Shown one piece after another: positions 1-64,000 of a DNA stretch of 64,000 nucleotides. The DNA is from an uncultured Myxococcales bacterium (GTDB lineage: Bacteria; Myxococcota_A; UBA9042; DTJE01): NCBI GenBank assembly GCA_903936705.1, contig CAIZWN010000051.1, positions 124,001 through 188,000 of the forward strand. The letters are read 5' to 3'. Numbering within the stretch: the first letter of the stretch is position 1; every line of letters starts with the position of its first letter. A model generated the notes under the pieces. That model was not told the DNA's origin. It did not search any database and worked only from the letters and a program-made list of their open reading frames with translations. Both the position numbers and the translations under genes were made by a program.

Positions 1-647
1 GCATCGCGACAACACTGGGCTTCTCGGCGTTGTTCGTTGCGGGGATGCTGCTGATCGGGCGGCCGTTGATCAGGTGGCTGGCCGCACGACTCGGGGCCGC
101 GACCGAGCCGGGCGACTATGCCCTGATGGTAGCCTTGGCCCTGATGGCGGCGCTGATCACGGAACTCATCGGCATCCATCCGCTGTTCGGGGCCTTCCTG
201 TTCGGCGTGCTGGTCCCTCACGACAGTGCCGTGGCCGTCGAGGCCCGCCGTCACATGGAAACCCTGGTCATCGGCCTGTTCCTGCCGGTCTTCTTCGCCT
301 GGTCGGGCCTGCGAACACAGATCGGACTGGTGGACGGCCTGAGCCAGTGGGGGGTCTGTCTGGCAATCATCGCCGTGGCATTCGCCAGCAAGGCAGGAGG
401 CACCTGGCTGGCGGCACGGGCCACCGGAATGGGACCTCGGGACGCCACGGCCCTGGGTACGCTGATGAACACACGCGGGCTGGTCGAGTTGGTGGTGCTG
501 AACGTTGGTCTGGACTTGGGCGTGATCACCCCTACGCTGTTCTCCATGCTGGTGCTGATGGCAGTAACCACGACCCTTGCAACAGCACCGATACTGCGTC
601 TGGTGCTGGGCTCGCGCAGAATGTCACTCGAGTTCCCGTCGCGCTAG
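1..647 (+). CDS. cation/proton antiporter, C-terminal part (cut by left edge)
   Basis: The reading frame is open from the window edge (codons run from base 3) to a TAG at 645-647, so the N-terminal half is missing. The visible ~215 residues form about six hydrophobic membrane segments. They include the stretch LMNTRGLVELVVLN, which matches the conserved C-terminal core of CPA2-type Na+/H+ or K+/H+ exchangers (Na_H_Exchanger family), and FLFGVLVPHD, resembling the family's short charged loop. It would act in the inner membrane, exchanging a monovalent cation for protons. Its 3' end overlaps the convergent flippase-like gene by about 24 bases. The subfamily (NapA-, KefB- or CHX-like) cannot be decided without the N-terminus. 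Confidence 0.8.
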   Translation, partial: IATTLGFSALFVAGMLLIGRPLIRWLAARLGAATEPGDYALMVALALMAALITELIGIHPLFGAFLFGVLVPHDSAVAVEARRHMETLVIGLFLPVFFAWSGLRTQIGLVDGLSQWGVCLAIIAVAFASKAGGTWLAARATGMGPRDATALGTLMNTRGLVELVVLNVGLDLGVITPTLFSMLVLMAVTTTLATAPILRLVLGSRRMSLEFPSR

Positions 648-1574
648 TCTCGAAACAGCAGGTCGGATCAGCGCCACACCGGCAAGGACGGGAAGGATCT
701 TTCCGATCGCCGACGCCAGAATGGCCGATGCGAAGAGGGCTTCCGGGTTGGCAACATCTGCAAAAAGCAGGACTAGCGCGGCTTCCCTGGTTCCCATTCC
801 CAGTGGCGTCGCGGGGATTCCCGTAGCAAATGTAATCAGGGGCAGTACCACCAGAAGTCTCGTCAGCGGAACGTCGAGCCCAACCGCCCTAAACACCAGG
901 ACGTACAACAGGAGGTCCAAAACGACGATCGCGCCAGCGCACGCGAAAGCCCACAGAATCTGGCGCAGCGTCTCTGGCCTACGCATCCAATCCGTGACGG
1001 CCGACACTGCCAATTCCAGGCGGCCTCGGAGCGAATCCGGAGGGGCTGACGATCGCTCGAACCCGGCCCTCAGGCGCCACCAAATCAGCGTTCCCACAAG
1101 AAGGCAGCCCAGCACCATGAACGCGACCTGCAACTGTGATGACTCGCAGCCGATCCCGATTCCAAGGATTGCCAGCAGAACCAGTACCTCCAGTCCCATG
1201 TCGAGGACTGTCGCAACTCCCGACCGGACAAACGATACCCCGTAGGATTTCCGCAGGTACCCCATCCAAAGCAGTTCCCCTGAACGGAATGGCATCAGCT
1301 GCCGCAGAGGAAGCGTGCCACCCCTGATGACAAAGGTATCGAGCCGCGACAAATGGGTGCCCAGAAGTCCAAGGAGAACACGATACTTCTCGGCGCCAAA
1401 AAGGTAGTCGGCCAGCAACTCACCTATTGCCGCCAGGACCAGCAACAGCAAGTCAGCGCCGCGAATCGCATCCAGAATGGCGGAAAGATCGAGGTACCAG
1501 GCCATGACAGCCAGTATCGCGGCAGCCAGTAACCACGCCAGCCACCCGGCCCCCATGGACCACGATAGTTTCAT
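624..1574 (-). CDS. flippase-like integral membrane protein (LPG synthase TM / UPF0104 type)
   Basis: A 316-residue multipass protein with about eight hydrophobic segments. It has the family-typical region LMPFRSGELLWMGYLRK followed by a TPLGMGTREAALV stretch, as in the membrane domain of lysylphosphatidylglycerol synthases and AglD-like flippases. No cytoplasmic aminoacyl-transferase domain is present, so a lipid or lipid-linked-sugar transport role is more likely than lysyl transfer. The ATG at 1574 is the best start but has only a distant GAGG; a TTG at 1607 would add 11 residues. It lies just downstream of the B12-type radical SAM gene on the same strand, probably in one transcript. A glycolipid-related role is inferred from the neighbouring glycosyltransferase. 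Confidence 0.7.
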   Translation of the reverse strand: MKLSWSMGAGWLAWLLAAAILAVMAWYLDLSAILDAIRGADLLLLVLAAIGELLADYLFGAEKYRVLLGLLGTHLSRLDTFVIRGGTLPLRQLMPFRSGELLWMGYLRKSYGVSFVRSGVATVLDMGLEVLVLLAILGIGIGCESSQLQVAFMVLGCLLVGTLIWWRLRAGFERSSAPPDSLRGRLELAVSAVTDWMRRPETLRQILWAFACAGAIVVLDLLLYVLVFRAVGLDVPLTRLLVVLPLITFATGIPATPLGMGTREAALVLLFADVANPEALFASAILASAIGKILPVLAGVALIRPAVSRLARRELE

Positions 1575-1595
1575 CCCGATGGTAGGTTCCTCGCA

Positions 1596-1614
1596 CGGAC
1601 ACGACAAGTGTCCG
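1596..1614 (-). promoter_or_regulatory. perfect inverted repeat between radical SAM and flippase-like genes
   Basis: CGGACAC, five bases, GTGTCCG forms a seven-base-pair stem. It lies between the stop of the upstream radical SAM gene and the ATG at 1574. There is no T tract on either side, so it is not an obvious intrinsic terminator. It could be an mRNA processing or attenuation element or a protein-binding palindrome. Confidence 0.35.
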
Positions 1615-1624
1615 GGTCAGCCAC

Positions 1625-3250
1625 TCACTCCGTGCCCGTTGTACGAGCGCCAGATGGCACGGACCTCGGCGCCCCCCCATCGTCATGGGCCGCATTTTTG
1701 CACGTCGGTTGCGCGACGTCCCCGCACGAACCACCTGTCACAGCCAGAATCGGCGCCGGCGGCAGCCCTTCCCCGACCGGTTCCGGAGCGCGCCGGCGCA
1801 GTACGATGTTCAGCAACACCATCAACAACGCCACTGCCACCTGAAACAACTGTTTCGGATTACGCAGCATCAGGCCAACCAGGTAGACCAGAATCCGCGG
1901 CTTCGTGTAGAAGCGCAGATACGCCATCTTCATCATGGCGTACATACGACCTAGGTCCCGGCCAGGCTCGAAATAGTTGAACCGCTTCGAGAAATCGTAC
2001 TGGGTGAAGTCTGTAGCCAGTTCCTTGCTGCCACGGTACTTGTTCCAGAAGTTCGTCCCAGGATAGATGGTCAGATGAGAGAACACCGCGAAGTAGAAAC
2101 GATACTTCAGGGCGAACTCAATTGTTTCCATCGCCTCCTCGTCCGTCTCGGTCGGGATGCCAAGGATGAACATCCCCAGGATCTGGATGCCGTACTTCTC
2201 ACACAATAGAACGGTTCTGATGGCCTCGGCCTTGGTTATCTTCTTTCCGACAACGTCCAGCAGCCGCTCGTTGACCGTTTCGATCCCGATACACACGTGA
2301 TCTACCCGTGCGTCACGGAGTTGCGCCGCAATCTCGTCATCAATCAGATCGATGCGCGTCGAGCAGCACCACCGCAGACGGCGCTTGCGGAACTCGGCCG
2401 CAAGGAACTTGAACCGTTCGCGGCGCAACGTGAAGTTGTCGTCAAGAAACTCGAAGAACTGGATGCCGTACCGGGTTCTTAGGTAGTCGACCTCGGCCAG
2501 GACACGTTCAGGCGAATGCCACCGGACGTTCGAGGACCAGATCTTCGTGCTGAAGCAGTAGTTGCAATCGATAGGGCATCCTCGCGAACCCATGATCTGC
2601 AGCACGCTTCGGCCGCTTGCCTCGATGAAGTTGTGGTACTTCTCGATGGGGAGAAGGTGCCACGCGGGCATCGGCAGGGAATCCAGGTCCTCCACGTACT
2701 CGCGCGGAGCGTTCTGTACAACCCTCCCATCCTCGTCCCGGTAGGCAACCCCCTTGACGCCCAGAAGGCTTTCCCCGGCCAGCAACTTCGCCACCAATTC
2801 GACAATCGTAAGTTCGGCCTCACCAAAGACCGCAACGTCGATCGCCTCGCCAGTCTCGAGGCATTCGACAGGCAGGGCTGTCGGGTGTGGCCCTCCAATG
2901 AGGATCAACGGCGGGTTATCCTGCTTCTTCAGAATGCGGCACAGCTCCAATAACTTGTTGTAATTCTGGGTATGGCAGTAGAAGCCGACGATCCGGAAGC
3001 GGCCTGTAATCCTTTGCAGCAACTCGGTATCCGACAGCAACTCGGCGTTGCCGTCCACGATCTCGACGCCGTACCCCTCCCTTTCCAGTACCGCGGACAG
3101 ATAGGTGATGCCCAGAGGCGGAAGCACCAGGTCGAAGACATGGGTCCCCAGCCTCCCCTGCGTGTTCGAGAAAATGTTGACGAACCCGATGTCCTTCACC
3201 TTCAAGATCTCCACGATGGCCGCCCCTTGTGGGGACGCTGATTTTAGCAT
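1625..3250 (-). CDS. B12-binding-domain radical SAM protein with C-terminal membrane segment
   Basis: A 541-residue protein. The N-terminal ~150 residues look like a cobalamin-binding fold (VFDLVLPPLGITYLSAVLE, then a VDGNAEL strand). The radical SAM core follows, with the cluster motif GCPIDCNYC (CxxxCxxC). A hydrophobic C-terminal helix (VAVALLMVLLNIVL) precedes a short basic tail, suggesting membrane association. This architecture is that of the BchE/HpnP/HpnJ-type class B enzymes that methylate or rearrange lipids, tetrapyrroles and phosphonates; the substrate is not evident. The start at 3250 was chosen because residues further upstream run into the divergent promoter region and have no family resemblance. 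It is divergent from the glycosyltransferase. Confidence 0.75.
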   Translation of the reverse strand: MLKSASPQGAAIVEILKVKDIGFVNIFSNTQGRLGTHVFDLVLPPLGITYLSAVLEREGYGVEIVDGNAELLSDTELLQRITGRFRIVGFYCHTQNYNKLLELCRILKKQDNPPLILIGGPHPTALPVECLETGEAIDVAVFGEAELTIVELVAKLLAGESLLGVKGVAYRDEDGRVVQNAPREYVEDLDSLPMPAWHLLPIEKYHNFIEASGRSVLQIMGSRGCPIDCNYCFSTKIWSSNVRWHSPERVLAEVDYLRTRYGIQFFEFLDDNFTLRRERFKFLAAEFRKRRLRWCCSTRIDLIDDEIAAQLRDARVDHVCIGIETVNERLLDVVGKKITKAEAIRTVLLCEKYGIQILGMFILGIPTETDEEAMETIEFALKYRFYFAVFSHLTIYPGTNFWNKYRGSKELATDFTQYDFSKRFNYFEPGRDLGRMYAMMKMAYLRFYTKPRILVYLVGLMLRNPKQLFQVAVALLMVLLNIVLRRRAPEPVGEGLPPAPILAVTGGSCGDVAQPTCKNAAHDDGGAPRSVPSGARTTGTE

Positions 3251-3261
3251 CAGCCTGTCGC

Positions 3262-3291
3262 TTGCCGCAAGGCGCTCGGACTCTGTACAAT
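3262..3291 (+). promoter_or_regulatory. candidate sigma-70-type promoter of the GT2 gene
   Basis: TTGCCG at 3262-3267, an 18-base spacer and TACAAT at 3286-3291. The ATG of the glycosyltransferase is 40 bases downstream. It lies in the 80-base gap between divergent genes. Confidence 0.5.
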
Positions 3292-3330
3292 ACTGGTCCT
3301 CCCGAGGCCGGGGGAACCGGGGGTTCCACG

Positions 3331-4464
3331 ATGCAGGGTACATCAGGCGTGGAAGGCTTCCTCGACACCCCTGAAAATGCGATTCCGCAGCCACCTTTTC
3401 CCGAGTTGTCCGTCATCATCCCGGCCTTCAACTGCTCGTCCGAGATCGGGGCCCTGCTGGACTGTATTTTACGCACCCGCGTCACGAGCATGGAAGTCAT
3501 CGTCGTCGACGATGCCTCTACCGACGAAACCGCCTTGTCGTGCGGCGACCGTCCGCAAGTCTCGATTCTTCGGCTGGACCGGAATGGCGGTCCCGCACGA
3601 GCCCGGAACCTGGGAGCCGCACGAGCACGCGGGAACATCCTCGTCTTTGTCGATTCGGATGTCCTACTGCCCACGGACCGGGATGTCCTGGAGGACATCG
3701 TCCAGACCTTCCGCTGCGACCCAGGGATCGATTGCATCTGCACCATCAGCGACGTCCGGCCACGCGTTCCGAGTGCGATCGCCTACAACAATTCCATCTA
3801 CCATGCGTACTACATGGACCGCTTCCTCGCCGGACAAGACCAACGGAAGGGCCGCATCATGTTCTTCACCACACGTCTCGGCGGTATACGGGCCGACAGT
3901 TTCCGCCGTTCCGGCGGTTTCCAGGATTCCCTGACAACCGTCATGAATGAGGACGGGGAATTCGGAGCGCGTTGCTACCATCTTGAGTTCATAACGTGCT
4001 TCAAGCGGAACCTGGTCAACCTCCATCGGTACCCGACCAATTTCAAACGCTTCATCCGCAGCTACTTCCTTACCGCGCTCGTCCAGGCGCAGATCGACAG
4101 GACTCTGGACACCTCACCTGACGAATCGATCTCTATGCCCGAAAAACTCCGCCGACTGTATGCCGTCACCGCATTTGCTTTGCCATTCCTCGGGCTGGTC
4201 CTCGAACCACTCGCGATGCTCGCCCTGGCAGCCTGCTGGATCCTGCTGTTCCTCCTGTCGTTCGGGTCGATGACAAGATGGATCTGGCGGGACGTTCCCT
4301 GGCGCTTTCGGTGCCAGTGGTACCTGGTCTACCTCGCGATCACCCCATTCATTTTCGCGGGATACGCTGCTGGAGTCGTCCTTCACGCAGCGGGTCGTTC
4401 CCTGATTCGCGACGTTCCTTCCTCGCTCGACTACTTCAGTTCAGGAACCGGGAGGCCTGGGTGA
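3331..4464 (+). CDS. family 2 glycosyltransferase with C-terminal membrane segments
   Basis: A 377-residue protein. About residues 27-250 are a GT-A fold: LSVIIPAFN at the first strand, EVIVVDDAST carrying the nucleotide-binding Asp, RNGGPARARNLGA, and the VDSD (DxD) metal-binding motif. The remainder contains at least two strongly hydrophobic stretches (about residues 275-360), so the enzyme is probably held at the cytoplasmic membrane, as for lipid-linked sugar transferases. The ATG at 3331 was preferred to an upstream in-frame GTG/ATG because it sits 40 bases after a good promoter; no strong ribosome-binding site is seen. The stop overlaps the next start (GTGA), so translation is coupled to the SPASM radical SAM enzyme. 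Confidence 0.82.
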   Translation: MQGTSGVEGFLDTPENAIPQPPFPELSVIIPAFNCSSEIGALLDCILRTRVTSMEVIVVDDASTDETALSCGDRPQVSILRLDRNGGPARARNLGAARARGNILVFVDSDVLLPTDRDVLEDIVQTFRCDPGIDCICTISDVRPRVPSAIAYNNSIYHAYYMDRFLAGQDQRKGRIMFFTTRLGGIRADSFRRSGGFQDSLTTVMNEDGEFGARCYHLEFITCFKRNLVNLHRYPTNFKRFIRSYFLTALVQAQIDRTLDTSPDESISMPEKLRRLYAVTAFALPFLGLVLEPLAMLALAACWILLFLLSFGSMTRWIWRDVPWRFRCQWYLVYLAITPFIFAGYAAGVVLHAAGRSLIRDVPSSLDYFSSGTGRPG

Positions 4465-5579
4465 ATACCGGCTCCCGCCTGAAGCTAGGAGCACGCATTC
4501 TTGGGGGAATTCTGTCACCTGACAGCCCCTCCACGGTGGTCGTGCACGTGACGCAGGACTGCAACGCCCAGTGTTCGTTCTGCTCAAGCGCCTCGATTCG
4601 GCGGCCGCCATCGAGCGCGGACCGCTCGCCGCACCTTTCCATCGAGGAATACGCCCGCTTTGCCCGAAGCCTTCGTCCGCTGTACCAGGTGATCCTGGGC
4701 GGTGGCGAACCGTTCCTGCGGCACGACCTGGTCGATATCGTCGAAGCTTTTTGTATCGAAAGCGACGCACGGTTGATCTCTATCGCTACGAACGGCTCGT
4801 TGCATGATCGGATTCCGGCCACGGTCGAACGCATGGTCACTCGCTGCCCCGATGCCGCCTTCAACGTACAAGTCTCGCTGGACGCCGTGGGAGATCGTCA
4901 CGACGCGCTTCGCGGTCTGGCCGGTTGCTTCCGCTCGGCGATTCGCGTGTGCCACGAACTGATCGGACTGGGCCGGCAGCATCCTAACCTCACCCTGGTG
5001 ATCGGCACGGTAGCCAACGAGGAGACCGTCTCACACCTTCCTGATCTGCGAGCGTTCCTGGCCTTAGAATTCGGAGACTTGTTGCCGTTCCATTCCGTGC
5101 AGTTCGACCAGCGACTGCAAAGGCTACCTGTGGCACTGCTGGATAGCGCCGATGCACGCTGTCCGTTGGCGCAGGAAGGCGGCCCTGGGCGGCTCAGGCG
5201 ATTCATAGAAAAGTACTACGTCGATTTCGTCAACGACATCGTACTGAGGCAGATCCGGGAAGACCGGATGATATACAGGTGCAATGCGGGCAGCAAGCTT
5301 TGCGTTGTCCTGCCTGACGGGGGAATCGCACCCTGCGAGCCCTTCGCGTTCGAGCCTTGCTACCACGACTTTTTGCGCCTCAATATTCGGGACCACGACT
5401 GCGACTTCAGGAAGGTCCTCAAGGCCCCCGGGTTCCAGCCGACCCTCCGGTTCATCAAGGATGGCCGATGCACGGCATGCTCGTGGAGTTGCGCCGCAAT
5501 ATCGAGTCTGATGTTCTCGCCATCGAACTGGCCACTGCTGTTGAACTCCAGAGGTATCGATCGCTGGGCGGCTCGTTGA
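4461..5579 (+). CDS. radical SAM/SPASM-domain protein
   Basis: A 372-residue protein starting at a GTG that overlaps the glycosyltransferase stop by four bases. The radical SAM motif is CNAQCSFC (CxxxCxxC), followed by ILGGGEPFLR and IATNGS, the usual SAM-binding strands. The C-terminus has a SPASM-like cysteine set: CNAGSKLCVVLPDGGIAPC, then CTACSWSC. SPASM enzymes bind auxiliary Fe-S clusters and modify peptides, proteins or sugars. No precursor-peptide gene is visible, so a RiPP role is not supported. With the GT2, flippase-like and B12 radical SAM neighbours, lipid or glycan tailoring is the more economical guess, but the substrate is unknown. Confidence 0.78.
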   Translation: MNTGSRLKLGARILGGILSPDSPSTVVVHVTQDCNAQCSFCSSASIRRPPSSADRSPHLSIEEYARFARSLRPLYQVILGGGEPFLRHDLVDIVEAFCIESDARLISIATNGSLHDRIPATVERMVTRCPDAAFNVQVSLDAVGDRHDALRGLAGCFRSAIRVCHELIGLGRQHPNLTLVIGTVANEETVSHLPDLRAFLALEFGDLLPFHSVQFDQRLQRLPVALLDSADARCPLAQEGGPGRLRRFIEKYYVDFVNDIVLRQIREDRMIYRCNAGSKLCVVLPDGGIAPCEPFAFEPCYHDFLRLNIRDHDCDFRKVLKAPGFQPTLRFIKDGRCTACSWSCAAISSLMFSPSNWPLLLNSRGIDRWAAR

Positions 5580-5650
5580 ACGTTGGTGCGCCTATTCGAC
5601 AGACGTCATTGGACAGTTGTCATGGTTTCCGGATGGCCGCCGCCACAAAT

Positions 5651-6526
5651 CTACCGAAGACCCGCAGTGGCCAGGGCGGATTCCAGCAACTCGCGGGTCC
5701 CGCGCGACGCCTTCATGAGGGGCAGGCGAACGTCGTCCCTGCAGATCCCAAGGATGGCTGCCGCGGCCTTGACCGGCGCGGGGCTGGCCTCGACGAACAG
5801 GGCTGAGTACAGCGGCGACAGGCTGCGATCAATCTCGGCGGCCTCGGACAGCCGCCCGGCATGGAATGCGTTCCACAGCGCAACCATCTGCCTGGGGATC
5901 ACGTTCGACGCGACCGAGATCACCCCACTGGCTCCCAGTGCAAACGACGCAAGAGACAGGCCGTCATCGCCCGAAAAAACCATGAACCCCTCAGGCGCAA
6001 AGGCCACGATGTCACGAACTACAGCAACGCTTCCGGAGGCTTCCTTTATGCCCATGATCCCGCGTATCCCGGCCAGGCATTCAACCGTCCCAGGCAACAG
6101 ATTGACGCCGGTTCGACCCGGTACGTTGTAAAGCAGCAAGGGCAGACCACCGTCCTCGGCGACGCGACGATAGTGTTCGATCATGCCTTCCTGCTGGGGG
6201 CGATTATAGTAGGGCGTCACCACCAGAGCGCCATCGACACCCAGGCTTCCAGCTCGCCGAGTCTCCTCGATGGTGGTGCGCGTGCAGTTCGTCCCGGTTC
6301 CCGCGAGAACGGGCACCTTGCCCGCAGCCACCTTGACGACCGTTGACATGACAAGATCGCGCTCGTCAGCGTCCATCGTAGCCGGCTCGCCGGTGGTTCC
6401 ACAGGCAACCAACCCGCTGATTCCCGAAGCGATCTGCGTCCTGACCAGCTCGGCCAGTGCGTCAACATCGACGCGGTCACCGTCAAACGGCGTGATCAAT
6501 GCGGTCACAACGCCCGAAAGCCTCAT
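5651..6526 (-). CDS. dapA: 4-hydroxy-tetrahydrodipicolinate synthase
   Basis: A 291-residue protein of normal family length. It condenses pyruvate with aspartate semialdehyde in the lysine and meso-diaminopimelate pathway, in the cytoplasm. Diagnostic motifs are ACGTTGEP, the loop VTPYYNRP, the catalytic tyrosine region LYNVPGRTG, and GIKEASG with the Schiff-base lysine. The GVISVASNV loop near the allosteric/active-site end is also present. The ATG overlaps the stop of the HEAT-repeat gene (ATGA), making it the last gene of a coupled ffh-HEAT-dapA operon. Other members of the pyruvate aldolase superfamily (N-acetylneuraminate lyase, KDG aldolase) are less likely given GTTGEP and the YNVPGRTG sequence. 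Confidence 0.93.
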   Translation of the reverse strand: MRLSGVVTALITPFDGDRVDVDALAELVRTQIASGISGLVACGTTGEPATMDADERDLVMSTVVKVAAGKVPVLAGTGTNCTRTTIEETRRAGSLGVDGALVVTPYYNRPQQEGMIEHYRRVAEDGGLPLLLYNVPGRTGVNLLPGTVECLAGIRGIMGIKEASGSVAVVRDIVAFAPEGFMVFSGDDGLSLASFALGASGVISVASNVIPRQMVALWNAFHAGRLSEAAEIDRSLSPLYSALFVEASPAPVKAAAAILGICRDDVRLPLMKASRGTRELLESALATAGLR

Positions 6527-7131
6527 GGGTTACCCCCCTTCCGGCATGCCTTCGTCCCTTCGTCGATGATCAGCCGGACGTCAAGGACTTCCTCGTGTTC
6601 CAGCGCCTCGCCAAGGAGGCCGCATGCGCGCATATCGGCAACCACCGCCAACGCCTGCGCCGCACCGATTCTCAACGCGGCATCATCGTCCTTCAGCCAA
6701 AATCGCAGCTCGTCCACGGCCGACGCGCCAGAAACCCTGGCCAACGCCACCATCGCCGCTGCCCGCAAGGCGGATGGTTCCTGGCGACTGGGGATTATCG
6801 CCGACAGCACAGCCTGGGACCGCCTGCCTGGGTAGCTGCCCAGCGCCTTGGCTGCCTTCAAGCGGATTTCCAGATCCACGGATTTTGCAATCATGAGGTC
6901 GACCAGTACCCGATCAACGTCCTCCCCGGCCCTGGCCAGGTCGGCAGGAGTAGGCGCCTTCTGGAAGCGAAGGATCTTCACAACGTCTTCGATCTTCATC
7001 TGGCCTGCCGGCCGCGAATCCGCATACGCACAGACTGCTGCAAGAAAAGCCGTCAGGAATGACAAGGCGAACATGAGTCGGGATCTCGAAAGAATCCGGG
7101 GCAGGTGCGAGGCCCGCATCGGAATGATCAT
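6523..7131 (-). CDS. exported HEAT-repeat protein
   Basis: A 202-residue protein. A hydrophobic stretch around residues 20-36 (MFALSFLTAFLAAVCAYA) looks like a signal peptide after an unusually long basic lead. The rest is helical repeats of the PBS-lyase/HEAT type (for example IRLKAAKALGSYPG-like and ALRIGAAQALAVVAD). The start at 7131 is chosen because it overlaps the ffh stop (ATGA); an internal ATG at 7074 would give a more standard signal peptide. HEAT proteins usually act as protein-binding scaffolds. The partner is unknown, and position between ffh and dapA does not reveal it. Confidence 0.7.
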   Translation of the reverse strand: MIIPMRASHLPRILSRSRLMFALSFLTAFLAAVCAYADSRPAGQMKIEDVVKILRFQKAPTPADLARAGEDVDRVLVDLMIAKSVDLEIRLKAAKALGSYPGRRSQAVLSAIIPSRQEPSALRAAAMVALARVSGASAVDELRFWLKDDDAALRIGAAQALAVVADMRACGLLGEALEHEEVLDVRLIIDEGTKACRKGGNP

Positions 7132-8666
7132 CGCTTCTTCCGCCCCTTCTGGCGCTGCTTGCGCGCCGCCTTTTCCTTCTTGCGACGACGCTCCTTCTCG
7201 GCCGGAGACAGACGCATGACGCCGTAGCCCGGACCCCAGCCCCCCTGGGGACCCTGTTCCGGAGGCATCAGGTCCGACACGTCTTCGCCGCGCGACTTCG
7301 CAAGATCCAGAGCTTCCTTGAAGCCAGGCAGGCGTGCCAGCAGCGACGGCTGCTTGCCGACCCGCTTCATTACGTCACGCATCGTGTTGAAACGCGCCAG
7401 GAGATCCTTGATTTCTTGAACCTTTCGCCCGGAACCGCGCGAGATCCGCTTCATGCGGCTGTCGTTGATGATCTCGGGCTTTTTGCGCTCGTCCGGGGTC
7501 ATCGAGTGGATCATCGCCTCGATCCGGCCCAGCACCTTCTCGTCCACGGCTGCGCCCTCGGGCACCATCTCGTGGAAGAAGGGCAGCTTTTCCAGCGTGT
7601 CCCGCAACGACCCCATCTTCTGGATTGCGCGAATCTGCTCGAGGAATTGGACCAGGTTGAACTGGCCCTTCAGCAACTGGATCGCGTCCTCTTCGGCCTT
7701 TTCCTGATCAACAACTTTCTCGAAGTCCTTGACCAGTCCGACGACGTCACCGAAGCCCAGTATACGACTGGCGATGCCTTCGGGGCGGAAGGGTTCGATC
7801 TTGCTGAGGTCTTCGCCCATACCGACGAAGACGATGGGTTTGCCGGTGACAGCGCGGACCGACAGGGCGGCGCCACCACGGGCATCGCCGTCCATCTTGG
7901 TCATGACCACGCCGGTCAGGCCGAGACGCTTGTCGAATTCGGACGCCATGCGGACGGCATCCTGGCCAATCATGGCGTCCACGACCAGGAAGATGTTCTT
8001 AGGCTTGGTCAGTTCCTTGATCTGCGCAAGTTCCTGCATCAAGGGTTCGTCAATCGCCAGACGACCCGCAGTGTCGAAGATGACAAGGTCGCGCTTTTCC
8101 GCGATGGCCTGCTTCATGGCTTCGGCGCAAAGCTCGGGCGGCTGCAGGCCGGCACGATGAAAGACCGGGATGCCCAGGCGCTCGCCCAGCACCTTCAACT
8201 GGTCCACGGCTGCCGGACGGTAGATGTCGGCGGCAACCAGCATCGGCCGGTGCTTGCCTTCCTTCATCAGGCCGGCAATCTTCGCTGACGTCGTGGTCTT
8301 TCCGGTGCCGTGCAGACCAACCATCATCACGGCAGTCACGCGGCCGGCCGGCTCGAACTCTATCTGCCGTTCGCCATCGCCCATCAAGGCGATCAACTGG
8401 TCATGACACAGCTTGACGAAGTGCTCGGCCGGCGAGACCTGAACCTTCTTACCGTCCGTCTTGGCCGCCAGTCTGACGACTTCGCCCACGGCCTGGGTCT
8501 TCACATGTTCCAGGAAGGCGCTGACGACGGGCAATGCCACGTCGGCTTCCAGCAGCGAAACCCGGATGTCCTTCAGGGCATCCTCGATCGCAGATTCGGT
8601 GATGACCGTCTTCCCGGCCAGCTTCGCCCGGGCGTTCCTGAATCCCTTCGTGAGGATCTCGAACAT
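7128..8666 (-). CDS. ffh: signal recognition particle protein Ffh (SRP54 GTPase)
   Basis: A 512-residue protein, longer than the usual ~450. An N-terminal helical domain precedes the GTPase G domain with P-loop GLHGTGKTTT, DTAGRL and TKMDGDARGGAALS. The methionine-rich M domain (about residues 325-440) contains SRGSGRKVQEI, matching the SRP RNA-binding SGSG motif. After the M domain is a Gly/Pro patch and a very basic tail ending KQRQKGRKKR, an extension compared with E. coli. With 4.5S RNA and FtsY it targets inner-membrane proteins co-translationally. It heads an operon with the HEAT gene and dapA and has a strong promoter 39 bases or more upstream. Confidence 0.97.
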   Translation of the reverse strand: MFEILTKGFRNARAKLAGKTVITESAIEDALKDIRVSLLEADVALPVVSAFLEHVKTQAVGEVVRLAAKTDGKKVQVSPAEHFVKLCHDQLIALMGDGERQIEFEPAGRVTAVMMVGLHGTGKTTTSAKIAGLMKEGKHRPMLVAADIYRPAAVDQLKVLGERLGIPVFHRAGLQPPELCAEAMKQAIAEKRDLVIFDTAGRLAIDEPLMQELAQIKELTKPKNIFLVVDAMIGQDAVRMASEFDKRLGLTGVVMTKMDGDARGGAALSVRAVTGKPIVFVGMGEDLSKIEPFRPEGIASRILGFGDVVGLVKDFEKVVDQEKAEEDAIQLLKGQFNLVQFLEQIRAIQKMGSLRDTLEKLPFFHEMVPEGAAVDEKVLGRIEAMIHSMTPDERKKPEIINDSRMKRISRGSGRKVQEIKDLLARFNTMRDVMKRVGKQPSLLARLPGFKEALDLAKSRGEDVSDLMPPEQGPQGGWGPGYGVMRLSPAEKERRRKKEKAARKQRQKGRKKR

Positions 8667-8704
8667 CGGCGTGATAGCTCCGCAAAGAAGAATCCCGGCG
8701 TAGG

Positions 8705-8733
8705 GTTATACGGGAGCCGACTGGGTTCGTCAA
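8705..8733 (-). promoter_or_regulatory. strong candidate vegetative promoter of the ffh operon
   Basis: On the minus strand, TTGACG (8728-8733), a 17-base spacer and TATAAC (8705-8710). The ffh ATG is 39 bases downstream. The same hexamer pair with the same spacing occurs before prs. Confidence 0.7.
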
Positions 8734-8790
8734 GGTTGCCCGGGATTCGCCGGCTGCCCCTCTTTTCCAGTTTTCCCGTAGAATCCGGCC

Positions 8791-10365
8791 GTGACGGAAA
8801 ACGGCACAACCATGGGAACCAGTGGCGGACGGCTTGCGGTCATCGGCCTGGACCGCTTGGCGATCCTGCTGGTGTTCCTGGTCCAAGTGTCGGTGTTCCC
8901 TTACTTTCCGGCTCTGAACTCGGCCAATGAACTGTCCCGCCTGTACACCGCATGGGCAATGGTGGACGGCGATCTGGAGATCGGTCCATCGATTGCACGC
9001 TTCGGGGACGTCAACGACAAGTCGAAGGTTGCAGACTCGTTCTTTTCGGACAAGCCACCTGGTACGGCGTTTCTTGCTGTTCCAGGAATCGCGCTGCGGC
9101 AGGCGCTGGGAGGCGACAGGGATGCGGCCGCCGACCTGCGGATTGCACGACTGCTGGCAAGCATTCTGCCGACGCTTTTCCTGCTGATGATGCTGCGGAT
9201 CGAGATGTCAGAACGCGGAATTTCCGCGCCGACAAGGGCCCTTGCAATTGCCACTTACGGTCTTGGCACGCTGGGGTTCACCTACGGGGTGCTGTTTTAC
9301 GGACACCAACTTGTGGCCGTGCTGGTGTACGGAACCTGGTTCGCCCTGCGCCGGCAGACGATCGGACCGCAAAGCGCCGCCATCGCCGGATTCCTGGCTG
9401 GACTGTGTGTCGCAACCGAATACCAGTCGGCGGTCTACCTTCTGCCTCTGGCAGCAGTATTCCTGGTACGGGCTCGTCCCATTGGGCCGGCCCTTGTGGC
9501 CGGTCTGGCGGGAGCCGCGACACCGCTTGCCGCATTGGCAGCATTCCACGCCTCGGCCTTCGGGGCGCCATGGAAGACCGGATACTCGTTCGTGGCCAAC
9601 CCGTTCTTTGCCAAAGTACATGCGCAAGGATTCATGGGAGTTCTTTCGCCACGCCTGGTTCCGTTTGCCGGCAGCCTGTTTTCTGCGTCCAAGGGCCTTC
9701 TTGCGTGGTCGCCCTTCCTGGCATTGGGATTGGCCGGAATGGTGTCGCACATACGCACGTCGTCGACGCGCCTGGACAGATGGATCAGGGTTTTCCAGGT
9801 AGGCTTGCCAGTCCTGTTCGTGTCGTCGATGGTCTACTGGGACGGCGGATGGACGGTAAGCCAGCGCCACCTGACGCCCATGGTGCCGTTCCTTGTAGCG
9901 CCCGCAGCCCTGCTGATCCAGCGCTCAAGTATTGCCGCCATCGTGGCACCGGGGCTGGCCGCGGCATCGGTGATGATGACTGGCCTGGCGACGGTTGTCT
10001 TCCCTCACCTTCCCGAGAACTGGTCCAACCCCTTCCACGATCTGGTGATCCCCCTGGCCGCGGGCGGCTGCTGGGTGCGGACTTCCCTTGGAATCGAACT
10101 TCCGTCGGTGGCGTTCCTGTCTGCTGCGGCAGGCGCGTTTCTTGTGCTGGTGACGGCCTCGATAGCCTGGGGGCCGCTGGGACGCATGCGAACAAAAATG
10201 ATCGCAGTGGTCCTGATGGCCATGATCCCACTGGCGTGGTTCGATGGGACATCCCGAATCGCGCGCCGAGCACCGGCCGAGGCCGCAGCGGAACGCGTCT
10301 TCTTTGTCGGACAATGCAAGGCGGCTGGCCGCTGGGATGCCGGGGTCACTCAATCACGTCAATGA
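8791..10365 (+). CDS. polytopic membrane protein, GT-C/ArnT-PMT-like glycosyltransferase candidate
   Basis: A 524-residue protein with about eleven hydrophobic segments. The first large loop contains NELSRLYTAWAMVDGD and FFSDKPPGTAFLAVP, resembling the acidic first loop and KPP motif of ArnT/PMT-type GT-C enzymes that move sugars from polyprenyl-phosphate carriers. Later segments have the FYGHQLVAVLVYG and YWDGGWTVSQRHLTPMVPF features seen in large-membrane-protein relatives. The specific donor and acceptor are unknown. Start is GTG 8791 or ATG 8812. A TAGAAT at 8779-8784 would place transcription start almost on the GTG, so the message may be leaderless or begin at 8812. The 3' end overlaps the convergent thymidine phosphorylase by 20 bases. 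Confidence 0.65.
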   Translation: MTENGTTMGTSGGRLAVIGLDRLAILLVFLVQVSVFPYFPALNSANELSRLYTAWAMVDGDLEIGPSIARFGDVNDKSKVADSFFSDKPPGTAFLAVPGIALRQALGGDRDAAADLRIARLLASILPTLFLLMMLRIEMSERGISAPTRALAIATYGLGTLGFTYGVLFYGHQLVAVLVYGTWFALRRQTIGPQSAAIAGFLAGLCVATEYQSAVYLLPLAAVFLVRARPIGPALVAGLAGAATPLAALAAFHASAFGAPWKTGYSFVANPFFAKVHAQGFMGVLSPRLVPFAGSLFSASKGLLAWSPFLALGLAGMVSHIRTSSTRLDRWIRVFQVGLPVLFVSSMVYWDGGWTVSQRHLTPMVPFLVAPAALLIQRSSIAAIVAPGLAAASVMMTGLATVVFPHLPENWSNPFHDLVIPLAAGGCWVRTSLGIELPSVAFLSAAAGAFLVLVTASIAWGPLGRMRTKMIAVVLMAMIPLAWFDGTSRIARRAPAEAAAERVFFVGQCKAAGRWDAGVTQSRQ

Positions 10366-11644
10366 ACGTCTGACCGACTTCGATTACCTGGTCACCTATG
10401 GAATAGGCCGAGTGCACCATGTACTCGGCCTCGGAAAGCCCCCTTGAATCGTTGAACATCAATGTTACGAGCGGCTGGCCACAGACAACCGGATCGCCCA
10501 GCCGCACCAGTACACGAAGGCCCACCGCGGGGTCTATCCCGTCCTCCTTGCGCCTTCTGCCACCGCCCATTGCCACCGCAGCCAGCCCCAGCAGTTCGCA
10601 GTTGATTGCCTGCACCACGCCGCCGCGACCGGCCCGCACATCGACCTGATTCCGGGCACGCGGCAACAAGTCCGTGTTATCGACGACGGCCGGGTCGCCC
10701 CCCTGGAACTCAACCATGCGCCTGAACGTCTCCAGCCCGCGCCCATCGGCGATTGCCGCCCGGATCAACGCCTCGCCTTCCGTCTGAACGCTTGAGACTC
10801 CCCCCAGAACCAGCATCCGCCCGCCCAAAGTCACAACAAGTTCCACCGTGTCAGCAGGTCCTGCCCCCCGCAGCACCTCGATGGATTCCTCGATCTCCAG
10901 AGCATTGCCGACCGCCCATCCGATCGGCTGGTTCATGTCGGTCAGATAGGCGACTGTCCTGACGCCCGACCTGGTTCCCAGGCCAACCATCGTCCGAGCC
11001 AGCAGCGTGGCCTGCTCGCGGGTCTTCATGAACGCCCCCGAGCCGACCTTCACGTCCAGCACCAGGCCCGAGATCCCCTCGGCCAGTTTCTTGCTGAGGA
11101 TTGATGCCGAAATCAGTGGAATCGATTCCACCGTGCCGGTCACATCCCGCAGTGCGTACAGACGCTTGTCGGCAGGGACAATCGACTCGGTCTGGCCAAC
11201 CATGCAGGCACCTATTGTCCGAACCCCCTCAAGAAAGCGGGCCGGCGACAGGTCCGTCCTGAAACCTGGAATGGACTCCAGCTTGTCCAGAGTCCCCCCG
11301 GTATGGCCAAGCCCGCGACCCGAGATCATCGGGACCCGTACGCCGCATGACGACACCAGGGGTGCCAGCGGAATCGAAATCTTGTCTCCAACGCCCCCGG
11401 TGGAATGCTTGTCCACCTTGGCACCGGACAGATGCGACATGTCGAAAACGTCTCCCGAGTGCAGCATCGCATCGGTCCAGACAACAAGTTCGTTGTCATC
11501 CAGACCGCGGAAAAACACCGCCATCAGCAACGCTGAAGCCTGGTAATCGGGGATCGAACCGTCTGTGACACCCGCGATAACCTTCCTGATTGCCTCAGGT
11601 TCGAGGGTGCCTCCGTCACGCTTGTGCCGGATCACGTCCGCCAT
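10346..11644 (-). CDS. deoA: thymidine/pyrimidine-nucleoside phosphorylase
   Basis: A 432-residue protein that cleaves thymidine (or uridine) with phosphate to base plus (deoxy)ribose 1-phosphate for salvage. Key motifs are DKHSTGGVGDKIS in the phosphate-binding region and MISGRGLGHTGGTLDKLES, the class II nucleoside phosphorylase signature. A C-terminal beta domain (GDPVVCGQPL) is typical of the family. The ATG at 11644 is preferred over one at 11650 because a GGGGG ribosome-binding site lies at a better distance. It is the third gene after hisS and the MXAN_5187-like gene. Thymidine versus broad pyrimidine specificity cannot be separated by eye. Confidence 0.93.
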   Translation of the reverse strand: MADVIRHKRDGGTLEPEAIRKVIAGVTDGSIPDYQASALLMAVFFRGLDDNELVVWTDAMLHSGDVFDMSHLSGAKVDKHSTGGVGDKISIPLAPLVSSCGVRVPMISGRGLGHTGGTLDKLESIPGFRTDLSPARFLEGVRTIGACMVGQTESIVPADKRLYALRDVTGTVESIPLISASILSKKLAEGISGLVLDVKVGSGAFMKTREQATLLARTMVGLGTRSGVRTVAYLTDMNQPIGWAVGNALEIEESIEVLRGAGPADTVELVVTLGGRMLVLGGVSSVQTEGEALIRAAIADGRGLETFRRMVEFQGGDPAVVDNTDLLPRARNQVDVRAGRGGVVQAINCELLGLAAVAMGGGRRRKEDGIDPAVGLRVLVRLGDPVVCGQPLVTLMFNDSRGLSEAEYMVHSAYSIGDQVIEVGQTFIDVIE

Positions 11645-11690
11645 ACGCATCGCATGACCCCCGTCAGTAGTTGTTACGGCATGGACCGGA

Positions 11691-12413
11691 TCAGGAGCCG
11701 GCAGGATCGACAAGCGGCCGTGCCATCAGGATGACCCTGCCTTCCTTCACAATCACCGAGAACGACACGCTCGAAACACCCAGCTTCTCGGCCTGCACCA
11801 GACGCTGCTTTTCAAGGCTGGCCCGGAACGCCGGCTCGGTAATGCCCTCGGTGGAAAGTCCCAGCGAAGAGCGGGCGGTGATGTAGTCGTCGTAAAGGCG
11901 ATGCACATACTGGTCAACGGATGAAGGTTGGTTCGGCGCAGACACGGCCTTGGCCGACGTTACGACGGGCGACGCAGTTGCCCCGGCCGACGACGACGCC
12001 ATGGCCGCTGCCCTCCTGGCCACCTTGCGGGCATGCCCTCGGGCCACGGCCGATGCCGGCAATCCAGCGTCCTCGGCAGCACGATCTGCCGGATTGGCGC
12101 TGGCGTACCCGGCATCCCTCCGCATCGATTCGCGCGTGGTCCGCCCCTCCTCAAGATCGCGCATGACACGATCCCACTGGACCGCCAGGGTCCGATAGCG
12201 CTGGACCAGGGCCAGGAACCGGAATTTGTGGACGGCCCGATGTGCATCGTTCAACGACGTCTGACGAATAAACTTTTCCATCTGGTCCCGTTCGAACAAC
12301 GGCGGCAGCTTCTCGAGGGCCAGGAAGAACCCCTGATAACGGATTCGCAACTTCTCGATCCGCGTGGAGAAGTCGGCCAATTCCGCATCCAGTTCCTTGT
12401 CGGTCCCGGCCAC
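11691..12413 (-). CDS. MXAN_5187-like hypothetical protein
   Basis: A 240-residue protein starting at GTG 12413, which has GAAGGGG seven bases before it; the gap to the hisS stop is only four bases. The N-terminal half is charged and helical (LDAELADFSTRIEKLRIRYQG). A low-complexity Ala/Ser linker follows, then a conserved-looking C-terminal region (VDQYVHRLYDDYITAR to VIVKEGRVILMARPL). This arrangement resembles the MXAN_5187 C-terminal domain family of myxobacteria. There is no signal peptide or membrane segment. Function is unknown; cotranscription with hisS and deoA gives no clear hint. Confidence 0.65.
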   Translation of the reverse strand: MAGTDKELDAELADFSTRIEKLRIRYQGFFLALEKLPPLFERDQMEKFIRQTSLNDAHRAVHKFRFLALVQRYRTLAVQWDRVMRDLEEGRTTRESMRRDAGYASANPADRAAEDAGLPASAVARGHARKVARRAAAMASSSAGATASPVVTSAKAVSAPNQPSSVDQYVHRLYDDYITARSSLGLSTEGITEPAFRASLEKQRLVQAEKLGVSSVSFSVIVKEGRVILMARPLVDPAGS

Positions 12414-12417
12414 AGAT

Positions 12418-13731
12418 TCACCCCTTCGAGATTGCACTGATCAGGCTGGCAGCCAGATCTGCAAAGGCCACCTGGGTCTGCTGACCCGATTCGAGATCCT
12501 TGACCGTAACCCGACCTTCAGCGACCTCGGCATCACCCAGAAGCAACGCGAACCGCGCCTTGCGACGAGCCGCGTACTCGAACTGCTTCTTCAGGCGTGC
12601 CGACGGCTCGGGGACCGACTCGGCCCGCAATCCGGCCCGCCTCAAATCCGATACCAGCTTCATTCCGGCTGCAAATGCAGCATCACCCAGGATGCATACG
12701 ACCGCTTGCGGCCCGGTAGCTCCAGTCGGGGCTGTGCCAAGTTCCACAAGGGCGGCAAACAGGCGGTCCACGCCGATGCTGATCCCGACACAAGGAATCG
12801 CAGGGACTCCATAGGTTTCAAGCAGAGTGTCATAGCGCCCGCCACTCATCACCGAACCGACCGACGGCAGGTCCAGCAGGGTCGTCTCGTAGACAGTACC
12901 CGTGTAGTAGTCCAGCCCGCGTGCGATGCGCAGATCAAGGCTGACGCGCCGACCCAGGCCCATGGCATCAAGGGCGCCAAACACCGTCCGCAGATGGGCC
13001 ACCCCGTCCGGGCATAGCTGGTCCGTGGCATTACTGGTCAGGAACGAAGGATCGTCCGCATCACCCAGCAACTTCAGCAGCACGCCTGCACGCTCGTGGC
13101 CCACCGGCTCAAGCGAGGCCAGTATGTCTCGCACTGCATCGATACCGATCTTCTCGATCTTGTCGATCGCCCTTAAAACCTCGGCCTGAACCTTCCCGTC
13201 CTGGACGCCGGCAGCTGCCAGCAGGGCATTCAGGACCCCGCGATGCCCGATACGCACGACAAAACGGTCCAGTCCCAGCCCCTCCAGGGCCAGAACACCT
13301 GCTGCAATGCAATCGGCATCCGCAAGAGGCGATGCCGACCCCACGATGTCCGCATCGTACTGCATGAACTCGCGAAAACGCCCGTGCGCGGGCTTCTCGG
13401 CGCGCCACACGGTCCCGGTCTGATAGCGCCGAAACGGCCTGGGTAAATCACGATATTGCGCCACCACGCGGGCCAATGGCACCGTCAGGTCATAGCGCAG
13501 CGCCACGTCGCGACCACCGTTGTCCTGGAACCTGTACAGCAGTTTTTCGCCCTCGTCACCGTACTTGCCCAGAAGGATGTCCGCATACTCGATGGCAGGC
13601 GTTGAAAGCGGGGCAAAGCCGCAAGATTCGAACGCCACCGTGATCGCATCCAGCATCTTCTGACGGCCTGCCTGCTCGGCTGGCAGGAAATCACGGAACC
13701 CCTTCAACAACCTCGGTTCGACCGCAACCAC
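12418..13731 (-). CDS. hisS: histidyl-tRNA synthetase
   Basis: A 437-residue class II aminoacyl-tRNA synthetase that charges tRNA-His. Motif 2 is visible as YQTGTVWRAEKPAHGRFREF. The HisRS-specific motifs follow: RGLDYYTGTVYE (HisA) and SVGSVMSGGRYDTLL. GVSIGVDRL-like GISIGVDRLFA is motif 3. The C-terminal anticodon-binding domain runs from about residue 340. The GTG at 13731 was chosen because GGAGG lies seven bases before it and the protein then begins VVAVEPRLLKGFRDFLP, the expected N-terminus. A TACAAT (13766-13771 on the minus strand) may be its -10 element. It is divergent from the HEAT lipoprotein gene. Confidence 0.96.
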   Translation of the reverse strand: MVAVEPRLLKGFRDFLPAEQAGRQKMLDAITVAFESCGFAPLSTPAIEYADILLGKYGDEGEKLLYRFQDNGGRDVALRYDLTVPLARVVAQYRDLPRPFRRYQTGTVWRAEKPAHGRFREFMQYDADIVGSASPLADADCIAAGVLALEGLGLDRFVVRIGHRGVLNALLAAAGVQDGKVQAEVLRAIDKIEKIGIDAVRDILASLEPVGHERAGVLLKLLGDADDPSFLTSNATDQLCPDGVAHLRTVFGALDAMGLGRRVSLDLRIARGLDYYTGTVYETTLLDLPSVGSVMSGGRYDTLLETYGVPAIPCVGISIGVDRLFAALVELGTAPTGATGPQAVVCILGDAAFAAGMKLVSDLRRAGLRAESVPEPSARLKKQFEYAARRKARFALLLGDAEVAEGRVTVKDLESGQQTQVAFADLAASLISAISKG

Positions 13732-13832
13732 CAGGAAGCCTCCATGTCCAGAAGATGCGGCTGGGATTGTACCACGATGCCGCGGCCGGCCGGCGCAGCC
13801 ATGCAAACGGCGCCCCAAACATGTCCCCGACG

Positions 13833-13861
13833 TTGCGATTCGCCCCCGGCAGGTGTAGAAC
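13833..13861 (+). promoter_or_regulatory. candidate promoter of the HEAT lipoprotein gene
   Basis: TTGCGA (13833-13838), 17 bases, TAGAAC (13856-13861). The -10 element ends only four bases before the first ATG (13866), which would make the transcript leaderless or nearly so. Confidence 0.45.
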
Positions 13862-13865
13862 CGCC

Positions 13866-14771
13866 ATGATGGAATTGCATCGGACAAACGCGCTGTTCCT
13901 GGTGCTGGCAGCCCTGGCGCTTGCGGCCTGCTCGCATGCCGCACCGCCCTCTTCCAGCCATGCCTTCGGGCCTGCACTTGCTGGCCTTAGAGTCGTCGTC
14001 GTGGGCAACGCAGAAGGGGGAAGCCCCGACGACTGCCCGGCTCTTGCCGGAGTCGGATTTGCGCTGCTTGGTGGACTGAACCTGGAGCCTGCTGCAAAGC
14101 CGGTCCTGTCGGTGGCAGTGGGATGCGAACCTGGCCTTGCTACAGCCGCCACTGCGTCTCATGGGTTGGATGAAACTTCGCCGACCAACGTATCAAGCAC
14201 CGTGACGCTGGACCTGGCCGCTGCCGGCCAACCGGACGAGTCGTACGAAGGAGCCGGCTTGGCCCAATGCGCTGCCTGCGAAGAGGGGCGCGGCCGAGGG
14301 GCCCTTGTAATGACGGTGGCCCACGCCGTCAGGGATGCGCTGGACCTTGCGTTGGCCCAGAATCGAGTCTCCAGTCTGGAGGATGGCGCTCTTGCCGCGC
14401 TGCTGGCAAACCCGGATCGCGAGGCCAGATCTGTCCTGCTGGCCGCGCTGGATGAGGCTGGCATCAGGCGCCTGCGAACGGCACTGGAACCTGCTGCCAG
14501 ACTGCTTGACGCCGCTGACGACGAAATTGCGCTGAGATCCGTCGGGGTTCTTTCCCGTCTGGAGGAATCTGCGTCCGTGAAGGCATTGGGCAAGGCAGCG
14601 CTGACCAGGCGTCCCGAGGTGCCATTCGCCGCCGTCAGGGCCATAGCCGACATCGACGGACCGGATGCTCGAAGAGCCCTGGAACTGGTCGCAGGACAGG
14701 CCCAGGATCCGGTTCTTGCCAGGGAAGCCAGTGAACTCCTTGACGAACTTGTCAAGGAAGGCCAGGACTGA
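13866..14771 (+). CDS. HEAT-repeat lipoprotein
   Basis: A 301-residue protein. The first ~22 residues form a signal peptide ending in the lipobox LAAC, so it is probably anchored to the outer or inner membrane. The middle (about 30-140) is a domain of unknown identity with VVVVGNAEGG and several cysteines. The C-terminal half consists of PBS-lyase/HEAT-type helical repeats (for example RPEVPFAAVRAIADIDGPD). No ribosome-binding site is seen before either ATG (13866 or 13869), which agrees with the promoter abutting the start. It is followed after 25 bases by the murC-like gene and may be cotranscribed with it. Confidence 0.68.
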   Translation: MMELHRTNALFLVLAALALAACSHAAPPSSSHAFGPALAGLRVVVVGNAEGGSPDDCPALAGVGFALLGGLNLEPAAKPVLSVAVGCEPGLATAATASHGLDETSPTNVSSTVTLDLAAAGQPDESYEGAGLAQCAACEEGRGRGALVMTVAHAVRDALDLALAQNRVSSLEDGALAALLANPDREARSVLLAALDEAGIRRLRTALEPAARLLDAADDEIALRSVGVLSRLEESASVKALGKAALTRRPEVPFAAVRAIADIDGPDARRALELVAGQAQDPVLAREASELLDELVKEGQD

Positions 14772-14796
14772 ATGAACAAAGGGGGTTCAACCAATC

Positions 14797-16173
14797 GTGC
14801 ATGAAACTCCAGTCGATCTGGCAATTCCGCAGCACATACATTTCCTTGGCATCGGTGGCGTCGGCGTCAGCGCGTGCGCCAGACTGCTGTTGCAACGCGG
14901 CTTTCCGGTATCGGGGTCCGACGTCAGGGAATCCTCGATAACGCTGGCGCTGCGGGACGAAGGCGCAACGATAACGATTGGCCACAACGCCGCGAACCTT
15001 GCCGGCGCCGACCTGGTAGTCGTCTCGACGGCAATCCCGCAGACAAATCCCGAGTGGATTGCCGCCAGCAACGCTGGCCTGCCTGTGGTCCATCGGTCCG
15101 TGGTCCTGGACGCCCTGATGCGGGGGCGCCGATCGATCGGCGTCACCGGCACCAACGGCAAGGGATCGGTTTCCTCGTTCGTTGCCTACCTGCTGGACCG
15201 GGCTGGCATGCGCCCGTCCTTCGCAATTGGTGCGATGCTGCTGGACTTTTGCACGAACGCCCGCGAGGCCGACGGCAGGCACCTGGTCTGCGAACTGGAC
15301 GAGTCGGACGGATCGTTCGCCAACACCCATCCCGACCGTCTTGTCATCAACAACCTGGAAGCCGATCACCTGAACTACTACAAGGATCTCGAGGGTCTTC
15401 TGCGGCACTTCACCGACTACCTTGGCAGCGATGCGGCACCGGCCCTTTTGCACGTGTGCGGTGACGACGCCAATAGTCTCGACGTACTGGGCCGCGCGGG
15501 AAGAACAGCCGTCACATTCGGTCGCAGCGCCGGGTGCGACTACCGTGTCACGGCGCTGGCGCTGGAGGGATTCGGTTCCCGGTTCTCGGTGACCGGCCCC
15601 CGGGGCGACCTGGGCGAGTTCTCATTGAGGCTGCCGGGCGAGCACAACGTCCTGAACGCTGTCGCGGCGCTTTCGGTCGCCCTCGAGGAGGGGGCAGACC
15701 TTCAGACGTGCCGCTTGGCAATGCCCTTGTTCCAGGGGCTCGAGAACCGCTTCACTCTGGTGCAGGCGGGACGGCACCTGGTGGTCAAGGACTACATCTC
15801 GCACCCGTCAGGCATCCGCAGCGTCCTGGCCGGCGCGCGGGCATTTGCCAAGGGCCGGGTGGTCGCGGTCTTCAAGCCTTACCGATTCACGATGATCCAC
15901 TACCTGGGTGACGAATATCGCGCTGCGTTCGTCGGCGCCGACCTGACTCTGGTGACCGAACTATACACGGCCGGGGAGGTCCCGATTGCTGGCGTGGACG
16001 CCCAGTGGCTGGTTGAAAAGATCCGGTCCGCCGGATCGGAGGTCAGCTTTGTGCCGGTTATGGATGACCTCCTGACCGAGTTGAGGAAGCGCCTTCAGGA
16101 CGACGACACGGTCATTTTCTTCGGCGGCGACGACCTGTTCGCCCTGGCCGACCGGTTCGTGGCCAGCCTGTGA
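14797..16173 (+). CDS. murC: MurC-like Mur ligase (UDP-MurNAc-L-alanine ligase family, divergent)
   Basis: A 458-residue Mur ligase. The N-terminal Rossmann motif FLGIGGVGVSACARLLL and SGSD are characteristic of MurC/Mpl. The central domain has ELDESDGSF and INNLEADHLNYY; the C-terminal domain has HNVLNAVAAL, HPSGIRSVL and FKPYRF, all in the MurC order. The P-loop (about residues 118-124) reads GTNGKGSV where MurC normally has GTHGKTTT; GTNGKGS is the form typical of folylpolyglutamate synthase. MurC adds L-alanine to UDP-N-acetylmuramate. Start is GTG with GGGGG upstream. It precedes murD by 25 bases. It could instead be a paralogue with another substrate (Mpl-like or cyanophycin-type ligase). 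Confidence 0.72.
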   Translation: MHETPVDLAIPQHIHFLGIGGVGVSACARLLLQRGFPVSGSDVRESSITLALRDEGATITIGHNAANLAGADLVVVSTAIPQTNPEWIAASNAGLPVVHRSVVLDALMRGRRSIGVTGTNGKGSVSSFVAYLLDRAGMRPSFAIGAMLLDFCTNAREADGRHLVCELDESDGSFANTHPDRLVINNLEADHLNYYKDLEGLLRHFTDYLGSDAAPALLHVCGDDANSLDVLGRAGRTAVTFGRSAGCDYRVTALALEGFGSRFSVTGPRGDLGEFSLRLPGEHNVLNAVAALSVALEEGADLQTCRLAMPLFQGLENRFTLVQAGRHLVVKDYISHPSGIRSVLAGARAFAKGRVVAVFKPYRFTMIHYLGDEYRAAFVGADLTLVTELYTAGEVPIAGVDAQWLVEKIRSAGSEVSFVPVMDDLLTELRKRLQDDDTVIFFGGDDLFALADRFVASL

Positions 16174-16198
16174 CCCGCTTCCAGCGCGGGGTGGAGGA

Positions 16199-17560
16199 AT
16201 GATGCGGATCGAGGGCGCGGCCTTCAGCGTCGTGGGAATGGGCAAGAGCGGCCTTGCCGCGGCGAACCTTCTGGCACGCATGGGCGGGGACGTTCTGCTG
16301 TCCGACGGGCGGGACAATGCGGAACTCAGGCTCCAGGCGACCGAACGTGCCGACCCCAAAGTACATTTGGCCTTCGGCGGCGAGACCATCCGCCGAGGTG
16401 ACGTTGCCATCCTGTCCCCCGGAATTCCTCCGTCAGCGACCGCCTTTCGCGATGCCTACAGACTGGCCTCCGAGGTGATCGGCGAGGTCGAACTGTTCTT
16501 CCGGTTGTTCCCTGGGCGCATCCTCGCCGTCACGGGCACCGACGGCAAAAGCACCACAACCACCCTGGCAGCTCACCTGCTGAACGAGGCCGGTATTCCC
16601 GCACACCCGGCAGGAAACCTGGGAAACCCCCTTTGCGACCTGATCGGAAGTATCGCCGACAGCGACGTTGTCGTGGCCGAAGTGTCCTGCTATCAGTTGC
16701 TGACGACCGACCGTTTCCGGCCTTGCGTGGCCCTGGTCACCAACCTGGCCGAAGACCACCTGGAACACCACGGTTCCTTCGCGGCCTATGTCGCGGCAAA
16801 GGCCAGGGTCCTTCTGCGCCAGTCGCACGGGGACGTCTTCGTCCGCAATCTGGATGACGGGCTGCTGGCAAACTGGCTGAGGCCCGGCGATCCGTGGACA
16901 AGTGACAACGGCCAGCACGTGCAGGACATCTCACGCTCGGGTCCGGTGTCGGACGGCGCATTCCTGCTGGACGGTGGGCTGTTCCTGGCAGCAGGCGGCC
17001 ACGAACAGCGGGTGGCCAGCCGCGCGGCCTTTGCGCTGCCCGGGGAACACAACACGGAAAACGTCCTGCTGGCCCTGGCTGCGACCGCGGCCCTTGGCGC
17101 CACTCCCGAGGGGCTGGGCCGCGGACTGGGTACCTACCGCGGTCTGCCCCATCGCATCGAAAAAATTCGCGTTCTGGACGGGGTCACCTTCTACAACGAT
17201 TCGAAGGCAACCAACCCTCATGCGGCAATTACCGGGCTTCGAGCCTTCGATCGCGGGGTCGTCCTGATGGCCGGCGGCTTCGAGAAAGGTCTGGCGCTGA
17301 CGGACCTTGCCGTCGAGATCGAACAGCGCTGCAAGGCTGTCGTTCTGACCGGGGATTGCGCCCCACGCATGAAGCGGGAGTTTCCCAGGGCAGTACCCTG
17401 TGAAGTCGTGGACGACCTGGAATCCGCGGTGATCCGGGCCTGGGAGCTGGCACGACCCGATGGAATCGTTCTTTTCTCGCCTGCCGCTTCGTCATTCGAC
17501 AGGTATTCGTCGTTCGAGCAACGTGGAGACTGTTTCCGCAACCTGGTCAACGGTCTTTAG
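16199..17560 (+). CDS. murD: UDP-N-acetylmuramoylalanine--D-glutamate ligase
   Basis: A 453-residue Mur ligase that adds D-glutamate to UDP-MurNAc-L-alanine in the cytoplasmic stage of peptidoglycan synthesis. Motifs in order are FSVVGMGKSGLAAANLL, PGIPPS, P-loop VTGTDGKSTTTT, NLAEDHLEHHGS, GEHNTENVL, FYNDSKATNPHA (carrying the MurD-type DSKATN) and FSPAASSFD with the terminal RG..F. Two adjacent ATGs (16199, 16202) follow GGAGGA; the second has better spacing. It sits directly after the murC-like gene. No other dcw-cluster gene (mraY, murF, murG, ftsW, murB) is present in the window, which is unusual. Confidence 0.9.
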   Translation: MMRIEGAAFSVVGMGKSGLAAANLLARMGGDVLLSDGRDNAELRLQATERADPKVHLAFGGETIRRGDVAILSPGIPPSATAFRDAYRLASEVIGEVELFFRLFPGRILAVTGTDGKSTTTTLAAHLLNEAGIPAHPAGNLGNPLCDLIGSIADSDVVVAEVSCYQLLTTDRFRPCVALVTNLAEDHLEHHGSFAAYVAAKARVLLRQSHGDVFVRNLDDGLLANWLRPGDPWTSDNGQHVQDISRSGPVSDGAFLLDGGLFLAAGGHEQRVASRAAFALPGEHNTENVLLALAATAALGATPEGLGRGLGTYRGLPHRIEKIRVLDGVTFYNDSKATNPHAAITGLRAFDRGVVLMAGGFEKGLALTDLAVEIEQRCKAVVLTGDCAPRMKREFPRAVPCEVVDDLESAVIRAWELARPDGIVLFSPAASSFDRYSSFEQRGDCFRNLVNGL

Positions 17561-17593
17561 AGAAAAAACGGCAGCACCAGATGACGGGCATGA

Positions 17594-19264
17594 TCAGAGG
17601 CAGTCGATAGCAACGGTGTGGTAACCCGAAGCCTGGTCGTTGAAGTCCCCCACGACAATGAAGTAGGGCATCCCGGCAACCACTGACAGCGTGGTCGAAG
17701 GATCCTCAGCGACCGAACTCCCGATGCAACCGGCAGGGTTGCAGGCACCGGACAAGACATAGAGGTTGAACTCATCCGGGGGCCAAGGTTCGTCCTCATG
17801 CACGACAAAAAAGCGCACCAACCCCGTCGCTGTTGCCGTAAATGAATAGACATGGCTGTACAGGTAGTTGAGGCTGTCGCCGCAGGCGCTCCCGGTAACA
17901 CCGCGGCTGCCGTTGTATTGACCGAACAGTCGAGTACCGCAAACCATTGTATCCGCGACACGCCAACTGCACTCGTCAGTCGGACACGGAGCAACGCCCG
18001 CGCAATCGGGGTCCTGGCAGTCAGTCAGGCCGTCGAAATCCTCGTCCACGACGTCGCCGCAGTTGGACTCCGAAGCAGGGCAGTCACCGCAGTCCTGCGG
18101 GCATGTCAGGCAGTTCTCGCCGGCGGTCCAGCAGGTGCCATCACCGCAATCTACGCACTGAATGGTACCGGAAGCACAGGCACCCAAGGCGCAACGGTCG
18201 CCGACGGTACAGGCATTGCCGTCATCGCAAGCCAGCGCATTGGAAAGATGAATGCACCGGTTTCCGGAACAAGAGTCGTCGGTACACACATTGTCGTCAC
18301 CGCACTGGGCAGCAGTACGACATTCGCATGTATCGGGACCTGCGACGCATGTCGTCCCTACGCAGGTATCAGGCGTGGTGCATGAGTCCCCGTCGCTGCA
18401 AGCGCCGATTACGGGCGAATAGGTGCACTTGTGGGCGGCATCGCATTTGTCCAGCGTGCATTGGTTCCCGTCGCCGCAATCCGCGTCCAGCCTGCAGTCG
18501 CAAACCATGTTGCCCAGGCAGGTACCCAGCGCACAGGTGTCACCCGACGTGCATGAATCGGAATCGTCGCAAGACGCCGTATTGAACGGGTAAACGCACG
18601 TACCGGCGTTGCAACGTTCGTCGGTGCATGGATTGGTGTCGGAACAATCCCCGTCAACCTTGCATGCACAGGTCCAGGGACCCGGCTGGCACGTCCCGCC
18701 CTGGCACTTGTCCCCGGTAGTGCATGATTCGCCGTCCTGACAGGTCGTCCCTTCCAGTCTTCCCGAATCCAGGCGGCAGTGCCGCGTCGCAAGATCGCAC
18801 GCATTCGAGCGGCATGTCAGGCTGAACGAAGGATTGCAGTGGCTGTCGTTCAGGCACCAGCAGGCAGTGTCGTCCGGCGCGCAGGCTCCAACGGCAACAG
18901 GTATGTCCTCGCCTTGATCGGCGACCGGACCCGGATCCGAAGGAATATCGTTAGAAACCCCGGGATCCTCCGAAATTACATCCGGCGGGCCAATGTCATT
19001 TGCGTCTGCCGAGGTAACATCAACGTCCGCTCTTTCGACATCATCCGCCAGGGTATCGACGTGGCTGGAATCACGAGGGCTGTAATCATCAGGCACGTCC
19101 TGGCCGCCAACCTCGTGCACGTCCGGACGCACCACGACGACCGGCAGGTCAGACGCCGCAGACCCATCTGGCACCACAGCACTGCAGCCGGCAGCCACGG
19201 CCACCATCACTGCCAGCACCGCGCCACACCGGCGCCACGTTGCCGAAACGATTCTGTCAGCCAA
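17594..19264 (-). CDS. surface lipoprotein with seven CTDC-type cysteine repeats and a PPC-like C-terminal domain
   Basis: A 556-residue protein. A signal peptide ends with the lipobox AAGC. Residues ~35-120 are an Asp/Val-rich linker (for example DVHEVGGQDVPDD). About seven repeats of the form CxDxxxCTxxxxC follow (such as CGDDNVCTDDSC), matching the Dictyostelium CTDC repeat family. After a CPQDCGDC region and a DEDFDGLTDCQDPDC segment, the last ~120 residues (YSFTATATGLVRFFVV onward) resemble a PPC/bacterial pre-peptidase beta domain. The start is TTG with GGGGGG just upstream. Likely an adhesive or structural surface protein; function is unproven. It is a shorter cousin of the 1813-residue protein at 47.7-53.1 kb. 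Confidence 0.75.
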   Translation of the reverse strand: MADRIVSATWRRCGAVLAVMVAVAAGCSAVVPDGSAASDLPVVVVRPDVHEVGGQDVPDDYSPRDSSHVDTLADDVERADVDVTSADANDIGPPDVISEDPGVSNDIPSDPGPVADQGEDIPVAVGACAPDDTACWCLNDSHCNPSFSLTCRSNACDLATRHCRLDSGRLEGTTCQDGESCTTGDKCQGGTCQPGPWTCACKVDGDCSDTNPCTDERCNAGTCVYPFNTASCDDSDSCTSGDTCALGTCLGNMVCDCRLDADCGDGNQCTLDKCDAAHKCTYSPVIGACSDGDSCTTPDTCVGTTCVAGPDTCECRTAAQCGDDNVCTDDSCSGNRCIHLSNALACDDGNACTVGDRCALGACASGTIQCVDCGDGTCWTAGENCLTCPQDCGDCPASESNCGDVVDEDFDGLTDCQDPDCAGVAPCPTDECSWRVADTMVCGTRLFGQYNGSRGVTGSACGDSLNYLYSHVYSFTATATGLVRFFVVHEDEPWPPDEFNLYVLSGACNPAGCIGSSVAEDPSTTLSVVAGMPYFIVVGDFNDQASGYHTVAIDCL

Positions 19265-19289
19265 TCAATCCCCCCGGAATCGCCTGCCG

Positions 19290-19318
19290 ATACTAGGAAA
19301 TCCCGACCCGCAGCGCAA
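19290..19318 (-). promoter_or_regulatory. candidate promoter of the short CTDC lipoprotein
   Basis: On the minus strand, TTGCGC (19313-19318), 17 bases, TAGTAT (19290-19295). The TTG start at 19264 lies 25 bases downstream. The rest of the 19265-19552 gap shows no convincing gene. Confidence 0.5.
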
Positions 19319-19552
19319 CGAGTTGGGCCAAATTGATCGACTCGCTGCGGTCCACATGAAAATCGCGAACCAGGCCACCCATCGTTCGCCCCAAGTTGCC
19401 GCCGTCGATCACGTCAGACACTCCTGCCGACGATCATGCCCGGCAGGATCCCTTGACGATTCGGCCTGGCCCAAGGTCACAAGCGCCCATACCGCCGTAG
19501 TCTACACCCGCACATGGTCCCGTGCCCGCAGGCAGACGGTATCGCCGACAAG

Positions 19553-21847
19553 TCATTGTCGACAAAGCGCAGCAACGGCCTGGCCCAAGGCAATGCCGCC
19601 ATCGTTTGCAGGAACAAGGGACTGGGAAAGCACGTCAAGACCAGCGGCCAGGAGACGCCGGGAGATCCCTGCCAGCAGATGACGATTCTGGAAGGCACCG
19701 CCGGACAGGGCGATGGTTGAAAGGCCCGTTGCGACCGCCACATCGATCGCCATTGACGCGTACGCACACACGACTGTCGCCTGGAAGCGGGCACAAACGA
19801 CGGAAGGTGGAGTGCCGGTCAGGAGATCGGCCGCAAGAGCCAGGACCATTGGACGAGGATCAAGGATCGAAAGTCCGGTTGGGGCCCTATCGACTTCCCA
19901 CGGATAGGGATCGGGCTGGCCAGGAACCTCGATTGCGGCATGCTCAACCGCCATCGCGGCCTGGCCGTCAAAGGATGCCAGCGGACACAGGCCGCACAAG
20001 GCGGACACTGCGTCAAAAAGGCGGCCAAGACCCGACGAGCGCGGGAGATCACGTCCGTTACGGCACAGCCCCAGCACCGCATCGATCCTTGGGGAATCAA
20101 CAGGCCAGCGGGGGCTGAACGCTGCAACCAGATTGTCCGCGTCAGCCTGGTGCAGGATCGACACAGCAAGACGCCATGGCTCGAGGGTCGCCATGTCCCC
20201 ACCCGGAAGAGGAAGAGGCCTTAGCGTTGCATGGCGACCGAAGTTTGCGCCATCGACCATCAGGATTTCACCCCCCCAGATCGTGCCGTCGGTGCCGTAG
20301 CCCGTGCCGTCCAGGGCCAGCCCGATAACCGGGCCGGTGCGACGATGCTCGGCAAGGCACGACAGAACGTGGGCGTGATGGTGCTGGACAGGGACCAGGG
20401 GCGCATCCGGGCACAGCAGGTCCCGCAGGAGGGTGGCAAGACGTGTGGACATGTAATCGGGGTGCATGTCGTGCGCGACCGCAGCAGGTCGAACGTTAAG
20501 CAGGCCGCACAGGTGCATGGCGGCCTCCTCGAACCAGACGGCGGTGGCAGCATTTGCCAGATCGCCGACATGAGGCCCCATGAAGGCTAGGCCCCCCCTG
20601 GTGACGCAGAAGGCGTTCTTGAGGTCCGCGCCGACCGCAAGAATTGGCGGGCCATCAACCGGCATCGAAATCGGCAAAGGCACGTACCCCCGGCTGCGAC
20701 GAATCATGCGAGTGCGGCCAGCTAACACCGCCGCCACCGAATCGTCGCATCGGGTCACGATATCGCGGTCGTGGACCAGGAAGCCGTCCGCGATTCCAGA
20801 CAAACGCCGCACGGCCTCGTCGTTGCCCGACGCTATCGGCTCGTCGTGAGGATTCGCCGAGGTCATGACCAGGGCGGTGAAGGCGCCATCGGAAAGGATC
20901 CTGTGGTGCAAAGGCGCATACGGGAGCATCGCCCCGATGAAGGCATTGTTGGGCGCGATGCCTTCTGCCAGATCGAACAAGTCTGCCTTGCGCAGCAGCA
21001 CAATCGGGCGCGCTGGCGTTGCCAGAAGATCCGCCTCATCCATTGCAACACATGCAAACGCCCGGATCGCGTCCACGTCGGGCGACATCACCGCAAACGG
21101 TTTGCCGTCACGCTGCTTCAGCCGACGCATGCGATCCACTGCCGTCGCATCGCGGGCATTGCACACCAGGTGGAAGCCGCCCAGGCCCTTCACCGCCAAG
21201 ATAGCCCCCGACCGCAAGCGCCGTACCGCCTCGGCAAGCGGGTCCGGGGCCTCGACTAGCGCACCAAAGCCGTCCAGCAACGACAAGCCGGGTCCGCAGG
21301 CCGGACAGGCGTTCGGCTCGGCGTGAAATCTGCGTGACATCGGGTCCGTGTACTCGGCAAGGCACGACGGGCACTGGGAGAAAGTTGCCATTGTCGTCAT
21401 GGCACGGTCGTAGGGCATGCCCCTGATCAAGGTATAGCGAGGGCCGCAATCGGTACAGTTGATGAACGGATAGCCGTAGCGGCGATCGCCCGAATCGCAC
21501 ATCTCGGCAAGACAGGACGGACAGGTCGCCACGTCGGCCGGAACCAAAGTAGTCGAGGTTGAACCACGCGAAGCCGTAATGGCAAAACCGCGGATGCCAG
21601 CGGGCGGCAGCCAGGAGGCATCCACGCTTTCTACGCGAGCCATCGGGGGAGCAGATGTCCAAAGCGCCCGCTGCAACAGGTCGATCTGCGCCCGCGGGCC
21701 CTCGGCCTCGATTGCCACACCCTCCGGCTCGTTGCGTACCGATCCAGCCAGGTCCAGCGCAACCGCCGTCCTGTAGACGAACGGCCTGAATCCGACGCCC
21801 TGCACAATTCCCCGGACAAGGAAGACGCAGCGAGTCGGGGCACTCAT
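19553..21847 (-). CDS. hypF: carbamoyltransferase HypF
   Basis: A 764-residue protein of normal length. It makes the thiocyanate precursor of the CN ligands of [NiFe]-hydrogenase from carbamoyl phosphate and passes it to HypE. Domains in order: acylphosphatase (VRGIVQGVGFRPFVYR), two zinc-finger-like CxxC pairs with spacing typical of HypF (CPSCLAEMC, CTDCGPRY, CPSCLAEY, CPACGP), a YrdC-like domain (KGLGGFHLVCNA), and a Kae1-like carbamoyltransferase domain (VQHHHAH). The ATG at 21847 is chosen over one at 21862 because GTGAGG precedes it. It is the last gene of the hypABCDEF operon, 18 bases after hypE. Confidence 0.96.
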   Translation of the reverse strand: MSAPTRCVFLVRGIVQGVGFRPFVYRTAVALDLAGSVRNEPEGVAIEAEGPRAQIDLLQRALWTSAPPMARVESVDASWLPPAGIRGFAITASRGSTSTTLVPADVATCPSCLAEMCDSGDRRYGYPFINCTDCGPRYTLIRGMPYDRAMTTMATFSQCPSCLAEYTDPMSRRFHAEPNACPACGPGLSLLDGFGALVEAPDPLAEAVRRLRSGAILAVKGLGGFHLVCNARDATAVDRMRRLKQRDGKPFAVMSPDVDAIRAFACVAMDEADLLATPARPIVLLRKADLFDLAEGIAPNNAFIGAMLPYAPLHHRILSDGAFTALVMTSANPHDEPIASGNDEAVRRLSGIADGFLVHDRDIVTRCDDSVAAVLAGRTRMIRRSRGYVPLPISMPVDGPPILAVGADLKNAFCVTRGGLAFMGPHVGDLANAATAVWFEEAAMHLCGLLNVRPAAVAHDMHPDYMSTRLATLLRDLLCPDAPLVPVQHHHAHVLSCLAEHRRTGPVIGLALDGTGYGTDGTIWGGEILMVDGANFGRHATLRPLPLPGGDMATLEPWRLAVSILHQADADNLVAAFSPRWPVDSPRIDAVLGLCRNGRDLPRSSGLGRLFDAVSALCGLCPLASFDGQAAMAVEHAAIEVPGQPDPYPWEVDRAPTGLSILDPRPMVLALAADLLTGTPPSVVCARFQATVVCAYASMAIDVAVATGLSTIALSGGAFQNRHLLAGISRRLLAAGLDVLSQSLVPANDGGIALGQAVAALCRQ

Positions 21848-21865
21848 CGATTGCCTCACCATGGT

Positions 21866-22885
21866 TCAGCAGATTCGAGGCAGCGGCTCGGATGCCGGCG
21901 TGTCGTACAGCCGCCGACCACCATACAACGTGACCATCACGACCGGGCCCGACTCGCGCGCCACGATGCGCCCAACGATGCGCGCGCCACTTCCCTCGGG
22001 ACACCCTGTCATGGCAGCCACAGCGGCTGAACCCTGCCCTGCCGGCACGATGGCGACCATGCGCCCCTCGCAGGCCAGGAACAGCGGGTCCAGCCCCAGA
22101 AGGTCGCAGACGCCACGAACCTCGTCACGCACAGGCAAGTCCGCCTCGCGCAGTTCGACCGTCACACCGGCCTCCTTGGCCAGTTCGGAAAGGACCGTCG
22201 CCAGGCCCCCCCGCGTCGGGTCACGCAGGAAACGCGGCATGATTCCCCTCGAGTACAAGGCATCGACCAGCGGCAGCACCGGCCCGCAGTCGCTTTTCAG
22301 CAAGCCGGGATCCATTCCGTTGCGAATGGCGGCGATGACTGCGCCATGGTCTCCAATCGGCCCGCTGACCACGACCTCGTCACCGGAAAGAAGCGAGGCC
22401 GCGCCGGTTGGAGGCTGGTCGCGCAACCGCCCCACCCCGGCCGTCACGATGTACAAGCCGTCGCCATGGCCGCGCTGCACGACCTTGGTATCGCCGGTCA
22501 CAACCTCGACGCCGCAATGGCGGGCGGCATTGCCCATCGATTCCGCGTGCCGCCGCAGTTCGTCTATTGGCAGCCCCTCCTCCAGGATGAACGAGGCCGA
22601 CAAGGCAAGCGGCTGCGCACCTCCCACCGCCAGATCATTCACGGTGCCGTAGACCGCCAGGCACCCGATGTCACCTCCGGGAAAAACCCGGGGACTGACG
22701 ACAAATCCGTCGGTCGTCATCGCCAGGCGGCCCTCGACCCGCGGCAGCCATGCGGCGTCTCCCATCACGTCCAGCCTGGGGTTCGACAGATGGGGCAGAA
22801 AGATGTCCCTGACCAGGTCCGAGGTCAGGCGACCGCCACTGCCATGCCCCAAAGTGATGATATCGTGGGCGGAATTGCCTGCCAC
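21866..22885 (-). CDS. hypE: hydrogenase maturation protein HypE
   Basis: A 339-residue AIR-synthase-like protein. It dehydrates the HypF-derived carbamoyl group on its C-terminal cysteine to give thiocyanate. The N-terminal ITLGHGSGGRL and the C-terminal PRIC with the terminal modifiable cysteine are both intact, so the protein is likely functional. Also visible are the MTTDGFVVSPRVFPGGDIG and VVTGDTKVV motifs of the ATP-binding fold. The start is GTG at 22885, with GGAGGA eight bases upstream; the longer frame would run into hypD. It sits 47 bases after hypD. Confidence 0.96.
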   Translation of the reverse strand: MAGNSAHDIITLGHGSGGRLTSDLVRDIFLPHLSNPRLDVMGDAAWLPRVEGRLAMTTDGFVVSPRVFPGGDIGCLAVYGTVNDLAVGGAQPLALSASFILEEGLPIDELRRHAESMGNAARHCGVEVVTGDTKVVQRGHGDGLYIVTAGVGRLRDQPPTGAASLLSGDEVVVSGPIGDHGAVIAAIRNGMDPGLLKSDCGPVLPLVDALYSRGIMPRFLRDPTRGGLATVLSELAKEAGVTVELREADLPVRDEVRGVCDLLGLDPLFLACEGRMVAIVPAGQGSAAVAAMTGCPEGSGARIVGRIVARESGPVVMVTLYGGRRLYDTPASEPLPRIC

Positions 22886-22932
22886 AAACCATTCCTCCGG
22901 CGGTCGATGCGTAACCTGGCATCGTAGCGGCT

Positions 22933-24021
22933 TCAGCCCCTTCGATGCCGGTACCTTGCCGCACAGGTTCCTTCGAAAGCCACCATGCACGGGCCGATCG
23001 GAAGATCCGGGGTGCACGCGCCGGCAAACAGCGGGCACGCTTCGGGTTCCAGCCGGCCCAGCAGAACGTCCCCGCAGCGACAGCCGGGCGACGTGTCCGC
23101 CACTTCGGGATCGGGTTCAAGGCCGAAACGCGCCGCAGCATCACGTCCGCCAAATGACCGACGCAGGCCCAGGCCCGAGGCCGGAATCATACCGATCCCG
23201 CGCCAGGTCGAATCGCGCGCCTCGAACACCGCATCGATCGCCTGGATGGCCGCAGGATTTCCCAGGTCTCGCACCACCCGGGTGTAGTCGTTGCCGACGC
23301 GTGGCCGCCCATCGACAACCTGTTCGACCAGGTCCTTCAACGCCAGCAGCAGGTCAACCGGCTCGAACCCCCCCACGGCCATGGGAATCGGCCGTCGCAG
23401 GCACAGTTCCCGGTACGCCCCAAGCCCGGTTATCGCGATGACATGGCCCGGCAGCAGGAATCCGTGGGGCGCCACGCCCGGAAGCGCAAGCAGGGCATCA
23501 AGCGCCGGCGGCACCAGACGGTGACTGCACAGAACCGAAAAATTCCCGGGCGGATCGGCACGCAGGGCGGCCGCCGTAGTGCAGGCGGTAGTCTCGAAAC
23601 CTGCGGCAAAGAACACGACTTCCCGGTCAGGCATCGCCCGCGCCAGCGCCACAGCATCGGCCGCGCCGTAGACTACCCGCACGTCGCCACCCCGCGCCCG
23701 TGCATCAGACAAACTGGTGCGCGCAGCCGGCACACGAACGACATCCCCGAAAGTTGCCAGCACCACTCGCAGCATCGACGCCGCCCGTATTGCCAGGTCA
23801 AGATCGGAGGCCGGACAGACGCACACGGGGCAGCCTGGTCCAGCGACCAGGGTCAACCATTCGGGCAGCAACTCACGCAGGCCGTACTGGCACAAAACGT
23901 TCTCGTGGGTACCGCAAACGTGCATCAGACGGACGGGTCGCCCAGGGTCCAGCCTCGCAATCGAGTCGGCCAGCGTGCGGACCCGTGCGATGTCGCGAAA
24001 TCCGGCCAATTTATCGGACAC
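22933..24021 (-). CDS. hypD: hydrogenase maturation Fe-S protein HypD
   Basis: A 362-residue scaffold on which the Fe(CN)2CO unit is built together with HypC. The family motifs are present: LMHVCGTHENVL, AGPGCPVCVCP, and the C-terminal cysteine-rich block GCRCGDVLLG, ACPLFAGACTP, GPCMVAFEGTCAARY that holds the [4Fe-4S] cluster. GTG 24021 is chosen because GGAGG lies just before it and the protein then begins at the conserved N-terminus (SDKLAGFRD). It lies 31 bases after hypC in the operon. Confidence 0.96.
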   Translation of the reverse strand: MSDKLAGFRDIARVRTLADSIARLDPGRPVRLMHVCGTHENVLCQYGLRELLPEWLTLVAGPGCPVCVCPASDLDLAIRAASMLRVVLATFGDVVRVPAARTSLSDARARGGDVRVVYGAADAVALARAMPDREVVFFAAGFETTACTTAAALRADPPGNFSVLCSHRLVPPALDALLALPGVAPHGFLLPGHVIAITGLGAYRELCLRRPIPMAVGGFEPVDLLLALKDLVEQVVDGRPRVGNDYTRVVRDLGNPAAIQAIDAVFEARDSTWRGIGMIPASGLGLRRSFGGRDAAARFGLEPDPEVADTSPGCRCGDVLLGRLEPEACPLFAGACTPDLPIGPCMVAFEGTCAARYRHRRG

Positions 24022-24052
24022 GGCACCTCCGATCGGCGGGCCACGACGCCAG

Positions 24053-24283
24053 CTAGGCCCTGACAGGCTCATCTGCCATGGCCACGGCCACCATGGCCAT
24101 CGACTCGGCCGCTTCGGCCTCGTCAAGAATCTCGATCGCGTAACCGGCATGAACAATCAGCCAGTCACCAGCCTTCGCGTCCGGCACCAGGTCCAGCCGC
24201 ACGCCCCGACCAACACCCTGGACCTCGGCCTTCCCTTCGGCGCCATCAATCGAGACAAGTCGCATGGGCACGGCCAGGCACAC
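24053..24283 (-). CDS. hypC: hydrogenase assembly chaperone HypC
   Basis: A 76-residue protein beginning MCLAVPMRLV, where Cys2 (exposed after Met removal) binds iron in complex with HypD. The segment WLIVHAGYAIEILDEAEA is the conserved chaperone C-terminal helix region. It shuttles the Fe(CN)2CO group to the large subunit of a [NiFe]-hydrogenase. It lies three bases downstream of hypB and 31 upstream of hypD. HupF-type paralogues are normally longer and occur with structural genes, so HypC is preferred. Confidence 0.95.
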   Translation of the reverse strand: MCLAVPMRLVSIDGAEGKAEVQGVGRGVRLDLVPDAKAGDWLIVHAGYAIEILDEAEAAESMAMVAVAMADEPVRA

Positions 24284-24286
24284 GGT

Positions 24287-24952
24287 TCACCTCCCCTCGC
24301 GCACGGCGCGCCACCGCCCGACCAGCCAGTCGGTCCATGCCTCAAGGCCCTCGCCGGTCTTCGAGGACAGGCGCAACACCTCAAGTCCAGGGTTCAGCGC
24401 GCGGGCATCCGCAATGGCAGCGTCGCAATCAAAATCCAGGTACGGCAGCAGGTCGACTTTGCCAAGGATCATCAGCCTCGACTGACAGAACATCAGCGGG
24501 TACTTGGCCGGCTTGTCGGCGCCTTCCGTTACCGACAGGACCATGGCCTTGTCGTGCTCACCCAGGTCGAACTCGGCCGGACACACCAGGTTCCCCACGT
24601 TCTCGACGATCAGCAAGTCCAGGCTGGCAGGGTCCATCGCGTCCAGTGCCGCCTCAAGCATCCTTGCATCAAGGTGGCACCCACCTCCCGTGTTGATCTG
24701 GTGCACCGGAACGCCATGCCGCCCGATCCGATCGGCGTCCCGACTGGTCTGGATATCGCCAACGATGACGCCCATTCGCAGGCGATCACGCAACCGCTGG
24801 GCCGTCTGCTCCAGCAGTGTCGTCTTGCCTGCTCCAGGGCCGCTCATCAGGTTCAAGACATACACGCCAGCCTTTCGAAAACGATCGCGGTTCACCTGCG
24901 CCGCACGGTCGTTGTCGTCCAGCAGGCCACGCTCGATCGTCAGCTCAATCAT
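24287..24952 (-). CDS. hypB: hydrogenase nickel-incorporation GTPase HypB
   Basis: A 221-residue GTPase of the SIMIBI class. The P-loop is MSGPGAGKTTLLE, with the metal-site segment INTGGGCHLDA (Cys-His that bind Ni or Zn at the dimer interface) and VENVGNLVCPAEFDLGE. The N-terminal high-affinity CXXCGC motif and any His-rich stretch found in some HypB proteins are absent; the protein starts MIELTIERGLL. It therefore lacks the nickel-storage region and would rely on HypA for nickel. It is 24 bases after hypA and three before hypC. Confidence 0.95.
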   Translation of the reverse strand: MIELTIERGLLDDNDRAAQVNRDRFRKAGVYVLNLMSGPGAGKTTLLEQTAQRLRDRLRMGVIVGDIQTSRDADRIGRHGVPVHQINTGGGCHLDARMLEAALDAMDPASLDLLIVENVGNLVCPAEFDLGEHDKAMVLSVTEGADKPAKYPLMFCQSRLMILGKVDLLPYLDFDCDAAIADARALNPGLEVLRLSSKTGEGLEAWTDWLVGRWRAVREGR

Positions 24953-24976
24953 TCGAATATCCCCCTTGCCAGGTGG

Positions 24977-25399
24977 TTACGCCCTGAAGCGCGACGGCAA
25001 TCCCCCCCCCGACATGATCGCTTCGATACCTGCCTCTTTGCCGCACGCCTCGCCGGCATCATCAACGTCTATCGTCGTCAGTCGGATCTCGCGCCCCTGC
25101 AGAACATCACCACCAATGGCACCACAAACGGAGCAAGGTTCAACCGGACCGGCCCGCTGGCCCTCGGCCCCGCATTCCCGGCACCGCAACACCAACGGAA
25201 GACGCCGAATCTCCAGCAGACACGATTCGGCACACGTTCCGCGACACGCTACCATGAAGGCGAATGTCAACGTCTCGGGGTCGATGCACGCCAGTTCGCC
25301 CAGCACCATGCGCGCCACGCGAACCCGCCTTCCTCCGTGACGCAGCGAGGTATCAACCACCGCCTCGACAATCTGCTGGGCCACGACCACTTCGTGCAT
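24977..25399 (-). CDS. hypA: hydrogenase nickel metallochaperone HypA (extended C-terminus)
   Basis: A 140-residue protein. The MHE N-terminus (nickel site at His2) and the zinc-binding CRECGAEG and CSVCGAIGG pairs identify HypA. The zinc domain is followed by a conserved VLQGREIRLTTID strand, then a roughly 25-residue tail (GEACGKEAGIEAIMSGG) beyond the usual ~115-residue length. It delivers nickel to the hydrogenase large subunit with HypB. It is the first gene of the operon. A TTGACA (25473-25478 on the minus strand) lies upstream, but the -10 with proper spacing (CACCAT) is poor. No sigma-54-type GG/GC element was found by eye. Confidence 0.94.
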   Translation of the reverse strand: MHEVVVAQQIVEAVVDTSLRHGGRRVRVARMVLGELACIDPETLTFAFMVACRGTCAESCLLEIRRLPLVLRCRECGAEGQRAGPVEPCSVCGAIGGDVLQGREIRLTTIDVDDAGEACGKEAGIEAIMSGGGLPSRFRA

Positions 25400-25638
25400 G
25401 GGAAAACCCCACCAAATTGTCCAAGGTCAGGCAACTGGAGTCTCGATTGATGGTGTCCGCCATGAAAGAGGGTGTCAAGGCCCACGGATTTGCGCTCCAA
25501 ACGGTCCCATTCACTGCTGATTTGCCTATGTATTGAGTGATGCTTCCCAGGCAGCCCCCTTCGCGGCAACCGTTTGCACCAGATGACAGCAGGTTCGGAT
25601 AGAATCCCCCGGCCTGGTACGATTCCAAGGAGGTTTCG

Positions 25639-27732
25639 ATGCTTCGTCTCCCGATCCTTCCGGCAGTGTTCCTGTCGGCCGCCTTGATCACCCTGTCCCT
25701 GCCTGCCGCAGCCGCCCCGGTCTTGACTGAAAGCGCCCTGGGTGGCGACCTGGCTGCCAGGATGACCCGCCACGGCCGCCAGTTCTATACCTTCAATGCG
25801 CGCCCTTTCGGCTTGTCCCTGGACGTTTATGCCAAAGACGCCGCCAGTCGCACCGCCATCGAAGACTTCCTGAAGCAGGATGCCGTAGCGGACTTCAAGG
25901 CCTTCGGCTCCAAGCATCCCTACGACGTTATCGCGGACTTTGGCGAACATGGTGACCTGGGCTTCTTCGGCGGGGTAGCCCTGGCCGGGGCGGCCTACGA
26001 GTACCGGGTCCTGAAGCGTGACGGAGCCTCGGCAGAGAACCTCAAGATCGCTCGAGACAGAGTCATCCGCGCAGCCGAGTCCTGGCACGTGTTCTACGTG
26101 GTATCCGGAGGCAACGGCGTGGTTGCCCGCGGCATTCGACGCCTGGGCACAGATGACCTGGGCGATACCGACGCGCCGGCCATTCCGGGAGCCACCCCGG
26201 CCACCGTGCCACTGAAGGACGACGAAGGCCCCCTCCCTAGACCCAAGGACAACGGTATCGATCGAGCCGACAACTCGGCTGGCGTTCTGCCGGACGGCAC
26301 CTGGATGTGGATCGATTCGGCGTCCAAGGACCAACTTGTGGGACAGATGTTCGGGATGGTAGCCCTGTACGACGCGTTGTCTGGCGACCCGACAATCAAC
26401 CCGGCAATAATCCAGCGGATGCGCGACGACGCCCTCGGGATTTTCAAGGTCCTCAAGACGCAGCGGGAAATCCTGGGCCTGGAAGGTTGCAGCGGCGAGG
26501 GTCAATACGACCTGATAATCATGGACGCCGACGGCCGTCCCACGATGTTCCACGACCTCAACCCGCTTTCGATGGAGAAGATCTACCTGCCGGCTGATGC
26601 CCCCCAGTTCAATGTGTTCAACCTGTTCATGACCTTCGCCGTGCTGAAATCAATCCATCACGTGACGGGCGACAACGAAGTCGAGGAGTACCTGTACAAG
26701 GAACTGCTGGGCAATCGCGACTATCTGGGCAAGATGAAAGCCTTCGACGGCCCCGACGCGCTGTCCTACCTGTACATGGGGCTGGACACGAACACCGACG
26801 TCCCCGACATGACGGCGATTGCGCTGTTCCTGGGGCTTTATCTCGAGACCGATGACTCCGTACGCGCCAGTTTGCGTCGATACCTGGAGGACGGATGGTG
26901 GGCACCGGCGAACCAGCCGTTTGCCGCGTCGCTGTCCAAGCAGACGTTGTGGCACTCGTTGTACCTTGCCGTGACCGACCGGAACGACCGGCAGTCAGTG
27001 GCCGACCAACTGGCTTCCCAACTGGCGGCCTTCCCGGCGGGCGCCCCTACCTCCGGCGGCTATTGGGACGATGCGCGCATCAACTGCGACGAAACGGAAC
27101 TTGCAGCAGGCACGTGCACCGCCATCGACGGCAAGACGATCATCACGATCGCTGGCCGCGATCGAAACGGCACCCCCTTGGCGACCGAGGCCCTGGACCC
27201 GTCCATCCGCCCGAATTCCAACTTCAACGCACGGTCGAACCCGTTCTCGGTCAACGGCTGGGGATCGTCGATGATGCTGAACCCGGGCGGTGACCTGCTG
27301 GCGTCCTACTGGATGGGCAGGTACTTCGAGCTTGGCGCCGGGGGCAATCGCTCGCCGAACGCACTGGTTCACATGCCAGTCGGTGGCACGCCCGAGCCAA
27401 TGCCCGACGTTGCTGAATCCCCTGGAGACGAGGGAACGGCCGATACCGCGACGCCGGAGGAAGTCGCCGGCGACGACGCCTGGGATCTGCCTGGCAAACC
27501 GGATTCGCCCTCATCCGACGTTTCCGGAACGGAGGTGCCGCCGGCCGGCGATATCGCCACCGATACCGGCAAGGACACCTCGACACCAGGCAAAAGCGCG
27601 GGAGGCTGCTCGGCGGCCCCAATCTCGAACACCAGCCCCTGGTTTCTGGTTCTGATTGTCGGATTCATCGCAACGCTACGAACCCGACGGCACTCCAACA
27701 CGAACCGGGTTTACAGCGAAGCGCAACTGTGA
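25639..27732 (+). CDS. secreted protein of unknown family with MYXO-CTERM-like tail
   Basis: A 697-residue protein preceded by AAGGAGG. Residues 1-24 are a signal peptide ending in PAAAA. The mature core (about 30-580) is rich in aromatic residues (QFYTFNARPFGLSLDVY, GEHGDLGFFGGVALAG) and probably all-alpha or alpha/alpha-toroid-like; I do not recognise the family. Residues ~590-650 are a Pro/Asp/Thr-rich stalk. The end (GGCSAAPISN, then a hydrophobic stretch WFLVLIVGFIATL and RTRR) has the Cys, hydrophobic, basic pattern of MYXO-CTERM sorting signals, although ~15 more residues follow. It is therefore likely displayed on the cell surface. It is divergent from the hyp operon. Confidence 0.6.
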   Translation: MLRLPILPAVFLSAALITLSLPAAAAPVLTESALGGDLAARMTRHGRQFYTFNARPFGLSLDVYAKDAASRTAIEDFLKQDAVADFKAFGSKHPYDVIADFGEHGDLGFFGGVALAGAAYEYRVLKRDGASAENLKIARDRVIRAAESWHVFYVVSGGNGVVARGIRRLGTDDLGDTDAPAIPGATPATVPLKDDEGPLPRPKDNGIDRADNSAGVLPDGTWMWIDSASKDQLVGQMFGMVALYDALSGDPTINPAIIQRMRDDALGIFKVLKTQREILGLEGCSGEGQYDLIIMDADGRPTMFHDLNPLSMEKIYLPADAPQFNVFNLFMTFAVLKSIHHVTGDNEVEEYLYKELLGNRDYLGKMKAFDGPDALSYLYMGLDTNTDVPDMTAIALFLGLYLETDDSVRASLRRYLEDGWWAPANQPFAASLSKQTLWHSLYLAVTDRNDRQSVADQLASQLAAFPAGAPTSGGYWDDARINCDETELAAGTCTAIDGKTIITIAGRDRNGTPLATEALDPSIRPNSNFNARSNPFSVNGWGSSMMLNPGGDLLASYWMGRYFELGAGGNRSPNALVHMPVGGTPEPMPDVAESPGDEGTADTATPEEVAGDDAWDLPGKPDSPSSDVSGTEVPPAGDIATDTGKDTSTPGKSAGGCSAAPISNTSPWFLVLIVGFIATLRTRRHSNTNRVYSEAQL

Positions 27733-28018
27733 GGATCTTTTGACAAAGTCATCGATTCGACGCCAATCCAGCATGTCTCTTGCAAGAAACTAAACAAAAC
27801 CCCTAATCAATACGGAAAGTTCCACAATCGCCCCGCATTTGACCGACAGTCACGTCCATGCCCGAAAGAATTGCCGAAAAGCCACAATCACGCCACGCGA
27901 AAATGCCAAACTCCGCAACGATGAATGAACGTAAACACCCAGACGCTCCGCTGGCAACGCATCGATTCATAACGACAGCAGATTCGGAAGACGTAAAAAC
28001 CCGGCGTCAAATGGAGAC

Positions 28019-28723
28019 ATGCCCATGACCACACTTATCATCGAGGACGAGACCGATTTCGCCCAGATAGTGGCAATGAACCTGAACCGAGCTGGATTTA
28101 CGACGATCGTCGTACGGCTGGGCGAGGCCGGCATAGAAGCAGCACGCAACAGGCACCCGGATATCATCCTGCTGGACATGATGCTACCCGACCTGTCGGG
28201 CACCACAGTTGTCCGCCGGCTGAAGTCCGACCCGGTGACAAGTGCGATTCCGATCATCATGGCCACTGCCTGCGGCGAGGAGGTCGATCGAATCGTCGGC
28301 TTCGAGCTGGGCGTTGACGACTACATCGTGAAGCCGTTCGCGATGCGCGAACTGGTTCTGCGCGTCAACGCCGTCCTCAGAAGGAACACCACTACCGCAC
28401 CGACGTCAAAAGATGACCCCTCGTATACGGTGGGCACGCTATTCATCGACGGCCCGGCTCACAGGGTGTTCGTCGGGGGAATCGAGATCGAGTTAACCGC
28501 TCTTGAATACCGACTGTTGGCAGCCATGGTCCTGAACCGAGGAAGGGTGCTGACGCGGGAGCTTCTGCTGGAAAGAGTCTGGGGCATCCAGGCCGACATC
28601 GAGACCCGAACCGTCGATACAATGACCAAGCGACTGCGCGACAAACTGGGACAAATGGGGCGCCACGTTCAGACCGTGCGTGGGGTAGGTTATCGGTTCG
28701 CGGACTTGCCAGCGAAGGCTTGA
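28019..28723 (+). CDS. PhoB-like response regulator (OmpR family)
   Basis: A 234-residue two-domain regulator. The receiver has the acidic pair IEDET, phosphoacceptor Asp in LLDMMLPDLSG, and the lysine in VKPFAMREL. The ACGEEVDRIVGFELGVDDYI segment closely follows the PhoB type (GEEEDR). The C-terminal winged helix ends VQTVRGVGYRF. No histidine kinase is adjacent, so it is an orphan at this locus. Start is ATG 28019 (or 28025) with GGAG upstream. The downstream phosphatase/porin operon, with a Pho-box-like promoter, makes it a candidate PhoB, but other OmpR-type roles cannot be excluded. Confidence 0.8.
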   Translation: MPMTTLIIEDETDFAQIVAMNLNRAGFTTIVVRLGEAGIEAARNRHPDIILLDMMLPDLSGTTVVRRLKSDPVTSAIPIIMATACGEEVDRIVGFELGVDDYIVKPFAMRELVLRVNAVLRRNTTTAPTSKDDPSYTVGTLFIDGPAHRVFVGGIEIELTALEYRLLAAMVLNRGRVLTRELLLERVWGIQADIETRTVDTMTKRLRDKLGQMGRHVQTVRGVGYRFADLPAKA

Positions 28724-28793
28724 CTCTTTCCAGGCATATCCGAACCCTTCAAACCACTTATGGCTGCTCATTGCGGGACAACCGCATCACTGG

Positions 28794-28824
28794 GTAGAGA
28801 TGCATCTGTCGTCGCATCCTCTAC
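28794..28824. other. imperfect stem-loop downstream of the response regulator
   Basis: Arms GTAGAGATGC (28794-28803) and GCATCCTCTAC (28814-28824) pair over ten bases with one bulge around a ten-base loop. There is no U tract after it, so it is not a textbook terminator; it could stabilise the 3' end of the regulator mRNA. Confidence 0.3.
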
Positions 28825-29165
28825 GAATCGGGCCTACCGCGGCCACATGAACAAGGCGCGCACGGGCCGCTTCCTGAAGCAAAAGGACATAAACGGAGCA
28901 GGACTCGAAACGCGCGGTGCAAAGGAATTCCCGCTCGCGAACGCTGGGGCACATAAGGCCGTCAGGATGGCACAGGCACAGCGACTGGCGGTTCGACGCG
29001 AAGTAGTTGGGGCACATCAGCTCCCTCCATATCCGACAACCGCATGATAGAACTTCAAAATGACTGCTTCGTTACGACACAGCAACGTTCGTGGAAAACC
29101 TGCCAGCCCGACAGTATGACAACCTCGTGGCAAGCGCCTGCGCCCGAAAGCAAACGCTTACAAAG

Positions 29166-29199
29166 CATTCACTTGGCCGTCACGAACGATAAGTATCAT
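29166..29199 (+). promoter_or_regulatory. candidate Pho box with -10 element
   Basis: Two seven-base direct repeats, CATTCAC and CCGTCAC, start 11 bases apart (29166 and 29177). They fit the CTGTCAT-N4-CTGTCAT design of PhoB sites with several mismatches, mostly in the first three bases. Ten bases later is TATCAT (29194-29199), at the distance PhoB-dependent promoters place the -10. The first ATG of the operon is 30 bases further on. Confidence 0.42.
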
Positions 29200-29228
29200 T
29201 ACCTGCGATACCAGTGGAGGTTCGGGCC

Positions 29229-29528
29229 ATGATGAGTATCCGGGTGATGCCGCCGCGCACAACCAACAGCCAATTGCTGTCCGACCCGGAGGCCGATGAG
29301 GACGTCCTGCAGGTAATGTTTGACCCCTACAATCCGGCAAGCGTCGAACGTGCGCGAGCGGTGCTGGCTGAAATGCTGGGAATGGACCAGGGGCCGATCC
29401 TGTTTTGGAACGGCCAGCCCGCATCGCTCTGGAACAGGCTTTCCAGCCACTTTCTCAAGCGCACGCCGGGTTCGGCCAGGTCACCTGGGAACAAAACCCA
29501 GGACCTTCACGACGCCTCGTGCTGGTGA
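29229..29528 (+). CDS. small protein of unknown function, first in the phosphatase operon
   Basis: A 99-residue frame starting at ATG 29229, with GGAGG eight bases upstream and the Pho-box-like promoter before it. The first ~75 residues are acidic then amphipathic (DPEADEDVLQVMFDPYNP, then ARAVLAEMLGM). The tail is Ser/Thr/basic and may be less constrained. There is no signal peptide or membrane segment and no recognised family. It ends 41 bases before the 5'-nucleotidase start. It could be a leader-type or regulatory small protein, or a chance frame in the 5' leader. Confidence 0.42.
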   Translation: MMSIRVMPPRTTNSQLLSDPEADEDVLQVMFDPYNPASVERARAVLAEMLGMDQGPILFWNGQPASLWNRLSSHFLKRTPGSARSPGNKTQDLHDASCW

Positions 29529-29569
29529 CCAGTCATTGCAGAATCGCCTCGAAGAATTCAGGAGGACAA

Positions 29570-31219
29570 ATGCAGCTTTCAGCCCAAATTATGCTGATGC
29601 CACTTGCAGCTCTGGTTTTGGTGCTCTCTGGATGCGACTCGACATCGGATTCGACTGGCAGACCGTTGGAGCAGGACGTTACAACCGATGACATAGGTAG
29701 CTATGCACCCGACATGACCGGTTACAACGAACCTTCATCTGAAGAGTCTACTGGCTCGGACGAAGCCGTGGTCGATGCCGGATTAGACACCACGTCGCTG
29801 TCCGACGTTATGGTTCAGCCTGACTCCGTGAATTCCGACGTTTGCGCGCCAACGATGACACTGCAGACAGTGACCTTCGTTCATGTGAACGATCTGCATT
29901 CCAGCTACATTCCGTCACAGGATGGAAACCCCTACGCGCGCCTCGTTGGGTATGTAAAGGAGGTTCGCGCCGAAAACCCCTATACGCTATTCACGGATGG
30001 AGGGGACGACCACGAAAAGGGCTGCTTTGCTGAGCAGACAACAAAGGGACTTTCAACCATGACGTTAACCCGGGCAATGGAGTTTGATGTCCGCGTCCTC
30101 GGCAACCACGACTTTGCCTGGTCCATCGACGAGGTGCTCCAACACTCAAGAGATCCCAAAGGAATCGTTCTGGCCAGCAATATCAGCTATATTGGCGACG
30201 ACCCTGAAGGCTTCGGAGCAGTAAGCTACGCCGAAAAGCAGATCGGCTGCGTTCGTGTAGGATTCTTTGGGCTGGTGTCAGGGCCCTGGGATGACCAGGA
30301 CACTCCATACCAGGGAGACTTCTACGCTGAAATGCCGACGCGATTCGACTATGTACATGTTGCGAATGAAATTATGGCGCAACATCGCGCGAACGTCGAT
30401 CTCATGGTGCTGGTGAGTCATCTGGGAAACGACCTTGACAAGGCGCTTGCCTCGGTTGTTCCCGGGATCGACGTCATCCTTGGCGGGCATTCCCACACAG
30501 TGCTGGCCGAACCCGAAGTCGTGGGCGATACCCTCATAGTCCAGTCCGGTTCCGGCGGTAACTTCGTCACACGTCTGGACGTAACAATCGATCTTGCTCA
30601 GCGACGCATTGCCGGCTGGCAGCACGATCTGAAGGTCAACGTACTCGGGTCACTGCCAGCAGACGCGGAGATGGAAGCGCTTTTGTCGAGTTTTCTTGAC
30701 GCCAAGATGCCGGCAATGCAGAAGCCAGTCGCGATCGAGAAGGAGTCCCTGGGTGACGCGCGGGTCGCCGTTTTGGCCGCACGAGCTGCAGTATCGGCAC
30801 TAGGGGCGGACGCTGGCCTAGTGGACCCCGGAACTGTCTGGACCTCTATTTCGGCCGGCCGTGTCGTTTCACAAGACTTGATGAACTCCTTCCTTGTCGA
30901 ACGGGAACCAGCGGGAACCTCAGGTTTCAGCAGTTTTGTACTCGCCAATATTTCAGGTGCGGATCTGGCGGCTATTCGCGACGGGATGTTGGAATGGGGA
31001 TTCGCAGCAAGAGCCCAACCTGACCCAGCAAAAACCTACACCTTGGCAATTCAAAAGCGCACTGCGTCACGACCTGACCTTCACCTGCCGCCGGGTGTGA
31101 CCCTTTCGAACATCAGACAGTCGGACGAGGTCTGGATGGTACTCGTGAAGTACGCGGTGTTACGGAACTACAACTGTATGTATCTCGATGTGGATGAATA
31201 TTTGCCTGGCTGCAATTGA
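29570..31219 (+). CDS. 5'-nucleotidase/metallophosphatase lipoprotein (UshA-like)
   Basis: A 549-residue protein. The signal peptide ends with the lipobox LSGC. A ~75-residue Asp/Ser-rich linker follows. The calcineurin-like catalytic domain has VNDLHS (DxH), FTDGGDD, VLGNHDFAW (GNHD) and GGHSHTV (GHSH), together binding two metal ions. The C-terminal ~200 residues match the 5'-nucleotidase C-terminal substrate domain in position. It would hydrolyse nucleotides or other phosphate monoesters at the cell surface. ATG 29570 follows GGAGGACAA. The stop (31219) slightly precedes the porin start (31240), in one operon with the PAP-like phosphatase. Confidence 0.85.
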   Translation: MQLSAQIMLMPLAALVLVLSGCDSTSDSTGRPLEQDVTTDDIGSYAPDMTGYNEPSSEESTGSDEAVVDAGLDTTSLSDVMVQPDSVNSDVCAPTMTLQTVTFVHVNDLHSSYIPSQDGNPYARLVGYVKEVRAENPYTLFTDGGDDHEKGCFAEQTTKGLSTMTLTRAMEFDVRVLGNHDFAWSIDEVLQHSRDPKGIVLASNISYIGDDPEGFGAVSYAEKQIGCVRVGFFGLVSGPWDDQDTPYQGDFYAEMPTRFDYVHVANEIMAQHRANVDLMVLVSHLGNDLDKALASVVPGIDVILGGHSHTVLAEPEVVGDTLIVQSGSGGNFVTRLDVTIDLAQRRIAGWQHDLKVNVLGSLPADAEMEALLSSFLDAKMPAMQKPVAIEKESLGDARVAVLAARAAVSALGADAGLVDPGTVWTSISAGRVVSQDLMNSFLVEREPAGTSGFSSFVLANISGADLAAIRDGMLEWGFAARAQPDPAKTYTLAIQKRTASRPDLHLPPGVTLSNIRQSDEVWMVLVKYAVLRNYNCMYLDVDEYLPGCN

Positions 31220-31239
31220 TGCAAATCGGAGGAAGCGCG

Positions 31240-32538
31240 TTGGACATTCGTAGGTGGAGCACTTTATTTGCAATGCTGCTGTTCGTCGTAGGGTCAATCA
31301 TTCCGTGCGACGCGAGAGCCGGACTCTACGAGATCTTTGCTCCATTTTCTGGCGTAAAAAGCTCCCCGGGAGTGCTGTTCCGGTTCCAGTATTTCGATCC
31401 GGAAGTTACGATTGGGCAGGAGAATTCGCCACCGCGACCGCTGCAGGGCCTGAAGACTTCGTTCCTGGACGGCCTCATACAGCCGGTTCTTTCGGTTCGC
31501 ACTCTTGCGACATGGACGCACGTCGATCGCGCCACCATAACGACCGCGGACGGCAAGACATTGACCGTGTCGTCGGACAAGATGGATCCCTCGCAGTTCG
31601 GGCATAGAACAGGCTTCATATTGGACAGCGCCGAGATTGGACTGAAAGGTCGCCATCAAATGAGCGGCGTCTACTATCAATTGAAGGCCGAGTTGATTCC
31701 ACGGGAAAAGGATGGCAACCGCTCCTCCGACTACCTCAAAGACGCTTACGTTGGCTGGAATCTATTCCCATGGATGGACCTGCGCGTCGGCCGAATGAAG
31801 GTTCCGATAAGCCAGGCAAACATGAAATCAAGCGACAAGTCATTGCTGATTCAATCCCCGACACTAGACACCCTGATCACGAAGCGTCAGATCGGGGCCT
31901 ACGTCACGGTGGGCGACCCATGGCAGGTGTTCACGTTGACTGGAGGGGTATTCAACAGCAGCGGCTTGGCTGTGGAACAAATCCGGCGGTCGACACAGCT
32001 GCAATACGCAGCCCGAGCCGAGTTGCGACTGCACCGGCTGCTGAATGCCGTGAAGGTAAAGGCACTGGATTTCGAGGCCACACTTGGCGGGTCGTTCAGT
32101 TGGGTGAAGGAGAATTTTGATCCCCCAACCGAACATCGGTGGATGGGGGCCGATTTGCACCTTCACGCCTGGCTGTTCACCATCGAGGGCGAGTTCGTCG
32201 TGAAGGACTTCTACACAGAGTCGCCCGGAGCAGCTGGCCGCAAGGCCGATCGGGGATGGGGCTGGCATGCCGACCTGCAGATCCAGGCATGGCCAGGACT
32301 TCTTGATCTGGCGTGTCGCATCGAATCAATGGACGGAGATTCGGTAATACGCGGCGCCGGAGCAACCCAGTCAATAGACGAACTGGCCAAGCAGAAGAAG
32401 ATGTGGGTCACCGCCGGAATTTCACTGAAAGTTACGAACGAGGCCCGGGTCGACGTCAACTATGTTCATCGGATCGAGAAGGAAGGTATTTCCTTCAACA
32501 ATGACATGGCAGTGGTGCTGTTCCAGTACGCTCTTTGA
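31240..32538 (+). CDS. OprO/OprP-like outer-membrane porin
   Basis: A 432-residue protein with a signal peptide (about residues 1-27, ending DARA). It has alternating beta-barrel strands and a terminal aromatic residue region (VVLFQYAL). The segment GRMKVPISQANMKSSDKS, and ITKRQIGAYVTVGD after it, resemble the conserved L3-proximal part of phosphate-selective porins O and P. It is therefore proposed to let phosphate or other anions cross the outer membrane; selectivity is inferred from context. The start is TTG at 31240, since GGAGGA lies eight bases before it and the upstream ATG lacks one. It lies between two phosphatase genes. Confidence 0.7.
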   Translation: MDIRRWSTLFAMLLFVVGSIIPCDARAGLYEIFAPFSGVKSSPGVLFRFQYFDPEVTIGQENSPPRPLQGLKTSFLDGLIQPVLSVRTLATWTHVDRATITTADGKTLTVSSDKMDPSQFGHRTGFILDSAEIGLKGRHQMSGVYYQLKAELIPREKDGNRSSDYLKDAYVGWNLFPWMDLRVGRMKVPISQANMKSSDKSLLIQSPTLDTLITKRQIGAYVTVGDPWQVFTLTGGVFNSSGLAVEQIRRSTQLQYAARAELRLHRLLNAVKVKALDFEATLGGSFSWVKENFDPPTEHRWMGADLHLHAWLFTIEGEFVVKDFYTESPGAAGRKADRGWGWHADLQIQAWPGLLDLACRIESMDGDSVIRGAGATQSIDELAKQKKMWVTAGISLKVTNEARVDVNYVHRIEKEGISFNNDMAVVLFQYAL

Positions 32539-32555
32539 ACCCTGGAGGAGACAAG

Positions 32556-33983
32556 ATGAATGTCGGGAAGTTTTTGATTTGGACCATGGCTGCTGCAGCG
32601 ATTCCATGCATAGCAAGTGCCGGCTGCGGGTTTAACGCCGAGGGAGTAGACTCGGGAGATTCTCAGACATCCGATGTATCAAATGATATTCAGGATGCAT
32701 TCATTCCTCATGACGCCGTAGTCGATCCTGGAAACGGTCTGCTTATGGTAAAGGGGCCGGCCAACTGGTCGACGACCACTGGGCTCAAGCCACGCGCGGT
32801 CCACGTTACCTGGCAGGATGACCCCTCGCATACCCTTACGGTTCAATGGCAAACCGAGACGGACGCCTCTGATGGCTATGTCCCGAAGGTGTGGTTTGCC
32901 AAATTGGCGGAGTGCGAAACTGGTCAGGACGGCGCCATGCCGTTTGAGACAACACGGGTTGCTACCGGAACCGGCTTTTCATACGAAACGTTCGACGACG
33001 CAGGCAACTTGGTAAATCGGTCCGAGTGGATTGTTCAACTGACCGGCCTGGACCCAATGACCGCCTACCGCTACAGGGCTGGTACGTGGGCCGATTTTGA
33101 CGAAGCAAACCAAACCTTCGTCACTCCGAACCTTTCGGCCGTGCAGGACGCGCGGAGCGGCCTTAGTCGCGGCGACCGCTCGAAATTCAGGTTTGTTTCG
33201 GCCGGAGACAGTCGTTCTGGGGCTGACAAGATCCGTGAGAATGCGCCGCGACTTGCTCTGGTCGATGCGGATTTCTGGCTGTTCAATGGTGACATGAACG
33301 AGGTTGGAATTCAGTCTGAATGGGACCGGTGGCTGGACGCCATGTCCCCAATACTGTCGAGTGCTCCGTTGATGCCGATCCAGGGCAACCACGAGGTCTT
33401 TGCCGACCTGTTCTATTACCAGTTTGCTCTTCCCCAGATCCAGACACTGCCCGAAGAAATAAGGGGTCACGGCTGGTCGTTCACCTTTGGAAACGTTCAC
33501 TTCGTTGGCCTTGACAGCAACACGGACGCCGGCGTTCTAGCACAGAATGACTGGCTTGACGCAGACCTGGCCGAGGCCAGTGTGGACCCCGACGTGGACT
33601 GGATCATCACCATGTTCCACCACCCGGCATATTCGGCGTCCCCGTCCCACGGCGCGACCCAGCGAGTAATCGATAACTGGGTGCCGATCTTCGAGAAGAA
33701 TGGCGTCGCTGTGGCATTCGCTGGCCACGACCACGACTACGAGCGAACGTTCCCTATTCGGGGCAGCCAGAAGGTTGATGACGGGCAGGGACCAGTTTAC
33801 GTGGTGGTGGGTGGATTCTACTCACCAGGCTACTCGGCAGGTCAAGATTGGTGGACCGCCGTGTCACACCACGGTGACAAGGGTAACTACGCCGTGGTCG
33901 ACGTGGACGGGAAATCACTTACTGTGACGGCCTATGCAGGGTACGGCGACGAAGTCTTGGACACGTTTACCCTTACGAAGTAG
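32556..33983 (+). CDS. purple-acid-phosphatase-like lipoprotein
   Basis: A 475-residue protein. A signal peptide ends with a lipobox-type AGC, followed by an Asp-rich linker. A fibronectin-III-like N-terminal domain (HVTWQDDPSHTLTVQW) is typical of purple acid phosphatases. The metal-binding series is complete: AGDSRSG, NGDMN, QGNHE, FHHP and AGHDHDYER. The enzyme would release phosphate from monoesters or diesters outside the cell. ATG 32556 follows GGAGGAGACAAG. It ends the 29.2-34.0 kb operon; the inverted repeat at 34060-34085 may terminate the transcript. Confidence 0.82.
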   Translation: MNVGKFLIWTMAAAAIPCIASAGCGFNAEGVDSGDSQTSDVSNDIQDAFIPHDAVVDPGNGLLMVKGPANWSTTTGLKPRAVHVTWQDDPSHTLTVQWQTETDASDGYVPKVWFAKLAECETGQDGAMPFETTRVATGTGFSYETFDDAGNLVNRSEWIVQLTGLDPMTAYRYRAGTWADFDEANQTFVTPNLSAVQDARSGLSRGDRSKFRFVSAGDSRSGADKIRENAPRLALVDADFWLFNGDMNEVGIQSEWDRWLDAMSPILSSAPLMPIQGNHEVFADLFYYQFALPQIQTLPEEIRGHGWSFTFGNVHFVGLDSNTDAGVLAQNDWLDADLAEASVDPDVDWIITMFHHPAYSASPSHGATQRVIDNWVPIFEKNGVAVAFAGHDHDYERTFPIRGSQKVDDGQGPVYVVVGGFYSPGYSAGQDWWTAVSHHGDKGNYAVVDVDGKSLTVTAYAGYGDEVLDTFTLTK

Positions 33984-34336
33984 GCCCCAGTTTCGCCCCA
34001 GCACCACGTAGCGAGCATCAATCTTTCCGCCGTTGTTCAAGACCGACCAGGGGTTTTCAGACCGGATATTTTTGCCAATCCGGTCGCTTCTTACAGACGA
34101 TGACGATGTCCATGGAGCGGCAACTCAGCGCGTGTGAAGGTTGGGGGCGATATCTCCGGGGGCTTCGTTGCTCATCAGTCGACCCTCTGCCGGCAGTAAG
34201 CCTCCGAATGCGTCTGCTGGGAATGATGCGATTCACGAATCAGTTGCATTCCTGTAACGGAAGAATTGGAGGCGTGTCACTGGGGCGCTACGAGTCCGAC
34301 TGTACTATGCGTTCGACCATAGGAAGGAGTTCTCGA
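33984..34336. other. intergenic region between the phosphatase operon and phnW
   Basis: No gene supported. It holds the inverted repeat at 34060-34085 and, near its right end, a possible -10 (TACTAT, 34302-34307) with a very degenerate Pho-box-like pair (GTGTCAC and GCGCTAC starting 11 apart, 34273-34290) ending 11 bases before it. The pair is too weak to list as a site by itself. Confidence 0.4.
34060..34085 (+). terminator. candidate terminator hairpin after the PAP-like gene
   Basis: GACCGGAT and ATCCGGTC pair perfectly over eight bases with a ten-base loop; the following bases are GCTTCTTAC, a weak pyrimidine tract. It lies 77 bases after the operon's last stop. Confidence 0.38.
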
Positions 34337-35455
34337 ATGCCCGCCGCCGACGCCCTGCTGTTTACTCCGGGACCACTTACGACCAGCACCACGGTCAAGG
34401 CCGCACTGGTTCGGGACCTTGGGTCCCGAGACTCGCTGTTCATCGAACTCGTGGCCGACGTGCGTCGTCGTTTGGTGGCCTTGGCCACGGCCCGGTCCGA
34501 CGAGTACACCACCGTCATCATCCAGGGTGCCGGCACCATGGGAATCGAGGCGATGATCGGGACATTCGTGCCCCGCAACGGGCGCCTGCTGGTCGCCGTG
34601 AACGGGGCCTACGGGCGCCGGATCGTGCACATCGCGCAAGTCCTCGGGATCGACGTTACGGTTGTCGAAGGGCCCGAGGATCGGCCCACCGACACCGTAG
34701 CCGTGGCTGCAGCCCTGCAGGCGGACCAGACGATCACGAACGTGGCGGTCGTCCACTGTGAAACCACCACCGGCATTCTGAACCCGGTCGAGCGCCTGGG
34801 GGAGATCGTCCACGCCAGAAGCGTGTCGTTTCTGGTCGATGCCATGAGCAGCTTCGGCGCGGTTCCGCTGGACGTCGCGAACTGCCACGTCGATGCTCTG
34901 GTGTCCTCGTCCAACAAGTGCATCGAGGGCGTCCCCGGGTTCTCGTTCTGCGTCGCGCGCAGGGCAGCGCTGGCGGGTTGCCAGGGGCGGGCCCGCAGCG
35001 TCGCACTGGACCTCTTGGCCCAGTGGGAGGAACTGGAGCGGTCCGGCCAGTTCCGATTCACGCCGCCGGTCCAGATACTCCTTGCATTTCGGCAGGCCCT
35101 CGACGAACTCGATGCCGAGGGCGGAGTTGTCGGGCGGATGACGCGGTATCGCGAGAACCACAACGCGCTGGTTACTGGTATGCGAACCCTGGGATTCAAG
35201 GAGTACCTGGACCCGACCCTGCAGGGGTGGATCATCACGACCTTTCGGTATCCGGCAGATCCGGCGTTCCGGTTCGAGGAGTTCTACTCCCGCCTCGCCC
35301 GACAGGGCCTGGTCATCTATCCCGGGAAGCTGACCCACGCCGACTGCTTCCGCATCGGGAACATCGGCCAACTGTTCCCCGAGGACATCCGCGGCTTGGT
35401 CATTGCGATTCGCGAGGTAGCCGCCCAGATGGGCTTCCGGCCCGACGCTGCCTGA
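34337..35455 (+). CDS. phnW: 2-aminoethylphosphonate--pyruvate transaminase
   Basis: A 372-residue fold-type I PLP enzyme of the phnW family. It transfers the amino group of 2-aminoethylphosphonate to pyruvate to make phosphonoacetaldehyde and alanine. The N-terminal LLFTPGPLTTS, VIIQGAGTMGIEA and the lysine in SSSNKCIEGVPGF are characteristic. AAGGAG lies seven bases before ATG 34337. Phosphonoacetaldehyde hydrolase follows directly, which separates it from related alanine-glyoxylate or serine transaminases. The whole operon is phnW, phnX and transporter. Confidence 0.93.
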   Translation: MPAADALLFTPGPLTTSTTVKAALVRDLGSRDSLFIELVADVRRRLVALATARSDEYTTVIIQGAGTMGIEAMIGTFVPRNGRLLVAVNGAYGRRIVHIAQVLGIDVTVVEGPEDRPTDTVAVAAALQADQTITNVAVVHCETTTGILNPVERLGEIVHARSVSFLVDAMSSFGAVPLDVANCHVDALVSSSNKCIEGVPGFSFCVARRAALAGCQGRARSVALDLLAQWEELERSGQFRFTPPVQILLAFRQALDELDAEGGVVGRMTRYRENHNALVTGMRTLGFKEYLDPTLQGWIITTFRYPADPAFRFEEFYSRLARQGLVIYPGKLTHADCFRIGNIGQLFPEDIRGLVIAIREVAAQMGFRPDAA

Positions 35456-35466
35456 GGAGGACGAGC

Positions 35467-36297
35467 ATGCGCAATTCTAGACACGTTCGCTATTCCGGGC
35501 CCCTTCGTGCCGCCGTGCTGGACTGGGCCGGTACCGCCGTAGATTTCGGTTCCCGAGCGCCGGTCCAGGCGTTTCAGTCCGTGTTTCGAGGCCGCAATGT
35601 CGAGGTGACGGCCAGCGAAGTGCGTGCGTTCATGGGCCTGCACAAGATGGAGCACCTGCGCCGCCTGCTGGCTACGCCCAGGGTTGCCAAGGCCTGGCAA
35701 CAGGTCCACGGCAACCCGTCGGATGACAGCGACGTGGCATCGCTGTTCGCGGAATTCATACCGGCCCAGTTGACGGTGCTGGCCGAAACCGCCCAGGTCA
35801 TTCCCGGAGTCCTCGCTGCAATCGAATTCATGCGTTGCCGCCGAATGCGCATCGGCTCGACAACAGGATACACCGCCGAGTTGCTGGCCGTCGTTGCGGC
35901 AGAGGCCGCCCGGCAGGGATACGTGCCCGATGCCATGGCGTCGGTATCCGATGTCCCGGCGGGCCGGCCCGCCCCGTGGATGATGCATCGCGTTCTGGAA
36001 CTGCTGGACGTACATCCATCGGCGGCCGTCGTGAAGTTCGGAGATACCCCAGCCGACATCGGCGAGGGCCTGGCGGCCGGCACGTGGACCGTGGGCGTCG
36101 TCACGTGCGGGAACGAGATTGGCCTGTCCAAGGACGAATGGTTCGCCCTACCGCTGGCCGAGCGGGTCGATCTGGCACAGGCCGGCCGCCGACGCCTCGA
36201 GGCGACCGGAGCGCACTATGTCATAGATGACTGGAGCGCCTGCCCCGCGATCCTGGAAGACATCGAAGGGCGGCTGGTGTCCGGAGAGGCGCCGTGA
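35467..36297 (+). CDS. phnX: phosphonoacetaldehyde hydrolase (phosphonatase)
   Basis: A 276-residue HAD-superfamily enzyme. The nucleophile motif is LDWAGTAVD. The family-specific Schiff-base lysine lies in FMGLHKMEHLRRL, which sets phosphonatases apart from other HAD enzymes. STTGYT and KFGDTPADI (motif II-like and III-like) complete the active site. It cleaves the C-P bond of phosphonoacetaldehyde to acetaldehyde and phosphate. GAGGAGG precedes the ATG. Its stop overlaps the transporter GTG (GTGA). Confidence 0.94.
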   Translation: MRNSRHVRYSGPLRAAVLDWAGTAVDFGSRAPVQAFQSVFRGRNVEVTASEVRAFMGLHKMEHLRRLLATPRVAKAWQQVHGNPSDDSDVASLFAEFIPAQLTVLAETAQVIPGVLAAIEFMRCRRMRIGSTTGYTAELLAVVAAEAARQGYVPDAMASVSDVPAGRPAPWMMHRVLELLDVHPSAAVVKFGDTPADIGEGLAAGTWTVGVVTCGNEIGLSKDEWFALPLAERVDLAQAGRRRLEATGAHYVIDDWSACPAILEDIEGRLVSGEAP

Positions 36298-37619
36298 GCA
36301 CGCCGCGCGTTGTCCTGGCCCTGCCGGTCGATTCGCGGCGGGCGTTCGTCCAGTGGCGGACGCTGACCTTCTGGTCCCTCCTGGTGGGCTACGCAGCGTA
36401 CTACCTGTGCCGGCCGAACCTCGCGGCCTCGGCCGGTTTCCTCGCGAGGGAGGAGGGGATCGACACCCTCGCATTCGGAAGCATCGCGTCAATCGGAACC
36501 CTGTGCTACGCGGCGGGGAAGTTCGCGGCGGGCCCTTTGGCCGAGCGGTTCGGCGGACGCCGAGTCTTCCTGGCTGGCTTGTTTGGGTCCGCCGTGGTTA
36601 CCGCCCTCGTGGGAGTTTCGCACGGAATCGTGATGCTGACGCTGTTCTGGGGCGCTGGCCGCCTTATGCAATCGGTCGGCTGGCAGGGCCTCGTAGATAT
36701 CATCCCTCGATGGCATGACAGGTCCGAGCACGGCGCAGCGATGGGGCTGATCTCGACGTCGTACCAGTTCGGTGGCGCGCTGGCCCCCCTTCTTCTGGGG
36801 GCGCTGATTGCCTGGGGTCTTGGGTGGCGTTCCCTGTTCGTCCTTCCAGCCGCGCTGCTGGCCGCCGTCGGCCTGCTGGTCGCCGGGGGAATCGTGAATC
36901 GTCCGCAGGATAAGGGCCTTCCCGGTCCCGACGCCCGGGCGAAGCCCGAATTGCAGCCACAACCTCCCCAGCCATGGACCCAACGTGCCTCGGCCTTGTT
37001 GGGGCGTCCGGCATTCCTGATGGCGCTGGGCACGGCCTTTGTCCTGACGCTGTTGCGCGAGTGCTTCAATACCTGGATGCCGAAGTATTTTCTGGATCTG
37101 GGTGAAAGTGCCGACGTCGCGCTGTTCAAGTCCACGGTGTTCCCGCTTTTGGGGATCCTGGGCTCGCTGGTCGCCGGTCATGCCTCGGATCGGCTTTCTG
37201 GCGGACGCCGGGGGCCGGTCATGGCATTGTTCCTTGGAGGGCTCTTCGCTGCACTGATCGGCCTGGCCCACGTTGACGGTTTGGTCCGGTGGCTGGCACC
37301 CGTTCTTCCTAACGTCACTCCCGGTTCCGTTGCCGTTGTCCTGGTCGGCGCGGCGGGGTTCTTCATCTTCGGCCCCTACAGCATGATCGGCGGCGGTGTC
37401 GTGGCGCTGGATTTTGGGGGTACGCAGTCGGCTGCCACGGCCGCTGGTTTGCTGGACGGCATCGGGTACTTCGGTGCGTCACTCGCGGGAGTAGGTGTGG
37501 CCCGTGTCGTCGGGGCCTGGGGCTGGCCCGTGGCCTTCGACATGCTGGCCGGCCTGGCAGCGGTCGCCGCGGTGTTGACGCTGCCCCTCTGGCGACGGCG
37601 GGCTGCGGTGACTGGATAG
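36294..37619 (+). CDS. organophosphate:phosphate antiporter-family MFS transporter, candidate aminoethylphosphonate importer
   Basis: A 441-residue protein with about twelve membrane segments. GYAAYYLCRPNLAASAGF near the N-terminus matches the GlpT/UhpT/PgtP signature with its conserved arginine, and loop 2-3 has GPLAERFGGRR. A second conserved arginine region follows in LGWRSLFVLP. GTG 36294 overlaps the phnX stop, so it is translationally coupled to the phosphonate pathway. OPA-family carriers normally swap an organic phosphate for Pi; uptake of 2-aminoethylphosphonate is an inference from operon position only. Confidence 0.75.
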   Translation: MSTPRVVLALPVDSRRAFVQWRTLTFWSLLVGYAAYYLCRPNLAASAGFLAREEGIDTLAFGSIASIGTLCYAAGKFAAGPLAERFGGRRVFLAGLFGSAVVTALVGVSHGIVMLTLFWGAGRLMQSVGWQGLVDIIPRWHDRSEHGAAMGLISTSYQFGGALAPLLLGALIAWGLGWRSLFVLPAALLAAVGLLVAGGIVNRPQDKGLPGPDARAKPELQPQPPQPWTQRASALLGRPAFLMALGTAFVLTLLRECFNTWMPKYFLDLGESADVALFKSTVFPLLGILGSLVAGHASDRLSGGRRGPVMALFLGGLFAALIGLAHVDGLVRWLAPVLPNVTPGSVAVVLVGAAGFFIFGPYSMIGGGVVALDFGGTQSAATAAGLLDGIGYFGASLAGVGVARVVGAWGWPVAFDMLAGLAAVAAVLTLPLWRRRAAVTG

Positions 37620-37747
37620 GCGCGACCCGGCTCGGCAGCCGATGGGCAAGAACAACGCATTCGAGCCGCCCATGCTGGACATCCGGATCGACAGGGCCGC
37701 CGCTGGATGCGGACGCTCTGGACACGCCGGCCCTTTACCCACTCCCG

Positions 37748-39271
37748 TCAGACGATCCGGACGCCCTGTGCTACCAGCGCGGCCTGGAGCATCCCGACGT
37801 CGATCTGGCGACACGTCCGATTCTGCTGCAGGGACAAAGCCGCGGCGACGCCAGCACCCTGGCCGGTGACCATGCAGCAGCCCATCTGGCGGGTTGCCGC
37901 GTACGACACACGGTCCCCGGACACGCAGCGGCCCGCCACCAGCAGGTTTTCCACGCCCTGGGGCACCGTGATGCGATAGGGCACGTGGAAGTACCGGCCG
38001 GTCGTCGGCAGGCACAGGATCCCGTACGCGTCCAGGAATTCCGGGAAGATCCCAATGCTGTCCTCGAACCGTGCCTGGTTTCGCACGTCGTCGCCCGTAA
38101 TTTGATATTCGCCCTGGATCTTCCGCGACTCACGGCAGCCGATGGACGCGCCGATCGTGCTGAGTTCGGCGTTCTCGAACCCTGGCACCCGTTTACGCAG
38201 GACGTCCATCGCCATCAAGACCCGCCTGCGGCCCTCGATTTCGGCCCCGGTCAGATCCCACACGCTGGTCGGATCTATGCCGTACTGGTGGACCGCGTTC
38301 AGGGACAGGACGCTGCCACCAGGTGTGAACCCCCCTGGAAACGCCTTGATAACCACGTCGGAGGGGATCTCGCCGGCCTCGGCAGCCTCCTGGAAGGCCT
38401 GGAAGACATGCGTGCTGAAGCCGTTCTTTTCCTTGCCGCAGTCCTCGGTGACCCAGTCGGCCATCGTGCGGTTCTGCATCGCGACATAGGTCACGAAGGT
38501 GCCCAGGTCCACGTTGCTGACCGAGAAGTTGGTGCTGACCTCCATCAGTTCGCTCTTCGGCGCCTGGGTGAATGGTGCGCCAGACAGGGCAGCAACGTCC
38601 GCGTCCCCGGTGGCGTCGATGACCCGCTTTGCGAGGATCACCTGGCGACCCGACTTGCTTTCGGTGATGACACCCCGGATCGTGTTTCCGTCCTTCAGCA
38701 CGCCGACCACGGAGCAGTGCAGCAACGGGGTTACGCCCGCGTCCACAACCAGCGAGTCGGCCACAGCCTTGAACATTTCCGTCTTCAGCACCTCGTAGGT
38801 CGGCTTGCCATCGACCACCAGTCCCGCGGCCTCGGCACGCGAAACGAACAGTTCGGTGAGGGCAGGATCCTCCAGGACCTCCAGCAGATTGATGCTGCCG
38901 CCCATGGCCTTGGCCCGGGCTTCGATTTCTGCGCAGACGCCGCCAGCATCCACGGTCTGGGCATACCGGTACCACGTGATGGAACCCATCAGCGCCTGGG
39001 TGATGACGCCGCCATAAAAACCGTAGCGCTCGACCAGCAGGGTATCAGCGCCGGCGTGCGCAGAGCCGATTGCGGCGGCCAGGCCGGCCGGGCCGCCACC
39101 GACCACCAGCACGCCGGTTTCTGCCAGAACCGGAAGGTCTCCGCCAGCCGTGTTAACGACATGCGTTCCCTCGCAACTCGCTGCAACAGCCGCGCCCGCC
39201 GAGGCAGCAGCAACCCCCAGAAAGGCTCGTCTGGTCATCGATGTCCGGCGGGAGCCAGTGCCAATTTCCAT
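37748..39271 (-). CDS. Tat-exported FAD-dependent oxidoreductase (FAD_oxidored type)
   Basis: A 507-residue protein. A twin-arginine signal (RRAFLGVAAASAGAAVAASC) includes a possible lipobox (AASC), so the folded, cofactor-loaded enzyme may be exported and lipidated. The dinucleotide fold follows: VLVVGGGPAGLAAAIGSA with ER of VERYGFYGGVITQ. The core resembles PF12831-type FAD-dependent oxidoreductases; TGDADVAALSGAPF and the C-terminal VAGRCVSGD are typical. GGAGG precedes ATG 39271. Substrate unknown. It converges with the transporter gene. Confidence 0.75.
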   Translation of the reverse strand: MEIGTGSRRTSMTRRAFLGVAAASAGAAVAASCEGTHVVNTAGGDLPVLAETGVLVVGGGPAGLAAAIGSAHAGADTLLVERYGFYGGVITQALMGSITWYRYAQTVDAGGVCAEIEARAKAMGGSINLLEVLEDPALTELFVSRAEAAGLVVDGKPTYEVLKTEMFKAVADSLVVDAGVTPLLHCSVVGVLKDGNTIRGVITESKSGRQVILAKRVIDATGDADVAALSGAPFTQAPKSELMEVSTNFSVSNVDLGTFVTYVAMQNRTMADWVTEDCGKEKNGFSTHVFQAFQEAAEAGEIPSDVVIKAFPGGFTPGGSVLSLNAVHQYGIDPTSVWDLTGAEIEGRRRVLMAMDVLRKRVPGFENAELSTIGASIGCRESRKIQGEYQITGDDVRNQARFEDSIGIFPEFLDAYGILCLPTTGRYFHVPYRITVPQGVENLLVAGRCVSGDRVSYAATRQMGCCMVTGQGAGVAAALSLQQNRTCRQIDVGMLQAALVAQGVRIV

Positions 39272-39417
39272 CCGAACCTCCAAATCATGGGCCAAGTATC
39301 GTTGATGGCTTGAGAGTGGGTCAATGGCGATCCCCCGGGCCTCGCCGCCGCCGCATGTCATCGTTTCGTCACCTCGCACGCTATTCACACGCGGGTGGAA
39401 AAGGGGGATGCTGCGGC
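39173..39417. repeat. copy A of a diverged duplicated segment (5' region of the FAD oxidoreductase)
   Basis: Bases 39173-39250 (the Tat-signal part of the oxidoreductase) and 39353-39417 (its upstream flank) each match parts of 40181-40340. The second block agrees at most positions over about 65 bases by eye. The ~100 bases between them, holding the oxidoreductase start, are missing from copy B. Confidence 0.65.
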
Positions 39418-39524
39418 TTCAACGCGACCTGCGCGCCCTAATCTACGAGCCGCAGACGATTGCGTCCGATGACTCCAATCCCCGCGAGTGGTAGAATCGG
39501 CAAGTGGCGCAGAGGAGCCGCCCG

Positions 39525-39785
39525 ATGCCAACTGTTTCTCAATTCTTCGGCATCATCATCAGGATGTACTTCGACGAACACGCGCCGCCGCACTTCCACG
39601 CGATCTATGCCGAATACGAGGCTGCCATATCGATTGATTCCCTCGAGGTTGTGAGGGGAACGATGCCCAGACGCGCACTTGCACTGGTTCTGGAGTGGGC
39701 ATCATTGCATCGAGAAGAACTTCGTGAGAACTGGCGACTGGCCGAGGCGCAGGAGCAGCTTCGTCGGATCCAACCGCTGGAATGA
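39525..39785 (+). CDS. DUF4160 domain protein
   Basis: An 86-residue protein beginning MPTVSQFFGIIIRMY, with the central FDEHAPPHFHAIYAEYEAA that is characteristic of DUF4160. A potential -10 (TAGAAT, 39492-39497) lies upstream, and AGAGGAG is seven bases before ATG 39525. It overlaps the next gene by four bases. DUF4160/DUF2442 pairs are common, often suspected toxin-antitoxin-like modules; the activity is unproven. Confidence 0.8.
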   Translation: MPTVSQFFGIIIRMYFDEHAPPHFHAIYAEYEAAISIDSLEVVRGTMPRRALALVLEWASLHREELRENWRLAEAQEQLRRIQPLE

Positions 39786-40036
39786 GGTGTGCCATGACTC
39801 GCGCCGTGTACGTGGAACCGAAACCCGGCTGGCGTTTATATGTCCGGTTTGAGGACGGAATCGACGGCGTCGTGGATGTTTCCACATCCTTCAGAGGGCC
39901 GATGACTGCACCACTGCGCGACGAGTCGTTTTTTCGGCAGGTCTTTTTGGACGAGTTCGGGGCGGTTTCCTGGCCGAATGGGTACGACCTCGCGCCTGAC
40001 GCTCTATACGACCGACTGTGTAAACAGGCCGAGTAG
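39782..40036 (+). CDS. DUF2442 domain protein
   Basis: An 84-residue protein (80 if the ATG at 39794, which has GAGGTG before it, is used). The pattern YVEPKPGWRLYVRFEDG followed by an FRQVFLDEFGAVSWPNGYDLAPDALY end is typical of DUF2442. It is translationally coupled to the DUF4160 gene. Possible antitoxin-like or regulatory partner. Confidence 0.78.
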   Translation: MRCAMTRAVYVEPKPGWRLYVRFEDGIDGVVDVSTSFRGPMTAPLRDESFFRQVFLDEFGAVSWPNGYDLAPDALYDRLCKQAE

Positions 40037-40180
40037 TGCGTGAGCACAAGGGGCTTCAACTCCATACAACTTCACCATGCCACCATCAGCAGCAGGGACA
40101 GTGCCATCGGCACCGGAAAAATCGCGCCATTCTTGACACGAGCAGCCTTCCTGGAAAGAATCGCCACATCGCATACCCTC

Positions 40181-40340
40181 TCAACTCGCTGCAACAGCCA
40201 CGCCCGCCGAGGCCGCCACAACCCACAGGAACGCTCGTCGGGTCATCATCGATGTCCGGGGCCTCAGCGCCGGTGCATGTCATCGCTTCGTCACCTCGCA
40301 CGCAATTTACACGCGGGTGGAAACGGGGAATGCCGCGGCC
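40181..40340. repeat. copy B, decayed remnant of the oxidoreductase 5' region
   Basis: A diverged copy of 39173-39250 fused directly to a copy of 39353-39417. The reading frame of the Tat signal is not maintained with a start codon. The right end of the copy overlaps the 3' end of the membrane-protein gene ending at 40307. Confidence 0.65.
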
Positions 40341-40879
40341 AGCAACCCGATGATACCGACGATGAACGCGATCAGTGTGATCGGGAACAGGAATCCCGGC
40401 CAGGCCGACGGGGTCGTCCATCCCCCAAAGCCAAGCAAAGCGGCGTGACTGCCAGCCGCAAAGGCCAGCAGGCCCAGGCGCAGTGCCCCACCGCGATCCG
40501 CCTGCCCGACCGGTCGTCGTGGCCGTAGGAGACTTCCTGCCGCAACGGAAGCTCCCAGCAACAGCGACCACGCGACCGACACCGTCAGTTTTCCGTCGTC
40601 GAAGAACTTCGGATAGGTCGCAGGACCCAGCAGCGCCAGCGACAGGAGAACGTGCAGGGCGATCAGCCAAGCCGCCGCCCTCAACAGGTGCAAATGAAGG
40701 CCACCAGTTTGCGACCGCCCGCGGATCAGAAATACGGTCATCAGCATCAACGCCGACAGCGCGGCCGCCTTGTTGACGACATAGGTCGGCCACTCATCCC
40801 ACGGCACGCCCTTGAACACGTTGTACCGAACTGTGGCGTAGGCCAGGGTCGTCAACACGACCGATGCAACCGCCTTCAT
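40307..40879 (-). CDS. five- to six-helix membrane protein of unknown function
   Basis: A 190-residue protein with about five or six hydrophobic segments (for example AAALSALMLMTVFLI, AAWLIALHVLLSLALL). The arrangement, with a His in the third helix, loosely recalls ferric-reductase-like membrane domains, but not strongly enough for a call. Its last ~10 codons fall within the duplicated remnant at 40181-40340, so its 3' end may have been rewritten by that event. No ribosome-binding site better than GGGGGAGA was seen at the start. Confidence 0.55.
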   Translation of the reverse strand: MKAVASVVLTTLAYATVRYNVFKGVPWDEWPTYVVNKAAALSALMLMTVFLIRGRSQTGGLHLHLLRAAAWLIALHVLLSLALLGPATYPKFFDDGKLTVSVAWSLLLGASVAAGSLLRPRRPVGQADRGGALRLGLLAFAAGSHAALLGFGGWTTPSAWPGFLFPITLIAFIVGIIGLLAAAFPVSTRV

Positions 40880-40934
40880 TCTCCCCCCACCACGGAACCG
40901 GCCTTCACAGCGTCACGCCATCAGCAGCCAGCAT

Positions 40935-42131
40935 CTAGGCCCCTAGAAAAATAATCCCGACAACCGCGGCGGCAATCAGCGCTGATACGGCCAACAGGAT
41001 CCAAACCCATGCCGACTTCTTCCTTGCCGAAGGCTCCACCGATAATGATACCCCGTGAAGCGCAGGCAGCGACTGCGTCCCCAGCACGTAGCGATCGACC
41101 AGACGCTCAAGTTCCGCCCTTTGCGGAGTGGTGGCGTGCATGTCTTCCAGGTCCCAGGCCGAAGGCCCCGAGGGGAATGCACGGTCCAGTTCCGCAACCA
41201 CTTCGGAAGCCTTGGCGTACCTTAAGGCGGGGTCCTTTTGCAGCATCTTCAAGACAATCGCGTCCATCGCTGGCGGCACGTCGGGAATTCTGGGGGACAT
41301 CGGTTCGGGCGGCGTCGAGAGGTGTGCGCGCAGCACCTCCTCCATGGTACCCCTGAAAGGCGCCCTGCCGCTGAGCGCCCTGTAAAGGATAATCCCAAGG
41401 CTGTAGAGGTCGGCGCGCCCGTCAAGATTTCTGGATCCTCGGGCCTGTTCGGGTGCCATGTACGTGGGCGTGCCCAGCACCGTATGGCCCAGGGTCAGAC
41501 GACGCCCCTGCCCCGGCCCTGCCCCGGCATCGGTCATCCTGGCGAATCCGAAATCCAGTATGCGCACCAGGGGCTTGCCGACCGGATCCCGCGACAGCAG
41601 CAGGTTGCCAGGCTTCAGATCCCGGTGCACGACGCCCCGACTGTGCGCCACATCCAACGCCGTCAGCACCTGCCGAGCGATACACAAAACAGTGGGCAAA
41701 GGCAAAGTATTACGCTGGCCAAGCATCTGATCCAGACCGACGCCCTCCACGTATTCCATCGTGAAATAGTGCGTGCCGTCCGGCAGTTCCCCGAAATCGT
41801 AGGCAGGCACAACCTGCGGGATTTCCAATGATTTTGTAAGAACAGCCTCCAGGCGGAAGCGGTGAACAATCTCCAGGTCCTGCGTAAGATCCCTGTGCAG
41901 CAACTTCACCGCAACGCGATCACCGGCATCGGCATCCTCGGCCAGGTAGACGCCGCCGGTCGCACCAAAGCCAAGCCGCCGCGTCAGGACCAGTCGTTCC
42001 AGGACCACCTGCCCAAGTCGGAAATCAACCGGCCAGCCTTCCGGTGGCCTCAACTGCCGGCACGATTCACACTTGGGGTCCTCTTTATCGACAGGGTTCT
42101 TGCAACGTGAACAGCCGCAGGCCTCTTCCAC
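40935..42131 (-). CDS. tail-anchored Ser/Thr protein kinase with N-terminal zinc ribbon
   Basis: A 398-residue protein. The N-terminus has two CxxC pairs (CSRC and CESC). The kinase domain (about 45-310) has LGFGATGGVYLAED (glycine loop), AVKLLHRD (VAIK lysine), VVHRDLKPGNLLL (catalytic HRD), ILDFGFARM (DFG) and YMAPEQARG, all intact. A hydrophobic C-terminal helix (WILLAVSALIAAAVVG) ends the protein, so it is a tail-anchored membrane kinase with its kinase domain in the cytoplasm. GTG 42131 with a GAGG upstream is the best start. It is divergent from pyrG. Its substrates are not indicated. Confidence 0.85.
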   Translation of the reverse strand: MEEACGCSRCKNPVDKEDPKCESCRQLRPPEGWPVDFRLGQVVLERLVLTRRLGFGATGGVYLAEDADAGDRVAVKLLHRDLTQDLEIVHRFRLEAVLTKSLEIPQVVPAYDFGELPDGTHYFTMEYVEGVGLDQMLGQRNTLPLPTVLCIARQVLTALDVAHSRGVVHRDLKPGNLLLSRDPVGKPLVRILDFGFARMTDAGAGPGQGRRLTLGHTVLGTPTYMAPEQARGSRNLDGRADLYSLGIILYRALSGRAPFRGTMEEVLRAHLSTPPEPMSPRIPDVPPAMDAIVLKMLQKDPALRYAKASEVVAELDRAFPSGPSAWDLEDMHATTPQRAELERLVDRYVLGTQSLPALHGVSLSVEPSARKKSAWVWILLAVSALIAAAVVGIIFLGA

Positions 42132-42248
42132 GATGAATCCTCGTTTACAGGTTATTACCGCTTTCCCGGTGGTTCGCGCAAGTGGCCGAAAAGGCTGTCG
42201 GCAGACTAGGGGTAACCTACGGCCAGCCAACAAGTCGCCTGATTCTTT

Positions 42249-42278
42249 TTGACATCACAGGCTCGGCGGTTCTAGGAT
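42249..42278 (+). promoter_or_regulatory. strong candidate promoter of pyrG
   Basis: TTGACA (42249-42254), 18 bases, TAGGAT (42273-42278). The pyrG ATG lies 55 bases downstream. No obvious pyrimidine-sensing leader (slippage C tract with hairpin) is present. Confidence 0.6.
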
Positions 42279-42332
42279 ACGTTGGCCGAAACAGATACGG
42301 CCATGCGTTCTTTCCAAAATATAGGAGCACCA

Positions 42333-44003
42333 ATGGCCCCCCGTCGGCGGCATACCAAGTTCATCTTTGTGACTGGTGGCGTGGTGTCCTCGATCGGCAA
42401 GGGCATCAGCGCCTCGTCGATAGCGGCACTGATGGAGGCTCGTGGCCTGAAGGTCACGCTGCTGAAGCTCGATCCCTACCTGAACGTAGATCCCGGCACC
42501 ATGAACCCGTTCCAGCACGGCGAGGTGTTCGTCACCGACGACGGCGCCGAGACCGACCTGGACCTGGGACACTACGAACGCTTTACCGGCGCCACCATGG
42601 GACGCATCAATAACGTCACATCGGGGCAGATTTACGCCCACGTGCTGGAACAGGAACGCCGAGGCGACTTCCTGGGCGGCACAGTGCAGGTGATCCCCCA
42701 CATCACGGACGAGATCCGGCGCCGAATCATGGCCGCCGCCGACGGCGTCGATATCTGCATCGTCGAGGTAGGCGGCACGGTCGGCGACATCGAGAGCCAG
42801 CCTTTCCTGGAAACGGTCCGCCAGATGCGCCTGGATCTGGGCCGCGAAAACGCCGCGTCGGTACACGTGACCTACGTGCCCTACATCCGGACTGCTGGAG
42901 AGTTGAAGACCAAGCCCACGCAGCACAGCGTCATGGCGTTGCGCACCATAGGCATCCAGCCGGACATCATCGTCTGCCGCTCGGAAAAGCCGTTGCCCCC
43001 CGAGGTCAAGCGGAAGATCAGCCTTTTTTGCAACGTCCCCCCCGAGAACGTCATCGCGGCCGAGGATGCGTCGTCGGTCTACGAGATCCCGCTGCGCTTC
43101 AGCGCGGAAGGCATAGACCAGCGCCTGGTGGATCAGATGAACATCTGGGCAAGGGAAGCCAACCTGTCCGAATGGCGCCGGATTGTGGACCGCCTGCGAA
43201 ACGCAACGACCGAGGTCGTGATCGCCATCGTCGGGAAGTACGTCGATCTGAAGGAATCCTACAAGTCGCTGAACGAGGCTTTGCTGCACGGCGGCATCGC
43301 AAACGAGTGCAAGGTCAAGCTGCACTTCATCGAGGCCGAGGATCTTGAAAAGGCCGATGACATTGGGGCACTGCTGTCCGAGGCCGACGGCATCCTGATT
43401 CCTGGCGGGTTCGGCAAACGCGGCACCGAAGGCAAGATTCGCGCTATCCAGTGGGCTCGCGAGACTGGCACGCCCTTCTTCGGCATCTGCCTGGGGCTGC
43501 AGCTTGCAACCATCGAGTTCGCCAGGAACGTTTGCGGCATGGAAGGCGCCAACAGCACCGAGTTCGACGAAGCGACGAAGTACCCGATAGTGGACTTCCT
43601 GCCGGAACAGCGCGGACTGGTGCAAAAGGGCGCCACCATGAGGCTGGGATCATACGAATCCAGCCTCGAGGAAGGCAGCCTGGGGGCCGCCTTATACGGG
43701 TCCACTACAATCCAGGAACGCCATCGCCACAGGTACGAGGTCAACAACGAATTCCTGGGGCCGCTGTTTCAGAAGGGCTGGCGGGTGTCGGGCCTGCACA
43801 CCGGCGAGCGTTCCACATCCAGCGCGTCGCTGCCCGATGGTCGCAAGGGTCTTGTCGAAGTCGTCGAACTTCCCGGCCATCCGTTCTTCATAGGGTGCCA
43901 GTTCCACCCCGAATACAAATCACGACCACGCGCTCCACATCCAATTTTCGCCGGGTTCGTCGGGGCCGCGCTGAAGCATCGCGTGGCACGCAAGCCGGGC
44001 TGA
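42333..44003 (+). CDS. pyrG: CTP synthase
   Basis: A 556-residue protein; usual length is ~545. It aminates UTP to CTP using glutamine. The synthetase half begins [18 protein letters not shown] with the P-loop, and [21 protein letters not shown]. The GATase1 half has the oxyanion/cysteine motif [11 protein letters not shown], and the histidine-glutamate pair is in [15 protein letters not shown] precedes ATG 42333 by five bases. The next gene, a cysteine-rich lipoprotein, starts 32 bases later. Confidence 0.98.
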
Positions 44004-44034
44004 TCCTTTCTGACATCGCACGGAGGGAAGGTCC

Positions 44035-45015
44035 ATGGATCGTGCTCGCCTGGCTGCCACCTTGATAGTGATGCTGCAGGTTCTTGCCGCCTGTGGCCCA
44101 TCATCGCCTGACGTGGATGACAACTCCCGACCAAAGGCGCTGCGGATCAGCCCCGGGGTTCTGGTCAAAGACTCCATCGATGCCCGCCGAGACCCGATCG
44201 ACTGGAAGGATTTTTCCAACTATCAGGACGCCCGCGTGACCGTGGTGTTCTCGTTCGGCGACCGTTTTACCCCCCACGGGCTGCAGGGCGAAATCTCGCT
44301 TTTCGATTTCGATGGCAGCGCCCTTCAAAACCAGCGGGTTGTCCCGGGAACGGTTGACTACAAATTCACGCTCGATGTCCGGAAGGACAAGGACTACTTC
44401 TTTCGCGTCGAGGCGCGCAAGGGCAAGGCCGGCTATCTGGTCGAGACCCGAACTGAACCGCTGGACCAGTGCGCGGCCTGCGGCCCGGGTACCACCTGCT
44501 GCCCGGGTTCGGGAACCTGTTGTGGCCGCGGCCAGGCCTGCCGTGAGGGCGCCTGCGTGGCAGCAGCCTGCGCGCCGCCATGCCGACGCGGCGAGGTCTG
44601 CGAGGCAGGCCGGTGCGAGGAAGCCTGCCCGGGCGGGTGTCACAAGGGCAAGGTATGCGACGCATCGGAACGCCGGTGCGTGACGGCAGCTCCAACCGAG
44701 CCGAAGACCGAAGCCCCCGCAAAGAAAGGCTGCCCGCAGTGCGCAGCAGGACAGGCCTGCAACGAGGAAACATCCCGTTGCGAGTCGGTCGCAACCGGCA
44801 TCACAGCTGCTGTAATCAGTGTGGTCGAGGAAGGCAGCGGCATCGTGATCATAATCAACCGGGGCAGCCAGGACGGCGTTCGGCCCGGAGCATCCGGACG
44901 AGTTGGCGGACTGTCGTTCACGGTACGCGACGTGGGGGCCACCAAGTGCAAGGCATTCATTGCCGCCAAACCGTCCCAGGTTCCGCAAAAGTCCAGGGTC
45001 ACGATCGACAAGTGA
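44035..45015 (+). CDS. cysteine-rich lipoprotein of unknown function
   Basis: A 326-residue protein with a signal peptide and lipobox LAAC. The region after it (about 35-145) is a beta-rich domain with an FDFDGSALQNQRVV segment. About residues 145-250 contain ~25 cysteines in short spacing (CAACGPGTTCC, CRRGEVCEAGRC), a knotted, disulfide-rich stalk. The last ~70 residues (ITAAVISVVEEGSGIVIII, RGSQDGVRPG) are a small beta domain resembling the C-terminal conserved module of some deltaproteobacterial lipoproteins. GGAGG precedes the ATG. Confidence 0.65.
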   Translation: MDRARLAATLIVMLQVLAACGPSSPDVDDNSRPKALRISPGVLVKDSIDARRDPIDWKDFSNYQDARVTVVFSFGDRFTPHGLQGEISLFDFDGSALQNQRVVPGTVDYKFTLDVRKDKDYFFRVEARKGKAGYLVETRTEPLDQCAACGPGTTCCPGSGTCCGRGQACREGACVAAACAPPCRRGEVCEAGRCEEACPGGCHKGKVCDASERRCVTAAPTEPKTEAPAKKGCPQCAAGQACNEETSRCESVATGITAAVISVVEEGSGIVIIINRGSQDGVRPGASGRVGGLSFTVRDVGATKCKAFIAAKPSQVPQKSRVTIDK

Positions 45016-45030
45016 CGGCCCGCGACAGCC

Positions 45031-46338
45031 TCAACCCACCGTTTCCGTTGCCGCTTCCTTTTCCGTTTCCGTTTCATTTTCCGGATCAAGAACCTGGGCG
45101 GCATGGATTTCCGGCGCAGACGACTGACTCACCTTCTTGACCGGGTCAACCCCAATCAGGATCTCCTCGGTAGCGGCGACGGCATCATTGATCATGGCCT
45201 CGATGTCGAAACGCTCTTCTATCGCCCTGGTTGGTTCCAGGCGCGCAGCGGTCTCGGGGTGCGGAGGCACGAACAGGGAACAGCAGTCCTCGTAGGGCAG
45301 CACCGAGGTCCGGTATGTCTTGATCTGCTTGGCGATTACGATGGTATCCAGCTTGTCGAACGCCAGCAGAGGCCGCAGCACCGGCAGGCCGGCAGCCTCC
45401 TCGATTACGGACATGTTTTCCAAGGTCTGGCTGGCCACCTGTCCCAGATTCTCGCCCGTAACCAGTGCCAGCGCCCCGGCATTCTGGGCAAGTCGAGTCG
45501 CAATGCGAACCATCATCCGACGATACAAAACGACCAGCATCCGCCCGGGCGCCCGGTCGCGCAGCTCGGCCTGCACCGACGCAAACGGCACCACCCAAAG
45601 GCGCATCGACGCCTGGTACGCCGCCAGCATCCCGGCCAGCGTCTCGACCTTGGCCCGCGCCTGGGCCTTCGTGTATGGCGCCGCCTCGAAATGGACCGCG
45701 TCCACGTCGCATCCGCGCCGCAACATCTGCCAGCCAGCCACCGGCGAATCAATCCCCCCCGACAGCAGCAGCAGAACCCGGCCTGCCGTACCGACCGGCA
45801 GACCGCCCGGCCCCTTCACGGTCCGCACCGACAACATTGCCACACGCGACATGATGCGCACGCCAATCGAGACCGCCGGGTCCTTCATCCGACCTGGAAC
45901 CTGGTGTTTAATCCACACCTGCCCGCCCAGCCGCCGCGCCAAGTCCATCGAAGACAGCGGATACTCCTTGTCGGCTCGCGAGGCCTCGATGCGAAACGAC
46001 GCGGCACCAGCCACGTGTTCGTCCGCAATTTTCATCACCTCGGTCTCGATGACGCCAATCTCGCGGGGCACCAGACGACACGGCGAGTAGTTCTGGATTC
46101 CGAAGGATCTCGCGAGGGCCTCTTCCAGTTCCGGCGTCACATCGATGTCGGGCAGACTGGCCCCCGACGCCTCGCGATTCAAGACCAACAGGTGGTCGTG
46201 GTCCTCGCGAACCCGGTACGAACCAGCCTGGCGAACGTTGCGTTCCAAAGCCTCCTTCATGCGCGCAATGAACCAGGCCTTCCGGCCGCCCTTCAGAAAC
46301 ACCTCGGCAAAACGCACCACCACGGCATTACAAGTCAT
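45031..46338 (-). CDS. thiI: tRNA 4-thiouridine synthetase ThiI (no rhodanese domain)
   Basis: A 435-residue protein. The N-terminus has a ferredoxin-like/THUMP region (about residues 1-170). The PP-loop pyrophosphatase motif LLLSGGIDSPVAG is intact. The catalytic AANH domain ends with YEDCCSLF, containing the conserved cysteine. The E. coli C-terminal rhodanese domain is missing; instead there is an acidic tail (ENETETEKEAATETVG). It adenylates and thiolates U8 of tRNA and may also supply sulfur to thiamine. ATG 46338 follows AAGGAA. Without rhodanese, another sulfur carrier is required. Confidence 0.92.
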   Translation of the reverse strand: MTCNAVVVRFAEVFLKGGRKAWFIARMKEALERNVRQAGSYRVREDHDHLLVLNREASGASLPDIDVTPELEEALARSFGIQNYSPCRLVPREIGVIETEVMKIADEHVAGAASFRIEASRADKEYPLSSMDLARRLGGQVWIKHQVPGRMKDPAVSIGVRIMSRVAMLSVRTVKGPGGLPVGTAGRVLLLLSGGIDSPVAGWQMLRRGCDVDAVHFEAAPYTKAQARAKVETLAGMLAAYQASMRLWVVPFASVQAELRDRAPGRMLVVLYRRMMVRIATRLAQNAGALALVTGENLGQVASQTLENMSVIEEAAGLPVLRPLLAFDKLDTIVIAKQIKTYRTSVLPYEDCCSLFVPPHPETAARLEPTRAIEERFDIEAMINDAVAATEEILIGVDPVKKVSQSSAPEIHAAQVLDPENETETEKEAATETVG

Positions 46339-46432
46339 CTTGTTCCTTCCGTTCGTTGGAGAAACATTACGCGTGCCGCATGCGGGGTACGAATCGACCG
46401 GGATACCCGCACCGGGAACCTGGACAAAACAC

Positions 46433-47416
46433 TCAACTCCGCCTGCGCACGGACGGCGGAAACAACTCGGACATCGATGTTCCGTCGTGAATGCACTCGA
46501 TGGCGCGAGCAAACAGGGAAGACAAGTCCATGACCTCGAAACGGTCCTCGAACCCCTTCACCTTGTCAGCCACTGGAAGCGTGTTACCCACGATGATCTT
46601 CTCGATGGGGGAATTGACCAGCTTGGCTACTGCGTTGCCTGAAAAAACAGGATGAATCGCAGCAGCAACCACCTTTCTGGCGCCAACATCCAGCAACTTG
46701 TGCGCCGCTTCGATCAGCGTTCCCGCAGTGGTGATTTCGTCATCGACAATAAGGCACGAGCGGCCCTTGACGTCGCCGATGACCTGGCGAACGACAGGCT
46801 TCTCGGAATGGTCCGTGCGAGCCTTGTCCATTATTGCAACCGGCAGGCGCATCTCGTCGGCGTAGTACGCAAAAGCCTTGGCGGCGCCGGCGTCGCCGAA
46901 CACAAGGACCCAGTCCTCCTTGCCCTGCTGCCGAAACAGCACGTTATTGAAATAGTCGAAGAAGATCGGCGCGGCCAGCAGTTGATCCATCGGGATCCGA
47001 AAGAATCCCATGATCTGCGGCGAATGCAGGTTCATGGACAGGACTCGATCCGCTCCGGCGGTCTGCAGCAGGTCTGCCACCAGACGGGCGGTCACCGAAA
47101 TTCGAGGTTCGTCCTTCTTGTCGGACCGGCAGTACGGGTAGTAGGGAAGCACCGCGGTAATACGCGCAGCCGAGGCGTATTTGAGTGCGTCAATGAATAT
47201 CAGCAACTCGACAAGGTTGTCGTTCACCGGGGTCGAGGACGTCTGGATTACGAACACGTCCTTTTCCCGAACGTTGTCCTTCAACCGCACCATGATGTTT
47301 TCGTTCGAAAACCTCAAGGACTCGCTGCACCCCAACGGCTTCCCCATGTGCGCAGCAACCCGTTGTGCCAGGTCCGAATGGGACGACCCGGAGAAGACGA
47401 GCATATCGGCTTTCAT
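46433..47416 (-). CDS. prs: ribose-phosphate pyrophosphokinase
   Basis: A 327-residue class I PRPP synthase that makes PRPP from ribose 5-phosphate and ATP. Motifs: the N-terminal VFSGSSHSDLAQRVAAH, the SSTPVNDNLVELL loop, and the PRPP signature LIVDDEITTAGT; YYPYCRSDKKD and SVTARLVADLL are also conserved. The glutamate in VRLKDNVREKDVFVIQ is normal. ATG 47416 has GGAGG upstream. A strong promoter lies ahead; thiI follows downstream by 94 bases. Confidence 0.96.
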   Translation of the reverse strand: MKADMLVFSGSSHSDLAQRVAAHMGKPLGCSESLRFSNENIMVRLKDNVREKDVFVIQTSSTPVNDNLVELLIFIDALKYASAARITAVLPYYPYCRSDKKDEPRISVTARLVADLLQTAGADRVLSMNLHSPQIMGFFRIPMDQLLAAPIFFDYFNNVLFRQQGKEDWVLVFGDAGAAKAFAYYADEMRLPVAIMDKARTDHSEKPVVRQVIGDVKGRSCLIVDDEITTAGTLIEAAHKLLDVGARKVVAAAIHPVFSGNAVAKLVNSPIEKIIVGNTLPVADKVKGFEDRFEVMDLSSLFARAIECIHDGTSMSELFPPSVRRRS

Positions 47417-47457
47417 GGCGTGCCTCCGATTCAGCGAGGGGCTCATTGGGCGCCGAC

Positions 47458-47486
47458 GTTATAGCTCCGGGTCGGCCTGACGTCAA
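47458..47486 (-). promoter_or_regulatory. strong candidate promoter of prs
   Basis: On the minus strand, TTGACG (47481-47486), 17 bases, TATAAC (47458-47463), the same hexamers and spacing as before ffh. The prs ATG is 42 bases downstream. Confidence 0.7.
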
Positions 47487-47652
47487 CCGGCAAGACCCGT
47501 CGGGCAATGACCGCACTGCCGCAGGTCTGCACCGGTAAGCTAGCTGGTGGACCGGTCCAAAGGCCATATTTCAGACGCGGGACAACCCATGGGCAGGCCT
47601 GAGAAGTCACCAGGAAAAATCCGGCCCACAGAACATGATGAAGAGTCGAACC

Positions 47653-50600
47653 CTATGGGCAGTTCGAAATAACCACGTTCAGACAACGCCCCTGTTCCGG
47701 TTCGCAACGGTCGATGGTGCACGGATTGTTGTCGTTGCAGTCCTTGGCAATATGCTGCACGAACCCGGTCTCGATGTCGCAGGAATCAATCGTGCAGGCA
47801 TTATTGTCATCGACAATCTTCGGAATGCTGACACACCGGCCAAGGATTGGCTCGCACGAATCCACCGAGCACGGATTGCCGTCGTCGCAGTCCTTACGCT
47901 GGAACAGGCAGCGACCAGTCACTGGCTCGCACGAATCCTTCGTGCACTGGTTCAAGTCACTGCACACCTTCGGCAAGTGTGTACATCCAAGGCCCGCCAC
48001 GCATGAATCGACAGTACACGGGTCGTCATCGAAGCAGGTCTTGGGAGTCACGATGCAGGCACCGGTATTTGAATCGCATGCCGAGTCGGCGCAGGCACCT
48101 GGCGCCTGACATGTGACAGGAGCGTGCTCGCATTGGCCGTTCGTCTGATTGCACGAATCCACGGTGCAAGGATCGTCATCGTTGCAGTTCTTCGGGATGA
48201 AGGCGCAAGCCTGGGTCATCTCGTCGCAGGAATCGATGGTGCACGGATTGCCGTCGTTGCACGTGCGGCAGACCGACTGGCAGGTGCCTCCATTGCACGA
48301 ATCGGTCGTGCACCCATTCTTGTCATCACAATCCGAGGCCTTCAAGCAACTCTTGATGGGCTGCGACGAACATCCGCACGTCGGCAGACACGTATCCCGA
48401 GTTCCTACCGTGTTGTCGTTGCAGTCAAGCGCCTCGTGCACGCAACCCAACTGCGATTGCGAACAGAAATCCTTGGTACACGGATTGCCGTCGTCGCAGT
48501 TCACTGGCTGGTAGTCGCAGCCGCACGTGCCTGGATTGCAGGTACCGATGGTACATGGGTTGTTGTCGTCGCAAGTAACAGGAGTCTGGAGGCAAAGCCC
48601 GGTCACGGCATCACACAAGGCGTTGAAGCAGCAGTCGGTCGCCTCGCATACAACTGGCAGATAAGTGCATGTTCCGTCAGCGTTGTTGCACGAATCGGCA
48701 GTACAGGCGTTTCCGTCCGAGCAGTCAACCGGACTGGACGCGCAATCGCCACTGCCAAGATCGCACCGATCGATCGTGCAAGCATCAAGGTCGTCACAAA
48801 CGACCGGGGTACGAGAACACTTGCCCGTCAGCGGGTTGCACGAATCAACCGTACAAAGGCTGCCGTCATCGCAGGAAATATCCGTGTGGACACACCCCAG
48901 CAATGGATTGCACGAATCCATCGTGCATGGGTTGCCATCGGTGCAGGTCATCTGGGTGTGTGAACAACGCCCGTCAGCCGGACTGCAACTGTCGGCCGTA
49001 CAAATATCGCCGTCGTCGCACGTCTTCGTCTGGTGAACACAACTCCCGTTCAGAGGGTTGCACGAATCGATTGTGCATGGGTTCAAGTCATCGCAATTCT
49101 TCGCAACATTCGAGCAGGTGCCATCCTTCGAATCGCACATGTCGATGGTGCAGGCGTCATTATCGTTGCACAGCAGCGGGTCGGCCGGGTACTCGCACGC
49201 GCCAGTGGTCGAATTGCAATGAATCTTTTCGCAACTATTGCCCTTGAAGCAATCGCTGTCGCCAGTGCACTTCGGACAGGTCGGGGGGTTGGCCACGTAT
49301 CGGTGGCGGCAGCCGATCGTGTCATCGCAGAAGTCGGTAGTACAGGGGTCGGAATCATCGCACGTCAGGTCGATGTGCATATGGGTGCAGCCGGTCAAAG
49401 TACTGCAGGTATCAATCGTGCACATCGTGGCGTCATCGCAGGAAATCGGGTCAGACCTGCACTGCCCTGTTCCCAAATCGCAGGAATCGGAGGTGCACGC
49501 ATTGTTATCATCACACTTCAGATCGGTGTACGAACAACGACCGTTAGACATGTCGCAGGCCGACACCGTACATGGCAGCCCCTGATCACAAACCTTGTCT
49601 ATCCTCAGGCAGTTCCCTGTGAACGGCGAGCAGACGTCAAAGGTGCATTCGTTCCCGTCGTCGCACGAGACCGGGGTCCAGACGCACTGTCCGGTCCGCG
49701 AGTCGCATTGGTCCGTCGTACAGGGATTGCCGTCATCGCAATCGACCGCGACCGAGTCGCACGAACCCGAACTCTGATCGCAGAAATCAATCGTGCAACG
49801 ATCCAGATCGTCACACGCGACTGGCTGGAACTTGCAAAGCCCCGTGGTCGGGTCGCATCCGTCGCGTGTACAAATGTTGCCGTCGTCACACACGATAAGC
49901 TGGTAGGAACACGTTCCAACACGCGAATCGCACAAGTCGACCGTGCAGGGATTCTGGTCGTTGCAAGCTCGCGGAGTGAAGACGCACGCCCCGGTACGCG
50001 GGTCGCAGGTGTCGATCGTACAGAAGTTATGGTCGTCGCATCCTATCTCGCGATTCGCGCACTGGCCGGTCGATGGCTCGCACACGTCATAAGTACACTT
50101 GTTGCCATCATCGCAGTCCTTGCCGCAGACGTATCCGCAGACCCCGGTTGACTTGTTGCAGGTCGAGGTCACACACCTGTTTTCCGGCGTGGCGCACATC
50201 GCATCACTGGTGCAGAAGAAATTATTGCACGCAGGCTCGGTGACATTCTTGAACGGCAGGAAAACCGCGCCGCCACACGCGGGATCGCACAGGTCACGAG
50301 TGCACTTGTCGCCATCCGACTTGAAGGCCATTACGTGTCGGCACGCCCCGACCCCATCACAGGCGTCCCCGGTGCAGATGTCACCGTCGTCGCAGTTGTA
50401 AACCTGATTCAGGCACTTGCCAGTCCCGGGATCGCAGAAGTCCATCGTGCATGGATCGGCGTCCTCGCAGTTCCTGACCACCCACTTGCACTTGCCTTCG
50501 GGGTTGGTGCTCGTGTCGCACACGCCCGTCGTGCAGGGGTTCTGATCCACGCAGTCCGAATCGCCATTCGGACACGTGTCGCACGGCGGAATGGTCACCT

Positions 50601-53094
50601 TGGTATGAATGCAGCCAACGCCCTGCACGCAGGAGTCGGACGTACACTGGTCATTGTCGTCACATGGTTCGTCGCGATGCTCGCAGGTTCCTGAAACATC
50701 GTTGCAGTAGTCGCGGGTACAGGGGTCCTTGTCGTTGCAATCTCGCACCTTCATCTTGCAGGATCCGTCCAGCGGATCGCAGTAGTCGTCGGTACAAGGG
50801 TTGTTATCGGTACAGAACGTCGCGTCATGCACACAACCATCACGCAGGGTGCAGTAGTCGGTCGTACACAGACTGTCGTCCTCGCAAGTGTTGGGACGGA
50901 ATTCGCAATTGCAATTAACTACATTGCAGGCGCCTGACATGCACGGGTCGCCGTTGTTGCAAACCAATGGCACCCACTCGCAAAGGCCGTTGGGGTCGGC
51001 GTCAAGGTTGCAGCGACCCATCGAACAGCAGTCTGGCGCCAGCTTGCAATCAGCGTTCTTCGCGCAATGCTCACACGTGGCGATATCGACGTGCGAGCAC
51101 ATGCCGGTAGATGGATTGCACGAGTCGTTGGTGCAGGCATCAAAATCGTCGCAGTCCTTGGGAGTGAACACACATACGTTGCTGAAACTGCCCACGCTGC
51201 ATCGTGCGGCAAGGCAGGGGTTGGTGTTTTTCGCGATGCACTCGGAATCCCTGCCAGTCTTGCACTCGACGCATTCCGCCGGGCCATTCTGATCGAAATT
51301 GTGTCTGCACGAACCGGTGTAGAGATCGCAGGTATCCAGGGTGCAGACATTTGCATCGTCACAGTCCTTCGGGACCTGTTCGCAAGCGCCGGTGTCCAGA
51401 TTGCACCTGCCGGAAGCGCACAACGACTCGTTCTGGCAATCGCTGTCCTTCTGGCAACGAACCCAGCACTCGGGGATGTCGATGTGCCGACAGCCGACAC
51501 CGGTTGCGCAGTAGTCCAGTGTACATGGGTTCGAATCGTCACAAAGTTCCCTGATGTTGCGACACCTTCCAACCGGGCAGGTGTCCGCCGTACAAACATC
51601 GCCGTCATCGCAGTCACGGTCTGCAACGCATTCCTTGCCGCAATTTGGGATAGCCGTGTACACGCAACCATTCTGGGCCGAACAGCCATCGCGGGTACAT
51701 GGGTCGCCGTCATCGCATGAGGCAAGCTTCAGGGCGCACGGCCCGGTCGGACTGGTGCAATAGCCTTCTCCGCAACTGCCGACTATGTCCTGGCACTCCT
51801 TGTCCGTGCAAGGCAGCCCTGCCGCCGGCAGCGTGACGTTTCTACACCCAATATTCGGGTCGCAGGAATCGAAGGTAGTCGGGTCGTTGTCCTCGCAGTT
51901 TCGCAAGGTGTAGCTGCAAATCAGGTCGCCGCTAGCGCAGGTCCCACTGGAGGCGCCCGCGATGCACGAATCGATCGTGCATTTGTTGCCGTCATCGCAC
52001 TCGACTGATTCCACACCCACCGCAGACGCGGCCGTGCACTGACCACAAACGCAGTCGTGCTGGCACCCGCCGGCAGCGGTGCAACGATCGGCCGTACAAA
52101 GATTCCCGTCATCGCAGTTCGTTGGCGCGAAGTTGCACACCTTCATCGTGCACTGCCCGAGAACCTCGTCGCATGTCCCGCCTTCCGGACACGCCGTATC
52201 ACGCCCGCATACGACAGACCCTCCCGACATCGGCACGGTAACGCATGTTCCGTCAAAGCACTTTGGATTCGGGTTGGCGTCGGCCAGATTGCAACTGTCG
52301 TCGGTATCGCAGGGCGTGCACTGGGTGGTCTGTGTGTGCTCGCACTTCGACGTGGTGACATCTACCTCGATGCATTTGTCGATCGTGCACGGGTTGTAGT
52401 CGGTGCAATCGAGCGGCACGTTGGTAACCTTGCCGGAAGCGTCGCAGCTGTCGATCGTGCAGGGGTTCAGGTCGTCGCAATCCGCGCACGGAAGATGCTT
52501 GCAAACCTTGCCGGTTCCGGGACATTCGAAACTGGGCAGGCCGGGGCCGGTCTTCGGGCAGGCCGTGCAGACATACTGGTCACAAGGGTTGTTGCCGGGA
52601 CTTGCACACTGGTCGTCACTGGAACAGGGCACGCATGCGAAATTTGGTTCGTTCTCGATAAATATGTATGTACAGGCCGGCAAATCGGGGGACGGGTTGC
52701 ACACGCTGTTGGTGGTGCAGTCCAGACCGTCATCGCAATCGCGGTCCCCAAAGGTGCAAACGCTGTTCTCGCACTTTCCGATCCTGCACTGGTTGGCCGG
52801 ATCAGCGGGACACTGCATGTCCTCGGTGCATGTGACATCCGGCACAACGTCCAAAATCCCTTCCTGGCCAGGAAGGTCGGCAACATCACCGGTCTCGGAT
52901 GTGTCGCGGCCAGTTTCTGATTCCTGGCCGTCGCCGTTGTCTACGGCATCGACCGGAACGTCCGTGATTGCATCCCCCTGGTCGTCAACTACAGGGACAT
53001 CATTGACCGGAGAGGTTGAACTGGAGCAACCTCCAGCAGCCAGAACCACAGCAAGGAACACAACCGACAACACCCGCCTGGTTCCAATGGCCAT
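47653..53094 (-). CDS. giant surface lipoprotein built of about 48 CTDC-type cysteine repeats
   Basis: A 1813-residue protein. The signal peptide ends with the lipobox AAGGC (Cys23). Residues ~24-88 are an Asp/Val-rich linker (DVPVVDDQGDAITDV). From residue ~120 to the end, repeats of about 25-40 residues follow the pattern CDDxxxCTxDxC (for example CDDGNPCTKDFC), which is the Dictyostelium CTDC repeat type; about 48 cores were counted by hand, the last ending at the C-terminus. Disulfide-rich repeats in this number suggest a long rigid surface fibre or adhesive stalk. GAGGAGG precedes ATG 53094, and a good promoter lies upstream. No other domain is visible. The antisense strand carries long open frames because of codon bias in the repeats; they are not genes. 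Confidence 0.85.
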   Translation of the reverse strand: MAIGTRRVLSVVFLAVVLAAGGCSSSTSPVNDVPVVDDQGDAITDVPVDAVDNGDGQESETGRDTSETGDVADLPGQEGILDVVPDVTCTEDMQCPADPANQCRIGKCENSVCTFGDRDCDDGLDCTTNSVCNPSPDLPACTYIFIENEPNFACVPCSSDDQCASPGNNPCDQYVCTACPKTGPGLPSFECPGTGKVCKHLPCADCDDLNPCTIDSCDASGKVTNVPLDCTDYNPCTIDKCIEVDVTTSKCEHTQTTQCTPCDTDDSCNLADANPNPKCFDGTCVTVPMSGGSVVCGRDTACPEGGTCDEVLGQCTMKVCNFAPTNCDDGNLCTADRCTAAGGCQHDCVCGQCTAASAVGVESVECDDGNKCTIDSCIAGASSGTCASGDLICSYTLRNCEDNDPTTFDSCDPNIGCRNVTLPAAGLPCTDKECQDIVGSCGEGYCTSPTGPCALKLASCDDGDPCTRDGCSAQNGCVYTAIPNCGKECVADRDCDDGDVCTADTCPVGRCRNIRELCDDSNPCTLDYCATGVGCRHIDIPECWVRCQKDSDCQNESLCASGRCNLDTGACEQVPKDCDDANVCTLDTCDLYTGSCRHNFDQNGPAECVECKTGRDSECIAKNTNPCLAARCSVGSFSNVCVFTPKDCDDFDACTNDSCNPSTGMCSHVDIATCEHCAKNADCKLAPDCCSMGRCNLDADPNGLCEWVPLVCNNGDPCMSGACNVVNCNCEFRPNTCEDDSLCTTDYCTLRDGCVHDATFCTDNNPCTDDYCDPLDGSCKMKVRDCNDKDPCTRDYCNDVSGTCEHRDEPCDDNDQCTSDSCVQGVGCIHTKVTIPPCDTCPNGDSDCVDQNPCTTGVCDTSTNPEGKCKWVVRNCEDADPCTMDFCDPGTGKCLNQVYNCDDGDICTGDACDGVGACRHVMAFKSDGDKCTRDLCDPACGGAVFLPFKNVTEPACNNFFCTSDAMCATPENRCVTSTCNKSTGVCGYVCGKDCDDGNKCTYDVCEPSTGQCANREIGCDDHNFCTIDTCDPRTGACVFTPRACNDQNPCTVDLCDSRVGTCSYQLIVCDDGNICTRDGCDPTTGLCKFQPVACDDLDRCTIDFCDQSSGSCDSVAVDCDDGNPCTTDQCDSRTGQCVWTPVSCDDGNECTFDVCSPFTGNCLRIDKVCDQGLPCTVSACDMSNGRCSYTDLKCDDNNACTSDSCDLGTGQCRSDPISCDDATMCTIDTCSTLTGCTHMHIDLTCDDSDPCTTDFCDDTIGCRHRYVANPPTCPKCTGDSDCFKGNSCEKIHCNSTTGACEYPADPLLCNDNDACTIDMCDSKDGTCSNVAKNCDDLNPCTIDSCNPLNGSCVHQTKTCDDGDICTADSCSPADGRCSHTQMTCTDGNPCTMDSCNPLLGCVHTDISCDDGSLCTVDSCNPLTGKCSRTPVVCDDLDACTIDRCDLGSGDCASSPVDCSDGNACTADSCNNADGTCTYLPVVCEATDCCFNALCDAVTGLCLQTPVTCDDNNPCTIGTCNPGTCGCDYQPVNCDDGNPCTKDFCSQSQLGCVHEALDCNDNTVGTRDTCLPTCGCSSQPIKSCLKASDCDDKNGCTTDSCNGGTCQSVCRTCNDGNPCTIDSCDEMTQACAFIPKNCNDDDPCTVDSCNQTNGQCEHAPVTCQAPGACADSACDSNTGACIVTPKTCFDDDPCTVDSCVAGLGCTHLPKVCSDLNQCTKDSCEPVTGRCLFQRKDCDDGNPCSVDSCEPILGRCVSIPKIVDDNNACTIDSCDIETGFVQHIAKDCNDNNPCTIDRCEPEQGRCLNVVISNCP
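47656..52737 (-). repeat. tandem CTDC repeat array
   Basis: About 48 imperfect cysteine-repeat units encoded in one frame. Units differ at most codons, so the array is old or under selection for divergence; no identical adjacent units were noticed. Confidence 0.8.
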
Positions 53095-53133
53095 GACTAA
53101 CCTCCTCGCCCGGGAACGATCCAAACCGCAAGA

Positions 53134-53156
53134 CCTGGGTGTAAGACGCACCCAGG
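53134..53156 (-). promoter_or_regulatory. hairpin in the leader of the giant repeat gene
   Basis: CCTGGGTG (53134-53141) and CACCCAGG (53149-53156) pair perfectly over eight bases with a seven-base loop. It would lie about 20-45 nucleotides into the leader transcript. Confidence 0.42.
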
Positions 53157-53183
53157 CCAAAACAAGTCGCGCGCAATGCGCAG

Positions 53184-53213
53184 ATCATACCAGAACGAAT
53201 CGAACGTGCACAA
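53184..53213 (-). promoter_or_regulatory. candidate promoter of the giant repeat gene
   Basis: On the minus strand, TTGTGC (53208-53213), 18 bases, TATGAT (53184-53189). Confidence 0.55.
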
Positions 53214-53252
53214 TCCATTTTGCCCGTAGCTTAAGGATTCCCCTCGCTATTA

Positions 53253-53283
53253 TGGGAACCACGATTCCCAGGTAAGCCTGGGA
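53253..53283. promoter_or_regulatory. two overlapping palindromes, possible operator
   Basis: TGGGAA (53253-53258) can pair with TTCCCA (53265-53270), and TCCCAGG (53266-53272) with CCTGGGA (53277-53283). The shared central arm makes the two mutually exclusive. They lie upstream of both divergent promoters, so protein binding is more likely than an RNA switch. Confidence 0.35.
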
Positions 53284-53374
53284 CATTCGCAACCGGCCCA
53301 TGAGCATCGAAAGCCAAGTTCCAAATTGACCGCCGCGGTCAACGAACCCAGGCCGGCGAGCCAGACCGGACGTC

Positions 53375-53403
53375 TTTACAGGACGCGGGTTTATACCTAG
53401 AAT
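53375..53403 (+). promoter_or_regulatory. candidate promoter of the PEGA-like protein gene
   Basis: TTTACA (53375-53380), 17 bases, TAGAAT (53398-53403); the ATG is 43 bases downstream. Confidence 0.6.
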
Positions 53404-53445
53404 CGCGTCAGGCTGTGATCAACTCACCGGCACGGGAGGTGACCC

Positions 53446-53913
53446 ATGAGAACGTTTGGCACATTCGTAGGTTCCATGGCGTTGGCGGTAATGCTGTCGG
53501 CAGGTGCGATTGCCGGCGAGAAGGCAGATACGGCGGTGCCAGCCTCACCAACCCCGGATCAGGTGTCGATCGGAGAGGTTAGACTAAACCTTTCATCAGA
53601 CTACGCGAAACTTCTGGTGGACGGAGATACCTGGGAGGAAAGCGAGTTCTTGAACAAGGGCATGCTGCTTATCATCCACAGCTTCAGCCGAACTTCCGAG
53701 CACACGTTGCACCTGACGCCGATCTACAGCGATCTCGCTCCCGTTGAACTGGTCGTCAAGGCCGATGATTGGAAACTGGTCACAGTCGGCAAGAACGAGA
53801 AGATGTGGCGTGTAGAACGGAAGGTCACCTTCCCGAAAGCCGCACCGAAGACTGCGCCCAAGGCCGAACCAAGCCAGCCATCCACGGCCCCTGCCACCCC
53901 GAAGGGAAACTGA
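53446..53913 (+). CDS. exported small protein with a PEGA-like domain
   Basis: A 155-residue protein with a signal peptide (about 1-23, ending IAG). The middle (about 45-110) has VRLNLSSDYAKLLVDGD and PVELVVKADDWKLVTV, resembling the beta-sandwich PEGA domain of surface proteins. The last ~30 residues are a Pro/Ala/Lys-rich tail. GGGAGG precedes the ATG. It probably resides in the periplasm; the role is unknown. Confidence 0.6.
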   Translation: MRTFGTFVGSMALAVMLSAGAIAGEKADTAVPASPTPDQVSIGEVRLNLSSDYAKLLVDGDTWEESEFLNKGMLLIIHSFSRTSEHTLHLTPIYSDLAPVELVVKADDWKLVTVGKNEKMWRVERKVTFPKAAPKTAPKAEPSQPSTAPATPKGN

Positions 53914-54001
53914 CGATAGCCCGAAAGATGCCCGCTGTGATTGACCATTTGAATGGATAAATTACTCGGGACCGGGGGAAGGGGCGAAGAGGGGAAAAGG
54001 C

Positions 54002-54280
54002 CTATGCCTTACCCTTCATGGCCTTCTTGGAAGCCTTCAGCGGATTGACCTTCTTGGTTTCGCCGCCCAACTTGCGCTGGACGTGAGTACCAAGATTGCA
54101 CGAGCCGAACATCCACTTTGCGGCAGGATCAACGAAGGCCTTGCAGAACTTGCCCTCGCCAATAACCTGAACGTGACCGCAACCGACGCACGCATCGACG
54201 GCCTTGTGCGCGGGGTTTCCCGTCAGGGTCAAAGGTAGCTTCGTCAACACGACCGGGTCGAGTTCCTTGGTGCTCAGCAT
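54002..54280 (-). CDS. PxxKW family cysteine-rich protein
   Basis: A 92-residue protein with CVGCGH, FCKAF, the signature DPAAKWMFG (PxxKW) and a further Cys, then a basic tail (KKVNPLKASKKAMKGKA). Cysteine spacing suggests metal or Fe-S binding; the family is common in deltaproteobacteria and uncharacterised. GGAGG precedes ATG 54280. Its neighbour on the left is convergent. Confidence 0.75.
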   Translation of the reverse strand: MLSTKELDPVVLTKLPLTLTGNPAHKAVDACVGCGHVQVIGEGKFCKAFVDPAAKWMFGSCNLGTHVQRKLGGETKKVNPLKASKKAMKGKA

Positions 54281-54380
54281 CGGATGCCTCCAAACAACCC
54301 CGACCGGGCGAACAAAACCGCCGCAGAGCCGGAGATGTCATTCCACGCCGGAGCCTGATTCCCGGCGGGCAGTACGCAAA

Positions 54381-54557
54381 TCACGCCAGCGGGGCAGGCT
54401 CGGAAGCCAGCAGACCGACCGACGAAAGACCAAGTACCTCGGCCAACTGGGCGGCCTTTATCCTGGAGTCGCGCCGAATCTCGCGCTTCCGGCGGGCTCC
54501 CTGGCTGGTCTTCTTGTTTGCACGAATCTTCCGAACCTTCTGTGTAGCCGACGCCAT
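54381..54557 (-). CDS. small highly basic protein
   Basis: A 58-residue protein (MASATQKVRKIRANKKTSQG) with about 14 Arg/Lys in the first 35 residues, then a neutral AAQLAEVLGLSSVGLL end. GGGAGG lies eight bases before ATG 54557. It could bind nucleic acid or the ribosome; no family is recognised. Confidence 0.5.
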   Translation of the reverse strand: MASATQKVRKIRANKKTSQGARRKREIRRDSRIKAAQLAEVLGLSSVGLLASEPAPLA

Positions 54558-54626
54558 GATTCGTCCTCCCGGATCCAAGGGCGTCGAATAATACCGGGAA
54601 GTGCGGCGGTGTCAAGCGCCAGAATC

Positions 54627-55316
54627 TCAGTTCCTGGAAGAATTCGCCCGAAGAACGAAATAGACCAGCTGGAGAATTGCGGTAGCGGCGGCCGCAACGT
54701 AGGTCATGGCAGCCGCGTTCAGGACCGCAGCAACACCGTCCCGATCCGAACCCGACACAAGGCCCAGGCTGGGAAGCACCTTTTTTGCGCGACTGGACGC
54801 ATCGAATTCCACCGGCAAAGTGACCAGCGAAAACAGGACAGCAACCGAGAACAATGCAATTCCCACCCACGTAAGGCTACGCAAGGACGAAACCAACATG
54901 CCTGCCATTATGAAGATCCATGAAAGATTCGAACCCCAGATCGCCGCCGGAGCCAACGTCTGACGCAGCACCAGAGGGCTATAGGCGGCAGCGTGCTGCA
55001 GGGCGTGGCCGCACTCGTGGGCCGCGATGCCCGCTGCAGCAACCGAACGACCATCGTAAACCTCGGGAGACAGGCGCAGGACTCGCGATGCCGGGTCGTA
55101 ATGGTCGGACAGGCGACCTGGGACCTGCTCGATGCGAACGTTGTGCAGCCCGTTTCCGGCCAGGATTGACTTGGCAACCTGAGCGCCGGTGAGGCCCGAC
55201 GACGAAGGCACCTTCGAGTATTTGGCAAAATTACGCTTGACCTTCCACTGAGCCCACAGGCTTAGAATCAATGCGGGCGCAAGCAGCATCAGGTACATGG
55301 GATCAAAGAAAAGCAC
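54627..55316 (-). CDS. membrane zinc metallopeptidase (YugP/Zn_peptidase_2 type)
   Basis: A 229-residue protein. A short N-terminal hydrophobic segment is followed by the catalytic motif AAHECGHALQHA (HExxH), then membrane segments (IWGSNLSWIFIMAG, WVGIALFSVAVLFSLVTLP) and a conserved EFDASSRA containing a possible third zinc ligand. This matches the YugP zinc-peptidase architecture. GTG 55316 follows GGAGGG. Substrate unknown. Confidence 0.88.
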   Translation of the reverse strand: MLFFDPMYLMLLAPALILSLWAQWKVKRNFAKYSKVPSSSGLTGAQVAKSILAGNGLHNVRIEQVPGRLSDHYDPASRVLRLSPEVYDGRSVAAAGIAAHECGHALQHAAAYSPLVLRQTLAPAAIWGSNLSWIFIMAGMLVSSLRSLTWVGIALFSVAVLFSLVTLPVEFDASSRAKKVLPSLGLVSGSDRDGVAAVLNAAAMTYVAAAATAILQLVYFVLRANSSRN

Positions 55317-55395
55317 GGTTCCCTCCTGGCGATACGATCACTGTAGTAGGCTGGGGCTTGGAAGACCGGGTGTCAATGCCGGGGCATCGGGATGG

Positions 55396-55920
55396 TCAGA
55401 AGGGAACCTGGACGTGAAGGCCCAGAGACGATGAAGAAACAACCCTTGACCGCTGCAGGAACGGAATCCGGTACTCGCCGCGCAGACCGATCCAGAGGGC
55501 GGGAATCAAGCGAATCTCAAGCGCGGCCCCGACCAGAGCCATGCCGTTAGGCCGGATATCGTTCGTCGCAACCGAACCCAGAAAACCAATACCGGCAAAT
55601 ATCTCGGGCCGGAACATCGAGGCATCAAGCACCAAAGACACCCCGGCTGCGGTCGCAAGAAGATCGACGGCTGGCGCACCCGAACGCGGCATCCCGGCCC
55701 ACGACACCTGGACCCAGGCATCCCAGTCGTCCGCCAGGGCACGGCGGTAACCCACGAAGACTCCCACCCCGTCCCCTGGGCCCCCGTCCTGGCGCTGAAG
55801 GTGTTCCCACGCAAGGCCCGCCCGAAAGCCGTTTGCTGCAGGTGGCGCCGCATGGCCCGTGAGGGCCGGGAAAGCGGCCGCAACGCCTGTCAGCACGAAC
55901 CATTTCCAGCGCTTCCACAC
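55396..55920 (-). CDS. small outer-membrane beta-barrel-like protein
   Basis: A 174-residue protein if GTG 55920 is the start. It begins with a signal peptide (WKRWKWFVLTGVAAAFPAL to HAA) and has alternating hydrophobic strands (GVGVFVGYRRALADDWD, PEIFAGIGFLGSVA) ending in a terminal phenylalanine (HVQVPF), as in outer-membrane barrels. No ribosome-binding site is visible. The reading frame continues upstream without a stop to 56229, so the start is uncertain. Confidence 0.5.
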   Translation of the reverse strand: MWKRWKWFVLTGVAAAFPALTGHAAPPAANGFRAGLAWEHLQRQDGGPGDGVGVFVGYRRALADDWDAWVQVSWAGMPRSGAPAVDLLATAAGVSLVLDASMFRPEIFAGIGFLGSVATNDIRPNGMALVGAALEIRLIPALWIGLRGEYRIPFLQRSRVVSSSSLGLHVQVPF

Positions 55921-56227
55921 GATTGGCGATTGTTGTGGAAATCGCCCGAAAATGCCACAATTCACGCGATTCTCGGTGGCATCTGCGATTGGCTGAAGGC
56001 TCCCGGGAACCGGTCGAATTCGGGGACGGTTCAGAATGCGCCTTTCAAGTCGCAGGTCGTCCACATTTCTTCGCTTCCGGGTAAAGGTACTTCCCGGACC
56101 CGGAGGTCTCCGCCACAGGGCGTGATGCCAGGACCCCGCCGCGTAAGGCGGGCTCGCTTGCGCCGAAACGGTATCCGACCCCAGGGAACATTGAAGCGGA
56201 GCATGCTTTGGCGTGCCGGGAGGGGCC
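55921..56227. other. intergenic region between the barrel-like gene and the ATP-grasp gene
   Basis: About 300 bases without a supported gene if the barrel protein starts at 55920. It has no clear promoter pair or terminator by eye. Confidence 0.35.
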
Positions 56228-58324
56228 ATGAAGGTCGCGGTTGTTCACGGGGGTGGCGAGGCTGACGCAGGACCTGCCATCGAACCACGAGATGTGGCTG
56301 TGGTCTGCCATGCGCTGGATCTTAAAGGACATTTGACCGCAAGGATTTCGGCCGACGACGGGGTCGAAAGCGTGCTGTTGAACCTCAGAACATTCGCTCC
56401 GGACGTGGTCGTGTCGCTGGTGGATCGCCACCGCGGACCAGCCCGCGAGACACCCTACCCAGCATTGTTTGCCGAACAACGGCTTGCCTATACAGGGTCG
56501 GCGCCGCCGGCACTGATGGTTGCTGCGGACAAGCACCTGACCAAGATGGTGGCCCGCGAGAACGGAGTACCGGTGCCTCCTGGCAGCATTGTCACAGCCG
56601 CGACGGTGTCATCCTTTCAATGGTCCTCGATGCGCCTGCCATCCTTCGTCAAGCCAGCACACGAGGAACAGACACGAGGCATCGGACCCGACGCAGTCTG
56701 CCGGACTACGCGAGAACTGGAGGACAAGGTACGAGCATCCCTGACGCGCTACGAGGCCGTGGTGGTCGAGGACTACCTGTCCGGCTCGGACCTGGTAGTC
56801 CCTTATCTGGAAGGCGTTGGCGACGGAGTCCTGCCTCCGTGCGAGGTCGTGTTCCAGGCCGGCTCGCCGTTCAGACATGTGGCGTGGGGCGAGGAGGAGA
56901 CTCCCGCACTGCGATGCCCGGCCATCATCCCCGAACCAGTCCTGGCTCTGGTGAAGCTGTATGTGAAACGCCTGGTGCGCTCGCTGGGCCTCAGGGATTG
57001 GGCACAGTTCGATTTTCGGCTGACGCCCGACGGTGTCCCGTTCCTGCTGGAAGTCAATGCCGTACCCGAGCTGCGCCCAGGCGCACCGTTTCTGGTGTCG
57101 GCCGAGCGTCGAGGGCTGACGCCGGCGGATGTAGTCCAGAAATTGATCGAATCTGCGGCGCGCAGGCGTCGGGTGTTCAGTGCCGGGTCGGCCCCGGCAA
57201 TCGGGAAGGAGCGCAAGGGCGTTCGTGTGGGTTTCGTCTACAACCTGAAGAGGGTCAAGCCCACCCTGGAAAAGGACAGCGACGCCGAGTTCGACGCGCC
57301 GAAAACGATCAACGCCATCCGCGAGGCTCTGGAACGGCTGGGAAACATCGTCGTGCCGCTGGAGGCCAACGAGACACTCGCCGCCTGCCTGGGCGATGCC
57401 CGCGTGGACGTCGTCTTCAACATCGCCGAAGGATGGCGGGGGCGGACTCGCGAGGCTCAAGTGCCTGCACTGTGCGACCTGATGGGAATCCCCCATACCG
57501 GGTCGGATGCGACGTCGCTGGCCGTAGCCATGGACAAGGCTGTGGCAAAGGATCTGTTCCTGCGCAACGGTCTTCCAACACCCATCAGCCAGCTGTTCAG
57601 GTCGCCCAGGGACAGGCTGGAATCAAGAATGCTGTACCCGCTGATTGTGAAACCGAACGCCGAGGGGTCGTCCAAGGGGATCAAGGGCGACAACTCGGTT
57701 GCCACGAACGAGGAGGACCTGCGGCGGATAGTGAAGGAGGCTCTGGACCGGTACAAGCAGCCAGTTCTAGTCGAACAGTACGTATCCGGACGCGAGTTCA
57801 CTGTCGCCCTGTTCCAGACGGACACAGGGTTCAGGGTGCTGCCTGCGCTGGAAATCGTGTTCCTGGATGCGACCAAGCCCTACCCCGTCTATTCGTACGA
57901 AATCAAGCAGGACTGGGACAAGAACGTGAGGTACGACTGTCCGGCGCAGATCGACAAGCGGCTGGAGCGCACCCTGGCATCGGCGGCCCGCAAGGCATTC
58001 GTGGCTTTGGGCTGCCGGGACTACGCCCGCGTCGATATTCGCCTTGGTGGCCTGAACCATGTCCCGTACGTCCTGGAAGTGAATCCGCTGCCTGGCCTGA
58101 CGCCGAACTTCAGCGACATGTGCCTCATCGCCAATGCTGCGGGCATCTCTTACGACGAACTCATTGCGACGGTGCTGAAGTACGCGGTACGCAGGGCACG
58201 ACTGCGGCCGATCCGGGGACGTGCCGGCACTGTGGCTTCCATAGGCCAGGGCACTCCGATGACCATGGGAATGGAACTGTCGGATGATCCGGAACTGCCG
58301 TTAGTGGGGGGCGCGCCGGTGTAA
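56228..58324 (+). CDS. tandem ATP-grasp (D-Ala-D-Ala-ligase-like) fusion protein
   Basis: A 698-residue protein with two Ddl-like ATP-grasp modules in one chain. Module 1 (about 1-320): KVAVVHGGGEADAG, FVKPAHEEQTRGIG, VVEDYLSGSD, and DFRLTPDGVPFLLEVNAVPE. Module 2 (about 325-690): FVYNLKRVKPTLEKD, IVKPNAEGSSKGI, VLVEQYVSGREFTV, and DIRLGGLNHVPYVLEVNPLPGLTP. In both, the metal-binding D..R..EVN residues and ATP-binding lysine look intact; module 1 replaces the usual GSS.G loop with a different sequence. The enzyme probably ligates amino-acid-like substrates; activity is unknown. GGGAGGGGCC precedes ATG 56228. It is not next to other cell-wall genes. Confidence 0.72.
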   Translation: MKVAVVHGGGEADAGPAIEPRDVAVVCHALDLKGHLTARISADDGVESVLLNLRTFAPDVVVSLVDRHRGPARETPYPALFAEQRLAYTGSAPPALMVAADKHLTKMVARENGVPVPPGSIVTAATVSSFQWSSMRLPSFVKPAHEEQTRGIGPDAVCRTTRELEDKVRASLTRYEAVVVEDYLSGSDLVVPYLEGVGDGVLPPCEVVFQAGSPFRHVAWGEEETPALRCPAIIPEPVLALVKLYVKRLVRSLGLRDWAQFDFRLTPDGVPFLLEVNAVPELRPGAPFLVSAERRGLTPADVVQKLIESAARRRRVFSAGSAPAIGKERKGVRVGFVYNLKRVKPTLEKDSDAEFDAPKTINAIREALERLGNIVVPLEANETLAACLGDARVDVVFNIAEGWRGRTREAQVPALCDLMGIPHTGSDATSLAVAMDKAVAKDLFLRNGLPTPISQLFRSPRDRLESRMLYPLIVKPNAEGSSKGIKGDNSVATNEEDLRRIVKEALDRYKQPVLVEQYVSGREFTVALFQTDTGFRVLPALEIVFLDATKPYPVYSYEIKQDWDKNVRYDCPAQIDKRLERTLASAARKAFVALGCRDYARVDIRLGGLNHVPYVLEVNPLPGLTPNFSDMCLIANAAGISYDELIATVLKYAVRRARLRPIRGRAGTVASIGQGTPMTMGMELSDDPELPLVGGAPV

Positions 58325-58338
58325 GCCGGTGACCTCGA

Positions 58339-58794
58339 TCAGGACCCGGTCGAACCGAAACCACCGGCACCCCGATCAGTATCGTCTAGTGAATCGACCT
58401 CGACAGGTTCCGCACGCAGGACCGGACACAGCACAGCCTGGGCGATCCGATCGCCTCGGCGCACAACGAACGGCACGTCCCCGTGGTTTGCCAGAATCAC
58501 TTGTACCTCGCCCCGATAGTCCGAATCGATGGTTCCGGGCGCGTTCAGCACTGTGACCCCGGCCTTGGCAGCCAGGCCGCTGCGGGGGCGCACCTGCAAT
58601 TCAAGCCCCTCGGGAACCGCCAACGCAAACCCGGTCGAAACACGGGCGCGGCCACCGGGGGGAATCGCAACTTCGCCATCCACATCGGCCATGAGGTCCA
58701 TCCCGGACGAGCCTGGTGTGGCATAGGACGGCAGAGGCAATGGCGGGACGCGGCCAGAAAGACGCCTGAAGGCAAGGCGGATGGGACGGGACAA
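58339..58794 (-). CDS. dut: deoxyuridine 5'-triphosphate nucleotidohydrolase
   Basis: A 151-residue homotrimeric dUTPase. All five motifs are present: [40 protein letters not shown] and the C-terminal GGFGSTG. It removes dUTP and supplies dUMP. The start is TTG at 58794 with GGAGG six bases upstream. It is immediately downstream of pnp. Confidence 0.96.
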
Positions 58795-58808
58795 CTGAGG
58801 CCTCCGAA

Positions 58809-60989
58809 TCAGACCTGGTCAGGGCCCTCGGTGCCATCGACTGGGGCGCCACCCTCCTCGGTGGACTCGCCGGTTCCACGGTCCTTGGAGCCGCCCTGCT
58901 CTTCCATCGCCTCGCGACGGGACAGGCGGATCTTGCCGGTCTTGTTGTCGACAGCGATGACCTTGACCAGCACCTCGTCACCCTCACGGACGACGTCTTC
59001 GACACGCTTGACGCGGCGGTCCGACAGCTCGCTGATGTGCAGCAGACCCTCTACTCCGGGAAGGATCTTGACGAAGGCGCCGAAGTCCGTGACCTTGACG
59101 ACCTCGCCCATGTACGTCTGGCCAACCTCGGCCTCGTCGGTCAGGTCGCGGACGAGCCTGATCGCCATCTGCATTGCATCATTGCTGGTCGCAGCGATCG
59201 TAACCGTGCCGTCGTCAATGACTTCGACACGAGCGCCCGATTCGGCCTGGACGCCACGAATGTTCCTGCCGCCGGGGCCGATCAGGTCGCGGATCCGGTC
59301 AGGCTTGATCTTCATCTGGTGAATACGCGGGGCCGAGGCCGACAGGTCGGTCCGCGGCTCGGGGATGGTTTCGTACAACTTGGTGATGATGTGCAGCCGC
59401 GCCTGGCGTGCCTGCTCCAGGGCCTTCGTCAGAATGGCTTCGTCAAGTCCGGTGACCTTGATATCCATCTGGACCGACGTGATGCCATCGTTCGTCCCGA
59501 CAACCTTGAAGTCCATGTCGCCAAGGTGGTCCTCGTCACCCAGAATATCGGTGAGAACGGCAACCTTGTCGCCTTCCTTGATCAGGCCCATCGCGACGCC
59601 ACCGACGTGGCTGGTTATCGGGATCGCCGCATCCATGAGGGCCATCGAGGCGCCGCACACCGTGGCCATCGACGATGAACCGTTCGATTCAAGAACCTCG
59701 GACACGACTCGAATCGTGTACTGGAAACCGTCACCCTTGACCGGCAAAACGGCCGAAACGCCGCGCTCGGCAAGGTGACCATGGCCGGTGTCGCGCCGGG
59801 ACGGCCCCATCATGCGCTTGACTTCGCCGACGCTGAAGGGCGGGAAGTTGTAATGCAGCATGAAGCTGCGGAAGTACTCGCCCCGCAGCAGGTCCATCCG
59901 CTGCTCGTCCTCGGACGTGCCCAGCGTGACCGACACAATGACCTGGGTCTCGCCACGGGTGAAAATGGCCGAGCCATGGGTGCGCGGCAGGACACTGGTC
60001 TCGCACCATATCGGGCGCACCGTTGTCAGGTCGCGACCATCAAGACGGATGCCCTCGTCAGTGACCATGCGGCGAAGGCGCTCGCGCTCGAGGCCGTCCA
60101 CCGCACTGTCGATTTCCTTCTCACGGCCGGGAAGCACCTCGGCCAGCGCCGCCTTTGCCGTGGCGTGAACCTGTCCAGCGGCGATGTGGCGCGGATGCTT
60201 TTCCCTGATCGAAAGGGCTTCGCACATCGGCTTCCATGCAATCTCGCGGACGCGCGCAACCAGGGCCTCGTCCTTGGCCGGAACAACGAATACGCGCTTG
60301 GCCTTGCCAACCGAGGCAGCCATCCTGCGCTGCAGGTCCATCACGGGCTGCGCGGCCTTCTCGGCGAACAGCAGGGCATCGACCATGACCTTCTCGGACA
60401 CGAACTTCGCAGAACCCTCGACCATCGCAAGACCGTCGGGGCCGACAGCCACCATCAGGTCCAGGTCCGATTCTTCGCGCTCGGAATAGGTGGGATTGAC
60501 CACGAACTCGCCGTTCAGTCGCCCGATGCGCAGCCCTACGATCGGGCCAGCAAAGGGGATATCCGACAGGGACAGGGCTGCCGACGCGCCGATCATGGCG
60601 GCGACACCCGGGTCGTTTTCCTTGTCGGCCGACAGTACGAGGGCGATTATTTGCGTCTCGTAGCGCCAGCCCTTTGGGAACATCGGACGGATGGGGCGAT
60701 CGATCAGGCGGGAAGTGAGGACCTCGTTTTCGGTCGGACGACCTTCACGCTTGAAATAGCCACCGGGGATCCGGCCGGCCGAGTATGTCCGTTCCATGTA
60801 CTCGACGGTAAGCGGCAGGAAGTCAACGCCTTCCCGAGCAGTAGGGGCGCTGACGACCGTGACCAGCACGACGGTCTCGCCCAGGCTCACAAGAGCGGAG
60901 CCATGGGCCTGCTTGGCCAGTCGCCCCGTCTCGATTGTCAGTTTCTTGCCGAAGTAGTCCAGGGTTTCCCGGGTCATGTTGTAGTCCAC
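58809..60989 (-). CDS. pnp: polyribonucleotide nucleotidyltransferase
   Basis: A 726-residue exoribonuclease and RNA-tailing enzyme. Two RNase PH-like modules (about 15-145 and 320-540), a KH domain with [11 protein letters not shown], and an S1 domain with [12 protein letters not shown]. The catalytic segment [15 protein letters not shown] and the MDAAIPI region in the second RNase PH module are conserved. A short acidic tail follows the S1 domain. GTG 60989 follows GGAGAGG. It forms an operon with rpsO and dut. Confidence 0.98.
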
Positions 60990-61114
60990 TATTCCTCTCC
61001 TTGCCGCTTCCTAGGGACACCATCGGGCACACAGGCCCGTTCTCAACTATGGATTCAGATTCCCGATTGGGCGTGTGGGAGAGCCGACGCAGCAGGTCGC
61101 CAGGGGGCCGGAAC

Positions 61115-61384
61115 CTACTTGCGCAGGCCCAGTTCGGCGATCAGCTTCTGGTACCGAGCAACACCCGACGACTTGATGTACTCCAGCAGGCGGCGACGCT
61201 GTCCGACGAGCTTGAGCAGCCCGCGCCGCGAGTGGTGGTCCTTCTTGTGCGTCTTGAAGTGCTCGGTCAGGTACCTAATCCGCTCGGTCAGCAGCGCCAC
61301 CTGCACTTCCGACGACCCAGAATCGGTCTGATGGGCCCGGAACTTTTCGATGATTAGCTGCTTCTGCTCGGTGGCAAGTGACAT
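61115..61384 (-). CDS. rpsO: 30S ribosomal protein S15
   Basis: An 89-residue protein of standard length. [32 protein letters not shown] (with the conserved HHS) and the C-terminal [12 protein letters not shown] are characteristic. It binds the central domain of 16S rRNA. GGAGG lies before ATG 61384. It is the first gene of the rpsO-pnp-dut unit with a strong promoter. Confidence 0.98.
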
Positions 61385-61420
61385 CCCGGATCCTCCACAT
61401 CGTCCATTCAAACGGGCCGC

Positions 61421-61449
61421 AGTCTACGGCAGGGATAATCTGATGTCAA
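61421..61449 (-). promoter_or_regulatory. strong candidate promoter of rpsO-pnp-dut
   Basis: On the minus strand, TTGACA (61444-61449), 17 bases, TAGACT (61421-61426). The rpsO ATG is 37 bases downstream. Confidence 0.68.
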
Positions 61450-61478
61450 TAGTCGGTTCGCTCGGAACGTAGAGGTTT

Positions 61479-62846
61479 CTACAACCCAAGCTGCCGCTCG
61501 ATGTCCCTGACCGCCCGATCGGTAGCCGGCTCCTTGGCCAGCAGCCCCTGCAAATGCGCCAAGGCAGTAAGAACAGTCGAATGGCTGCGGCCACCGAAAA
61601 CTGCCCCAATGGCGGGAAGCGACGCTGTCGTATGGCGCCGGATTAGGTACATGGCGACCTGTCGCGGAACCGACACTGCGCGGTGACGACGCGGACTCTT
61701 GAGGTCGGCCGGCAGCAACTGGAAGTACTCGGAAACAACCTTGACGATAAGTTCGGGAGTCAGGCGGCCACGACGATCGCTGACAATCTGTTCCGTGAGG
61801 CGACGGGCCAGGTCAGCCGTAAGAGGCACTTTGCGGATCAGGGAATGAGCTGCGACGCGATTCAGTGCGCCTTCCAGCTCGCGAACCGACGACGTGAAAC
61901 GCTGTGCCAGAAAGCGCGCGACATCGTGCGGCAGGTCTATCCCCTCGCGAACAGCCTTGCGCAACAGAATGCGAACCCTCAGATCCTCGTCGGGCGGCAC
62001 GATGTCGGCAACCAGGCCCCACTCGAACCGCGACCGGAGGCGCTCGGATACCTTGGGAATCGACGATGGCACCTGATCGCTGGTGAAAACAATCTGTTTC
62101 TGGGCGTTGTAAAGCTCGTTAAAGGTGTGGAAGAACTCCTCCTGCGCGAACTCGCGTCCGGCAAGGTAGTGGACATCGTCCATCAGCAGAACGTCGCACT
62201 GCCCGCGATACTGATATCGCAGAGCATCGAGGCGACCGTTCTTCATTGCGGTCATGACCTCGTTCACGTACGACTCGCCGAACGTATAGAGAACTCGCAG
62301 GTGCGGGCAACATCGGCGCAATTCCTGACCAATGGCATGAAGAAGGTGCGTCTTGCCAAGGCCGACACCGCCGTGCAGGAACAACGGGTTGTACGCAGCT
62401 CCGGGATTACCCGAAACATACTCGCAAGCGGAATGTGCAACCTCGTTGGATGACCCTACCAGGAAATTCTGAAACGTGAATCGCGGAACCAGCCGCTCGG
62501 AAACCTGCCCTTGCTGACCCTGGGCCAGCAGAACATTCGTCGACGAAACCGGCGGAATGGCCAGGGCGGCAGCAAGATCCTGCTTGGCCGGCGCATCGGT
62601 CGGCAACTGCCCACGGATCGCAAACTCGACACCGACTGAACGCCGCGTGGTATCCCAGAGGGCATCCTTGATCAGCTCGAGGTAGTTGTCGCGAATCCAG
62701 CGTGCAAAGAATTCGTCCGGAACCTCCAGAAGCATAGAGCCATCGCCGTCCGCAGTGGGCCGGATCGGCGAAAGCCACATCTCGAACTGGACCGGGTCCA
62801 GACGTGCCTTCAACAATTCCAGGGCTTTCGACCAGGTTTCGGGCAT
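61479..62846 (-). CDS. dnaA: chromosomal replication initiator protein DnaA
   Basis: A 455-residue protein of normal length. The N-terminal domain I (WSKALELLKARLDPVQFEMWL), a linker, and the AAA+ domain with Walker A GGVGLGKTHLLHA and Walker B LLMDDVHYL. The C-terminal DNA-binding domain has the DnaA signature HTTASLPAIGAVFGGRSHSTV. ATG 62846 is taken; a TTG at 62867 with AAGGA upstream would add seven residues. It is upstream of rpsO on the same strand. No gene like dnaN follows. Confidence 0.97.
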   Translation of the reverse strand: MPETWSKALELLKARLDPVQFEMWLSPIRPTADGDGSMLLEVPDEFFARWIRDNYLELIKDALWDTTRRSVGVEFAIRGQLPTDAPAKQDLAAALAIPPVSSTNVLLAQGQQGQVSERLVPRFTFQNFLVGSSNEVAHSACEYVSGNPGAAYNPLFLHGGVGLGKTHLLHAIGQELRRCCPHLRVLYTFGESYVNEVMTAMKNGRLDALRYQYRGQCDVLLMDDVHYLAGREFAQEEFFHTFNELYNAQKQIVFTSDQVPSSIPKVSERLRSRFEWGLVADIVPPDEDLRVRILLRKAVREGIDLPHDVARFLAQRFTSSVRELEGALNRVAAHSLIRKVPLTADLARRLTEQIVSDRRGRLTPELIVKVVSEYFQLLPADLKSPRRHRAVSVPRQVAMYLIRRHTTASLPAIGAVFGGRSHSTVLTALAHLQGLLAKEPATDRAVRDIERQLGL

Positions 62847-63173
62847 AGCTATCCCGTGATCTCCCAACGGACGTCCTTCCGTCTGCGACCGACTACAACG
62901 AAGGCTGATAAGCCAACGAGTCGAACCTTACCCGACGCTCGCACGGCCCGCAACGGCATCGTGCAGTGTTTCTGAAAAACCTCGCAGTGGCGGAACCTTG
63001 TGCCAACATGCCCTTTGAGGGTGACTTGCCATTGCCATTGGTAGAACCCCGTGTCGTTGTGGAGTTCCAGGTGATTGTTAAATGAATTCCTTTAGTTCCA
63101 TGTCGTACGGTAATTGCCTTGTACAAACGAGGGGTTGGCGCAACACCGCCGGGGGGGTAGAGCTCGAGGATTT
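62847..63173. other. intergenic region upstream of dnaA
   Basis: About 330 bases without a gene. Only a single weak DnaA-box-like match (TGTGGAGTT) was noted; no TTATCCACA cluster or AT-rich unwinding tract, so the origin is not called here. Confidence 0.4.
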
Positions 63174-64000
63174 CTAGATGGCGGTGGAGCACGTGCCTTC
63201 CGAACAGATCTCGCCGGAATCACAGTCAGTTACAGACTCGCAGGGAAGAATGATTTCGGCGAAAACCGGGCAATCCGTATCGCAGCTTCCACCCGACGAA
63301 GGCGCAACCATCGTGCTTGCTGAAAGAACGTCGGTCGTCCGACTGACGAAGGCCGTCACCCGAGCCGCGCGTCCCGACGGTTCCCTGAGACAGAAAACCC
63401 CGTTTTTGGCGACAATCTTTTCGTCCAGAAGCGACTCGTCCCTGTGGTTGATATCGACGGAGGTCAGCCGCACATGCGCGCCTGGCGCCGGCCTGCGGCC
63501 AATCCTGACATCGATCATCACGCAGGCAGGATCATCGACAGCCTTCGCCCAAACCCAGGTGCCTGGGCGATCGATGCCAAACGCGATCCGGTTACCATGG
63601 TCGACCGTACCCACGCCCGACTCTTCGAATATCCCTGTCTGGTCGTTCACCAGGAACAGACGGTCATCAGTCTCGGTCACCCCTTCAAAGGCAAGGCTGG
63701 CGTACTGGCTGATCAGGTCAACTCCCACTTTTGTTTCAGCCGACGGCGAGCCTGATTCGGTTCCGAATGAACATGCAGCAAGGACGCGGAGATATGGGTC
63801 CGTCCCGTCGGTGGCCAAAACACCGATCGGCGAAGGCGGGTACAGCCCATCGTATCGAACTGGGGTGGCATTCGGATCTGGAGGAAGCGAGGCATCCCAG
63901 CCAGCAAGCGTCACGGCCACATCGCCCTGAAGGGGAGTGCCCGAACGATCAACCAGCGAATCGGTCCGGAAGGTGAAGGTGGCGTTGTCAGCCATCTTGG
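63174..64000 (-). CDS. secreted protein, C-terminal part (cut by right edge)
   Basis: At least 275 residues; the frame continues past the right edge, and no signal peptide is seen at the first in-frame ATG (63995). The visible part is beta-rich, with LVDRSGTPLQGDVAVTL like the start of a bacterial surface Ig-type/CILP-like domain, and HVRLTSVDINHRDESLLDE. The end has DCDSGEICSEGTCSTAI, a cysteine-rich module. Likely a lipoprotein or surface protein; identity unknown. Confidence 0.55.
   Translation of the reverse strand, partial: KMADNATFTFRTDSLVDRSGTPLQGDVAVTLAGWDASLPPDPNATPVRYDGLYPPSPIGVLATDGTDPYLRVLAACSFGTESGSPSAETKVGVDLISQYASLAFEGVTETDDRLFLVNDQTGIFEESGVGTVDHGNRIAFGIDRPGTWVWAKAVDDPACVMIDVRIGRRPAPGAHVRLTSVDINHRDESLLDEKIVAKNGVFCLREPSGRAARVTAFVSRTTDVLSASTMVAPSSGGSCDTDCPVFAEIILPCESVTDCDSGEICSEGTCSTAI

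Follow-up and report, generated by a model that had tools for sequence, protein, structure and literature searches.

The first gene of a murC-murD pair in the window (the whole stretch of 64,000 nucleotides that was analysed) is the primary MurC of its genome and not one of a spare pair, unless a second copy hides in the missing 4% of the genome. The protein, here called MurC', is a deep, lineage-wide variant of MurC that falls outside canonical MurC both on its catalytic residues and by phylogeny. Read from its sequence, it would be the primary MurC of a separate subfamily, most likely with changed amino-acid handling, and we give this reading a probability of about 0.7. The primary-MurC claim is held much more firmly than that of changed amino-acid handling.

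The murC'-murD pair and its genome

NCBIfam names the window pair MurC and MurD, both scoring above the curated cut-offs (Table 1), and the solved sequences nearest to the window MurC' are MurC enzymes. An AlphaFold model (pLDDT 95.2, pTM 0.94) has the MurC structures 1p31 and 1p3d as its best PDB matches, with TM-scores of 0.92-0.95, and the three-domain MurC fold is present in this predicted model. The GTNGKGSV and IFFGGDDLF segments described in the first-pass annotation are both in the protein, and the direct coupling to murD that it saw is borne out by a spacing of 25 bp on the same strand. The window MurD has a P-loop of the ordinary MurD type (GTDGKST) and is the sole MurD of the genome.

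Table 1. Genes and motifs of the murC'-murD pair, in window positions; residue numbers in the first column are those of the window MurC', and HiMurC is the H. influenzae enzyme
Feature	Position	Strand	Description	Profile score or basis
murC'	14797..16173	+	GTG start, 458 aa	TIGR01082, 377.5 bits (cut-off 335.1)
murD	16199..17560	+	ATG start, 453 aa	TIGR01087, 361.5 bits (cut-off 211.95)
P-loop GTNGKGSV, residues 118-125	15148..15171	+	Gly123 at the HiMurC Thr130 position (Mg1 ligand)	alignments
DESD motif, residues 168-171	15298..15309	+	kept; Glu166, equivalent to HiMurC Glu173 (Mg1), also kept	
KDYISHPSG, residues 331-339	15787..15813	+	HiMurC Asp344 to Lys331, His348 to Ser335, Glu352 to Gly339	
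FKPYRFTM, residues 359-366	15871..15894	+	HiMurC His376 to Tyr362, Arg380 to Met366; Arg363 (equivalent to Arg377) retained	
FFGGDDLF, residues 441-448	16117..16140	+	stands where canonical MurC has xxGAG[DNS]	

The window genome comprises 4.85 Mb in 84 contigs and is 96.08% complete. A search for the Mur ligase middle domain found seven places in total: MurE and MurF on contig C83, MurC' and MurD on C51, two cyanophycin-synthetase-like proteins on C49, and FolC on C35. The window gene alone exceeds the cut-off of the MurC profile, and no Mpl was seen in a profile search of this 96.08% complete assembly. The dcw cluster, with genes named from sequence reading and BLAST markers, contains rsmH, ftsI, murE, murF, mraY, ftsW, murG, ftsQ, ftsA and ftsZ on C83, without murC or murD. 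The first-pass observation that no mraY, murF, murG or ftsW lies near the pair is thus true, and the second murC and murD that were to be looked for in a dcw cluster are found neither there nor elsewhere in the genome. Since murE, murF, mraY and murG are present, the pathway requires a MurC. The earlier suggestion of a highly diverged primary MurC can be put more sharply: the gene is the sole MurC of its genome and lineage-wide, and it represents a separate subfamily and not a drifted copy of the MurC of the phylum.

Switched and retained active-site residues

We compared 53 canonical MurC sequences with 31 core MurC' sequences, a set from which L253, L256 and three basal sequences were excluded. 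About a dozen near-invariant canonical positions (seven of them at 53/53) are switched in the 31 core MurC'. The Thr after the P-loop Lys (53/53 canonical) is Gly in 31/31, the Arg before RF (53/53) is Asn in 31/31, and the Asp before DY (Asp344; 53/53) is Lys in 31/31. The His of DYxH (His348; 53/53) is Ser in 31/31, and the Glu of HHPxE (Glu352; 52/53) is Gly in 27/31. In the FQPHR motif, the Gln (53/53) has become Lys and the His (His376; 52/53) Tyr, while the Arg three positions past the motif (Arg380; 53/53) has become Leu or Met, each in 31/31 core sequences. The GAG motif has Gly in place of Ala (53/53 canonical, 31/31 core MurC') and Asp in place of the second Gly (53/53 and 29/31, respectively).

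The unusual P-loop reported by the first-pass annotation is real, but its Asn and Ser are local only (8/31 and 4/31 core MurC', respectively), and the clade-wide change is the Gly after the Lys. As GKG[ST] is shared by every homologue aligned (31 core and 3 basal), the window motif is not a chance or sequencing oddity. Two motif changes overlooked at that stage are of more weight: VKDYISHPSG, where canonical MurC has DDY[AG]HHPxE, and FKPYRFTM, where it has FQPHR[YF][TS]R.

Residues K122, E166, H191, Y333 and R363 of the window MurC' are retained, corresponding to HiMurC Lys129, Glu173, His198, Tyr346 and Arg377. The replaced residues include the amino-acid contacts His348, His376 and Arg380, which are Ser, Tyr and Met in the window protein. 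According to PMC3060825, Thr130 and Glu173 of H. influenzae MurC bind Mg1, and the incoming amino acid is believed to be held by five residues, three of which are His348, His376 and Arg380; the same paper lists PaMpl His376, at the His348 position, also as a stabiliser of the triphosphate. A residue taking the place of Thr130 as Mg1 ligand was sought in MurC', and none was found. We infer from the alignments that the chemistry of MurC' stays while its metal and amino-acid binding is rearranged. A function of Arg380 may have passed to Lys331.

MurC' shares with canonical MurC (TIGR01082; H. influenzae 1p3d, E. coli 2f00) the fold, the UDP site, the P-loop Lys, the Mg1 Glu, the Mg2 His, the equivalents of Tyr346 and Arg377, and the role of first Mur ligase. 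It is unlike canonical MurC in T130G, H348S, H376Y, R380L/M and D344K (HiMurC numbers), by which the gamma-phosphate/Mg1 site and the amino-acid site would have been rebuilt, in having GGDD for GAGD, in forming a separate clade, and in standing with murD outside the dcw cluster. The nearest other family in the tree is Mpl (TIGR01081, murein tripeptide ligase), which has the fold in common with MurC'. The window protein scores 132.6 bits with the Mpl profile against a cut-off of 388.7, and has DESD and no [GA]DEYD motif. GKTT and HHP are intact in Mpl but not in MurC', and the two enzymes coexist in the genomes of relatives.

Distribution and history in the Myxococcota

Among 52 genomes of the same class, a MurC-profile match was found in 52/52, over the cut-off in 41. 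The best 30 loci of these relatives all have GT[NH]GKG[ST] and FKPYR. A second, sub-cut-off MurC match in the relatives was considered as a canonical MurC paralogue and rejected, being Mpl: the 31 loci examined are of the Mpl type, with GTHGKT[TS][TV], and the EGDEYD block is present in the four sequences inspected among the Mpl-type loci (41 rows were classed as Mpl by motif).

We surveyed 282 Myxococcota genomes with DNA patterns for FKPYR[FY]T and for the canonical FQPHR[YF][TS]R. The former pattern was found in 81 genomes and the latter in 143, with both in 0/282 and neither in 58. These 58 could be partly assigned by profile and motif: 10 have MurC'-type motifs (G120, eight genomes of family f40, and G149 of f41), and 25 are canonical by their motifs, with LQPHR or FQPHL in some of them. 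The f40 and f41 forms of MurC' are more divergent, with GTHGKGTT and [DN]YxSHPT. The final tally is 91 genomes with MurC', 168 with canonical MurC, and 23 unsettled (10 with YfiH and 13 without). The sole exception to the mutual exclusion of the two types is G066, which has an intact MurC' and a canonical-like MurC (L344), without YfiH. A match to the FKPYR pattern in G153 (L194) was discarded, there being no MurC at that place.

No match above 473 bits was found in 198 genomes of Thermodesulfobacteriota (phylum by centre genome), nor any above 458 bits in 145 genomes of Omnitrophota; with the same profile, intact MurC' reaches 638-716 bits in the families sampled other than f40 and f41. So far, MurC' is known only in Myxococcota, with these two other phyla surveyed, although the basal f40 and f41 forms score only 409-505 bits, so that basal MurC' in other phyla could be missed. 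Among cultured organisms, Bradymonas sediminis FA350 (G057, a single contig of 5,045,683 bases, the same length as in PMC7188933) has a MurC' of 716 bits, and Persicimonas caeni YN101, to which G173 (8,047,206 bases) is very close, very probably carries MurC' as well.

In most of the canonical Myxococcota loci fetched, murC follows murG or ftsW inside the dcw cluster. Of 47 MurC' loci, 39 have murD downstream on the same strand within 200 bp; the remaining eight comprise two in f27, one with a 1.5-kb gap, one without a nearby murD, and four that lie at a contig end or close to one. The MurDs paired with MurC' cluster together (95*), apart from the dcw MurDs, with one MurC' locus labelled "other".

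A phylogenetic tree of 96 rows, rooted with Mpl, contained MurC' as one clade of 34 rows (99*). This clade branches outside the canonical MurC of Bacillota, Actinomycetota, Acidobacteriota, Pseudomonadota and Myxococcota, the support on the canonical side being 88, unstarred. The deep position of MurC' could reflect attraction to the long Mpl branch. A single clade of MurC' and canonical Myxococcota MurC was rejected (delta lnL 57, p-AU 0.0005) in a test on 64 rows, after removal of 32 of the 96 because of long branches and for thinning. The first-pass annotation had asked whether the genome has another murC or murD and whether phylogeny would place the gene with the lineage-wide MurC; there is no other copy, and MurC' is set apart from canonical MurC.

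The rpoB species tree (26 genomes, reading frames chosen by BLAST) requires two changes for the MurC'-bearing lineages, and a single clade of these lineages is not rejected (p-AU 0.135). One old replacement followed by inheritance is therefore the simplest history, by which MurC' took over from canonical MurC among the ancestors of much of the Myxococcota.

Family f18, with 21 of the 282 genomes, has 13 genomes with an intact MurC' (681-716 bits) and eight with a relic. Every relic has lost at least one essential motif, and sometimes several: the P-loop Lys has become Ser or Arg, DESD is lost, or the GIGG/GSD UDP site is lost. In all seven cases where the flank can be read, murD is still next to the relic. 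YfiH is present in 0/13 of the intact-MurC' genomes and in 7/8 of the relic genomes. One type of canonical MurC is present in five of the eight relic genomes (G101, G109, G128, G169 and G207), and it falls with a Neomarinimicrobiota sequence, away from Myxococcota (97*, from a tree that includes two of the five). In G227 the relic MurC' is accompanied by a diverged canonical-like MurC, without YfiH, and no canonical MurC was found in the relic genomes G204 and G219, which are 86-87% complete. As the motifs of MurC' decay in genomes that have, or are likely to have, another MurC, its normal job would be the MurC step.

YfiH and the proposed function of MurC'

The amidase YfiH/PgeF hydrolyses the UDP-MurNAc-L-Ser and UDP-MurNAc-Gly that MurC makes in error, and PMC8844914 describes it as conserved in Gram-negative bacteria. 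We found YfiH in 174 of the 282 Myxococcota genomes (E <= 1e-10). By DNA pattern it occurs in 0/81 MurC' genomes and 139/143 canonical genomes, and after motif assignment in 0/91 and 164/168, respectively; completeness is 78-88% for the four canonical genomes that lack it. It is also missing, at the same threshold, from the Bradymonas genome, where a single full-length contig means that the absence is no assembly gap.

Among 14 control genomes, MurC was over the cut-off in 10 and YfiH in seven. Some bacteria thus have canonical MurC without YfiH, and loss of YfiH is no proof of altered specificity. The genome counts also overstate the link between MurC' and YfiH, because most genomes share one ancestry. 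Independent contrasts on the rpoB tree, with the outgroup and G227 excluded, number two that are well supported (three on all branches); YfiH accompanies canonical MurC in both tested contrasts, with a sign-test p of 0.5, as n=2 cannot reach significance.

The MurC-like working of MurC' predicted from its sequence is well supported. Since the Mur-ligase machinery is retained (UDP site, P-loop Lys, Mg1 Glu, Mg2 His and C-terminal Arg), MurC' would most likely activate UDP-MurNAc as an acyl phosphate and add one amino acid, and MurD would then extend the product. With altered handling, MurC' might stop mis-charging UDP-MurNAc with Ser or Gly, or might use such a residue deliberately; either change would make YfiH needless or harmful, and hence could account for its absence. 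We tentatively propose that MurC' follows an amino-acid rule of its own when it charges the first position, either a discrimination sharp enough to make editing superfluous or a residue other than alanine. The Bradymonas-Persicimonas group and other Myxococcota would have dropped the MurC-YfiH pair, and one sub-lineage would have reverted by way of a foreign canonical MurC and a regained YfiH.

It is somewhat unlikely that MurC' is an ordinary primary MurC, adding L-Ala with normal fidelity, in which the changes are neutral or compensated and YfiH happened to be lost on the same ancestral branch. The score above the MurC equivalog cut-off, the MurC fold, the kept catalytic set of Lys, Glu and His and the small number of independent contrasts behind the YfiH link are all consistent with this. 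However, the switched residues are fixed to specific others across the clade (31/31), which is not the pattern of drift, and YfiH is present where MurC' is a relic in f18 (7/8).

We also consider it unlikely that MurC' attaches L-Ser, Gly or some further residue instead of L-Ala, in which case YfiH would destroy the intended product. The replacement of three of the five amino-acid contacts (roles from PMC3060825), the cleavage of UDP-MurNAc-L-Ser and -Gly by YfiH (PMC8844914) together with its absence from all 91 MurC' genomes, and the separate clustering of the paired MurDs would fit. But the absence of YfiH is explained equally well by higher fidelity, and Mycobacterium leprae, with Gly at position 1, has a MurC specificity like that of M. 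tuberculosis according to PMC8844914, so that position 1 need not follow MurC. A literature search for the peptidoglycan composition of MurC'-bearing bacteria returned none.

A second pair of ligases specialised for recycling, a spore or a surface polymer, as raised in the first-pass annotation, is very improbable. The locus lies outside dcw and its motifs are odd, but the genome holds one MurC and one MurD, and class relatives keep one MurC' and an Mpl that already handles recycling there; within the limits of a genome that is 96% complete, the reading is refuted.

Kinship with folylpolyglutamate synthase, suggested by the GTNGKGS letters of the P-loop, can be dismissed, as the folC profile (TIGR01499) reaches 22.5 bits against a cut-off of 162.65 over 28 residues only (112-139), the best PDB folds are MurC, FolC is a separate gene in the genome, and the Gly after the P-loop Lys, a short convergent motif, is all that the two share. 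An FPGS P-loop mutant, Gly51Ser, has reportedly been the topic of a study.

The nearest parallel found to the primary MurC of a separate subfamily proposed here is that of Frankia MurC1 and MurC2, likewise two types of MurC in one group, one replacing the other (PMC7231273). The accessible text of that source has the Frankia types coexisting in some strains with no major structural difference and, unlike for MurC', describes no active-site remodelling or YfiH link. In the open literature on MurC and Mur ligases in Myxococcota, Bradymonas peptidoglycan and PgeF, as far as its accessible portions go, we found no description of the MurC' subfamily.

MurC is essential and a target for drugs, and its active-site motifs are regarded as fixed. 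MurC' is a natural MurC of a whole lineage, which works, or is at any rate the sole candidate, while lacking the Mg-binding Thr and three residues presumed to hold the amino acid. MurC specificity alone left the choice of the first residue unexplained in PMC8844914, and the strict exclusion between MurC' and YfiH is a direct way into how bacteria choose the first residue of their peptidoglycan. As MurC' is carried by the cultured predator Bradymonas sediminis and, very probably, by Persicimonas caeni, it can be tested at once.

Neighbourhood and other ligase-like genes

Downstream of murC'-murD lies a row of three consecutive genes, which from our reading of their sequences we take to be hypF-, hypE- and hypD-like, and this row suggests that the organism has a NiFe hydrogenase. 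Elsewhere in the genome (G000) is a tandem pair of cyanophycin-synthetase-like genes. No gene for Mpl was found in the whole of G000; nearly all class relatives have one, and its absence may reflect either a location in the missing 4% of the genome or loss.

Features near murC'-murD and elsewhere in G000
Feature	Location	Strand	Remark
Cysteine-rich repeat protein	window 17594-19264	-	lipoprotein-like start; convergent with murD
hypF/hypE/hypD-like genes	window 19553-24156	-	names presumed
Cyanophycin-synthetase-like pair	G000:C49 (L119), about 9944-15219		tandem

Divergent and relic MurC proteins in relatives

The genome G066, without YfiH, has an intact MurC' alongside a canonical-like MurC (L344, G066:C151) with the motifs FQPHLFSR and GAGD. 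A MurC-like protein on a very long branch (L253, G197:C199), with the motifs GTSGKSTV and DDFAHNPAK, occurs in a genome that has YfiH.

In family f18, the relic MurC' genes (L248, L249, L262, L335, L336, L339, L341 and L343) still have open reading frames despite having lost essential motifs, with lengths of roughly 340-490 aa, some frames being truncated at contig ends. The relics adjoin murD, and have perhaps been retained as non-catalytic partners of MurD.

Follow-up and report, generated by a model that had tools for sequence, protein, structure and literature searches.

A giant CTDC lipoprotein gene and its flanks

The window, meaning the whole 64,000-nucleotide stretch analysed here, encodes on its reverse strand a 1,813-residue lipoprotein built of CTDC repeats (Table 1). 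An AGGAGG motif at 53101-53106, invariant upstream in five orthologues, precedes the ATG at 53094, and the frame runs from there to 47653. Dicty_CTDC (PF00526) is the sole Pfam-A family in the protein; it matches 42 stretches with an E value of 2.5e-197, which excludes chance, and the curated profile scores 638 bits for a cut-off of 27. The leader reads ...VVLAAGG followed by C23 and fits the canonical lipobox of a bacterial lipoprotein, the corresponding boxes of orthologues being MAA/C, FVA/C and LFG/C; lipidation of Cys23 is predicted from the sequence. Leader and Asp-rich linker are both present in all seven complete orthologues. The protein contains 275 cysteines, namely lipobox Cys23 and 274 others. 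An earlier note on this DNA had described a CTDC lipoprotein of this length with a lipoprotein leader, an Asp-rich linker and no other domain, and this description holds, as regards other domains at the level of Pfam.

The same note had credited the gene with a dedicated divergent control region. What lies there is an ordinary 351-bp divergent promoter region, in which the sole promoter-like match, a sigma-70-like TTTACA-17-TAGAAT at 53375-53403 on the + strand, stands in front of the neighbouring gene. Blocks conserved among congeners are short. An A+T-rich stretch, GGTATGAT in the window and TGATAAAAT in congeners, could be a candidate -10 element of the CTDC gene.

Table 1. Features of the CTDC lipoprotein locus (window positions).
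Feature	Position	Strand	Basis
thiI, syntenic marker	45031..46512	(-)	Pfam PF02568; adjoins prs in 9 further genomes
prs (ribose-phosphate pyrophosphokinase), syntenic marker	46433..47446	(-)	Pfam PF13793; adjoins CTDC gene in 9 further genomes
CTDC lipoprotein gene, 1,813 aa	47653..53094, stop codon included	(-)	Open frame; AGGAGG; Pfam PF00526 only
Last module with terminal extra Cys1812 (probable cap), residues 1786-1813	47656..47739	(-)	Cys1812 conserved in 7/7 orthologues
Module without Cys1 and Cys4, residues 1761-1785	47740..47814	(-)	Instance of Cys1-Cys4 co-loss
Module without Cys2, then single probable capping Cys (joint), residues 1558-1588	48331..48423	(-)	Cys2 loss coupled to odd extra Cys in following module
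Second regular ladder run, 7 modules, residues 1309-1482	48649..49170	(-)	Module table
Joint module with two probable capping cysteines (CPKC, 1273-1276), residues 1273-1308	49171..49278	(-)	Extra cysteines in 6-7/7 orthologues
Longest regular ladder, 11 CTDC modules, residues 994-1272	49279..50115	(-)	Module table; AlphaFold2 994-1244
Cys-rich N-terminal part, CTDC and non-CTDC modules mixed, residues 88-365	52000..52833	(-)	Cysteines conserved in 8 orthologues; AlphaFold2 86-480
Asp-rich, Cys-free linker (tether), residues 24-87	52834..53025	(-)	Composition alike in all orthologues and most CTDC paralogues
Predicted lipoprotein signal peptide, residues 1-23, ending at Cys23 (AAGG/C)	53026..53094	(-)	Sequence; orthologue boxes
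Divergent intergenic region, 351 bp	53095..53445	.	One sigma-70-like match; short conserved blocks only
Small secreted protein, 155 aa, conserved neighbour	53446..53913	(+)	No Pfam match; same place in seven other family genomes

Module layout

Tiling by a core pattern yields 50 CTDC cores, most of the modules being 24-25 residues long, and about 12 Cys-rich modules of different spacing; about 48 repeats had been counted before. The array had also been called almost unbroken, which is apt for the long CTDC runs but not for residues 88-365, where the modules of other spacing mainly lie, nor for about ten later joints placed at intervals. The array is heterogeneous. The consensus of 565 distinct regular 25-mers has four cysteines per 24-25-residue repeat and a CTxDxC core, with Asp3 in 98% and Asp10 in 90% of them. 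Such conservation would suit a rod in which these two aspartates bind calcium and set the stiffness, as in thrombospondin type 3 repeats, with disulfides secondary. Both residues may, however, simply cap turns, and bound calcium would not be exclusive of a cystine ladder; we consider a rod stiffened mainly by calcium unlikely.

Orthologues and conserved gene order

Full-length orthologues of the protein show 42-54% identity. Nine other genomes of the family (ten with that of the window) also have a giant CTDC gene immediately ahead of prs and thiI, and in seven of these nine a small divergent secreted protein flanks its other side; judged by gene order, the place beside prs-thiI is an old, fixed locus. 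The 155-residue secreted protein, kept divergent beside the CTDC gene across the family, is a candidate partner. In most family relatives thiI faces a convergent gene for a Cys-rich lipoprotein without a Pfam match (44035-45015, + strand, in the window).

Counted from the lipid-bearing cysteine, the short form found in the window's genus has 1,791-1,806 residues, the long form of four genomes in three sister genera 3,294-3,315, and the one orthologue outside the family 3,731. The short form stops at residue 1,808-1,813, exactly where the long form continues for about 1,500 residues more. Because the outgroup is long as well, the simpler reading, and the one we infer, is that the window's genus lost the distal half. 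Between residues 743 and 1808 eight orthologues align almost gap-free across genera. Compared with the nearest relative, repeats at collinear positions have 14.3 of 25 residues in common and non-collinear ones 10.0. A cysteine column is retained in 6.5-7.0 of 7 orthologues, a residue of another kind in 2.7. The gap-free register, the collinear likeness and the conserved cysteines together imply that the module layout is under constraint and is not freely expanding. Repeat shuffling or recent expansion was ruled out, as orthologues are in register and collinear repeats are the more alike. The lengths fall into two classes, near 1,800 and near 3,300 residues beyond the anchor, and vary little within each, which suggests that rod length matters.

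Cysteine wiring deduced from natural losses

Losses of cysteines were counted in about 3,000 repeats, drawn from a discovery set of 82 proteins and a replication set of 37 further proteins that share no tested 40-residue stretch with the first. The four cysteine positions carried no weight in the scan matrix, which allowed unbiased detection of repeats that lack cysteines, and loop-length artefacts were removed, most first-pass single losses of Cys3 or Cys4 being shifts in loop length. Local alignment to a profile HMM was dropped for this count because it trims repeats whose end cysteines are missing.

In the discovery set 45 repeats have lost both Cys1 and Cys4 where 3.2 were expected (p = 4e-48), and in the replication set 20 where 1.0 was expected (p = 9e-27), the replacements being mostly Val, Ile or Thr. 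Eighteen separate losses of this pair were left after similar repeats had been grouped at 60% identity, so relatedness does not explain the coupling. Among pairs in neighbouring repeats only Cys2 of repeat i and Cys3 of repeat i+1 stand out, with 2 joint losses against 0.01 expected (discovery, p = 6e-6) and 7 against 0.10 (replication, p = 6e-16); all nine Cys3 losses that have a preceding neighbour repeat come after a Cys2 loss in that repeat. No other pair was enriched in the replication set, and none in the discovery set apart from six scanned repeats lacking all four cysteines, which inflate the remaining intra-repeat pairs. The Cys1-Cys4 coupling was found before the paper on the Entamoeba lectin discussed below was read, and the inter-repeat coupling after it. 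As both couplings were replicated, the rod is probably a cystine ladder, with Cys1-Cys4 bonds within each repeat and Cys2(i)-Cys3(i+1) bonds between repeats.

Cys1-Cys4 coupling would fit equally well with Cys2 and Cys3 also bonded inside one repeat, which would give independent stapled hairpins and no ladder; two neighbouring repeats lacking both Cys2(i) and Cys3(i+1) would still have Cys3(i) and Cys2(i+1), which could then pair by swapping. Yet no repeat loses Cys2 and Cys3 together except those without all four cysteines, the coupled partner of Cys2 is Cys3 of the next repeat, and caps at array ends and joints are not expected without inter-repeat bonds, all of which makes closed intra-repeat wiring distinctly improbable.

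A ladder bonded from Cys2(i) to Cys3(i+1) leaves one unpaired cysteine at each end of a run. Where Cys2 is intact, the linker to the next repeat has no extra cysteine (983 cases) or two (204) and seldom one (27); where Cys2 is lost, it has one extra cysteine in 23 cases and none or two in 9 (odds ratio 112, p = 5e-28). These counts cover linkers with 0-2 extra cysteines, three-cysteine cases being mostly out-of-register repeat frames. On this pattern, the conserved joints probably carry capping cysteines.

Leaving aside the lipid-bearing cysteine, seven of eight orthologues have an even number of cysteines, as do 29 of 41 CTDC lipoproteins (p = 0.01); the other 12 of the 41 have an odd number. 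Profile searches of the genome found DsbA-type and VKOR-type genes, and one 452-codon frame on the same contig, 16 kb from the CTDC gene, matches both. This VKOR-DsbA fusion, a fused disulfide-forming enzyme, lies at G000:C51:193274-194449, about 5 kb past the right end of the window. A composition of 15% cysteine with many acidic residues might also be that of a thiol or metal store, its cysteines reduced and binding metal or buffering the redox state; against this stand the specific pairwise losses, the excess of even counts, the export leader and the VKOR-DsbA oxidase gene, and we regard such a store as highly improbable. The even counts, the coupled losses and the fusion gene, together with the hairpin array predicted by AlphaFold2, support the disulfide-stiffened fibre that the earlier note had proposed.

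Predicted structure and solved look-alikes

AlphaFold2, run on residues 994-1244 with 23 related segments, gave a pLDDT of 92.9 and two strands per repeat, so that each CTDC repeat is modelled as one confident hairpin; the pTM of 0.55 fits a long string. The model of the N-terminal part (residues 86-480) is of lower confidence (mean pLDDT 79.8). For both models Foldseek gave significant matches in the PDB only to the Entamoeba Gal/GalNAc lectin, in its heavy chain (E = 1.4e-8 for residues 994-1244 and 3.2e-4 for residues 86-480). The match to the lectin arm at E = 1.4e-8 has a probability of 1.00 and a TM score of 0.21, a low value (about 0.2) that a flexible string would be expected to give, as would a purely local resemblance. 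A search of a viral structure library returned one weak, local and uninformative match. Neither single-sequence nor profile queries gave a significant match among PDB sequences, and no solved structure was found for PF00526, of which an earlier contact-based model had low quality (PMC8078820).

The Cys-rich arc and arm of the Entamoeba heavy chain (PDB 9gjf, 9gjc) likewise consist of 4-Cys beta modules in a chain. In the arm these small modules have Cys1-Cys4 bonded inside and Cys2 and Cys3 bonded to neighbours, the inter-module bonds being described as Cys3(i)-Cys2(i+1), and 3-Cys modules mark the place where the arm may flex (PMC12948311). The intra-module pairing thus agrees with the co-loss in the window's family, whereas the inter-module direction differs, co-loss here pointing to Cys2(i)-Cys3(i+1). 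The Entamoeba arm also has three strands per module and is a short arm on a lectin core, while the CTDC array is predicted to have two strands per repeat. By analogy, the two may share a building principle; they are not filed as one family, because the described bond direction is opposite and there is no sequence relation. Granulin (epithelin) modules, too, are hairpin stacks held by a disulfide ladder, but they differ in cysteine order and pairing and form closed domains of six bonds each, unlike the open-ended CTDC array.

CTDC proteins in the genome and the lineage

The CTDC profile has 147 matches in the window's genome. Twenty-six frames carry at least three CTDC motifs and 19 reach the Pfam cut-off, giving at least 19 CTDC proteins, and most of the frames start with a lipoprotein leader and an Asp-rich linker. 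Extra domains on CTDC or related Cys-rich frames include FGE-sulfatase, NHL, CotH, lamin-tail (LTD), P-domain, FG-GAP and TIG. CTDC thus looks like a general stalk, to which paralogues add domains of enzyme, propeller or binding type. Of the nearly pure CTDC stalks in the genome the 1,813-residue protein is the longest (another, L042, has 1,455 codons), and the Pfam scan identified no binding domain in it, only Dicty_CTDC. Most likely it is almost all stalk, one of many proteins on the same stalk in the lineage.

Among 284 genomes sampled from the phylum, CTDC matches occur in all 52 listed from the window's class, with counts that are mostly lower bounds and reach at least 2,969 first-look candidates in one genome, and in 115 of the 232 outside it, where they are fewer and patchy. 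Those relatives that bear a name are MAGs of uncultured deltaproteobacteria or myxobacteria, their isolate labels including Baikal-deep and NC_groundwater. The literature searched yielded no paper about CTDC proteins in bacteria.

Several further frames were observed. A second CTDC-like lipoprotein in the window (17597-19264, reverse strand, 556 aa) scores 16.7 bits, below the Pfam cut-off, and has a like leader and Asp-rich linker. L056 carries three tandem CTDC lipoprotein genes at 1171-10457 whose C-terminal parts are related. In L048 a lipoprotein of 3,138 codons combines lamin-tail and P-domains with 16 CTDC-like motifs not called by Pfam. CTDC frames of 4,630 to 5,312 codons, far exceeding the window protein, occur in other families of the class (L098, L099, L101). 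Two MAG records titled Klebsiella pneumoniae (L013, L022) carry CTDC lipoproteins like those of myxobacterial MAGs, and the label is almost certainly wrong.

Proposed rod, its location and role

The gene likely encodes a lipid-anchored, oxidised, jointed rod made of a CTDC ladder, most likely on the cell surface. A signal peptidase II leader would anchor the rod through Cys23, and the Asp-rich tether would connect the anchor with about 50 CTDC modules, every one of them a single beta-hairpin. Within a hairpin Cys1 would be stapled to Cys4, and between hairpins Cys2 of one (i) would bond Cys3 of the next (i+1), so that the cystines would form a continuous ladder. Joint modules would break this ladder at about a dozen conserved positions, their extra cysteines capping the loose ends. 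These joint modules are likely hinges. Standing on the cell surface, the rod would be a long, protease-resistant stalk or fibre, and may serve as stalk, coat or fibre in cell-surface, cell-cell or matrix contact. The ladder with conserved joints, the many CTDC proteins of the genome and the ancient syntenic locus, with a product twice as long in sister genera, all go beyond the earlier note.

The lipobox and the Asp-rich tether do not tell the outer leaflet from the periplasm. The lipoprotein leader is the only localisation signal, no surface-export system was identified, and a protein so long could also span the periplasm or line it, as a structural rod between the membranes, on an inner face or along the cell wall. 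Against that placement, paralogues on the same tether carry domains of surface or extracellular type (CotH, LTD, FG-GAP, TIG and P-domains), and orthologues of about 3,300-3,700 residues would hardly fit extended across the periplasm. We therefore think a periplasmic rod rather unlikely and favour the cell surface.

In amoebae, the CTDC proteins of Dictyostelium form long arrays with a role in the extracellular matrix (PMC4931340, PMC9117722, PMC4406040), one of them, EcmA, probably strengthening the stalk (PMC4931340, PMC4406040). The family of EcmA, EcmB, PdiA and PsiA (PF00526) has, by profile, the same 24-25-residue 4-Cys repeat in long arrays; the window protein differs in its bacterial lipid anchor, Asp-rich tether, capped joints and a register fixed across genera. 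By analogy with EcmA and with the Entamoeba lectin arm, which is part of an adhesin, a role in adhesion or cell-cell contact, as suggested earlier, is plausible, whereas nothing found supports the suggested role in predation. Tentatively, and with some doubt, the open-ended hairpin cystine ladder with programmed joints may be a structural kind found alike in social amoebae, in the arm of the Entamoeba lectin and throughout an uncultured bacterial class, forming the general surface-stalk set of that class, with joint positions and rod length selected like a blueprint. The derived cysteine wiring gives a repeat family common to bacteria and amoebae a prediction that is precise and can be tested, and a lineage-wide stalk with varied terminal domains, with its giant pure-stalk member beside prs-thiI, offers an entry into the surface biology of the class.

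TraA of Myxococcus is a cell-surface receptor with Cys-rich repeats (PMC13184517), and the likeness lies in such repeats on a myxobacterial surface. TraA has a variable recognition domain and a MYXO-CTERM tag, whereas the window protein, by Pfam scan and module table, is without both and ends in a CTDC module.
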